Made by a program: the position numbers and the translations under genes. The notes under the pieces are model-generated. The model had not been told where the DNA came from, did not search any database, and saw only the letters and a program-made list of their open reading frames with translations. Positions 1-39,030 of a DNA stretch of 39,030 nucleotides are shown in pieces; within the stretch, counting starts at the first letter, position 1; each line of letters starts with the position of its first letter. The stretch comes from Pseudomonas sp. BN102 (GTDB lineage: Bacteria > Pseudomonadota > Gammaproteobacteria > Pseudomonadales > Pseudomonadaceae): positions 1 through 39,030 of the forward strand of contig NZ_SSON01000049.1 in the NCBI RefSeq assembly GCF_029871245.1. Direction: 5' to 3'.

Positions 1-1188
1 GGCGTAGGCCAGGCCGATGATATGGCCGAGGGTGGCGGAGAACTCGCAGGAGGTGACGTTGCCGCTGATGTCCGACCCCTTGAGTACCAGGTGGCCCTCC
101 AGCGGCTGCGGGCTGCCCTTCGGCAGGCTGAAGCCCACCAGCTTGCGCTTCAGCGGTTGCGCTTCAAGGATCTCGATGGAGCGCTTGCCGACGAAGAAGG
201 CCTTCTTGCGGCCGATGGCCCATTCCATGTCGATCTCGCCCGGATGGGTCATGCCGTCGGTGTCCTGACTGATGATCACGTGGCCCTTTTCCAGGCGCAG
301 GAGGCGCTGGGTCTCGACGCCGAAGGGACGAATGCCGAACTCGGTGCCGGCGGCCATCAGCGCGTCCCACAGCTTGCCGCCGTGACGGGCGGGGACGTGG
401 ATTTCGTATCCCAGTTCACCGACGAAGCCGACTCGCATCAGCCGCGCCGGAATACCGGCCACGGTGCCGGTGCGCACGGCGAGGTAGGGGAAGCCTTCGG
501 CGGACAGGTCGACGTCCTCGCAGAGCTTCTCCAGCACCTGGCGCGACAGCGGCCCGGCCAGGTTCACCGCAGCCAGGGCAGCGGTGACGTTGGCGATGTC
601 CACATTGAGGCGCCACTGGGCGTTCCACTTGAGCATCTGCTGGTAGATGCGGTCCACGCCGCTGGTGGTGGCGGTGACATAGAAGTGGTTGTCGGCCAGC
701 CGCGCGCAGACGCCATCATCGATCACCACACCCTGTTCGTTGGTCATCAGTGCGTAGCGGGTACGTGCCACCGGCTGCTTCTTGAAGGGCAGGGTGTAGA
801 TGCGCTCCAGCAACTCGGCCGCGTCCGGGCCACGTACGTCGAGGCCGCCCAGGGTGGAGACGTCGATCAGGCCGACTTTCTCGCGCACATGGCGCGCCTC
901 TTCCTGCATGCAGCGTTCACGGTCTTCGGCCTTGCCGTAGAACGCCGGCCGCTGCCAGATACCGGCCGGCATGAGCTTGGCCCCGGCTTGCACATGGCGA
1001 TTGTGCATGGGCGTCTGGCGGTAGGGGTCGAAGGCACGGCCGGCGACGTGGGCCAGCCTCTCCGCTTCGAAGGGCGGGCGCGCGGTGGTCACGCCGGTTT
1101 CGCTGATACTGCGGCGGGTGGCCTGGGCCACCAGGCGCGCGGTGGGTAGTGCCGAGTGGCGGCCCTGGGATGGGCCCATGCCGAAATT
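1..1188 (-). pseudogene. soxA: Sarcosine oxidase alpha subunit, C-terminal fragment (broken and cut by window edge)
   Basis: Reading the minus strand from about 1188 gives a continuous frame beginning near GMGPSQGRHS, running through an aminomethyltransferase (GcvT-like) region with VGFVGELGYEIHVP, FGVETQRLLRLEKGH and GEIDMEWAIGRKKAFFVG, and leaving the window at position 1 still open. These match the C-terminal folate-binding half of heterotetrameric sarcosine oxidase alpha subunits, which demethylate sarcosine to glycine and pass the one-carbon unit to tetrahydrofolate. Family members are about 1,000 residues. Here the N-terminal FAD/NAD-binding half is absent: upstream of the GMGPSQGR motif the frame enters sequence belonging to an mvaU-like gene on the other strand and meets a stop at 1225-1227. 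The gene is therefore decapitated and probably non-functional. A related opine-oxidase-type subunit is an alternative identity. Confidence 0.8.
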
Positions 1189-1447
1189 GGAGTTCGAACG
1201 CAAGCTGCGGCAGCTGATGGACGGTTACGGGAAGAAACTGGGCGATATCATTACCATTCTGCAGCCGCCGGCAGGCCGTACGAAGCTTGGGGTGCCGGCG
1301 AAGGGAAAGCGGCGTGAGCGCGAGGTCAAACGTTACAAAAATCCGCACACCAACGAAGTCGTTGAGACCAAGGGCGGCAACCACAAGGTATTGAAGGTCT
1401 GGAAGCAGGAGTACGGCGCCGCAGTCGTCGACAGTTGGATGCAATAA
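1178..1447 (+). pseudogene. mvaU: MvaT/MvaU-family H-NS-like protein, C-terminal fragment
   Basis: The frame encodes KLEFERKLRQLMDGYGKK followed by the signature DNA-binding end KNPHTNEVVETKGGNHK and a terminal VDSWMQ, closest in memory to P. aeruginosa MvaU. MvaT and MvaU are xenogeneic silencers that bind AT-rich DNA through the C-terminal domain and oligomerise through an N-terminal coiled coil. The first 30 or so residues of the family are missing. Sequence upstream of about 1181 belongs to soxA on the opposite strand. An ATG at 1178, made at the junction, could start an 89-residue product containing part of the coiled coil and the whole DNA-binding domain, but no ribosome site is evident. 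I treat it as a truncated gene; expression of a DNA-binding-only fragment is possible but unproven. Confidence 0.85.
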
Positions 1448-1595
1448 GCCACGACTTCGAGAGGGGGCGCATCGGACAAACCGCTCGGCGTCTCACTCTT
1501 CCAGAAGTCCGTCAGCTTGAATGAAGGGAACGTGGGCAAATTCGCCGCAAGGGTGTTCCAGGATCTCAGGCGCCGGCTTTAATTGCGGTGCTGGA

Positions 1596-1937
1596 TCACG
1601 GCTCACCCTCGTCAAACAGGTGGCTTAGCTCGTGCTCTCGGCGGAGGGTGGCCATTGCGTAGTCGAAGCAGAGCTTGCACAGGCGTAGCCCTTCGCGCTC
1701 GCCATCTCGCCACTGCGCCTGAAGCACACCATGCCCGGTTTCGGCAGTGCTAGTTCCACACACGTCGCACAGAACCGTGTTCTTCAGTTGAATGGCGCCA
1801 CCATTGGCCAGGTCGCCGTCCAGTTCCAGGATGTCGCCCGCCTTCCATCCAGCGGCCTGGAGTAGGTCGTCCGGCAGCTCCAAGATTAGGTCACCGCTGC
1901 CGTCAGCGGCGTCGCGGCACATCAATTTCCAGCTCAT
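1596..1937 (-). CDS. Small cysteine-rich protein with AbrB-like N-terminus
   Basis: A 113-residue protein of unknown function. Residues 1-52 contain LILELPDDLLQAAGWKAGD, which resembles the swapped-hairpin fold of AbrB/MazE-type DNA-binding domains. Residues 57-90 carry two CxxC pairs (CDVC and CKLC) spaced like a zinc ribbon, and the tail reads LRREHELSHLFDEGEP. The ATG at 1937 is preceded by AGGAGG eight bases upstream, so the start is secure. The cysteine-rich half is paralogous to the frameshifted gene at 4342-4643. It is divergent from the Xre-like gene at 2213 across about 275 bases. A regulatory role is only an inference from the AbrB-like segment. Confidence 0.7.
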   Translation of the reverse strand: MSWKLMCRDAADGSGDLILELPDDLLQAAGWKAGDILELDGDLANGGAIQLKNTVLCDVCGTSTAETGHGVLQAQWRDGEREGLRLCKLCFDYAMATLRREHELSHLFDEGEP

Positions 1938-2212
1938 TGGCCAAACCTCCTAGGGATTTGGGCAGCGATGATTATCCTCGCTTCCGGCCTAAGCTGCCCC
2001 GGGCGAGCAGGTTGGCTATCTGCACTCACGTCGGAACTTAGACGGTGTCGGCACTTGCGTCAGCCCCCCGTCCTCACGGTAAGGTGCCTTACCAGTACCG
2101 CCGGCGTAGAATCCTGGGGCCGCCCTAGTAAAGCACTCTCCCAGTGCCCATTCCTCATGAGGCCTCAGGATGGGAGGGCAGGGGGGCCGGCAGTACACCG
2201 AGGACTATTAAG

Positions 2213-2671
2213 ATGGTAGCTCGCGAGACATCCACCACTGCACTAGAAACCTTGGTGCAGCGGGCGGCCGAACAAGCAGCGCAGGCCGGGCTTTCAGCAG
2301 AGGCTTTCGCAGTGCCCGGCACCAGTATGACGCTCAACGAGCTGCTTCACGCCGCGCGGCGAGCGCCACTTCTTAGGAAGCGTCCGCTGGTGTGCCGCGC
2401 GTTGGGCATTTCTGAACGAACTTTGCGGCGCTGGCTGCACGAGCCTTCTGCGCGCCTCAGTCCCGCCCAGGGGGAGCGCTTGCTCAGACTGTTTGCCGTT
2501 TCCGCCTATGCGGAAGCTGTGTTTGGTTCCGGCGTCGCAGCAGAACGCTGGCTAACCGTCCCGGCTAGGGGGCTAGACCGGCAGGTGCCGTTGGACCTGA
2601 TCAAAGAGCCCGCCGACTACGAGCAGCTGGCCGCCTTTCTGGTGCGGCTCGAGTATTGTGTATACCAGTAA
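2213..2671 (+). CDS. MbcA/ParS/Xre-type antitoxin-like protein without adjacent RES toxin
   Basis: A 152-residue protein. Residues about 55-100 form a helix-turn-helix region (LRKRPLVCRALGISERTLRRW), and the C-terminus (AERWLTVPARG, ending LAAFLVRLEYCVYQ) resembles the toxin-binding domain of MbcA/ParS/Xre antitoxins. In known systems these neutralise a RES-domain NAD-degrading toxin encoded immediately downstream and repress the operon. Here the 249 bases downstream have no RES-like frame, and the next gene is an inositol-monophosphatase homologue. I chose the ATG at 2213 because the earlier candidate at 2144 would add a low-complexity extension; the ribosome site (GAGG at 2200) is modest. 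It could be an orphan antitoxin or regulator. Confidence 0.7.
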   Translation: MVARETSTTALETLVQRAAEQAAQAGLSAEAFAVPGTSMTLNELLHAARRAPLLRKRPLVCRALGISERTLRRWLHEPSARLSPAQGERLLRLFAVSAYAEAVFGSGVAAERWLTVPARGLDRQVPLDLIKEPADYEQLAAFLVRLEYCVYQ

Positions 2672-2920
2672 GGGCCAATCTCGCCTGGCACGTTGGCTGC
2701 CTCAGTGCGCGGTAACCAACGCAGGTGGCGGTCGAATCTCCAGCTCGGTGCTTGGCACTTGAGCGCGGCGAACAGAGAAAACACCTCGTGAGGCGAGGGG
2801 AGGGGAGGCAGCCTCAGGAGGCGGCGGTAGTTAGGTACGTCTGGATGCACAGGATAATTCCTGCCCTGTCGCCGGCCAGAACTGGGTTCTATCTTCACTA
2901 GCTCAATACAGGCTCCGTAC

Positions 2921-3733
2921 ATGCACCAGCCCGACCTCAAAACCTTGCTCGACCAAGTAGTAGCTCAGGTGCTCCGGGCCGGGAAGCGATTGTTTGCTGA
3001 ATGGGTCCGACCCGAGGGGCCGCGCGGTCATGGTGACAAGGCGCCAGTGGACGTGGAGATCGAGCAACAACTGCGTGAAGCGTTACTAGAACTGTTGCCC
3101 TGCGACTTCTGGGGCGAGGAAACTGGGCATGTCCTGACCGGAGACTCGTGGTGTTGGGTGATTGATCCCAACGACGGCACCAGCGACTTCCTGAAGGGCC
3201 GAAAAGGCTCGGCCATCTCGGTCGGGCTCTTGCGCGATGCACTGCCGGTACTGGGTGTCGTGCATGCGCCGGTTACGCCAGATCGTGGCGCTGACTGCAT
3301 CGCTTGGGCCGAGGGATTGCCGCACCTGTTGCGCAATGGCCAACCAGTCGTGAATGACCTCCGTCAGCAGCGGCTAAGTGACCTGGCCGTGGTCATGGTG
3401 AGTGCGGCTGCCGAGGCTAAACCTCAGGAGAACGCGGAGCTCTGTGCGCCCGCTCAGTTTCACGCGATGCCAAGCATCGCCTACCGCCTGGCGCGAGTCG
3501 CGGCCGGTGATGCGGTTTGCGCAGTCTCGCTGTATCCGGTGTCGGCCCATGACGTGGTCGCCGGGCACGCGTTGCTACTTGCCAGTGGCGGAGTCCTGCT
3601 TGACCAGGATGGCCAGCCAATCCAGTACCGCACTGAGAGCGAAATGGCCGTCGTGTCGAATCGCTGCTTCGGTGGCGCGCCGCAAGCCTGCCAAGACTTG
3701 CTAAGGCGTGACTGGGAGCGGGTACTGGGGTAA
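2921..3733 (+). CDS. Inositol monophosphatase / CysQ-superfamily phosphatase
   Basis: A 270-residue metal-dependent sugar-phosphatase fold protein. Expected Mg-binding residues are visible: EET at 66-68, DPNDGT at 82-87 (usually DPIDGT or DPLDGT, so Asn84 is unusual) and the C-terminal Asp in HDVVAG near residue 210. The length is normal for the family, which includes inositol monophosphatase, fructose-1,6-bisphosphatase-like enzymes and 3'-phosphoadenosine 5'-phosphate phosphatase (CysQ). Substrate cannot be told from sequence. No convincing ribosome site precedes the ATG at 2921. It sits 249 bases after the Xre-like gene and is followed by a gene-poor stretch holding the dif-like site. Confidence 0.75.
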   Translation: MHQPDLKTLLDQVVAQVLRAGKRLFAEWVRPEGPRGHGDKAPVDVEIEQQLREALLELLPCDFWGEETGHVLTGDSWCWVIDPNDGTSDFLKGRKGSAISVGLLRDALPVLGVVHAPVTPDRGADCIAWAEGLPHLLRNGQPVVNDLRQQRLSDLAVVMVSAAAEAKPQENAELCAPAQFHAMPSIAYRLARVAAGDAVCAVSLYPVSAHDVVAGHALLLASGGVLLDQDGQPIQYRTESEMAVVSNRCFGGAPQACQDLLRRDWERVLG

Positions 3734-3996
3734 GAGGTATGAATCAATTTGGAGAGGCAGAGGACTTAATGGTCGCCGCACCCGGAGGCTCAACTTGCCT
3801 TACAGTCCCAGAGTGGAGTCCCACGTTGCATTCCTCGCACGGCTACGTCCGCTGCGGAGTGACAGGAGGAGTGCAACTAAAGATTCTCGAATGTGTGGCG
3901 AGCGTTTTTTCAAAGGATTAGTTCTCGAAATTTCAACTTTTTAGTTCGGAGCGCTGGGGCGGGGTGCTCACAACGGCTGTTATGACATAGCACCTG

Positions 3997-4024
3997 ATTT
4001 AACATAATATAGATTATGCGTACT
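3997..4024 (-). other. dif: dif-like XerC/XerD recombination site
   Basis: On the minus strand the 28 bases read as an 11-base XerC arm AGTACGCATAA, a 6-base centre TCTATA and an 11-base XerD arm TTATGTTAAAT. From memory, E. coli dif is GGTGCGCATAA, TGTATA, TTATGTTAAAT: the XerD arm is identical, the centre differs at one base and the XerC arm at two. XerC and XerD resolve chromosome dimers at dif under control of the FtsK translocase. FtsK-orienting KOPS motifs support a true chromosomal dif. GGGNAGGG occurs on the + strand at 787, 2176 and 2797, left of the site. To the right I found only the complement CCCTNCCC, at 10430, 11477, 16286, 31253, 31750, 32149, 32249, 33172 and 33983. A mobile-element copy of dif is the alternative. 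Confidence 0.85.
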
Positions 4025-4077
4025 CGCGGATGCTCACATGGGGATGCTGGGGCTGCGAATTTCACTTCGCATAATCT
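4011..4077. repeat. Inverted pair of XerC-arm-like sequences
   Basis: AGATTATGCG at 4011-4020 (inside the dif-like site) is repeated in perfect inversion as CGCATAATCT at 4068-4077. The second copy lies in ACTTCGCATAA (4064-4074), which looks like another XerC arm, but the sequence after a 6-base centre (GTGGTCGCTCG) does not resemble an XerD arm. It may be an attachment-site scar of an element integrated by XerC/XerD. Confidence 0.55.
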
Positions 4078-4079
4078 GG

Positions 4080-4287
4080 TGTGGTCGCTCGCAATTCATG
4101 CGACTTCCAAGCAGCTCGTGAGACACCCAATGAAATCAAAGTGTTGGATTACGGTGTCTCACGAATTCCTTGGAATATCGGTAGAGTCCGATGGCGCAAT
4201 ACTTGCTGCTCCAAATCGTCCGCCGACGAAATTCAGGATGCATCCCAGTATTGTTGTGGTCGCTAGCTACTGATAAGACTTCCAAGC
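4080..4287 (+). repeat. Direct repeat pair with a variable 12-base core
   Basis: TGTGGTCGCT, 12 unrelated bases, then GACTTCCAAGC occurs at 4080-4112 and again at 4255-4287. The 21 flanking bases are identical in both copies while the 12-base core is completely different. Sequences outside the repeats do not match, so this is not a simple tandem duplication. Function unknown. Confidence 0.6.
4116..4164. repeat. 12-bp perfect inverted repeat
   Basis: TCGTGAGACACC at 4116-4127 is matched exactly by GGTGTCTCACGA at 4153-4164, separated by 25 bases. No T-run follows on either strand, so a terminator is unlikely. It lies between the two direct repeats and could be a folded recombination site or a protein-binding dyad. 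Confidence 0.6.
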
Positions 4288-4341
4288 TGCCGAAGGCGGT
4301 CAGGACCCAACAGTGCCTGTACCTTCCGCAGGTCGTCTCCG

Positions 4342-4643
4342 TCAGCTGTCACCGAAATAATCATCTCGTCTTAACAGGCCAAACTCTTCCTCGGTGCTCT
4401 CGGCTTGCTCATCGAATAGCGCGTTGACCCTTCGCTCGTGGCGGAGATGACTGAGTACCCCGAAGAAGCAGGTTTCACACAAATGACCTCATAACGCTCA
4501 CCATCATGCCGAGCGCCATATCCCCAATGTGCCTGGAGAGTGCCGCACTGCAGCCCGTAGCCTTCCACTCGGGTGCTCTGGCCACAGACATCACAAGTAA
4601 CGTCGGCCACAGCTTCTGTCGGTTGCGTGACTGTGCGCTTCAT
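4342..4643 (-). pseudogene. Frameshifted paralogue of the small cysteine-rich protein
   Basis: The ATG at 4643 follows a good ribosome site (GAGGAGG). It encodes a protein with CDVCGQSTRVEGYG and GTLQAHWGYGARHDGERYEV, then loses frame at about 4485/4486, where one base appears to be missing. The continuing frame (HLCETCFFGVLSHLRHERR, then NALFDEQ) ends with TGA at 4342-4344 and restores the second CxxC pair. The corrected product of about 100 residues parallels residues 53-113 of the protein at 1596-1937. Unlike that protein it has no AbrB-like N-terminal part. Uncorrected, translation gives a scrambled tail ending at 4371. A sequencing error is possible. Confidence 0.75.
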
Positions 4644-4696
4644 CAGCACCTCCTCAGGATCAGGGCAACACCATCACACTCTCTGTCCTCGATCCA

Positions 4697-4726
4697 AATT
4701 ATGTATCTTCACATAATTGCGCATAA
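4697..4726. repeat. AT-rich palindrome and third XerC-arm-like sequence
   Basis: AATTATGT (4697-4704) and ACATAATT (4711-4718) form a perfect 8-bp inverted repeat around a 6-base spacer, the layout of a tyrosine-recombinase core site. They are followed directly by GCGCATAA (4719-4726), the inner end of a XerC arm. Together with the 3997-4077 cluster it brackets about 650 bases holding the frameshifted cysteine-rich gene. Confidence 0.5.
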
Positions 4727-4977
4727 ACAGATTTTCGCGCAATCAACTGCCAAGCTTCTAGGTGGCATGGCAACCAGAAACCAAGAGCCACCGATAACGT
4801 CACATTTCTCTGAAAGACGAAGCGATCTTCCCAGCAACGCCCTCCTCCTCTCCCCAGTGATGAAAGCCCGCTCTCCACCCCCAAGAGCAACGCGAAGGCC
4901 GTTTCACTGCTGAGCAGTTGCGACGTTAATCGTCCGGATGGCTATCGCGCTCCGCTAGACCTCGCGAGCGCCGTCGA

Positions 4978-5463
4978 TTAACCGTGGACAATGCCCGCAA
5001 CCTCGTCCGCTGCAGCCGCTACGACGCGGTCCGAATCGGTAATGAGCAGGGTCTGAGGCCGATTGCCGGCAAGGAAGCTGTTTACTGAGGCGTACCAGTA
5101 GGCCAGGCCCCAGCCGTCCTTCTGCCCTGCGAACACTTTCAGTACTTCGGCCACCGCTGGAAGCGGGCGAAACCCCGAATCCTTGGACAAGGCGTAGATC
5201 GGGAAGTAGTCGTAGCCATTGTGGCGGATAGCGAAGATCCGTCCTTCTCGTTTCCATCGGCTGGGTCGCGCGCTGGGATCCTCCGAGGTCAATCCGGTCA
5301 GAGTCGCAATGTCTCGCGCAGGCAGCCAGTCGCCGCTTTCCAGGATGGCCTTTTTGGCCATGGCCAGCATCGGCGCCTCCTTGAGTGCTCCCGGTCGGAT
5401 CGGTACCTTCGGCAGCAGCAGCGAAACTAGCTGCTCAACGGTAGCCTGTTGAGGGTTGAGCAT
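4978..5463 (-). CDS. Hypothetical protein with Xre/MbcA/ParS-like C-terminus
   Basis: A 161-residue protein. The middle (ILESGDWLPARDIATLTGL, then WKREGRIFAIRHNGYDYFP) looks like a winged-helix-type DNA-binding segment. The C-terminus (GLAYWYASVNSFLAGNRPQ, TLLITDSDRVVAAAADEVAG) has the W-x-NSxLxGxRPxxLL pattern of MbcA/ParS/Xre toxin-binding domains. No toxin gene lies beside it. The only upstream purine-rich element (GGAAG) is rather far from the ATG at 5463, so the start is moderately sure. It is the second antitoxin-like gene within 3 kb. Confidence 0.6.
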   Translation of the reverse strand: MLNPQQATVEQLVSLLLPKVPIRPGALKEAPMLAMAKKAILESGDWLPARDIATLTGLTSEDPSARPSRWKREGRIFAIRHNGYDYFPIYALSKDSGFRPLPAVAEVLKVFAGQKDGWGLAYWYASVNSFLAGNRPQTLLITDSDRVVAAAADEVAGIVHG

Positions 5464-5823
5464 GAGACGAGCGGCAGCTTCCAGGGCTTGGCCTGAGTCC
5501 TAACAAAGTCTAACCCCACCTTGGTTTTGACATTTTTACAAGCTAGAAATCTGCGAAGTTTGGGGTGACGTACTGCAGCCCGGAAACGAAACGTAGGATC
5601 TTACTGGCCGAGTGCAGCAACAATGCTCTCCGTGTCAAGTTGGAAACCAGGCGCAGCGCAATCGTCGGCCAAACACTAGTTAGGGCTACGGGCGCCAAAT
5701 GACTCTTATCGCAATCAATATGCCCCCTCCCAGGCCGGCGAAACTCAGAGCAATCAGGGTTACTGAGGGAGGGGCTTTTCATCGAATCTCGCGTACGGGT
5801 CGGCATTGACCCAGTTACCGAAG
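5464..5823. other. Intergenic stretch, no gene seen
   Basis: A possible 87-codon minus-strand frame at 5543-5806 has no recognisable family features and no clear ribosome site. The only structure noted is CCCCTCCC (5724-5731) facing GGGAGGGG (5767-5774), followed by CTTTT on the + strand. It could be a weak long-loop terminator-like dyad. Confidence 0.5.
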
Positions 5824-6774
5824 CTAAAGCACGACACTTCGAGCATCTCGGCGCACCGCCTGGGGGGGCACACCATAACCTCGCATAAAAGCTTCGCGCA
5901 TGTGTCGACGATCGCGAAACCCGGTTTCCCTCGCGATCATTTCTAGAGAGTGGCGGCTTTGCTCGATCATTAACCGCGCAGCCTCCAGCCGCAGACCTTC
6001 GATGGCCTTCGCTGGCGATTGCCCGGTTTCCGCGGTGAACACTCGGGTGAATTGGCGCGGGCTCAAGTGTGCGGTCTCTGCCAACTCCTCTACGCTGAGC
6101 GGCCGCGTCAGGTTTTGACGCACATAGTTCAGCACGTTCTGGATGCGATCCGACTTAGGGGCCAAGTCAAGCATCTCTGAATGTTGCGATTGCCCACCCG
6201 AACGGCGCTGGTGCATCACTAAATTGTGCGCAACCGAACGCGCTACGTCTGCCCCAAGGTCCTTTTCTACCATACCTAGGGCGAGGTCGAGTCCTGCGGT
6301 CATGCCGGCAGAGGTCCAGATTGGTCCGTCGATAATGTAGATGCAGTCATCGTCGACATCGATGTTCGGATAGCGCTTTTGCATTTCTTGGGCGAAAAAC
6401 CAGTGGGTCGTGGCGCGGCGCCCGGCGAGCAGACCGGCCTCGGCCAAAACGAAGCCACCGGTGCACACGCCAGCGGTGCGCCGTGCTTGGCTACCGGCCT
6501 GCCGCACGAAGTCCAACACGGCCTCCACAGGCTCCGCGGTCAGTGGATCGCTGACCCCGACGATGATCCACGTGTCAGCCAGTCTGGGCGCCTCCATTGG
6601 ACGCGTATCAACTGCGAGCCCCAGCGACGAGAGCACCAAGCCGCCAGCCGGCGAGAAAATCTCAATCGTGTAGAAAGGGCTCTTCACAACGAAATTGGCG
6701 TATTCGAACACCGTCTGCGTCGCCAATGAAAGCATCTGGAACCCATCCGTCAGCAGATAGCCGATGCGGTGCAT
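5824..6774 (-). CDS. GlxA-family AraC-type transcriptional regulator (DJ-1/PfpI plus HTH)
   Basis: A 316-residue two-domain regulator. Residues 1-185 are a DJ-1/PfpI amidotransferase-like domain with the elbow AGVCTGGFVLAEAGLL and the MTAGLDLALGMVE helix. Residues about 215-310 are an AraC-type double helix-turn-helix (LSVEELAETAHLSPRQFTRVF, and the MIARETGFRDRRHMREAF segment). Members of this family usually control metabolic or detoxification operons in response to small ligands. The ATG at 6774 has GGAGG eight bases upstream. It is divergent from the dehydrogenase at 6880, and a long interrupted palindrome at 6787-6828 overlaps its ribosome site. It probably regulates itself and that neighbour. 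Confidence 0.9.
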   Translation of the reverse strand: MHRIGYLLTDGFQMLSLATQTVFEYANFVVKSPFYTIEIFSPAGGLVLSSLGLAVDTRPMEAPRLADTWIIVGVSDPLTAEPVEAVLDFVRQAGSQARRTAGVCTGGFVLAEAGLLAGRRATTHWFFAQEMQKRYPNIDVDDDCIYIIDGPIWTSAGMTAGLDLALGMVEKDLGADVARSVAHNLVMHQRRSGGQSQHSEMLDLAPKSDRIQNVLNYVRQNLTRPLSVEELAETAHLSPRQFTRVFTAETGQSPAKAIEGLRLEAARLMIEQSRHSLEMIARETGFRDRRHMREAFMRGYGVPPQAVRRDARSVVL

Positions 6775-6786
6775 ACACTTTTCCTC

Positions 6787-6828
6787 CGATGTCCTAAAAG
6801 ACGACCATAAACGTCATTTAGGGCATCG
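6787..6828. promoter_or_regulatory. Interrupted palindrome, candidate operator of the GlxA-type regulator
   Basis: CGATG, CCTAAA and GACG at 6787-6791, 6793-6798 and 6800-6803 are mirrored exactly as CGTC, TTTAGG and CATCG at 6812-6815, 6817-6822 and 6824-6828, with an 8-base centre. Fifteen of seventeen arm positions pair. It lies between the divergent regulator and dehydrogenase genes and touches the regulator's ribosome site, so binding could repress the regulator and act on both promoters. Confidence 0.65.
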
Positions 6829-6879
6829 TCAAATCGGTGCAGTATCAGCTTCAGGTTCACTCTCCCTCGGAGATCCAAC

Positions 6880-7680
6880 ATGGCTCACGCACATCCCGGC
6901 ACCGCGCTCATCACCGGAGCCTCATCCGGTATCGGTGCGACCTACGCAGACCGTCTGGCGCGTCGCGGCTACGACTTGATCCTCGTGGCCCGCAATCGCG
7001 AACGTCTTAGTGCCCTGGCTAACCGCATCACCCGAGAGACTCAGCGGACGGTTGAAGTACTTGAAGCCGATCTCAGCGACGGCAACGCCCTGGCTGGCGT
7101 TGAAACCAAGCTGATAGAAGACGTGAGCATATCTCTACTTGTGAACAATGCAGGGATCGGTACCCACACTCCGCTTTTAGACAGCGATGTGGAACAGATG
7201 GCTCGGATGATAGACCTCAACGTCACCGCCCTCACCCGGCTGACCTATGCAGCTGTTCCTGGCTTCGTCGCCCGCGGCGCCGGTGCAGTCATTAATATCT
7301 CCTCTATCGTCAGCATCGCACCGGAAATCCTCAATGGTGTCTATGGCGGCAGCAAAGCCTTCGTCACCGCGTTCAGCCTGTCGCTTCACCACGAACTGGC
7401 GGACAAGGGCATCCGAATTCAGGCCGTTCTGCCAGGTGCTACCGCCACCGATTTCTGGGCTACCGGTGGTCTGCCGCTGGAGCACCTGGACCCGAGCATC
7501 ATGATGTCCGTCAACGATCTTGTGGATTCGGCGCTCATCGACTTCGATCGCGGTGAACTGATCTCCATCCCGGCTTTGCAGGATTTTGCACAATGGAAAG
7601 ACTACGAGGCCCAACGTCGCGCCCTGTCTTCTCAACTTTCCACAAATAAGCCAGCACCACGCTATTCAAAACTAGTTTAG
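6880..7680 (+). CDS. Short-chain dehydrogenase/reductase (SDR)
   Basis: A 266-residue NAD(P)-dependent oxidoreductase of the classical SDR fold. The cofactor motif TGASSGIG is at residues 12-19, NNAG near residue 89, the catalytic serine in INISSI, and the YxxxK pair in YGGSK. The end after residue 245 is a short polar tail. The ATG at 6880 is preceded by GGAG. The substrate cannot be predicted. Position opposite a GlxA-type regulator, with an organic peroxide reductase and an NmrA-type protein downstream, suggests a role in reactive-carbonyl or redox stress, as inference only. Confidence 0.88.
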   Translation: MAHAHPGTALITGASSGIGATYADRLARRGYDLILVARNRERLSALANRITRETQRTVEVLEADLSDGNALAGVETKLIEDVSISLLVNNAGIGTHTPLLDSDVEQMARMIDLNVTALTRLTYAAVPGFVARGAGAVINISSIVSIAPEILNGVYGGSKAFVTAFSLSLHHELADKGIRIQAVLPGATATDFWATGGLPLEHLDPSIMMSVNDLVDSALIDFDRGELISIPALQDFAQWKDYEAQRRALSSQLSTNKPAPRYSKLV

Positions 7681-7874
7681 GCGTACTCGCAAACAAATCC
7701 AAAGTGTTTTAGGGTTTTGAATTCGTGTGGAAGATTTGACTCAGAGTTTCCACTGATTCAAATGTAGGGGCACGCCTGCATCTGCAAGTTAACTATTTAG
7801 CTATATCGGGCTTACGCCATTACCCGATTACACTCGCAAATAAATGGCACACATCCAATTGATAAGGTATTTCC

Positions 7875-8294
7875 ATGATCAACCAAATCGAAAACGTACT
7901 TTACACGGGCAAAACTCACACCACCGGCGGGCGTGCTGGCGAGTCGCACAGCGACGATGGTCGTCTGAACATAAAATTGTCGACTCCAGGATCCTCCGGC
8001 GCTGGCACCAACCCCGAGCAGTTGCTAGCTGCTGGTTGGTCATCGTGCTTCATCGAGGCCATTGGAAAAGCTGCTGTCAAGCTGAAAGTACCGCGCCCCA
8101 CGAATGTGACCGTTGATGCCGAAGTGGATCTCGGCATGACCGGCGACGCATATTTCCTACAGGCACGCCTCAATGTCAGCATCCCCGGTGTAGATCCCGA
8201 AGTTGCTCGCTCGCTGGTCGATACCGCGCACTCTACCTGCCCCTATTCGAAGGCGACTCGCGGCAATATTGATGTTGAAATCAACTTGGTCTAA
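7875..8294 (+). CDS. ohr: Organic hydroperoxide resistance protein (Ohr/OsmC family)
   Basis: A 139-residue thiol peroxidase of the Ohr class, which reduces organic hydroperoxides using a reactive cysteine pair and lipoylated partners. Both cysteines are present: Cys58 in LAAGWSSCF and Cys122 in STCPYSKATRGN. The order and spacing match P. aeruginosa Ohr (Cys60 and Cys124, from memory). The start follows AAGGT. No OhrR repressor gene lies next to it, and I saw no clear OhrR box in the 194 bases upstream. It follows the dehydrogenase and precedes the NmrA-type gene on the same strand, but gaps of 150-200 bases leave co-transcription open. Confidence 0.88.
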   Translation: MINQIENVLYTGKTHTTGGRAGESHSDDGRLNIKLSTPGSSGAGTNPEQLLAAGWSSCFIEAIGKAAVKLKVPRPTNVTVDAEVDLGMTGDAYFLQARLNVSIPGVDPEVARSLVDTAHSTCPYSKATRGNIDVEINLV

Positions 8295-8466
8295 CTCCGG
8301 CTTTTAACTCAGTTTACCGTCTGATTTGTTGCGCCGGAACCGTGGCATCACTGAATATTCTGTCGATAGAAGTGGTGCGCTCAACCCAGCATGTGACGAT
8401 CCCAATGTGCGGGGAACTTCGAATCTCTAATGAAGTTCTTTTGCCTACAAATTGAGGTGCTTACTG

Positions 8467-9330
8467 ATGAAAACTTTTCTGGTTACAGGCGCTACCGGCG
8501 CAACAGGTTCTCCGACTGTCAAATTCCTGCTGGAGAAAGGTCATCGAGTAAATGCGTTTGTTCACAGCGAAGATGCGCGCGCCCAAAAGCTTCGAGATCA
8601 GGGTGCTAATGTCTTTGTGGGAGATCTGCTAAACCTCAAGCACGTTCGTACGGCAATGGAAGGCGTTGATGGGGCATACTTCTGCTATCCTCTAACCGGG
8701 GGATTAGTTGAAGCGGCAGTGATATTTTCCCAAGCGGCAAGAGAACAAGGGGTAAAGCACATTGTAAATTTGTCCCAAAAGCAATCACGTCCTGATGCGC
8801 GCAGTCCGGCCACCCTAAATCACTGGATGTCCGAGCAAGTGTTTATTTGGACTGGGATCCCCACCACTCATCTGCGTATTACCTTCTTTGCCGAGTGGAT
8901 GCTCTACATTGCGTCCCTGATTCGGGATGGCCGGTATGTCACGCCATTCGACCCAGAAAGCCGATTTGCTCCCTTGGCTGCAAGTGATATCGGACGCATC
9001 GTTACAGGTATCCTGACCAATCTTGAAGGGCATGGCCATCAGACTTATGAACTGCATGGGCCAGAAGAATACAGCCACCAGGAACTAGCCGGTCTCCTGA
9101 GTACTGTTCTAGGCAAGGAGGTGCGCTTTGAACAGATCCCGGTTGAGGACTTCGTCTCCCTGTTGGGTCTGGACCACGATCGCTCCTATCTTTCGCATTT
9201 CAGTGCAGTAAAGATTGACCAACGTGAAAGGCGCTTGGAAGGTTTAGACAGCATCGGTACCGCTATCATCGGCCAGCCCCTGCTGACCCCTGCGCAGTTT
9301 ATCGAACTGCACCGTAATCTGCTGACTTAA
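8467..9330 (+). CDS. NmrA-family NAD(P)-binding protein
   Basis: A 287-residue atypical short-chain dehydrogenase. It begins MKTFLVTGATGATG, the glycine-rich dinucleotide-binding loop of NmrA/quinone-oxidoreductase-2-like proteins, and continues with GVDGAYFCYPLTGG and FFAEWMLYIASLI, typical of the family. No catalytic YxxxK is evident, consistent with a redox sensor or NAD(P)H-quinone reductase. The ATG at 8467 is chosen because GAGGTG lies eight bases upstream. A strong terminator directly follows the stop codon. Confidence 0.82.
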   Translation: MKTFLVTGATGATGSPTVKFLLEKGHRVNAFVHSEDARAQKLRDQGANVFVGDLLNLKHVRTAMEGVDGAYFCYPLTGGLVEAAVIFSQAAREQGVKHIVNLSQKQSRPDARSPATLNHWMSEQVFIWTGIPTTHLRITFFAEWMLYIASLIRDGRYVTPFDPESRFAPLAASDIGRIVTGILTNLEGHGHQTYELHGPEEYSHQELAGLLSTVLGKEVRFEQIPVEDFVSLLGLDHDRSYLSHFSAVKIDQRERRLEGLDSIGTAIIGQPLLTPAQFIELHRNLLT

Positions 9331-9338
9331 ACCCATCT

Positions 9339-9383
9339 CGGCATGGAGCATGATAACTGGCTGCTCCATGCCGACTATTTTTA
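9339..9383 (+). terminator. Rho-independent terminator after the NmrA-type gene
   Basis: A perfect 12-bp stem (CGGCATGGAGCA at 9339-9350, TGCTCCATGCCG at 9362-9373) with an 11-base loop is followed by ACTATTTTTA. It starts nine bases after the stop codon. Confidence 0.92.
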
Positions 9384-9561
9384 ATAACCATCGCGAATTA
9401 CTACCCGCAATCGAATAATGCGACATTTTCGATTTCGAGGATCATTCATGAGAAGTTCCGCAATGGCCGACACGGCCGACAGTGATCACCTTGAATTTAT
9501 ATCATCAAAATCAGTGACTTATGCCGTATCGTAGAGTGACAGCTACCACACTGGGTTACGT

Positions 9562-11043
9562 TCAATCTGCCGTTCTCATGTTGTCATTACTCCGAGCCAG
9601 ATCACGCTCCATGTGCAGCCTGACGTAATGCGTTTGCCAAGCGGACAAGCGCTCCAACTCCGCACTTGCTCTGAGCACGGTGTCGTCATCTCCGAAGCGC
9701 CCAATCAGTTGAACACCCGCGGGAATCCCTTGCTCATTCCAGTACAGCGGCACATTGGCTGCAGGCTGGCCGGATGCATTGATGATCGCAAGGAACATGG
9801 TGTATCGCGCACCTTTCAATCTGAATGCCAGGAAGTCGTCATCCATCGACAGGGTTCCCAGCTTGACCGGGAGCTGAGTGAGCGTGGGAGTCAGCACCAG
9901 GTCGAACCCACGCATGTACCGCGCCATCTCACGCGAAATCTGATGGAAGCAGGCTATCGCCGAGATGTAGTCAGAGGCTCGAATCTTCTTGCCGTAGTGA
10001 TAGGCACCGAGAATCGCGGGTTCGAGAAGTCCTCTCCATTGCTCACTGGCCTTGTCGCCGGCAACGGTCTCGATGGAGACCACGGCGTTGGCTGCGATCA
10101 CGTTGATGAGGGAATTCACGAACCTGTCGAAATCAATCTCGGGCGGGCCGACGTCGATCACTTCGTGTCCGTTCCGAGTGAGCAGTCGCTCAGCCAGATC
10201 CACTGCAGCCAGGCAATCGGCGTCGACAGGAATATCGTTCCACGTAGACACCCATTTGGCGACCCGAAGCGGTCGATCGAAAGGCTTGCCCAGCCCAGCC
10301 AGGAAGGACTCCGGCGTGCGTGGAGCCGCGTAGGGAGCACCTGGGTCGAAGCCCGCAATCGCGTCGAGAACGGCGGCTGTATCCCGGACCGTACGGGTGA
10401 TGACGCCATCGGTTGCGAGACCGCCCCACCCCTCCCCTCGCGCCGGCCCCATTGGCAGGAGCCCTCGCGAAGGCTTCAAGCCAAAGACACCGCAGCAGGA
10501 TGCGGGGATTCGTATGGACCCTCCTCCATCGCTACCGTGGGCAATGGGCACCACGCCCAATGCGACAGCTACCGCCGAGCCGCCGCTGGAGCCACCTGGC
10601 GATCGCGCAGGATCCCAAGGGTTGAGCGTTGGACCACCATTCGCGACGGCTTCGGTCGTGGGCGCCATGCACAGCTCCGGGACCGTCGTCCTGGCGAAGC
10701 TGATAAAGCCGGCCGCCTCGAACCGCTCCACCAGGGTGCTATCGAAACTGAACTGCGTGTCGCGAAACATCCGCGAGCCCATGGACGATGGCAGGCGCCT
10801 TGAGGCAAGCCCGGAATCCTTCAGCAGGAACGGCAGGCCTCCAAATGGCCCGATCAGCTGCGCCGTCCTGGCCATCTCCAGGGCTTCCTCGAATCGCGGG
10901 TAGCACAGCGCATTCAAGGGCATCGCCCGTTCCCGGGCGAGTTGCACCGCCGTCGTCATCAATTCGAAGGCCGAGGTCTCGCCCTTGCGCAGCAGGGAGG
11001 CAAGTGCGAGTCCATCAAGCCTGCTGTAATCCGCTGGACGCAT
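9562..11043 (-). CDS. Amidase signature family hydrolase
   Basis: A 493-residue amidase. The Ser-cisSer-Lys triad is visible: Lys75 in FLLKDSG, the cis-serine within GGSSGGS (150-156) and the nucleophile Ser176 in GSDGGGSIRIP. These enzymes hydrolyse amides, including aryl amides, nylon-oligomer-like and indole acetamide substrates; the actual substrate is unknown. I start at ATG 11043 because CAGGAG lies upstream, rather than nine codons earlier. It is the last gene of a minus-strand run (oxidoreductase, LysR, RarD-like, amidase) and ends near 9562. Confidence 0.9.
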   Translation of the reverse strand: MRPADYSRLDGLALASLLRKGETSAFELMTTAVQLARERAMPLNALCYPRFEEALEMARTAQLIGPFGGLPFLLKDSGLASRRLPSSMGSRMFRDTQFSFDSTLVERFEAAGFISFARTTVPELCMAPTTEAVANGGPTLNPWDPARSPGGSSGGSAVAVALGVVPIAHGSDGGGSIRIPASCCGVFGLKPSRGLLPMGPARGEGWGGLATDGVITRTVRDTAAVLDAIAGFDPGAPYAAPRTPESFLAGLGKPFDRPLRVAKWVSTWNDIPVDADCLAAVDLAERLLTRNGHEVIDVGPPEIDFDRFVNSLINVIAANAVVSIETVAGDKASEQWRGLLEPAILGAYHYGKKIRASDYISAIACFHQISREMARYMRGFDLVLTPTLTQLPVKLGTLSMDDDFLAFRLKGARYTMFLAIINASGQPAANVPLYWNEQGIPAGVQLIGRFGDDDTVLRASAELERLSAWQTHYVRLHMERDLARSNDNMRTAD

Positions 11044-11082
11044 AAAAGACTCCTGGCGAAAGCACTTCAAAATGTGGTCGGG

Positions 11083-12066
11083 CTACTTCTGACAACTACA
11101 GGGCTGCGCTTCGTGCAATTGCCGGGACATGCCCTGGTCTAGGCAGACCGACGTCCAAAGATCGGTAGGCCTGGTGGCCGACGGGGTTTTCCTTGCTTCG
11201 CGACCAAGGTGACGCACACCCTCCAGCACGAGCAGGCCAACAGCGATCCAGATAGGAATGTAGGTCAGCCATTCCTCAGGCTGGATTTGCTCTCCAATGA
11301 TCAGGGCCACGCCCACCATCAGCACAGGCTCGACATAGCCCAGCAAACCAAAGATCCCGAAGGACAGTATGCGGCTGGCAACGATATAGGACATGAAGGC
11401 TGTAGCACTGATCACTGCCAGAATCACGATCAGGATGAGCAGGCGCGGGCTTTGCGCGAAATGTTCGACGCCGGCGCCCTGCCCCAGGATGATCCAGGTA
11501 GCGAAAGGCAGGGTCAGCAGCATGTCGAACCAGAGGCCACCCAGGTGATCGGTTCGCAGCTTTCGGCGCAGGATGAAATAGATCGGCAGGCCAATGGCGA
11601 CCAGCAGCGCTTCCCAGGAGAATCCACCGACCTGGTACAGCTCATGCGCTACGCCAAGGGTGGCCGAGAGAGCTGCCATTTTCTGCAGCTGCGTGAGGCG
11701 CTCGCGATAGAGCAGCCGGCCGACCAACAGCATTGCAAGGGGCAGCAGGAAGTACCCCAGAGACACCTGGAGCCCACGGCCATTGAGGGGAGCCCAGAGG
11801 AACAGCCAAAGCTGAATCCCCAGCAACCCGCTGCTCATGCAGAGCGCCAGGATCAGAATCGGCCTTTTTCTCAAGCGCTCGCCTATCTCGAGCACGCGCT
11901 TCCATTCTCCGCCGATCAGCATGAAGAGCGTGACACAGGGCAGTGTCAGCAGCATGCGCCAACCAAATATTTCCAACCCAGTGAGGGGAACCAGCAAGGT
12001 GGCGTAGTAATACAGGCTCGCAAACATGCATGACGAAACCACCGACAGAGCCACACCCTTGTTCAA
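11083..12066 (-). CDS. rarD: RarD/EamA-type drug-metabolite transporter
   Basis: An integral membrane protein of about 327 residues with about ten hydrophobic segments in two EamA repeats. Motifs such as GWRMLLTLP, SLGYFLLPLAMLLVGRLLYRERL and GYVEPVLMVGVALIIGE are typical of RarD proteins, inner-membrane exporters whose substrate is mostly undefined. A TTG at 12066 giving MNKGVALSVV is preferred: it has GGAGG just upstream and matches the usual RarD N-terminus. An ATG at 12084 has no ribosome site. The tail after residue 290 is polar and unusually long. Only 39 bases separate it from the amidase. Confidence 0.85.
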   Translation of the reverse strand: MNKGVALSVVSSCMFASLYYYATLLVPLTGLEIFGWRMLLTLPCVTLFMLIGGEWKRVLEIGERLRKRPILILALCMSSGLLGIQLWLFLWAPLNGRGLQVSLGYFLLPLAMLLVGRLLYRERLTQLQKMAALSATLGVAHELYQVGGFSWEALLVAIGLPIYFILRRKLRTDHLGGLWFDMLLTLPFATWIILGQGAGVEHFAQSPRLLILIVILAVISATAFMSYIVASRILSFGIFGLLGYVEPVLMVGVALIIGEQIQPEEWLTYIPIWIAVGLLVLEGVRHLGREARKTPSATRPTDLWTSVCLDQGMSRQLHEAQPCSCQK

Positions 12067-12106
12067 GCGACCTCCGTACAGCATTCAAGGACTGGTGAAA
12101 GGACCG

Positions 12107-13042
12107 TCAGGGAGCCCCGATCGTCCAGGGAGCACCATTGACGAATTTCGACTCGATCCATTCCATGAACGCGAGGGTGGTGGCGGGCGAAAACCTCGCC
12201 GAGGGACGTACCAGATAAATCGCCCCCTGAGAATCGAGCTGCCAGTCCGGCAGTACATGAACAAGTCGGCCAGCCGCCAGATCGCGGCTCATCAGCCATT
12301 CACCCGCCCCCAGGATTCCCGTACCGGCCCGCGCCACGGCAAGCAGCGATTCACTGTCGTTGGAGATGATCGATCCCCGGGTCACCACCGTTTCTTGCCT
12401 ATCACCGTTGGACAGACGCCATTCCGGAAAGGACGCGAACCCGGTAAACCCCAGGCAATTGTGGAAAGCGAGATCCCCCGGCGAGCCCGGCACCCCATGT
12501 TCCTCCAGGTACGCAGGCGATGCGCACAGGATGCGGCGATGATCCCCCAGCTTCCGGGCAACCAGGCGGCTGTCGCTCAGCTCTCCGATCCGGATGGCCA
12601 GGTCATAGCCTTCGGCAATGATGTCCACGAAGCGCTCGCTGTAATCCGCCACGAGTGACACCTGGGGATGGGCCTTGAGGAACTCCGGCAACATGGGCGC
12701 CAACCACAACCGGCCCATTGACGCAGGCAAGGCCAGGCGCAGGATTCCGCGCACTTCCGCTGCGCCCGACGATGCCTCCTGCTCCGCTTCGTTGATCGCC
12801 CCTATGGCCGCTCGCAGACGTTGCTCCAGTTGCGCACCAGCACTGGTCATCCGGACCTGGCGAGTCGACCTTTCGATCAGGCGAACCCCTAGCCGCTTCT
12901 CCAGGGCCGCCACGCGCTTGGACACCACCGTGGGATGCCGCTGCAACAAACGGCCGGCGGCTACAAACGAACCTTCCGACGCCACGGCGAGCAAGGCAGC
13001 GATCTCGTCACTCTGACTGGCGTCGAGCAGATCCTGTGTCAT
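12107..13042 (-). CDS. LysR-family transcriptional regulator
   Basis: A 311-residue LysR-type regulator. The winged helix-turn-helix covers residues 15-70 (LAVASEGSFVAAGRLLQRHPT, then VSKRVAALEKRLGVRLIERS), followed by an effector-binding domain with GILRLALPASMGRLWLAP. The start ATG overlaps the stop of the upstream oxidoreductase as ATGA, so the two are translationally coupled. LysR genes are more often divergent from their targets; here the regulator is inside the operon it may control. Confidence 0.9.
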   Translation of the reverse strand: MTQDLLDASQSDEIAALLAVASEGSFVAAGRLLQRHPTVVSKRVAALEKRLGVRLIERSTRQVRMTSAGAQLEQRLRAAIGAINEAEQEASSGAAEVRGILRLALPASMGRLWLAPMLPEFLKAHPQVSLVADYSERFVDIIAEGYDLAIRIGELSDSRLVARKLGDHRRILCASPAYLEEHGVPGSPGDLAFHNCLGFTGFASFPEWRLSNGDRQETVVTRGSIISNDSESLLAVARAGTGILGAGEWLMSRDLAAGRLVHVLPDWQLDSQGAIYLVRPSARFSPATTLAFMEWIESKFVNGAPWTIGAP

Positions 13043-14013
13043 GGCTTCAGGACAATCGCGCCGGCTGATTGCCCTGACTCCAGTGCGGCGTGGGCGTGTG
13101 CGGCGTCTGCAAGCGGATAGCTGCCCCAGATGCGTGGCGTGACGATGCCCGAAGCGATGGCCTCGAGGAGGTCCCGTGCACGCTCCTGGTACTCGGAAGC
13201 GGTAGCGGTATGTGCGGCCAACGATGGCCGAGTCAGAAACAATGACCCCTTGCTATTGAGTGTCGCCAGTTCCACAGGTGCCGGTGTGCCGGAGGAGGCG
13301 CCAAAGGACACCATGGTGCCGCGCGGTCGCAAGCTATCCAGGGAAGCCTCGAAGGAAACGCGACCGATCGGGTCAAACACCACATCCGCCTTTCGGCCAT
13401 CGGTGATGCGCGCGATGTCTGCCGCAAGAGTGACTGGATCGAACACCAGCACAGCATCGCAACCGAGGCCTTTCGCTCTCTCGAGGCTGGCCTCCTTTGA
13501 CACCACGCCAATGACGAATGCCCCGAGATGCTTGGCCCACTGCGCCATGATTTCGCCGAGCCCACCCGCTACGCCGTAAAGCACCATGGTCGTGCCCGGG
13601 CCGACGGGATAGGTGGTCTTGAGCAGATACTGGGCCGTGATTCCCTTGAACATCACGCCGGCGGCATCATCGAACGACATCTCGTCCGGAATTCTGACCA
13701 GTCGCTCGGCGGGGTACAGCCGTGCGCTGGCATAGGCGCCGATGGGGCCGGTCGCATACGCCACGCGATCACCCACGCGGACACTGGTGACACCCGGTCC
13801 AATTGCCGTGACTCGGCCTGCGCCTTCCAGCCCCAGACCGGAAGGAAGAGCGATGGGCACTGCGCCATCCCGTTGCGTCACATCCAGGTAATTGACACCG
13901 ACGGCTACCTGCTCGAGCCAAGCCTCACCAGGCCCGGGTTCGCTCTCCCCCAGGTTCTCGATCCGCAATACCTCGGGTCCGCCGACCCGGTCTAACCGAA
14001 TTACTTGAACCAT
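13039..14013 (-). CDS. Quinone oxidoreductase / zinc-independent medium-chain dehydrogenase
   Basis: A 324-residue protein of the medium-chain dehydrogenase family, quinone oxidoreductase (Qor) type. It shows VGVNYLDVTQRDG, LPSGLGLEGAGRV and the NADPH-binding LYGVAGGLGEIMAQWAK, and lacks the structural zinc cysteines of alcohol dehydrogenases. Such enzymes reduce quinones or activated alkenes with NADPH. The ATG at 14013 follows GGAG six bases upstream; a GTG four codons earlier is possible. It heads the minus-strand gene run. Confidence 0.88.
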   Translation of the reverse strand: MVQVIRLDRVGGPEVLRIENLGESEPGPGEAWLEQVAVGVNYLDVTQRDGAVPIALPSGLGLEGAGRVTAIGPGVTSVRVGDRVAYATGPIGAYASARLYPAERLVRIPDEMSFDDAAGVMFKGITAQYLLKTTYPVGPGTTMVLYGVAGGLGEIMAQWAKHLGAFVIGVVSKEASLERAKGLGCDAVLVFDPVTLAADIARITDGRKADVVFDPIGRVSFEASLDSLRPRGTMVSFGASSGTPAPVELATLNSKGSLFLTRPSLAAHTATASEYQERARDLLEAIASGIVTPRIWGSYPLADAAHAHAALESGQSAGAIVLKP

Positions 14014-14290
14014 CTCTGTCTCCACGTGCTGAACATGGCCCCGTGACGAGGATGGGATGGATTATGTGTGCCTTGCCCGCATTGAACAATTTGGTTCTCT
14101 TGCATCTATTTGCTGCATGTGATGCATCAATAGGCGACTCGATTCTTTCGACGCTATTGCCGGCGGCACCCGCAGGTCTGGCTGTCGTTTCGGAAGTTCT
14201 TTTTTCCTGAAGTACCAGTCCCGACCTTCTGAGACTACTTGGCGCTAATCGCCATAGCGATTCATTTTAAAAACAGTGACACACGGCCCT

Positions 14291-14318
14291 AAACTTTCTT
14301 TCGTGGATGCTGGTCAGA
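14291..14318 (+). promoter_or_regulatory. Candidate AlgU (sigma-22) promoter of algD
   Basis: AAACTT at 14291-14296 and TCAGA at 14314-14318 are separated by 17 bases, matching the AlgU consensus GAACTT-N16/17-TCTGA except for one base in each element. Transcription would start near 14325 and give a leader of about 320 nt. The P. aeruginosa algD leader is also long, about 370 nt. AlgU controls algD in mucoid pseudomonads. Confidence 0.6.
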
Positions 14319-14495
14319 GTTTCATCCCCAGCTGTTCATCGATTGCAGGGTTCTTTGCCAAGTTCGATCCAAGGGCTCGAAAACGGCAAGCAAGACATTA
14401 CATGAACCGCAGTTCGAGACAGGTCAGTACGAGGCATTTTGGATAGCCTCGCCTTGTCGCAAAAACTTCCAGGAAGGATCAGGTACCGACTTTTT

Positions 14496-14540
14496 AAGCC
14501 GGAAGCCGCCTTATGTCAGGGCGCAATCGGCTTCCCGGTT
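14496..14540 (+). other. Stem-loop in the algD leader
   Basis: GGAAGCCG (14501-14508) pairs exactly with CGGCTTCC (14528-14535), and the stem extends with two mismatches to 14496 and 14540. Upstream, the GGA-rich CCAGGAAGGATCAGG (14469-14483) resembles sites bound by Rsm-type translational repressors. Function inferred only. Confidence 0.4.
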
Positions 14541-14641
14541 ATTTTGCCGAGCACAAGAATTGAGTCGATTCACTTATCGGTTATGCATTTTATTGGCGTA
14601 CGTAATGAACCTAATGAAATTGACGACTAAGGAGAATAAAA

Positions 14642-15952
14642 ATGCGTCTAAGCATTTTTGGGCTCGGCTATGTCGGTGCGGTCTGCGCCGGGTGTCTTTC
14701 CGCGCGGGGTCATGAAGTTGTGGGCGTGGACGTTTCGTCCACCAAGGTAGCGTTGATCAACCAGGGGAAATCCCCAATCGTCGAACCGGGATTGCAGGAG
14801 TTGCTGCAGCAGGGCATTCAGGCCGGTCTCCTGCGGGGTACTACCGATGTATCGGAGGCCATCGCCGCCACGGATGTGTCGCTGCTCTGCGTCGGCACGC
14901 CGAGCAAGAAGAACGGCGACCTGGCCCTCAATTTCATCGAAGGCGTCTGCCGCGAGATTGGTTTCGCCCTGCGCGACAAGTCAGAGCGGCACACTGTCGT
15001 CGTGCGCAGCACGGTGTTGCCGGGCACGGTGAAAAACGTGGTGATCCCGATTCTCGAAGACTGCTCCGGCAAGCAGGCGGGCGTGGACTTCGGCGTCGCG
15101 GTCAATCCCGAGTTCCTCCGCGAAAGCACCGCGATCCAGGATTACAACTTTCCGCCGATGACGGTGATCGGCGAACTGGACCGGCATTCCGGCGACTTGC
15201 TGCAGTCCCTCTACGAAGAGCTCGATGCCCCTGTGGTGCGCAAAAGCATCGAAGTGGCGGAGATGATCAAGTACAGCTGCAACGTCTGGCATGCGACCAA
15301 GGTCACCTTCGCCAACGAGATCGGCAACATTGCCAAGGCCGTTGGCGTCGATGGCCGCGAGGTGATGGATGTGGTCTGCCAGGACCACAAGCTCAACTTG
15401 TCCAGGTACTACATGCGCCCTGGTTTCGCCTTCGGCGGCTCCTGCCTGCCCAAGGATGTGCGCGCCCTCTCCTACCGTGCCGGCCAGCTGGATGTGGCAA
15501 CGCCACTGATCGGGGCCCTGATGCACAGCAACGAGGCGCAGGTTCTGCGCGCCCTTGACATCATTGCCGGGTACGACAAGCGCAAGGTCGCCTTGCTCGG
15601 CCTGTCGTTCAAGGCGGGTACCGACGACCTGCGCGAAAGCCCGCTGGTACAGCTGGCCGAGATGCTGATCGGCAAGGGCTATGACCTCAGCATCTACGAC
15701 CGCAACGTCGAGTACGCCCGGGTCCACGGTGCCAACAAGGACTACATCGAATCGAAGATCCCCCATGTGTCGTCATTGCTCAACAGCGATTTCGACAGCG
15801 TGATCGCGAATGCGGAGGTCATCGTCCTCGGCAATGCCGATGAGTGCTTCCGGGCACTCGTCCAGCAAGTGCCGGAAGGCAAGCATGTCGTAGACCTGGT
15901 TGGCTTCATGGCCCATGGCAGCGACGACAGCCGCGAAGGCATCTGTTGGTGA
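14642..15952 (+). CDS. algD: GDP-mannose 6-dehydrogenase
   Basis: This 436-residue cytosolic enzyme oxidises GDP-mannose to GDP-mannuronic acid with two NAD per turnover, the committed step of alginate synthesis. The length equals the P. aeruginosa protein. The N-terminal dinucleotide-binding loop is FGLGYVGAV (residues 6-14), the catalytic Cys268 lies in FGGSCLPKD, and the C-terminal domain has LLGLSFKAGTDDLRESP. The start follows AAGGAG. It is the first gene of the alginate operon, with the candidate AlgU promoter about 320 bases upstream, and alg8 follows after 80 bases. Confidence 0.98.
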   Translation: MRLSIFGLGYVGAVCAGCLSARGHEVVGVDVSSTKVALINQGKSPIVEPGLQELLQQGIQAGLLRGTTDVSEAIAATDVSLLCVGTPSKKNGDLALNFIEGVCREIGFALRDKSERHTVVVRSTVLPGTVKNVVIPILEDCSGKQAGVDFGVAVNPEFLRESTAIQDYNFPPMTVIGELDRHSGDLLQSLYEELDAPVVRKSIEVAEMIKYSCNVWHATKVTFANEIGNIAKAVGVDGREVMDVVCQDHKLNLSRYYMRPGFAFGGSCLPKDVRALSYRAGQLDVATPLIGALMHSNEAQVLRALDIIAGYDKRKVALLGLSFKAGTDDLRESPLVQLAEMLIGKGYDLSIYDRNVEYARVHGANKDYIESKIPHVSSLLNSDFDSVIANAEVIVLGNADECFRALVQQVPEGKHVVDLVGFMAHGSDDSREGICW

Positions 15953-16032
15953 GCAACTGAAACCGGGTGGCGATGGCTTGGCCGAACAGACGAAGCCATC
16001 GCCCTGTCCGAAACTGATCACGGACGCAGACG

Positions 16033-17514
16033 ATGGAGAGGCTCACGCAGGGTTTCATCGATATCGCCGGGTGGTTGTTCTACCTCAGCCTGCTGATGGT
16101 CCTCGCCTTGGCAGTACCACAGACGCTTTTCGATCCCACGTCCAGGGACTTCCTCCTGTTGCTCGGCGCGGTCGGCATCTGGCGCTATTCCATGGGGCTC
16201 ACCCATTTCCTCCGCGGCCTGCTGTTCCTCTACGTCGTCTTCCCGCACTACCGGCGCAAGGCGCGTCAGCTCGTCGAGGCGGACGCCCTCCCCCACGTTT
16301 GCCTGCTGGTCACCAGCTTCCGCATCGACGCCCTGACCACCGCCATGGTCTACCGCTCGGTGATCGAGGAAGCCATCGCCTGCGGCCACCCCACCAGCAT
16401 TGTCTGTTCCATAGTCGAGTTGTCCGACGAGTTGCTGGTGAAGCGCATGTGGGCGAGGTACGACCCGCCGGCACGGGTCAAGCTGCACTTCGTGCGCATC
16501 GCCGGCACTGGCAAGCGCGACGGCCTGGCCAATGGTTTTCGCGCCATCTCCCGGCATCTGCCGACGCCTGACGCGGTCGTAGTGGTCATCGATGGCGACA
16601 GCATCCTCCAGCCGGGCATCATCGGCAGGACCGTTCCTTATTTTCGCCTGTTCCCCAGGCTCGGCGGGCTGACCACCAACGAGTTCTGCCATGTGCATGG
16701 CAGCTACATCATGCGCGAGTGGCACAAGCTGCGTTTCGCCCAGCGCCACCTCAACATGTGTTCGATGGCACTCGGCAAGCGAGTGCTGACCATGACCGGG
16801 CGCCTGTCGATGTTCCGCGCTCAGGTGGCGACGGACCCAGGCTTCATCGCCGACGTCGAGAGCGACTATCTCGACCACTGGCGACTCGGCCGATTCCCGT
16901 TCCTCACCGGCGACGACAAGTCCAGCTGGTACAGCCTGATGCGCCTTGGCTACGACACCTTCTACGTGCCGGATGTGGCGATCGACACCATCGAGCACCC
17001 GCCGGAAAAAAGCTTCTTCAAGGCCAGCCGCAAGCTGATGTTCCGCTGGTACGGCAACAACCTGCGGCAGAACTCCCGGGCGATGAGGCTCGGCCCGGGG
17101 CGCCTCGGTCTGTTCACCAGCCTGGTTCTGTTCGACCAGCGCGTGTCGATGTGGACCTGCCTGCTCGGCCTGGCCGTGGCCCTCATCGCCAGTCTCAAGT
17201 ACAGCATCGCCTACCTGCTGATCTACCTGCTTTGGATCGGCTTCACCCGCCTGGTCCTGACCCTGCTGCTGACGGTCACCGGACATCCTGTCGGCCCGGC
17301 TTATCCGCTGCTTCTTTATTACAACCAGATAGTCGGCGCGCTGGTGAAGATCCATGTCTTCTTCCGCCTCGACCAGCAGTCCTGGACGCGCCAGAAAACC
17401 AGGCTCAACCGCAACCTCGGCGGTTTCCAGCGCTGGTTCAATGTCTGGTCGTCACGTTCGATGACCTTTTCAGCCGCCAGTCTGTTCATTGCCACGTTGT
17501 TGCTGGTGGTGTGA
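16033..17514 (+). CDS. alg8: Alginate polymerase catalytic subunit Alg8
   Basis: A 493-residue inner-membrane family-2 glycosyltransferase that polymerises mannuronate from GDP-mannuronate. It has N-terminal membrane segments (residues 12-70), a cytosolic catalytic domain with the donor-binding [10 protein letters not shown] (Asp187 and Asp189), a second acidic cluster [10 protein letters not shown] and the [13 protein letters not shown] segment, then C-terminal membrane spans from about residue 365. It works with Alg44, which supplies cyclic-di-GMP control. The gene follows algD by 80 bases with no visible terminator between. Confidence 0.97.
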
Positions 17515-17547
17515 GCCAAGCCAATGGAATTGAGTAGGAACGTCGCC

Positions 17548-18693
17548 ATGAACACAGCCGTCAACGTCGTGCATGAATCGGAAATCCAGCGTCAGCACGC
17601 CCGGGTGCGGATTCCGGCGAGGATACGTTTCGCCGGAAAGAACCAGCACCTGGTCGAGCACAGCCTGCAGGAGCTTTCCGCCGGCGGATTCAGCTACCTG
17701 GCGGGAAAGCACTCGGTCGCGGTCGGCGACTACCACAAAGGCGAACTGATCTTCGCCATCGACGACCTGGCGCTGGTCATGCGCGTCGAGTTCCAGGTGC
17801 GTTCGGTGGATCCGACCAGCAACCGTGCCGGCTGCCAGTTCCACAACCTCAAGCCGCGCGACATCGTCACCTTGCGCCACCTGATTTCCGCGCACCTTTC
17901 CGGTGAACTGGTCAGCGTCGGTGAGCTGCTCAGTACCCTGCAGCGCGACAACTTCGGCGCACCGCGGAAGAACAAGGGCCACGCGGGACTGGGGTCGTTC
18001 GGTCGCTTTCGAGCAATGGTCCTCAGTCTGGTCGTGCTGGTCATCGGTGTGGTGGCCTTCGTCTTCATCGCTTCGGCTGTGTACGACCTGTACTTCGTCA
18101 CCCATGCCCAGTCCGCACTGGTCACTGTCCCCAGCATGGAGGTGACCATGCCGCGCGAAGGTACGGTGCAAAGCCTGATCGGCGAAGACGGGGTGGTGAC
18201 CAAGGGAGCACCGGTCGCCACCTTCAAGACCTCGATGATGGATATGTTCAAGGGCCAGCTGGCCGACAGCCAGATCAAGCCCGAGCGTCTCGAGGAGTTG
18301 CTGGGCCGGCAGATGAGTGGGACGGTCACCAGCCCATGCGATTGCACCCTGCTCCGCCAACTGGTGGCTGATGGACAGTTCGCCAGCAAGGGTGACGTGA
18401 TCTTCCAGTTCGCTCAGCGTGGCAGCCAGGCCAGCATCGAAGCCAAGTTTCCCTATGCGAAGTTCAGGGCGGTCGCCCCGGGAAACCGGGTCAGCTTCGT
18501 GGTCGCGGGTGAAAACCAGGAGCGCGGCGGAAGTATCGTCAGCAGCAACCTGAACTCCGCCACCATCAACGACCTGTCCACCGATATCCGTGTACAGATC
18601 AAACCTGACGAACCGCTGGACAATGCCCTCGCCGGCCGGCCGGTGGAAGTCAGCGTCACTCGGGGGCCATCGCTTGTATGGCTGATCTATTAG
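17548..18693 (+). CDS. alg44: Alginate co-polymerase with PilZ domain, Alg44
   Basis: A 381-residue inner-membrane protein. The N-terminal PilZ domain binds cyclic-di-GMP and activates Alg8, one membrane span follows at about 152-175 (VLSLVVLVIGVVAFVFIASA), and a periplasmic membrane-fusion-like domain links to the secretion complex. RxxxR is present as Arg15 and Arg19, but the second PilZ motif reads ELSAGG: Glu42 replaces the usual Asp (Asp44 in P. aeruginosa). Ser44 is retained. ATG 17548 is chosen because it gives the family N-terminus MNTAVNVVHESE and has AGGA upstream; an in-frame ATG at 17524 is less likely. Confidence 0.96.
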   Translation: MNTAVNVVHESEIQRQHARVRIPARIRFAGKNQHLVEHSLQELSAGGFSYLAGKHSVAVGDYHKGELIFAIDDLALVMRVEFQVRSVDPTSNRAGCQFHNLKPRDIVTLRHLISAHLSGELVSVGELLSTLQRDNFGAPRKNKGHAGLGSFGRFRAMVLSLVVLVIGVVAFVFIASAVYDLYFVTHAQSALVTVPSMEVTMPREGTVQSLIGEDGVVTKGAPVATFKTSMMDMFKGQLADSQIKPERLEELLGRQMSGTVTSPCDCTLLRQLVADGQFASKGDVIFQFAQRGSQASIEAKFPYAKFRAVAPGNRVSFVVAGENQERGGSIVSSNLNSATINDLSTDIRVQIKPDEPLDNALAGRPVEVSVTRGPSLVWLIY

Positions 18694-18727
18694 CTCCAGG
18701 CGCTGGGGCCCTTTGGAGGACCTGCTC

Positions 18728-20140
18728 GTGGCTGAGATACATGTACGCCCTCTCCTGCTCCTAGGCGTCCTGGGCCTGGCCGGCTGCACCGGCCTGCCCG
18801 ATCAGCGCCTGGCGCAGGAGGCCATGGCCCGCGGCGACACCGCCACTGCCGAACAGAACTATCGCCAGCTCGCCGACCTCGGTTACGCCGACGCCCAGGT
18901 GGGCCTCGCCGACATCCAGCTGGAAACCGGCGACCCCGAGCAGCGGCGCCAGGCCGAGGCGACCTACCGCCAGGCCGCCGCCACCTCACCGCGCGCCGCC
19001 GCGCGCCTGGGACGACTGCTGGCGAGCAAGCCGGGCGCCAGCGAGGCCGAGCAGCGGGAAGCTCAAACGCTGCTCAAGGATGCCATGGCCGCCGGCGAGC
19101 AGAACACGGTGCTGCCGCTGACCCTGCTCTATGTGCAACACCCGCAGACCTTTCCCACGGTCAATGCGCAGCAGCAGGTCAACCAGTGGCGCGCCGAGGG
19201 CCACCCACAGGCGGAACTGGCGCAAGTGCTGCTGTACCGGGCCCAGGGTAGCTACGACCAGCATCTCGACGAAATCGAACGCATCTGCAAGGAGGCCCTG
19301 ACGGTGCAGGATGCCTGCTACGTCGAATTGGCCACGGTTTACCAGAAGCGCGGGCAGCGCGAACAGCAACAAGCCCTGATCGCTCAACTGCAGACTGCCT
19401 ACCAGAACGGCCGGGTGCCACCGCAACGGATCGACTCGGTGGCCCAGGTGCTGGTTGACCCGGCGCTCGGTAAACCTGATTTCGAGGCCGCCAAGGCCCT
19501 GCTGGAACCGATCGCGCCGAGCTATCCGGCGGCCTGGGTGAGCCTCGCTCGCCTGCTCTACGACGCCCCGGACCAGGACAATACCGAGCAGGTGATGGAC
19601 TATCTGCAACGCGCCAGCGATGCCGGCGAATCACGCGCAGAGCTGCTGCTGGGCAAGATCTACTACGAAGGCAAGCTGGTACCGCAGGACCCGGCCAAGG
19701 CCGAGCAGCACCTGCTCAAGGCCGCGGCTACCGAGCCGAGTGCCAACTACTACCTGGGACAGATCTACCGCCGCGGCTATCTCGGCGAGGTAAACCCGGA
19801 CAAGGCTCTCGACCACCTGCTCAGTGCCGCCCGCAGCGGCCACACCAGCGCCGATTACGCCCTTGCGCAGCTGTTCAGCCAGGGCCGTGGAATCCAGCCG
19901 GACCTGGTCAACGCCTACATGTTCAGCCAGCTCGCGGTACAGGCTGGCAAGCCCGAAGCGGCGGCCTATTCCACGCAACTGGCGCAACAGTTGACGCCAG
20001 CCCAGCGCGCCGAAGCGCAAAAGCGACTACAGGCGGAGCGGCAGTTTCGCGGTGATAGCACTATGCTCCGTGCTGCTGCCAGCGGTGACGTTCTCAGTGT
20101 CGAACCGCCCGCTGGCAGCACCGCCGACCTTAGTCCCTAA
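18728..20140 (+). CDS. algK: Alginate secretion lipoprotein AlgK (TPR/Sel1 repeats)
   Basis: A 470-residue outer-membrane lipoprotein scaffold that helps place AlgE and joins the periplasmic alginate complex. The lipobox is LAGC at residues 17-20. The rest is Sel1/TPR-like helical repeats, such as [50 protein letters not shown] and [19 protein letters not shown]. The start is taken as GTG 18728: it is preceded by GGAGG, and the nearby ATG at 18740 is out of frame. The signal peptide is only weakly basic, which is unusual. Confidence 0.95.
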
Positions 20141-20151
20141 CGGAACAGACC

Positions 20152-21606
20152 ATGAAACGACAACAATGGATTCGCGTTAGCCTGACCGTTCCACTGCTCT
20201 GCGGCGCTCCGGCATGGGCCGCGACGATGAACGACAAACCATTCGGGCTCGACATCAAGATCACCGCCCAGTCCGAGGATGACCGCGACCTCGGTACCCG
20301 CGACGGTGGCGACGTCAACGGCATCGGTATCGACGTGCGCCCCTGGTTCTACTTCCAGCGCGGTGACTGGAGCGCCTACGCCATGGCGCAGGCGGTGGCG
20401 GCCACCGACACCATCGAAACCGACCCCCTGCAGTCCCCCGACCTGGAGGAGGGTTCCAGCAGCGTCAGCGACAATGACAATGACCGCCAGGCCGATGACA
20501 GTTACCTGGCGATGCGCGAATTCTGGATCGGCTACTCCGGCTTTACCGCTTACCCGGGCGAAGAGCTGCGCTTCGGCCGCCAGCGCCTGCGCAACGACGA
20601 CAGCCTCTGGCGCGACACCAACATCGAAGCCCTGAACTGGACGTTCGACACCACCCTCCTCCGTGCCCATCTCGGCCTGGCCGAACGCTTCAGCGAGTAC
20701 CGCACCGATATCGACGAACTGGCGCCGGAGGATGAGGACCGTCAGCACCTCTATGGCGACATCGCCACCCAGTGGACGCCCGGCCACTGGGTCGGCCTCA
20801 ACCTGCACTACAGCCACGACGATGGCGACTTGCCCAGCCCCGGTGAAGAGGTCGATCAGTTGGACAAGAACACCACCGGCGACCTCACCTGGGTCGGCTT
20901 GAGCGCCAACAGCGACGCGTTCGACTGGCGCAATCAGCAGACACTGAACTACTGGGCCAGCGTGATCTGGCTGAATGGCGACCGCGACCAGTTGCTCACC
21001 ACCAGCGGACCCGCCGGCCAGCCCATCGCCAGCGGCGAGGAGAGCGCCAATGTCAACGCCTGGGGCACCGACCTCGGCCTGCGCTGGAGTATCGACCCGA
21101 GCTGGCGGGCCGGTATCGCCTACGCCCGTGGCAGCGGCGGCGGTGATGACGGCGAGGACAACTTCCAACAGACCGGACTGGAGAGCAACCGCAACAGCTT
21201 CACCGGGACGCGCTCGCGCGTGCACCGCTTCGGCGAAGCCTTCCGTGGCGAATTGAGCAATTTGCAGGTGGCTACCCTGTTCGGCTCCTGGCAGCTGCGC
21301 GATGAGTATGACGCCAGCCTGGTCTACCACCGCTTCTGGCGCGTCGACGGCGACCAGCCACTCGGCGACAGCGGCGTCAACGCCGCCCTGGTCGAGGACG
21401 ACAAGGACATCGGCCAGGAAGTCGACCTGGTGCTTACCAAGTACTTCAAGGAGGGCCTGCTGCCGGCCTCCATGAGCCAGGCGATCGACGAACCCTCGGC
21501 ACTGGTTCGCTTTCGCGGCGGCCTGTTCCTTTCGGGCGATGCCTATGGCAGTGGCGTCGACTCGAACATGCACCGCGCCATCGTCGATGTGATCTGGCGT
21601 TTCTGA
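20152..21606 (+). CDS. algE: Outer-membrane alginate export porin AlgE
   Basis: A 484-residue beta-barrel through which alginate leaves the cell. The signal peptide ends at about residue 24 (LLCGAPAWA). Many alternating aromatic strands follow, including [39 protein letters not shown] and [19 protein letters not shown], and the chain ends in a C-terminal aromatic (VIWRF), the usual signal for barrel assembly. It starts 11 bases after algK, which encodes its lipoprotein partner. Confidence 0.96.
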
Positions 21607-21626
21607 CCCAGAGGAGGACCGTAACG

Positions 21627-23192
21627 ATGTACAACCGGTGGTGCGCAACTCGCTCCCTGGTCGTCCTGCTGATTGGTGCACTGCTGACCGGCAGTGCGCT
21701 GGCAGGACAACCGAGCGTGCCGCCGGTGGACACCAAGGAGGTTCCCAAGGCCAGGAACTATACCGTCACCAGTGTGCCGGTCGAATCGCTGACCCTGGCC
21801 GAGCCCAAGCTGCCGGACATGTCGGGCTACACTGCTGCCGCGGTGCAAGCCAGGATCCAGCGTGGCGAACCCGGCCGGGTGACGCTGCGGCGCATGCTGC
21901 AGCAGGAAACGCTGAAGCAATTCGTTGGCGGCAACAACCGCCTGGCCGAGTGGGTCAGGCGCCAGCGCGGCATGCCGCAGGCCATATTCATCGAAGGCGG
22001 CTACGTCGACCTCGCCACACTGGCGAAAAAGCTGCCCAAGCAGCATTTCAGTGTCAGCGCCGAGGGCATCTACCTGGCGCGGTTGCCAATAGTCGTGGCC
22101 CGCGGCGCGACCCTGCACATCGACCGCCAGACCCTGCGTCTGTCGCAGGAGCGCGGCGCCTTCCTGATCAACGACGGCAAGCTGTTCATCACCGACAGCA
22201 AGGTCATCGGCTGGCGCGAAGCGGAGAATGCCGCTGCGGGCCTGCGCAAGCCCGGGGAGTTCCGCCCCTTCCTGCTGTCCTGGGGCGGCACCGAGACCTA
22301 CATAGTCAAGAGTTTCCTCGGTAGCCTCGGTTACAACAGCAACAAGTCCTATGGCATGTCCCTGTCGCAGCACACGCCGGATATCAATAAACGCCTGCGC
22401 CGCCCTGCGCCCATGGGCTGGCTGATCGATTCGGAGTTCGCCGACCTCTGGTTCGGTTTCTACTGCTACGAAGCCCGGGATGTGGTGCTCAAGGGCAACA
22501 CCTTCCGCGACAGCCAGGTCTATGGCATCGACCCGCACGACCGCTCGCAGCGGTTGATCATCGCCAACAACACCGTGCGCGGGACCCGCGAGAAGCACGG
22601 CATCATCATTTCCAGGGAGGTCGACGACAGCTGGATCTTCAACAACCAGATCCATGACAACAACCTTTCCGGCATCGTTCTCGACCGTAACAGCGTCAAC
22701 AACCTGGTGGCCTGGAACGAGGTGTACGACAACCGGGCCGATGGCATCACCCTTTACGAAAGCTCGAACAACCTGTTCTGGGGCAACCGGGTAATCGGCA
22801 ATGCCCGCCACGGCATCCGCCTGCGCAATAGCGTGAACATCCGACTGTACGAGAACTTCGTCGTCGGCAACGGTTTGAGCGGCGTCTATGGGCACACCAG
22901 GAAGCTCTCTGACAAACGCCGCAACCCCAAGCTCGACCCCTACGACACCAAAGTGTCGATGACCCTGGTCGGCGGTCAGCTGTCCGGCAACGGCAGCACC
23001 CCGCTGACGATCGATTCGCCGCTCTCCATCGAGTTGTACCGGGTGGACATGGCGCTGCCGGGAAAATCCTCGGGCATCAGCCTCAGCGGCATCCTGGGTG
23101 AGCGCCAGGACGAAATCCTCGATCTGCTGGTGCGCCAGCGCAAAGCCGTGCGAATCGCCCTGGTGGAAAGCCAGGCGGGACTTAAGGACTGA
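21627..23192 (+). CDS. algG: Mannuronan C5-epimerase AlgG
   Basis: This 521-residue periplasmic enzyme converts mannuronate to guluronate residues in the polymer. A signal peptide precedes about residue 27 (GSALAGQ). The right-handed beta-helix carries the catalytic DPHD motif at 302-305 in YGIDPHDRSQRL. Repeats such as NQIHDNNLSGIVLDRNSVNN and ADGITLYESSNNLFWGNRV are typical of the CASH/parallel beta-helix family. The start has GAGGAGG upstream. AlgG is also structurally needed for the export complex. Confidence 0.97.
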   Translation: MYNRWCATRSLVVLLIGALLTGSALAGQPSVPPVDTKEVPKARNYTVTSVPVESLTLAEPKLPDMSGYTAAAVQARIQRGEPGRVTLRRMLQQETLKQFVGGNNRLAEWVRRQRGMPQAIFIEGGYVDLATLAKKLPKQHFSVSAEGIYLARLPIVVARGATLHIDRQTLRLSQERGAFLINDGKLFITDSKVIGWREAENAAAGLRKPGEFRPFLLSWGGTETYIVKSFLGSLGYNSNKSYGMSLSQHTPDINKRLRRPAPMGWLIDSEFADLWFGFYCYEARDVVLKGNTFRDSQVYGIDPHDRSQRLIIANNTVRGTREKHGIIISREVDDSWIFNNQIHDNNLSGIVLDRNSVNNLVAWNEVYDNRADGITLYESSNNLFWGNRVIGNARHGIRLRNSVNIRLYENFVVGNGLSGVYGHTRKLSDKRRNPKLDPYDTKVSMTLVGGQLSGNGSTPLTIDSPLSIELYRVDMALPGKSSGISLSGILGERQDEILDLLVRQRKAVRIALVESQAGLKD

Positions 23193-23202
23193 GGTGACCC
23201 TC

Positions 23203-24621
23203 ATGAACGCAAGTCAACTGTCATACCTGCCACTGGCCCTGACGCTGCTAGCCACCAGCGCCGTACAGGCAGAAGGCCCGGTCTATCGGGCAACGCCCTG
23301 TTGCAGCCTGTGCCCGGCGGCACACGACGCCAGCCGGTACACCACCGATTACCAGAAGAACTTCATCACCCTGGTGCAGGCCCAGGGCGACTGGCTATTC
23401 CGCACCCGCGAAGACCTGCGCACCGAGTTCGATACCTCGCCGGCCGGCTACCGTCGGCTGCAACGCTTGCACGACGCCTTCCAGAGCAAGGGCATCGAGC
23501 TGGTGCTGGTCTATCAGCCGACCCGCGGCCTGGTAAACCGCGACAAGCTCAACCCCGCACAGGTGGCCAGCTTCGACTATCAACGGGCACTGACCAACTA
23601 CCAGGCCATGCTCGGCCGCTTCAAGCGGATGGGGTTCGCCGTGCCGGATCTTGCGCAGTTGGCCGGCGAGCATGAGGAGCATGCCTTCTACTTCCGCGGC
23701 GACCAGCACTGGACCCCATACGGCGCGGATCGCACAGCCAGGCTGGTGGCCGAGACGATCAAGCGGTTGCCGGTCTACCAGGGCATCCCGAAACGCGAGT
23801 ACGTCAGCAAGGTGACTGGCCGCATGGGCAAGAATGGCACCCTGCACAAGGTCGCCGGGCAGCTATGCGGCACCAGCTATGCCACCGAATACACGGACCA
23901 GTTCGCCACCGAGCCGAAGAATGCGAGCGGCAGCGACGAGCTGTTCGGCGACACCGGCAACCCGCAGATAGTCCTGATCGGCACCAGCCATAGCGGGCCG
24001 AACTACAACTTCGCCGGCTTCCTCGCCGAGCACCTGGGCGCCGACGTGCTCAATGCGGCCTTGCCCGGTGGAGGCCTGGAAGAGGCCTTGTTGCAGTTGC
24101 TCGGCAGTCAGGAGTTCCTGAACAGGCCGCCGAAGATCCTGATCTGGGAATTCTCACCGCTCTACCGCCTGGACCAGGAAACCATCTACCGGCAGATCTT
24201 CGCCATGCTCGACAACGGCTGTGTCGGCAAGCCGGCGATACTTTCGGCAAAGACCAGGTTGCGTCCAGGCAGCAACGAGGTCCTGGTCAACGGCCAGGAC
24301 GGCCTGAAGAATGTACGTAACGGCCAGTACCAGGTGGACATCCGCTTCGCCGATACCTCGGTGAAGACCCTGCAAGCCTCCCTCTGGCACCTCAACGGCC
24401 GGCGCGAAACGCTGAAGATCGAGAAACCCGCATCCAGCGCGACCGATGGCCGCTTCGCCTTCGAGTTGCGCTCGGACCAGGACTGGGCCGACCTGATCCT
24501 GCTTTCCCTCGAGCTGCAAGGACCGCCAGCGGGCAGCAAGCCGCTCGACGTCGAGGTCAAGGTGTGCCAGCGCAACCGTTTTGCCGCGCCCGCACAGCAG
24601 ACGGCCCAGAGCGAACCGTGA
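23203..24621 (+). CDS. algX: Alginate O-acetyltransferase / export protein AlgX
   Basis: A 472-residue periplasmic protein with a signal peptide, an SGNH-hydrolase-like domain and a C-terminal carbohydrate-binding module. The catalytic residues are visible: Asp167 and His169 in [10 protein letters not shown], and the serine in [13 protein letters not shown] near residue 262. AlgX transfers acetyl groups to mannuronate and links AlgK, AlgG and AlgE. ATG 23203 is chosen for the GAGGTGA upstream and the hydrophobic signal that follows; an earlier in-frame start overlaps algG. Confidence 0.95.
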
Positions 24622-24628
24622 GGACCGC

Positions 24629-25735
24629 ATGATGCGCGCGCAGCGACTGCTGCCCTGCCTCCTGGCATGCGGCCTACTCGCCAGCGGCACTGTGCAAGGC
24701 GCCGGACTGGTGCCGCCGCCCGGCTATTACGCAGCGGTCGAGCGGGACAGGAAGGGCGACCCGCAGGACTGCACGCTGACGACCCCTGAGCCCTATACCG
24801 AGGCTCTGGTATTCCGCAGCAAGTACGAGGGTTCGGACCAGGCGCGCGCGACCCTCAATCGCGAGGCCGAGCAGGAATTCCGCGCCAAGACCAAGGCCAT
24901 CAACGACCTCGAGCGCGGGGTCAACAAGCAGGTGATGCGCTACATGCGCGATGGCCAGGCCCAGAGCCTGCAATGCACCCTGCAATGGCTCGGTGATTGG
25001 GCCCAGGCCAACGCCTTGCTGTCCACCGACTTCAATCACACCGGCAAGTCGATGCGCAAATGGGCCTTGGGCAGCCTGTCTGCGGCCTGGCTGCGGCTGA
25101 AGTTCTCCAGGTCGCAGCCTCTTGCACCCTACGCGCGGCAGAGCCAGCTGATCGAGTCGTGGTTCGTCAAACTGGCGGAGCAGACGATCAAGGACTGGAG
25201 CGACCTGCCGCTGAAGGAGATCAACAACCACTCCTACTGGGCCGCCTGGTCGGTGATGGCCGCCGCCGTGGCGACCAACCGCAGCGACTTCTTCGACTGG
25301 TCGGTGGCGCAATTCCGCGTGGCCGCCGGACAAGTGGACCGGGACGGCTTCCTGCCCAACGAACTCAGGCGCGAGCAGCGCGCCCTCGCCTACCACAACT
25401 ACAGCCTGCCGCCCCTGGCGATGATCGCCGCCTTCGCCCAGGCCAACGGCGTCGATTTGCGCGAAGACCACGACGGGGCGCTGCGCCGCCTGGCAGAGCG
25501 GGTGCTGCAAGGCATCGAGGATCCGGATGACTTCGCCGACAAGGCCGGCAAGCGCCAGTCCATGTCCGAGCTGAAAGAAGACAGCAAGTTCGCCTGGCTG
25601 GAACCCTACTGCACGCTCTACCGCTGCAGCGCTGAAACGCTGAAGTGGAAGCAGTCGATGCAGCCATTCAGGAACTTCCGCCTCGGCGGAGACCTGACCC
25701 GATTGTTCGATCCAGCGGCGGCGAAGAAGGGCTGA
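24629..25735 (+). CDS. algL: Alginate lyase AlgL
   Basis: A 368-residue periplasmic lyase of polysaccharide lyase family 5. It cleaves alginate by beta-elimination and clears polymer misdirected into the periplasm. The signal peptide ends near residue 24. Catalytic segments NNHSYWAAW (His201) and [11 protein letters not shown] are present. ATG 24629 or 24632 follows GAGG that overlaps the algX stop codon. A 193-base gap with inverted repeats follows before algI, the largest gap inside the operon. Confidence 0.96.
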
Positions 25736-25928
25736 TACAGGCGGTGCGCACGGCGGGCGCATCGCACGAACGAGCTTCACGGCGACGCAGAGCGCCTTCC
25801 CACCCCACGTACGGGGTGATGCAACACCCCGATCGCGCCAAGAGGCGACGGGCGAAAGACCTTGCATCACCAGGGGAGAAACGGGTGGGCCGCTTGGCCC
25901 TGACAGTTCTTCAATGGAGGAAACGCGG
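25736..25928 (+). promoter_or_regulatory. algL-algI gap with mutually exclusive hairpins
   Basis: GGGGTG at 25813-25818 can pair with CACCCC at 25801-25806 or with CACCCC at 25825-25830. The overlapping GGTGATGCAA (25815-25824) is perfectly complementary to TTGCATCACC (25862-25871). No T-run follows. This looks like a structured mRNA segment at the border between the export/lyase genes and the acetylation genes; role unknown. Confidence 0.5.
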
Positions 25929-27422
25929 ATGGTGTTTTCATCCAACGTGTTCCTGTTTCTGTTCCTGCCGACCTTTCTCGGCTTGTACTACCTGTGCGGG
26001 GCACGCTATCGCAATCTGCTGCTGCTGATCGCCAGCTATGTGTTCTACGCCTGGTGGCGGGTCGACTTCCTCGCCCTGTTCGCCGTGGTGACCCTGTGGA
26101 ACTACTGGATCGGCCTCAAAGTTGGCGCCGCGGGGGTACGCACCCGGTCCGCCAGGCACTGGCTACTGCTCGGCGTGGCGTTGGACCTGGCCATCCTCGG
26201 CTACTTCAAGTACACCAATTTCGGTGTCGACAGCTTCAATGCGCTGATCGCCACGTTCGGCCTGCAGCCCTTCGTGATCAGCCACATCCTGCTGCCGATC
26301 GGCATCTCCTTCTACGTCTTCGAGTCCATCAGCTACATCATCGATGTCTACCGCGGCGACACCCCGGCCACCCATCGCCTGATCGACTTCGCCGCCTTCG
26401 TGGCGATCTTCCCGCACCTGATCGCCGGTCCCGTGTTGCGTTTCCGCGACCTGGCCGGCCAGTTCCACCACCGCACCCATACCCTCGACAAGTTTGCCGA
26501 GGGCTGCACGCGCTTCATGCAGGGTTTCATCAAGAAGGTATTCATCGCCGATACCCTGGCGCCGCTGGTCAGCCATTGCTTCGCCCTGGAAAACCCCAGT
26601 GCCGCCGATGCCTGGCTTGGCGCCCTGGCGTATACCGCGCAGCTGTATTTCGATTTCTCCGGCTACAGCGACATGGCCATCGGCCTCGGCCTGATGATGG
26701 GCTTCCGCTTTCTGGAGAACTTCAAGCAGCCCTATATCAGCCAGTCGATCACCGAGTTCTGGCGGCGCTGGCACATCAGCTTGTCGACCTGGCTGCGCGA
26801 CTACCTGTACGTCAGCCTCGGCGGCAACCGCGGTGGCACGGTCTCGACTTACCGCAACCTGATGCTGACCATGTTGCTTGGCGGCCTGTGGCACGGCGCC
26901 AACTTCACTTTCGTGCTCTGGGGGGCCTGGCACGGACTCTGGCTGGCGATGGAACGCGCCCTTGGCGTCGACGCCGCCCCGCAGCGTTTCAACCCGTTGA
27001 AGTGGGTCGCCACCTTCCTGGTGGTGATCCTTGGCTGGGTGCTGTTCCGCTCGGAGAACCTGCAGGTCGCCGCGCGCATGTACCAGGCGATGTTCAGTTT
27101 CGGCGGCTGGCAGCTGTCGGAGTTCGGCCAGGCCGGCCTCACCGACCTCCAGGTCGCCACCCTGGTCATCGCCTATGCCGGCCTCGCGCTCTTTGGTCTG
27201 CACGATTTCTATAGCAAGCCGCTCGCCCATGCCGCGCCCAAAGCCGCAGTCGACGAGCCGGCCGGCGAGGCCATGCCCGTGGCCGCCGGTGCCAGTCGAG
27301 TCGGACGCCTGCTCGCCTGGTCGACGACGCTGCAGCGCCCCCTGCTGCTCCTGCTGTTCTGCGCCTCGGTGCTGAAGCTCTCGGCGCAGAGCTACTCGCC
27401 TTTCCTCTACTTCCAGTTCTGA
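25929..27422 (+). CDS. algI: Alginate O-acetylation MBOAT protein AlgI
   Basis: A 497-residue polytopic inner-membrane protein of the MBOAT family that carries acetyl groups across the membrane for alginate acetylation. Many transmembrane segments are visible. The MBOAT histidine is His322 in GGLWHGANF, and the conserved TEFWRRWHISLSTWLRDY block precedes it. ATG 25929 gives the family start MVFSSNVFLFLF and has GGAGG upstream; a start five codons earlier would place the ribosome site inside the gene. AlgJ follows after nine bases. Confidence 0.97.
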   Translation: MVFSSNVFLFLFLPTFLGLYYLCGARYRNLLLLIASYVFYAWWRVDFLALFAVVTLWNYWIGLKVGAAGVRTRSARHWLLLGVALDLAILGYFKYTNFGVDSFNALIATFGLQPFVISHILLPIGISFYVFESISYIIDVYRGDTPATHRLIDFAAFVAIFPHLIAGPVLRFRDLAGQFHHRTHTLDKFAEGCTRFMQGFIKKVFIADTLAPLVSHCFALENPSAADAWLGALAYTAQLYFDFSGYSDMAIGLGLMMGFRFLENFKQPYISQSITEFWRRWHISLSTWLRDYLYVSLGGNRGGTVSTYRNLMLTMLLGGLWHGANFTFVLWGAWHGLWLAMERALGVDAAPQRFNPLKWVATFLVVILGWVLFRSENLQVAARMYQAMFSFGGWQLSEFGQAGLTDLQVATLVIAYAGLALFGLHDFYSKPLAHAAPKAAVDEPAGEAMPVAAGASRVGRLLAWSTTLQRPLLLLLFCASVLKLSAQSYSPFLYFQF

Positions 27423-27431
27423 GGCAGCGTC

Positions 27432-28580
27432 ATGAACCGGACTTCATCCATTGCCCATATCGCCCTGTTCCTCGCCCCGCTGCTGGGGATCGGCGTCTGG
27501 TCTCTGCATGGCTTCGGTGACCTCAACCTGCCTGCCAATGTTTCCCTGCTCGACGGCTCCTTGGCCAAGGTGGTGGAAACCCACTACGAAGCGCAGTTCC
27601 CCCTCAAGCGGCCAGGCACCAATCTATGGGCGGCACTGGACTACAGCGTCTTCGACGAGGGTCGCCCGGGCGTGATTCTGGGTCGCCACGACTGGCTGTT
27701 CAGTGACGAAGAATTCAAGCCGGTGACCCACGGCATGCAGCATATCGAGGCCAACCTCAGGCTGATCCGGGGCGTCCAGCAGCGGCTACACCGGCACGGG
27801 GTAAAACTGCTGCTGGCGATCATTCCGGCGAAGGCACGGCTGTACCCGGAACACCTCGGCGAGGAACGGCCGGGCCGACAACAGGGTGCGCTCTATCGAC
27901 GGCTGCATGACGCGGTGCAGCGCAGCGGCATCCTCGCCCCCGACCTGCTCGCCAGCCTGCAACAGGAAAAGGCCCGGGATGCGCTGTTCCTGCGTACCGA
28001 TACGCACTGGACTCCTTACGGCGCTGAGCGAGTCGCCCGACACCTCGCCCGGACCGTGCAGTGCCACGCGCCGCTGACCGGCGAGCCGCAGCATTTCATC
28101 ACCGAGCAGGCCGCCGGCAAGCCCTACCTGGGGGACCTGGTGCGATTCCTCCCGCTCGACCCGCTGTTCAGCGGCCTGCTGCCGCCGCCGGACCAGTTGC
28201 AGCCGCGCCGGACCCACAGTCTGGCATCCGGCCCGGGCGGCGACAGCGCCGCGCTGTTCGCCGACACCGGCATCCCGGTTGTGCTGGTCGGCACCAGCTA
28301 CAGCGCCGCCCCCGACTGGAACTTCCTCGGCGCCCTGCGCCAAGCCCTCGGCAGCGACATCCTCAACTACGCCGAAAACGGCCAGGGACCGCTGCTGCCG
28401 ATGCTCAAGTACCTGCAAACCGACGCGTTCAGGGACTCCCCGCCACAACTGGTGATCTGGGAATTCCCCGAACGCTATCTGCCGATGACCCCCGACCTCA
28501 GCCAGTTCGATCCGGCCTGGATCGACCAACTCAAGGCCGAAGGCGCGACAGGTCAACGCCTGGCAACCCAGGCCAGATGA
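27432..28580 (+). CDS. algJ: Alginate O-acetyltransferase AlgJ
   Basis: A 382-residue periplasmic, membrane-anchored acetyltransferase paralogous to AlgX but without its carbohydrate-binding module. The N-terminal anchor is at residues 8-25. Catalytic residues are Asp190 and His192 in LRTDTHWTPYGAE and the serine of LVGTSYSAAPDWNF near residue 289. It accepts acetyl groups from AlgI and passes them on with AlgF and AlgX. The start ATG has GAGG upstream, overlapping the algI stop. Confidence 0.95.
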   Translation: MNRTSSIAHIALFLAPLLGIGVWSLHGFGDLNLPANVSLLDGSLAKVVETHYEAQFPLKRPGTNLWAALDYSVFDEGRPGVILGRHDWLFSDEEFKPVTHGMQHIEANLRLIRGVQQRLHRHGVKLLLAIIPAKARLYPEHLGEERPGRQQGALYRRLHDAVQRSGILAPDLLASLQQEKARDALFLRTDTHWTPYGAERVARHLARTVQCHAPLTGEPQHFITEQAAGKPYLGDLVRFLPLDPLFSGLLPPPDQLQPRRTHSLASGPGGDSAALFADTGIPVVLVGTSYSAAPDWNFLGALRQALGSDILNYAENGQGPLLPMLKYLQTDAFRDSPPQLVIWEFPERYLPMTPDLSQFDPAWIDQLKAEGATGQRLATQAR

Positions 28581-28606
28581 TTCGGGCCCTCAAGGAGCAA
28601 CCGACC

Positions 28607-29266
28607 ATGAAACCCATGCCCCACCCTCGTTCGCGACAATCCCTGATCGCCACCGGCGCCCTGCTGCTCGCCAGCCTGTTCACCTGGCAGGTCCAGGCCG
28701 ACGACGCCGCCCTCTACGGTCCCGCCGCACCCAAGGGTTCGACCTTCGTGCGCCTGTACAACGCCAGCAACCAGGAGGTCAGCGCCAATGTCGGCAGCGC
28801 CAGCCTCGAGGATGTCGGCCCACTGGCCAGCACCGACTTCAGCTTCCTCCCCGGCGGCAACTACAGCGCCCAGGTCGGCAGTCAGAGCCTGCCGGTAAAA
28901 CTCGGCGCGGGCCGCTACTACACCCTGGTGAACCTGCCCACCGGCCAGCCCAGGCTGGTGGAAGAGAAGCCGTACCGGAACAAGCAGAAGGCATTGGTGC
29001 GGGTGCAGAACCTCAGCGATACGTCGCTCAGCCTGAAAACCGCCGACGGCAAGACCCCAGTGGTGGAGAACGTCGCTCCGCAAAGCTACGGCGACCGCGA
29101 GATCAACCCGGTCAAGGTCAACCTGGCGCTGTTCGCCGGTAACCAGAAGGTCAGCGACCTGAAGCCGGTCTCCCTCGATCGCGGCGAGGTCGTGTGCCTG
29201 TACGTCACCGGCAGCGGCGGCAAGCTTGCACCGGTCTGGGTCAAGCGTCCGCTGGCCAATGAATGA
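28607..29266 (+). CDS. algF: Alginate O-acetylation adaptor AlgF
   Basis: A 219-residue periplasmic protein required for alginate acetylation, with no known catalytic motif. The signal peptide ends after WQVQA (about residue 34). The mature part is beta-rich with two similar halves (DDAALYGPAAPKGSTFVRLY, and KALVRVQNLSDTSLSL). ATG 28607 is supported by AAGGAG upstream and the following signal sequence; longer in-frame starts overlap algJ. Confidence 0.95.
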   Translation: MKPMPHPRSRQSLIATGALLLASLFTWQVQADDAALYGPAAPKGSTFVRLYNASNQEVSANVGSASLEDVGPLASTDFSFLPGGNYSAQVGSQSLPVKLGAGRYYTLVNLPTGQPRLVEEKPYRNKQKALVRVQNLSDTSLSLKTADGKTPVVENVAPQSYGDREINPVKVNLALFAGNQKVSDLKPVSLDRGEVVCLYVTGSGGKLAPVWVKRPLANE

Positions 29267-29314
29267 AGCGCCTATGTCGCGCAGCAGCTTCAAGATCACA
29301 ATAGGAGAAACAGC

Positions 29315-30763
29315 ATGATTCCCGTCATTCTCTCAGGTGGTTGCGGCTCGAGGCTCTGGCCACTATCGCGCCGCCAATTCCCCAAGCAATTCCTCGCACT
29401 CACCGGCGAGCACACGCTGTTCCAGCAGACCCTCCAGCGCCTGGCATTCGAAGGCATGCAGGCGCCCTTGCTGGTCTGCAACAAGGACCATCGATTCATC
29501 GTCCAGGATCAGCTCGCCGAACTGAAGTTCACCACCCAGGCGATCCTGCTCGAACCCTTCGGCCGCAATACCGCGCCGGCGGTAGCTATCGCCGCCATGC
29601 AGCTGATCAATGACGGCCGCGACGAACTGCTGCTGGTGCTTCCCTCCGATCATGTACTGGAAGACCAGGAGGCTTTCCAGAAAGCCGTGGCACTTGCCAG
29701 CAGTGCCGCCGAGAACGGTGAGATGGTGCTGTTCGGCGTACCGGCGAGCAGGCCGGAAACGGGTTACGGCTACATTCGCTCCGAACCCGCCCCGCAATTG
29801 TCGGATGGGGTCAGTCGCGTCGCCCAGTTCGTCGAGAAACCCGATGCGCAACGCGCCAGGGAATTCGTCCAGTCCGGCGACTACTTCTGGAACAGCGGCA
29901 TGTTCATGTTCCGGGCCAGCCGCTACCTCGAGGAACTGAAGGAGCACGCCCCCGAGATACACGATGCCTGCCAGCAGGCACTGGAGCACAGCAAGCGTAA
30001 CGGCGAGTACATCGAGATCGACGAATCCACCTTTGCCAACTGCCCGGAAAACTCTATCGACTACGCGGTGATGGAGAAGACGGCGCGGGCCTGCGTGGTG
30101 CCGCTGGACGCCGGCTGGAGCGACGTCGGCTGCTGGGCGTCGATCTGGGATGTGCACGAGAAGGATGCCGACGGCAATGTCATCAAGGGTGACGTGGTGC
30201 TGCAGGACAGCCACAACTGCCTGGTGCACGGTATCGGCAAGCTGGTCTCTCTGATTGGTCTGGAAGATATCGTGGTGGTGGAAACCAAGGATGCCATCAT
30301 GATCGCCAGAAGGGACCGCGTGCAGGAGGTCAAGCAACTGGTCGAAAGGCTCAAGACGCTGGGCCGCAGCGAAACCGAGAATCACTGCCAGGTTTACCGG
30401 CCATGGGGCTCCTACGACTCGGTCGATACCGGCGGTCGCTTTCAGGTCAAGCACATTACCGTCAATCCCGGCGGCCAGCTCTCGCTGCAGATGCACCATC
30501 ACCGCGCCGAACACTGGATAGTGGTTTCCGGCACCGCGCAGGTCACCTGTGACGACAAGGTGTTCCTGCTCACCGAAAACCAGTCCACCTATATCCCCAT
30601 CGCGTCGGTACACCGCCTGACCAACCCCGGCAAGATTCCGCTGGTGCTCATCGAAGTGCAGACCGGCAGTTACCTTGGCGAGGATGACATCACCCGCCTG
30701 GACGACGTCTATGGTCGCAGCGAGGAACAGGTCGAGGTGCCCGATCTACCCAGCCCGCCCTGA
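29315..30763 (+). CDS. algA: Bifunctional phosphomannose isomerase / GDP-mannose pyrophosphorylase AlgA
   Basis: A 482-residue cytosolic enzyme with the first and third steps of GDP-mannose synthesis. The N-terminal guanylyltransferase domain begins ILSGGCGSRLWPLSRRQFPK and has the FVEKP motif. The C-terminal isomerase domain is a cupin with QMHHHRAEHWIVVSG. It feeds AlgD. The start follows GGAG. It is the last gene of the alginate operon, 48 bases after algF, and a GC-rich hairpin lies just past its stop. Confidence 0.97.
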   Translation: MIPVILSGGCGSRLWPLSRRQFPKQFLALTGEHTLFQQTLQRLAFEGMQAPLLVCNKDHRFIVQDQLAELKFTTQAILLEPFGRNTAPAVAIAAMQLINDGRDELLLVLPSDHVLEDQEAFQKAVALASSAAENGEMVLFGVPASRPETGYGYIRSEPAPQLSDGVSRVAQFVEKPDAQRAREFVQSGDYFWNSGMFMFRASRYLEELKEHAPEIHDACQQALEHSKRNGEYIEIDESTFANCPENSIDYAVMEKTARACVVPLDAGWSDVGCWASIWDVHEKDADGNVIKGDVVLQDSHNCLVHGIGKLVSLIGLEDIVVVETKDAIMIARRDRVQEVKQLVERLKTLGRSETENHCQVYRPWGSYDSVDTGGRFQVKHITVNPGGQLSLQMHHHRAEHWIVVSGTAQVTCDDKVFLLTENQSTYIPIASVHRLTNPGKIPLVLIEVQTGSYLGEDDITRLDDVYGRSEEQVEVPDLPSPP

Positions 30764-30777
30764 GCACATGGCGAGGG

Positions 30778-30805
30778 GAGCGGCCAGGCGAGGCCCTGTC
30801 GCTCC
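30778..30805. terminator. GC-rich hairpin after algA, possibly bidirectional terminator
   Basis: GGAGCG (30778-30783) faces CGCTCC (30800-30805), with an inner CAGG/CCTG pairing. It lies between the convergent ends of algA and the small membrane protein gene. No T-run is present, so intrinsic termination is uncertain. Confidence 0.4.
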
Positions 30806-30808
30806 TGG

Positions 30809-30958
30809 CTACAGGCGTCCGAACACTTCACCGATGCTCGCCACGGGCATGGCAGGGCCGTGGCGAGAGGCCTGAGGGCCGTCGGGGTATCGATCGGCGA
30901 ACAGCAACAGGGAGCCGACGAAGGCAAAGCAGATCAGGGCGAACAAGTAGTGGCGCAT
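30809..30958 (-). CDS. Small single-span membrane protein (49 residues)
   Basis: A short gene with a clear start: ATG 30958 follows AGGAGGAG at four to five bases. The product begins MRHYLFALICFAFVGSLLLF, one membrane span with a basic N-terminus, followed by a soluble tail containing PDGPQASRHGPAMPVASIGE. It ends TAG at 30809-30811. It is convergent with algA and shares the hairpin between them. No family is recognised. A coding origin is supported by the strong ribosome site and the membrane-segment composition. Confidence 0.55.
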   Translation of the reverse strand: MRHYLFALICFAFVGSLLLFADRYPDGPQASRHGPAMPVASIGEVFGRL

Positions 30959-31260
30959 TGCGCTCCTCCTGCATCCTGCGATTAGCCAGGATGTTGCAGA
31001 CTCTTATTGTTGGAAATTGCACATTCGCCCTTCTGACCTTTGGTGTCTTCGCATAACGCGCCAACACATTCGCATTGCGTGACATCCCCCGGGCGCCTGT
31101 CTGAAACTGGCCCGAACTGTAATCCCGCATCTACAAGTACTACGTCGCCTACAAGCTGGCGGAGAAGAAGAGCGCGGCGCGCGCCGCGGCCACGTCGCAG
31201 TGAAGGGCGAGCGGCACTCGGCAGGGCTTGACGTCGAGCAGCCCCGCCCTCGCCCTGCCC
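30959..31260. other. Intergenic stretch with a gene remnant
   Basis: At 31123-31203 (+) a 26-codon open stretch right after an in-frame stop encodes IYKYYVAYKLAEKKSAARAA and ends TGA. It looks like the C-terminus of a lost gene, but I do not recognise the family. The rest holds the upstream region of the small membrane protein gene and nothing else identifiable. Confidence 0.35.
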
Positions 31261-32019
31261 TCAGTTGCCCGCTGACAGGCCGCAGTCGATCGCCATGTCC
31301 GCCCCGGTGATCGAGCGCGCACCGGGCTGGCAGAGGAAGAATGCCAGCTCGGCGACTTCTTCCGGTTGGATGAAACGGGCGCGTCCGTCCTGCGGGTACT
31401 TGGCGAGCAACTCCCGGTAGTAGGCCTGCGGGTCGCCGTTGCCGTAGCGCTCCGCCTGGAACCTGAGCATGGGCGTCTCGATATCGCCCGGAGACACGGC
31501 ATTGCAGCGCACGCCGAAAGGCGCCAGGTCCAGGGCGAGGGCCTTGGTCAGCAGGGTCACGCCACCCTTGCTCGCGCAATAGGCGGCGGCATTCCGGTTG
31601 CCCTGGCGGCCGGCATCGCTGGAGATGTTGAGGATGGCGCCTTCGGCGGCTTTCAGGTGCGGTATCGCGGCGGAACACATGAAGAAGGTGGCCTTGAGAT
31701 TGACGTCCAGGACCAGGTCGAAATCAGCTTCGCTGAACGCCTCCACCGGCCCTTCCCGCCAAACGCCGGCCGCATTGATCAAAGCGTCCAGCCGTCCACT
31801 TGCTGCAACTGTCGCCGCGACCACGTCCTGGCAGGTGCCCGGCTTGCGGATATCGCCGGCGAGAGTACCCGCCAGCGGGTAATCGGCCTCCAGTCTGGCC
31901 AGCCCTTGTTGATCCAGGTCGGTGGCGAACACCTGCCAGCCGCCCTGGGTGAAACGCTGCACCAGGGCGCGGCCGACACCGCCGGCAGCCCCTGTGATCA
32001 GTACAACCGGAATCGTCAT
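31261..32019 (-). CDS. Short-chain dehydrogenase/reductase (SDR)
   Basis: A 252-residue classical SDR. The cofactor loop is TGAAGGVG (residues 9-16), NAAG near residue 83, the serine in LNISSDAG, YCASKGG for the YxxxK pair, and a C-terminal TGADMAIDCGLSAG. Substrate unknown. The ATG at 32019 has AGGAGG six bases upstream, just nine bases after the previous SDR gene, so the two form an operon. Confidence 0.88.
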   Translation of the reverse strand: MTIPVVLITGAAGGVGRALVQRFTQGGWQVFATDLDQQGLARLEADYPLAGTLAGDIRKPGTCQDVVAATVAASGRLDALINAAGVWREGPVEAFSEADFDLVLDVNLKATFFMCSAAIPHLKAAEGAILNISSDAGRQGNRNAAAYCASKGGVTLLTKALALDLAPFGVRCNAVSPGDIETPMLRFQAERYGNGDPQAYYRELLAKYPQDGRARFIQPEEVAELAFFLCQPGARSITGADMAIDCGLSAGN

Positions 32020-32028
32020 GAGGTCCTC

Positions 32029-32808
32029 CTAGGGCGCCTTGTTCTCGATCAGGCAATTGCCGCCATCGACCACCAGCAACTCGCCGGTGATGTAGCTCGC
32101 CTCCGGCGAGGCCAGGAAGGCGACGGCGGCCGCCACTTCAGCCGGGCGCCCTGCCCGCCCGACCGGAACGTAACGGGCCGCCTCCACCTCTTCCGGCGTG
32201 CTCGACCCCGTTGCGATCCAGCCCGGCGCGACGCTGTTCACCGTGATGCCCTGCCCCGCCACTTCCAGGGCCAGGCCCATGTTCAGCCCCACCATGCCCG
32301 CCTTGGCCGCGCTGTAGGCCGCTTCGCCCGGGTTGCCGCCACGGGTGCCGGTGGTCGAGCTGATGTTCACGATGCGGCCGTAGCCCCTGGTCCGCATGCC
32401 GGGCAGGACTGCGCGGGTCAGCAGGAAGGCCGTGGTCAGGTTGCGGGCGATGGAAAGGTTCCAGGTGTCGAGGTCCATGGAAGCCACTTCGGCAAAAGGC
32501 TCGGGGCTGCCCTGCATGGCCATCCCGGCGTTGTTCACCAGGATGTCGATGCGACCCCAGAGCCCTTCGGCCCATTGGCCGAACGCTCGCACCTGGCCCT
32601 CGTCGGTGAGGTCGACGGCGCGCCCCTCGGCTTCGATACCTTCGGCGCGCAGTGCTGTCACGCGGTCGGCGATACGTTCGCTGCTCGCGGTAACGATCAA
32701 CCTGACCCCCGCGGCCCCGAGCCGACGGGCGACCGCCATGCCGATACCGACCTCGCTGCCGGCACCGCTGACCAGCGCCACCTGCCCCCGCCACTGTGCA
32801 TTGAGCAT
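32029..32808 (-). CDS. Short-chain dehydrogenase/reductase (SDR)
   Basis: A 259-residue SDR resembling 3-oxoacyl-ACP-reductase-like enzymes. The cofactor loop is SGAGSEVGIG, with NNAGMAM, VNISSTTG and the catalytic YSAAKAG, and a C-terminal TGELLVVDGG. ATG 32808 is chosen because GGAG lies six bases upstream; longer in-frame starts (to 32856) lack a ribosome site. It heads a two-gene SDR operon. A truncated LysR gene lies on the other strand immediately upstream, which suggests a lost regulator. Confidence 0.88.
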   Translation of the reverse strand: MLNAQWRGQVALVSGAGSEVGIGMAVARRLGAAGVRLIVTASSERIADRVTALRAEGIEAEGRAVDLTDEGQVRAFGQWAEGLWGRIDILVNNAGMAMQGSPEPFAEVASMDLDTWNLSIARNLTTAFLLTRAVLPGMRTRGYGRIVNISSTTGTRGGNPGEAAYSAAKAGMVGLNMGLALEVAGQGITVNSVAPGWIATGSSTPEEVEAARYVPVGRAGRPAEVAAAVAFLASPEASYITGELLVVDGGNCLIENKAP

Positions 32809-32880
32809 GTTGTTCTCCGAAATTGCTGTTGTCGTGGTCATGGAAATTACGTTCACGACTCTGATAAAAAAAGACGACTG

Positions 32881-33108
32881 TCATCAGCAAAGCAGATGGG
32901 CCTCGGCTGGGCGTACCTGCCGCAGCCGCTGGTCCAGCCCCTGATCGCGTCGGGCGCGTTGACGGAGGTGGTCTTCGACAATATGGCCAGTCGAATGCGC
33001 CTGTGGGTCGACATCGTCTGGATCAAGAACCGCCCCCTCGGCCTGGGCGCGCAACGCTATCTGGACCTGATGCGCGAATTGGCCAAGACTGAATCGCGAA
33101 GATCCTGA
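32881..33108 (+). pseudogene. LysR-type regulator, C-terminal remnant
   Basis: The frame encodes MGLGWAYLPQPLVQPLIASG, then VVFDNM and RLWVDIVWIKNRPLG, and stops at 33108. This is the end of a LysR effector-binding domain, about 75 of the usual 300 residues. No helix-turn-helix is present upstream, where the SDR promoter region begins. The original gene was probably a divergent regulator of the SDR pair, with its front half deleted. Confidence 0.7.
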
Positions 33109-33139
33109 GCGCATCCCGCGCACCAGCTCCAGGGGCGTC

Positions 33140-34261
33140 ATGTCCACTTTCGCCGAACTGCTGCAGCAAGGCCCTGCCCACGCCTGGCTGTACTTCCCCA
33201 GCGCCATCCTCCTGGGAGCCTTGCATGGCCTCGAACCGGGGCACTCCAAGACCCTGATGGCGGCCTTCATCGTGGCCGTGCGCGGCACCGTGAAGCAGGC
33301 CGTCCTGCTGGGTCTGGCCGCGACCGTTTCGCATACCGCCGTGGTCTGGCTGGTGGCCCTGGGCGGCATGTACCTGGGCCGCAACCTGGAAGCCGAAACG
33401 ACCGAGCCCTATTTCCAGCTCGCCTCTGCCGTGATGATCGTGGCCATCGCGCTGTGGATGCTCTGGCGCACCTGGCGTAGCGAGCAAATGTGGCGCTTCG
33501 AGCAGAAAAGCCAGCAGCGCCACGCCACAAACCGGCGCATCGACACTGGCCACGGCGGCGTCGAGTTGTCGATCTACCAGGAAGGCGTGCCGCCGCGCTG
33601 GCGGTTGCAGGCGCTGAGTGGCCACGCCTGGCAGGCCGCCGAGGTCGGCCTGCAGACCACGCGCGCGGATGGCCGCATGCGGCGTTTCGCCTTCGTGGAT
33701 CGAGGTGCCTATCTGGAGTCGGTGGAGGAAATTCCCCGACCTCACAGGTTCGCCGTGCGCCTGAGCCTGGGCCATGCCGGACACTCGCACGACTACGACC
33801 TGGACTTCCATGGGCCCGGCCAGGATCGTACCCATGCTGATCGGCAAGGGCTGGAGCTGTCGCTGGAGGGTTACCAGGACGCCCATGAGCGCGCCCACGC
33901 CAATGACATCCGTCAGCGCTTCGCCAATCGCGATGTCACCATCGGGCAGATCGTCCTGTTCGGCCTTACCGGCGGCCTGATTCCCTGCCCTGCTGCCATT
34001 ACCGTCCTGCTCCTGTGCCTGCAGGTACAGGAGATAACGCTGGGGGCCGTACTGGTGTTGAGTTTCAGCATCGGCCTCGCCCTCACCCTGGTCAGCGTCG
34101 GCGCAGCGGCAGCCGTGAGTGCGCGCCAGGCGTCGAACCGCTGGCCCTGGCTGGGCGTGCTGGCGCGGCGTGCGCCTTACCTGTCCAGCCTGCTGATCAT
34201 CGGCGTGGGTTTCTATGTGGGTGCCCATGGCTGGGTGGGCTTGAGCGCCCGGATCGGCTGA
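33140..34261 (+). CDS. rcnA: RcnA-like nickel/cobalt efflux protein (NicO family)
   Basis: A 373-residue inner-membrane exporter. The N-terminal signature GALHGLEPGHSKTLMAAF is diagnostic of RcnA. Six or so membrane segments are split by a cytosolic region rich in histidine and acidic residues (HAGHSHDYDLDFHG, then DAHERAHAND). The C-terminal half has GLTGGLIPCPAAITVLLLC. E. coli RcnA is about 270 residues; here an extra beta-rich segment of about 100 residues (115-215, GGVELSIYQEGVPPRW onward) precedes the histidine-rich stretch. No RcnR repressor gene is nearby. Confidence 0.9.
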   Translation: MSTFAELLQQGPAHAWLYFPSAILLGALHGLEPGHSKTLMAAFIVAVRGTVKQAVLLGLAATVSHTAVVWLVALGGMYLGRNLEAETTEPYFQLASAVMIVAIALWMLWRTWRSEQMWRFEQKSQQRHATNRRIDTGHGGVELSIYQEGVPPRWRLQALSGHAWQAAEVGLQTTRADGRMRRFAFVDRGAYLESVEEIPRPHRFAVRLSLGHAGHSHDYDLDFHGPGQDRTHADRQGLELSLEGYQDAHERAHANDIRQRFANRDVTIGQIVLFGLTGGLIPCPAAITVLLLCLQVQEITLGAVLVLSFSIGLALTLVSVGAAAAVSARQASNRWPWLGVLARRAPYLSSLLIIGVGFYVGAHGWVGLSARIG

Positions 34262-34272
34262 CCCGGGCGCTC
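34243..34272. terminator. Hairpin between rcnA and the chromate operon
   Basis: GAGCGCCCGG (34243-34252) and CCGGGCGCTC (34263-34272) form a perfect 10-bp stem around the rcnA stop codon, between convergent genes. No T-run, so termination strength is uncertain. Confidence 0.55.
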
Positions 34273-34278
34273 GGGGGC

Positions 34279-34731
34279 TCACATCTGCGGCGGCCAGTTG
34301 TGGCTTTCGCCCTGGCAGTCCTTGCACCAGGCATAGAGCGCGTCGTAGAGGACCAGGCCGTGCTGGAGCATCTCGTGGTCATTGGCGAAGTTGTGCGAAA
34401 GCCCCAGGGATATGGCGTAGAGGCCCGCCGACTGAGGGGTGAGGTCGAGCCGCGAGGTGTCGGCGCCGCGGACGATCTGCGCCAACTGTTGCAAAGCGGG
34501 GTCGCTCAGTCGGTACTTGTCCAGGAAGGCGTCGAAGCTGCACCGCTCCCCGACATGACTGAGTTCGACGCCCGGGATGTCGTAGGGCGCCGCCTCCTGC
34601 TCGGCAGCGACTCGCAGTACCTCTGAAGCGGCTACGTAGAGAAACTCGGGGTGCGGATCGATGAAACGGGTGATCAGCCAGGGGCAGGCGATCCGGTCGA
34701 TCTTTGGACGTTCACGGGTAACCCACTTCAT
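34279..34731 (-). CDS. Chromate resistance protein, ChrB C-terminal-domain type
   Basis: A 150-residue stand-alone version of the ChrB C-terminal domain. It shares with the full ChrB at 36440-37384 the pattern RERPKIDRIACPWLITRFID (RKRPWVDRLASAWLIRQFID there) and SHVGERCSFDAF. Homologous proteins occur in chromate-resistance operons, but their exact reaction is unsettled. ATG 34731 is chosen for the GGGAGG upstream. It is the last gene of the chrB-chrA-rhodanese operon, 20 bases after the rhodanese gene. Confidence 0.85.
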   Translation of the reverse strand: MKWVTRERPKIDRIACPWLITRFIDPHPEFLYVAASEVLRVAAEQEAAPYDIPGVELSHVGERCSFDAFLDKYRLSDPALQQLAQIVRGADTSRLDLTPQSAGLYAISLGLSHNFANDHEMLQHGLVLYDALYAWCKDCQGESHNWPPQM

Positions 34732-34751
34732 GGAACACCTCCCGCCTGGTT

Positions 34752-35072
34752 CTACAGGCCTCGGGTAGGCCGGCCGGCATCGCGCCAACCGGCAAAGCCG
34801 TCGATCAGGTAGCGTGCATCCAGCCCCATGGCCTCGAGCGTGGCGGCGACCCCCTGGCTGAGTTCATGGCCGTGGGCGCAATAGAGCACCACCGGCCGAT
34901 CCCTTGGCACCGAATCCTTCCAGGAGAACACCGACTCAGGCTCCAGCCATTGGGCGCCGGCGATCTCGGCAGCGTCAGCCAGCCGGGCGCTCGCCCGGCG
35001 TACATCGAGCAAGGTGAAGCTGCGGCCCGCCGCCTGCCATTCCACCAGTTCGCAACTCGTTATCCGGCCCAT
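34752..35072 (-). CDS. Rhodanese-like sulfurtransferase
   Basis: A 106-residue single-domain rhodanese. The active-site cysteine is in VVLYCAHGHELSQG, with the DVR motif (FTLLDVRRAS) upstream and YLIDGFAGWRDAG at the end. It probably moves sulfane sulfur or supports thiol redox balance. ATG 35072 follows GAGAGG. It sits between chrA and the second ChrB-domain gene with gaps of 10 and 20 bases, so it belongs to the chromate operon. Confidence 0.9.
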   Translation of the reverse strand: MGRITSCELVEWQAAGRSFTLLDVRRASARLADAAEIAGAQWLEPESVFSWKDSVPRDRPVVLYCAHGHELSQGVAATLEAMGLDARYLIDGFAGWRDAGRPTRGL

Positions 35073-35082
35073 CGCACACCTC

Positions 35083-36447
35083 TCAGGCTCGCAACAGATG
35101 CACCGCCAGCCCCACCAGGGCACAGCCCAGCAGCACCTGGATGACGCCACGCTTGAAGCGGAACAAGGCCACGGCCGCGGCCAGGGCGATCAGTGCCGAA
35201 GGCCAGTCGAACCGGCCGGCGAAGCCTTGCGGCCAGAGCACGTGGTAGCCGAAGAACAGAGCCAGGTTGAGGATCACTCCGACCACTGCGGCGGTGATGC
35301 CGGTCAGGGGTGCGGTGAACTTCAGCTCGTTATGGGTGGACTCCACCAGCGGCCCGCCGGCGAGGATGAAGAGGAAGGACGGCAGGAAGGTGAACCAGGT
35401 GACCAGGGCCGCCGCCAGCGCTCCGGCGAGGAAGGCCTGGTCAACGCCGAACATCGGCTGCACATAGGCGCCGACGAAACCGACGAAGGCCACGACCATG
35501 ATCAGCGGCCCCGGCGTGGTTTCCCCCAGGGCCAGGCCATCGATCATCTGGGCCGGGGTCAGCCAGCCGTAATGGCCGACCGCACCCTGGTAGACATAGG
35601 GCAGCACCGCGTAGGCGCCGCCGAAGGTGAGCAGCGCGGCCTTGGTGAAGAACCAGCCCATCTGGGTCAGGGTGCCGTCCCAGCCGAATGCTGCGGTCAG
35701 GATGCCCATGGGCAGCAACCACAGCACCGCGCCGGTCAGCGCCAGCAGCGCCAGTCGCGACCAGCGAAAGCGCGCATGCTCGGGCGTCGGCGTGTCGTCG
35801 TCGATCAACGCCGGGCCGTAGGACTGCTTCGCTGCGCCGTGGCCACCGCCGACACGAAATTTCTCGGGCGCCACCCTGCCGCCGATAAAGCCGGCCACGG
35901 CCGCGCCGAGCACGATCAGCGGGAACGGCACATCGAGCGCGAAGATGGCGACGAAAGATGCCGCGGAAATCGCCCACAGCCAGTCGTTCTTCAGCGCCCG
36001 TGAGCCGATGCGATGGGCGGCCTGGACGACGATGGCGGTCACCGCCGGCTTGATGCCGTAGAACAGCCCGGCCACCGCCGGCACATCGCCGAAGGCGATA
36101 TAGACCCAGGACAGGGCGATCAGGATGAACAGCGAAGGCAGCACGAAGAGCGCCCCGGCAATCACGCCGCCCCAGGTGCGGTGCATCAGCCAGCCGATGT
36201 AGGTGGCAAGCTGCTGGGCCTCCGGACCGGGCAGCAGCATGCAGTAGTTCAGGGCATGGAGGAAACGACGTTCGGAGATCCAGCGGCGTTGCTCCACGAG
36301 TTCCTGGTGCATGATCGAAATCTGCCCCGCGGGGCCGCCAAAGCTGATGAAGCCCAGCTTCAGCCAGAACCAGAACGCCTGCAGCAGGCTGACCGGAGCG
36401 GTGCTGGATAGAGCCTGTTCTGTTTTGTGCATGGCGGTATCACTCAT
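35083..36447 (-). CDS. chrA: Chromate transporter ChrA
   Basis: A 454-residue inner-membrane protein of the CHR superfamily, long two-domain type, which expels chromate. The first domain has KLGFISFGGPAGQISIMHQE and LPGPEAQQLATYIGWL; the second repeats the pattern with TFGGAYAVLPYVYQG and ETTPGPLIM. About ten membrane segments are visible. ATG 36447 overlaps the chrB stop as ATGAGTGA, indicating translational coupling. Upstream alternatives are inside chrB. Confidence 0.95.
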   Translation of the reverse strand: MSDTAMHKTEQALSSTAPVSLLQAFWFWLKLGFISFGGPAGQISIMHQELVEQRRWISERRFLHALNYCMLLPGPEAQQLATYIGWLMHRTWGGVIAGALFVLPSLFILIALSWVYIAFGDVPAVAGLFYGIKPAVTAIVVQAAHRIGSRALKNDWLWAISAASFVAIFALDVPFPLIVLGAAVAGFIGGRVAPEKFRVGGGHGAAKQSYGPALIDDDTPTPEHARFRWSRLALLALTGAVLWLLPMGILTAAFGWDGTLTQMGWFFTKAALLTFGGAYAVLPYVYQGAVGHYGWLTPAQMIDGLALGETTPGPLIMVVAFVGFVGAYVQPMFGVDQAFLAGALAAALVTWFTFLPSFLFILAGGPLVESTHNELKFTAPLTGITAAVVGVILNLALFFGYHVLWPQGFAGRFDWPSALIALAAAVALFRFKRGVIQVLLGCALVGLAVHLLRA

Positions 36448-37384
36448 GGGCGTCGTCTTCCGCTGCGAAAGCCGCCAGCAGGCCATCGAAGATGGCACTG
36501 GCAGCGGTCAGGAGTTGATCGTCATCGCCAATGGTTTCGCGCAGCCCTGCCAGCACACGTTCGATTCCGGCAGCTTCGGCCGGTTGCGCGCCGCCCACGT
36601 CGAGGTAATGCACCAGCGCCGCCACCCGGTCGAGGGACGCCCGCTCGAGCTGGAAACTCGCCTGCAGGGTTTCGAAGGTGACGCGCTTGCCAACGTGACT
36701 GAAGGTGGCACCGTCGAAATCGAAGCCCAGCGCGTCCGGCGGGCAGTCCTGGGGGGCCGCCAGCCAGAGGATGCGCGCGTCATGGTCGATGAACTGCCGG
36801 ATGAGCCAGGCGCTGGCCAGGCGGTCGACCCAGGGCCGCTTGCGGGTCGCCCAGAGGCGGCCCTGGTAATCGCCGCGGTCGAGCACGGCGATTGTCTGGT
36901 CGTGGCTGCTCGGCTCGTCTGCCGACAGCGCACGGCTGATGGCGGTCTCCAGCTCCTGCAGGGCCGCATCGGCCCGCTGCCGGGCTTCGCGGGGAAAGAA
37001 GTCGATCGCCGCCAGTTGGGCGAAGGCCTTGCGCAGTTTGCGCACCTGTCGGGTTGAAGCCAGCGCGTTCTCGCCGGTCAACTGCCCGCGGCAGGCCTCG
37101 ACCTCGGTGCACAGGCCCGCGTAGTCCTCGCTCCGGTCGAACAGTTCGATGAAGCGTTCACCCTGTGGGTCATGGATGGGCAACAGGTAGGCGGTGCCAT
37201 TGATCGCGAGGATGTCGCGCTCGATGGCGGCCAGGGTATCGCGGCAGCTGTCGTTGTTCGGCAGGAGGTACACGCCGTCCCGCAGCACTGCCGCGCCGCT
37301 GGCCTTCAAGGCCCGCCAGGCGCGCATGCGCGCGGTGGCGTTGGCAGTGGGCAGGCCGATGACCAGGGAAAGCCATTCTTTCAT
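36440..37384 (-). CDS. chrB: Chromate resistance / regulatory protein ChrB
   Basis: A 314-residue ChrB. The N-terminal part (residues 1-140, LSLVIGLPTANATARMRAWR, and LRDGVYLLPN) resembles a PaaX-like DNA-binding region; the C-terminal domain contains RKRPWVDRLASAWLIRQFID and FSHVGKRVTFETL. In characterised bacteria ChrB acts as a chromate-sensing regulator of chrA. The start codon lies inside a dyad (37384-37420), consistent with self-control. No strong ribosome site precedes it, which would fit low basal translation. Confidence 0.92.
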   Translation of the reverse strand: MKEWLSLVIGLPTANATARMRAWRALKASGAAVLRDGVYLLPNNDSCRDTLAAIERDILAINGTAYLLPIHDPQGERFIELFDRSEDYAGLCTEVEACRGQLTGENALASTRQVRKLRKAFAQLAAIDFFPREARQRADAALQELETAISRALSADEPSSHDQTIAVLDRGDYQGRLWATRKRPWVDRLASAWLIRQFIDHDARILWLAAPQDCPPDALGFDFDGATFSHVGKRVTFETLQASFQLERASLDRVAALVHYLDVGGAQPAEAAGIERVLAGLRETIGDDDQLLTAASAIFDGLLAAFAAEDDAHE

Positions 37385-37420
37385 GTAGAGATTCCAACAG
37401 AGTATGTATCACTCTCTACA
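37384..37420. promoter_or_regulatory. Nested dyad overlapping the chrB start, candidate operator
   Basis: TGTAGAGA (37384-37391) and TCTCTACA (37413-37420) form a perfect inverted repeat that encloses a second one, AGAGT (37399-37403) and ACTCT (37411-37415). The outer left arm includes the first base of the chrB start codon. It is the only notable structure in the 65 bases between pgi and chrB. Confidence 0.6.
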
Positions 37421-37449
37421 CCTCTTCTTCCTTCCCTGCAACCACCTTT

Positions 37450-39030
37450 CTATCCGCGGTGATTACCGCGGAAGAAGTCGATCAGGCCCTGGGTCGAACC
37501 ATCCTCGGCCGTGCTTTCCTCCTGGCCGGTCAGGCGCGAATAGACGCCCTTGCCCAGCTCCTTGCCCAGTTCCACGCCCCACTGGTCGAAGGCGTTGATG
37601 CCCCAGAGCACGCTCTGCACATAGACCTTGTGCTCGTACATGGCGATCAGCGCGCCCAGGCGGCGCGGGCTGATGCGTTCCATCACCAGGGTGTTGCTCG
37701 GGCGGTTGCCCGGCACCACCTTGTGCGGCGCCAGGCGCTGCACCTCGGCCTCCGCCAGGCCCTGGGCGCGCAGTTCGGCCTCGGCTTCGGCGCGGGACTT
37801 GCCGAGCATCAGCGCCTGGCTCTGCGACAGGCAGTTGGCGAACAGCCACTGGTGGTGGTCGGCCACCGGGTTGTAGCTGGACACCGGCACGATGAAGTCG
37901 GCGGGGATCAGCTGGGTGCCCTGGTGCAGCAACTGGTGGTAGGCGTGCTGGCCGTTGCAGCCGACGCCGCCCCAGATCACCGGGCCGGTGCCGGCGCTGA
38001 CCGGTGTGCCGTCCTGGCGCACGCTCTTGCCGTTGGACTCCATGTCCAGTTGCTGCAGGTGGTCGGTGAAGTTCCGCAGGTAGTAGTCGTAGGGCAGGAT
38101 CGCGTGGCTGCGCGCGCCCCAGAAGTCGCCGTACCAGACGCCGAGCAGGCCGAGGATCACCGGGATGTTGCGCTCGAACGGCGTGTCCTGGAAATGCTGG
38201 TCCATGCTGTAGGCGCCGGACAGCAGCTCCTTGAAGTTGGAGATGCCGATGGACATGGCGATCGGCAGGCCGATGGCCGACCACAGTGAGTAGCGGCCGC
38301 CGACCCAGTCCCACATGGGGAAGATGTTCTCTTCGCGGATGCCGAAGGCCACCGCCGCTTCGCGGTTCGAGGAGACGGCGATGAAGTGGCGGTACAGCTC
38401 TTCCTCGCTGCCGCCCTGGGCCAGGTACCAGGCGCGCGCGGCCTGGGCGTTCTTCAGGGTTTCCAGGGTGCCGAAGGACTTGCTGGAGACGATGAACAGG
38501 GTGGTCTCGGCATTCAGCCGGCAGGCCAGCTCGCGGAACTCGCTGCCGTCGATATTGGCCAGGTAGTGGCAGCGCACGCCCTTCTGGGCGAACGGCAGCA
38601 GGGCTTCGGAAACCAGCTGCGGGCCGAGGAAGGAGCCGCCGATGCCGATATTGACCACGTCGGTGATCGGCCGCTCGGTGTAGCCGCGCCACAGACCGTT
38701 GTGCACATGGCCCACCAGCTCGGTCATCCGGTGCAGCACACGGTGCACCTCGGGCATCACGTCGACGCCTTCGACCTGGACCTTGTCGCCGATCGGCCGG
38801 CGCAGGGCGGTGTGCAGCACCGGGCGGCGCTCGGACGTGTTGATCACCTCGCCGCGGAACATCGCCTTGATGGCATCGTCCAGCCGCGCTTCCTCGGCCA
38901 GCCTGACCAACAGGGCCAGGCTGTCGGCGCGGATCAGGTTCTTCGAGAAGTCCAGCAGCAGGCCGCAGGCGTTGAGGCTGAAGTGCTGGAAGCGCTCGGG
39001 GTCGTCGGCGAAGGCCTGGCGCAGGCTGAA
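37450..39030 (-). CDS. pgi: Glucose-6-phosphate isomerase (5' end beyond window)
   Basis: The frame is open from the right edge to the stop at 37450-37452, giving 526 of an expected 550 or so residues. It shows the phosphoglucose isomerase signatures [19 protein letters not shown] and [32 protein letters not shown], the catalytic-lysine region [16 protein letters not shown] ([19 protein letters not shown]) and the [17 protein letters not shown] motif. It interconverts glucose-6-phosphate and fructose-6-phosphate, the latter being the substrate of AlgA. The last codons form an inverted repeat (CCGCGGT/ACCGCGG, 37454-37471). Confidence 0.97.

Follow-up and report, generated by a model that had tools for sequence, protein, structure and literature searches.

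Introduction

The closest described counterpart of the site reported here is the chromosomal XerCD/dif system with its KOPS, known from E. coli and P. aeruginosa, with which it shares the 28-bp layout, the XerD arm, the single copy and the switch of KOPS polarity and skew at the site. It differs from that system in nothing of note, the centre and the outer bases of the XerC arm varying as they do in many relatives. The dif site itself is ordinary and of a kind already known; what is apparently new is what its flanks reveal.

Mobile DNA that hunts such sites has been described as well. The IS1202 family (ISAjo2 group) provides the 'dif site hunters' of Acinetobacter (PMC10132070; PMC9455709), which are 1.5-kb, single-gene elements with a single orientation and a distance of 5 bp to the XerC site. 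They share with the Pseudomonadaceae elements described below a TnsB-related DDE transposase, TGT/ACA ends, 5-bp duplications and insertion beside dif. The latter elements, however, have TniB and TniQ (TniQ being marginal in the genome concerned, G010), span tens of kb and may lie on one side of dif or the other, with most of their ends at a distance of 27-53 bp. We rejected their assignment to the IS1202 family, since they are not 1.5-kb, one-gene elements positioned 5 bp from XerC.

Two other systems invite comparison. The Tn5053/Tn402 res-site hunters combine a TniA-TniB-TniQ core with a site-specific recombination target, as the dif-adjacent elements do, but they target res whereas the Pseudomonadaceae elements adjoin dif, and the Tn5053 resolvase is of the serine type (TniR) whereas in the dif-adjacent elements no serine resolvase was noticed and a Xer-like tyrosine recombinase apparently takes its place near the dif-proximal end. 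Tn5053-type elements sense res sites that are occupied by resolvase. As for Tn6022 with TnsF, it likewise couples a Tn7-like core to a tyrosine-recombinase-derived partner but it differs from the dif-adjacent elements in having comM as its target and in coding for TnsA and TnsE (PMC10293859, the main text of which lacks the whole word 'dif'). No report of Tn7-like elements at dif was found among the literature matches listed (most subscription journals fall outside this scope), nor is there one in the available parts of PMC8373256, PMC8649781, PMC12907356, PMC8987985 and PMC6053426. Both dif and its single-gene hunters of the IS1202 family were known before; Tn7-like ones at dif are apparently new.

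Here, we describe the dif region of a Pseudomonadaceae genome in a window that comprises the whole stretch of DNA analysed (39,030 nucleotides). Our main reading, to which we assign a probability of about 0.9 on the strength of sequence comparison, is that the 28 bp in question are the chromosomal dif of this genome and that mobile DNA has a landing zone in the few dozen bp to each side of it.

The dif site and its polarity

A sequence-only reading of the window had proposed a 28-base dif and had counted its differences from the corresponding sequence of E. coli (none in the XerD arm, one in the centre and two in the XerC arm). Both the position and the layout, two 11-bp arms around a 6-bp centre that match XerC and XerD sites, are correct (Table 1), and the counts hold against the E. 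coli dif sequence. When the genome itself (6,476,006 bases in 81 contigs, completeness 100%) was searched with the dif pattern, allowing up to two mismatches, a single match was obtained in the 6.48-Mb assembly, at 3997-4024, against 0 control matches. There is no second, better dif elsewhere in these 81 contigs at that tolerance, and since no closer dif occurs in the assembly, this objection, which the same reading had raised against itself, falls away. XerD is encoded in the genome, its profile score of 391.5 bits exceeding the curated cut-off. Another protein aligns with the XerD model over its full length at 274.5 bits, short of that cut-off; with this protein as a candidate XerC only, both XerC and XerD would be encoded.

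Table 1. Features of the window and their coordinates
Feature	Position	Strand	Remarks
dif	3997..4024	-	28 bp: AGTACGCATAA-TCTATA-TTATGTTAAAT
dif, XerC arm	4014-4024	-	AGTACGCATAA
dif, centre	4008-4013	-	TCTATA
dif, XerD arm	3997-4007	-	TTATGTTAAAT
Spacer beside XerC arm	4025..4063		39 bp; homologous to the G010 insertion stretch (by-eye alignment)
Inverted XerC half-site	4064..4091	+	ACTTCGCATAATCTGG; facing dif across the 39-bp spacer; XerD arm absent
End of second kind of dif-adjacent element	3874..3955	-	XerD side; three-copy array; 41 bp from dif
KOPS toward dif from left (x3)	787..2804	+	GGGNAGGG; starts 787, 2176, 2797
KOPS toward dif from right (x9)	10430..33990	-	GGGNAGGG; starts 10430, 11477, 16286, 31253, 31750, 32149, 32249, 33172, 33983
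CysQ/inositol-monophosphatase-like gene	2921..3733	+	XerD side of dif
Alginate biosynthesis cluster (algD-type to algA-type), chrB and chrA (chromate transporter), pgi	14642-38910		starts ~10 kb from dif

The KOPS that had been listed for the window were recovered at the same 12 sites, 3/3 on the left being on the + strand and 9/9 on the right on the - strand, with none in the opposite orientation (two-sided sign test, p = 0.0005; one-sided Fisher test, p = 0.0045). Their number is not above chance (12 in the window versus a shuffle mean of 8.24, with 17/100 shuffles reaching 12); we rejected it as evidence because shuffles match it, and polarity alone counts. Cumulative GC skew in the window is maximal at the end of the bin 3001-4000 and then declines, the sign of the skew changing between this bin and the bin 4001-5000. 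As the window is a whole 39-kb contig of a draft assembly, wider polarity was measured instead in a closed congener (G014), where counts over 200 kb on each side of dif gave 42+/6- KOPS on the left and 8+/41- on the right. With one copy, the correct layout, a switch of KOPS and skew, and Xer genes, the 28 bp of the window are a dif site.

The claim that the window marks the replication terminus is too strong as worded. P. aeruginosa PAO1-UW has its switch of skew and KOPS at dif (2.4 Mb), but its replication ends opposite oriC (3.2 Mb), ~0.7-0.8 Mb from dif (PMC6199493). Since replication ends away from dif in that strain, 'segregation terminus' is a more fitting term than 'replication terminus'. 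By analogy with known biology, the arms AGTACGCATAA and TTATGTTAAAT would be bound by XerC and XerD, respectively, while FtsK would load on the dif-pointing KOPS of both arms, join two dif copies and activate XerD, upon which chromosome dimers would be resolved at this site.

Variation of dif among relatives

The changes in the centre and the XerC arm had been singled out as notable, an impression that comparison with relatives dispels, both being ordinary. Across 18 genomes of the genus, the centre is TCTATA in 12, TGTAGA in four and TGTATA in two, and the species collection has TCTATA-centred dif in no fewer than 119 contigs, while the XerC arm AGTACGCATAA recurs in three other genomes (G007, G095 and G252). 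The site is within one mismatch of the dif pattern in 12/18 genus genomes and more diverged in the other 6/18. On a wider scale, the pattern is matched in at least 337/398 genomes of the family, the outer four bases of the XerC arm varying freely among the matches listed. The idea that these differences signal something special was rejected, since they are common in genus and family. Variation in the 18 genus genomes also extends to the XerD arm, which tends to be better conserved than the rest of dif (TTATGTTAAAT in nine, TTATGTTAAAC in five and TTATGGTAAAT in four).

Tn7-like transposons beside dif

One such insertion is an 86-kb element in G010, which lies 37 bp from the XerC arm of dif and has the ends AATCC|TGTCGC and GCGACA|AATCC. 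Its TniA has rve and Mu-transpos_C domains and is matched by TnsB structures (best E 4.6e-47). Profile searches, performed for this genome only, gave a TniB that reaches the cut-off (84.2 bits) and a marginal TniQ (26.6 bits versus a cut-off of 27), and the genes tniA, tniB and marginal tniQ sit just inside the dif-distal end. The stretch that holds this transposon in G010 is uninterrupted in the window (4025-4063) and in G016, and the XerC side of the window is an apparently unoccupied transposon target. Homology searches over genus and family genomes gave no TniA match in the window's own genome, and the case for transposons therefore rests on its relatives.

At a cut-off of E<=1e-100, TniA of this lineage occurs in 28 of the 398 family genomes, sharing a contig with dif in 19, lying on another contig in eight and accompanied by no recognised dif in one. 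In all 19 shared-contig cases, tniA points at dif from a distance of 27.6-147.5 kb, lying on the XerC side in 15 and the XerD side in four. Within the genus, the six best TniA homologues belong to the very six genomes that had been noted beforehand from their XerC-side ends, and eight weaker homologues, two in each of four closed or near-closed genomes (G002, G010, G011 and G017), are all >200 kb from dif. No member of the lineage turned up at E<=1e-90 among 369 genomes sampled across the class.

Element ends were paired in 27 genomes (the one without dif, G349, being dropped). Left tips were taken from up to 1.5 kb before to 450 bp into the tniA frame and right tips from <=110 bp of dif, they were paired by similarity alone with TGT/ACA required, and the flanking 5-mers were compared only afterwards. 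With this tip-only choice, a 5-bp target duplication is present in 13/27 genomes versus 0/702 mismatched genome pairs. An earlier scoring that gave a bonus for equal 5-mers (16/27 equal, with G143, G172 and G245 also paired) was rejected in favour of tip-only pairing with the mismatched control. When any equal 5-mer among all candidate pairs is counted, tips unscored, the figures are 18/27 for own pairs and 45/702 for mismatched ones. Twelve of the 13 duplication-supported ends are 27-53 bp from dif and one is at 96 bp (G383), distances that are bounded by the search since right ends were sought only <=110 bp from dif; nine are on the XerC side and four on the XerD side. In four of the 13 genomes (G110, G121, G221 and G247) the duplication-bearing ends sit on different contigs, so that the duplication ties them together independently. 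The same pairing found no 5-bp duplication in 14/27 hosts. In three genomes (G005, G008 and G017) the tips agree and the flanking 5-mers differ, which later deletion or exchange would explain. In their TnsB/TniA-type DDE transposase, TGT/ACA ends and 5-bp duplication, the dif-adjacent elements are Tn7-like/Tn5053-like.

A probable further component is a Xer-like tyrosine recombinase of ~430 aa, whose best model is XerC at 1e-15, far below the cut-off, and which matches none in Pfam. Whole or partial matches to it (tblastn, E<=1e-10) are found <=1.5 kb from dif in 16/21 hosts outside the genus versus 1/29 non-host dif loci, these counts taking matches on either side of dif and not on the transposon side alone (in G383, a partial match is on the side opposite the transposon). 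By eye, its catalytic residues look complete in G002 and degenerate in G006 and G008. This recombinase could be a cointegrate resolver or a target selector, TnsF of Tn6022 being a precedent for the second role (PMC10293859).

In sum, TniA-TniB-TniQ transposons of relatives are inserted mostly 27-53 bp from either edge of dif with 5-bp duplications, in a fixed orientation that places the tni genes at the far end and the other end beside dif. They would most likely find the site by recognising either its DNA or the Xer proteins on it, in a manner comparable to the sensing of resolvase-occupied res by Tn5053-type elements. We consider it likely that a Pseudomonadaceae Tn7-like lineage equipped with TniA/TniB/TniQ, and probably with the Xer-like recombinase as guide or resolvase, hunts dif in this way, bringing large cargo within ~55 bp on either side, tni genes pointing at dif, and leaving dif intact, and that a second, XerD-side element follows a similar distance rule. 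In the window, the XerC side has a vacant target and a remnant Xer half-site in inverted orientation, and the XerD side has the end of this second kind of element.

A second kind of element on the XerD side

The XerD-side array (Table 1) begins with a tip made of AG, six bases and GAACTAA (3936-3947), followed by a second copy 23 bp on and an inverted copy 66 bp on. Arrays of the same kind, recognised by regular expression or by eye, begin 43-60 bp past the XerD arm in 8/18 genus genomes, and G013 has a copy that is displaced. In other loci, the array is on the XerD side at 7/165 dif places (two of which are copies of genus genomes and one, L174, is without the AG tip) and on the XerC side at 0/165. 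Two genomes (G002 and G004) are 100% identical over at least 9,918 bp from the array, starting at about +65 on the XerD side, and unrelated before it, which identifies the array as an element end. These two genomes (L067 and L069) belong to different species, and the proteins of the shared DNA resemble, by eye, metal-efflux components. The other end of this element was sought in G002 and not found. The AG tip differs from the TGT of the TniA lineage.

A patchwork around dif

In the 20 kb around dif, similarity between the window and 17 congeners is patchy right up to the edge of dif. Two segments of the window, 5807-7131 (98.8% identical) and 8262-9384 (97.8%), have counterparts in G015 that are adjacent to each other and start 51 bp from dif, and identity to the same genome is 90.6% at 9.6-12.6 kb, a pattern that looks like recent exchange beside dif. 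The CysQ-like gene has a homologue inside the G010 transposon, where it adjoins the tni genes, and is possibly transposon cargo. On the XerC side of dif, G006 and G011 have direct repeats of ~7.0 kb and ~7.5 kb, respectively.

Several other observations concern these flanks. The stretch 4653-5516 has an inverted counterpart (89% identical) across dif in G015, on the XerD side and thus in a mirror-image position, and is 90% identical to DNA at a similar place in G010. On the XerD side of the window there are an Xre/ParS-type antitoxin-like gene (2144-2671) and, at 1085-1447, an MvaT-like silencer gene without its N-terminal third, which abuts the end of a GcvT-like gene match (4-1184; 84% to LT969519.1, a 555-kb P. 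aeruginosa record classed as a plasmid). Tandem inovirus-like prophages (proteins identified by eye) abut dif at 0-10 kb on the XerC side in G006 and G011 (L071 and L076), and where the repeat copies meet there is a pair of dif-like sites in inverted orientation. In another genus, G209 (C1:3901962-3902076) has a second, inverted dif-like site whose XerC arm faces that of dif, 59 bp apart.

Alternative explanations

That the site belongs to a plasmid, chromid or integrated element and is not the chromosome's own could be argued from the contig end 4 kb away, from the acquired DNA on both flanks and from the fact that mobile elements do carry dif-like sites. We regard this as highly improbable, since the match is the only one in the whole assembly, pgi, chrBA and the alginate cluster are on the same contig, KOPS polarity and skew reverse at the site, and congeners have the same kind of site, at which KOPS switch in the closed G014. 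If the site is taken as the chromosomal dif, the transposons might still have gathered there passively, insertions at the terminus being tolerated or hard to lose with no active targeting. The region is indeed rich in several kinds of accessory DNA, and about half of the hosts (the 14/27 above) show no target duplication. Broad tolerance, however, would not place 12/13 duplication-supported ends within so narrow an interval of a 28-bp site, nor turn tniA toward dif in every shared-contig case on both sides, which makes passive clustering unlikely.

Harder to judge is the inverted half-site, which might be the relic of an XerCD-integrating element (phage or other) rather than a functional Xer site or a product of chance, a proposal to which we give even odds. 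The inverted site is complete in G016 at the same 39-bp spacing, which among 168 dif contexts is seen only there and in the window, and by eye the window copy has lost its XerD arm through a small deletion. Also in keeping with a relic are the homologous site that G010 has beyond its 86-kb transposon, the inovirus-like prophages against dif in G006 and G011 with their paired inverted sites, and the inverted second site of G209. Yet the XerC arms face each other here whereas it is the XerD arm of the first site that points inward in the arrays of G006 and G011, no recognised phage genes are near the half-site in the window, and its 10-bp match alone is about as frequent as chance predicts (2 occurrences with <=1 mismatch versus 1.43 expected). 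Single-strand folds are unremarkable too (z -1.39 for the window half-site pair and -0.88 for the complete pair of G016), for which reason the half-site was not accepted as a demonstrated hairpin. Of the two inverted, hairpin-forming dif-like sites of a CTX-phi-like attP, a complete pair is seen in G016 but not in the window.

Concluding remarks

Transposons with cargo would find a safe harbour at a site that is present once per genome and that hardly any host can afford to lose, and a landing zone at dif would help explain why accessory genes gather at the terminus. For Tn7-like elements in general, those of the Pseudomonadaceae that adjoin dif offer a natural test of (i) how new target selectors are gained and (ii) whether it is dif DNA that is read or the Xer proteins bound to it.
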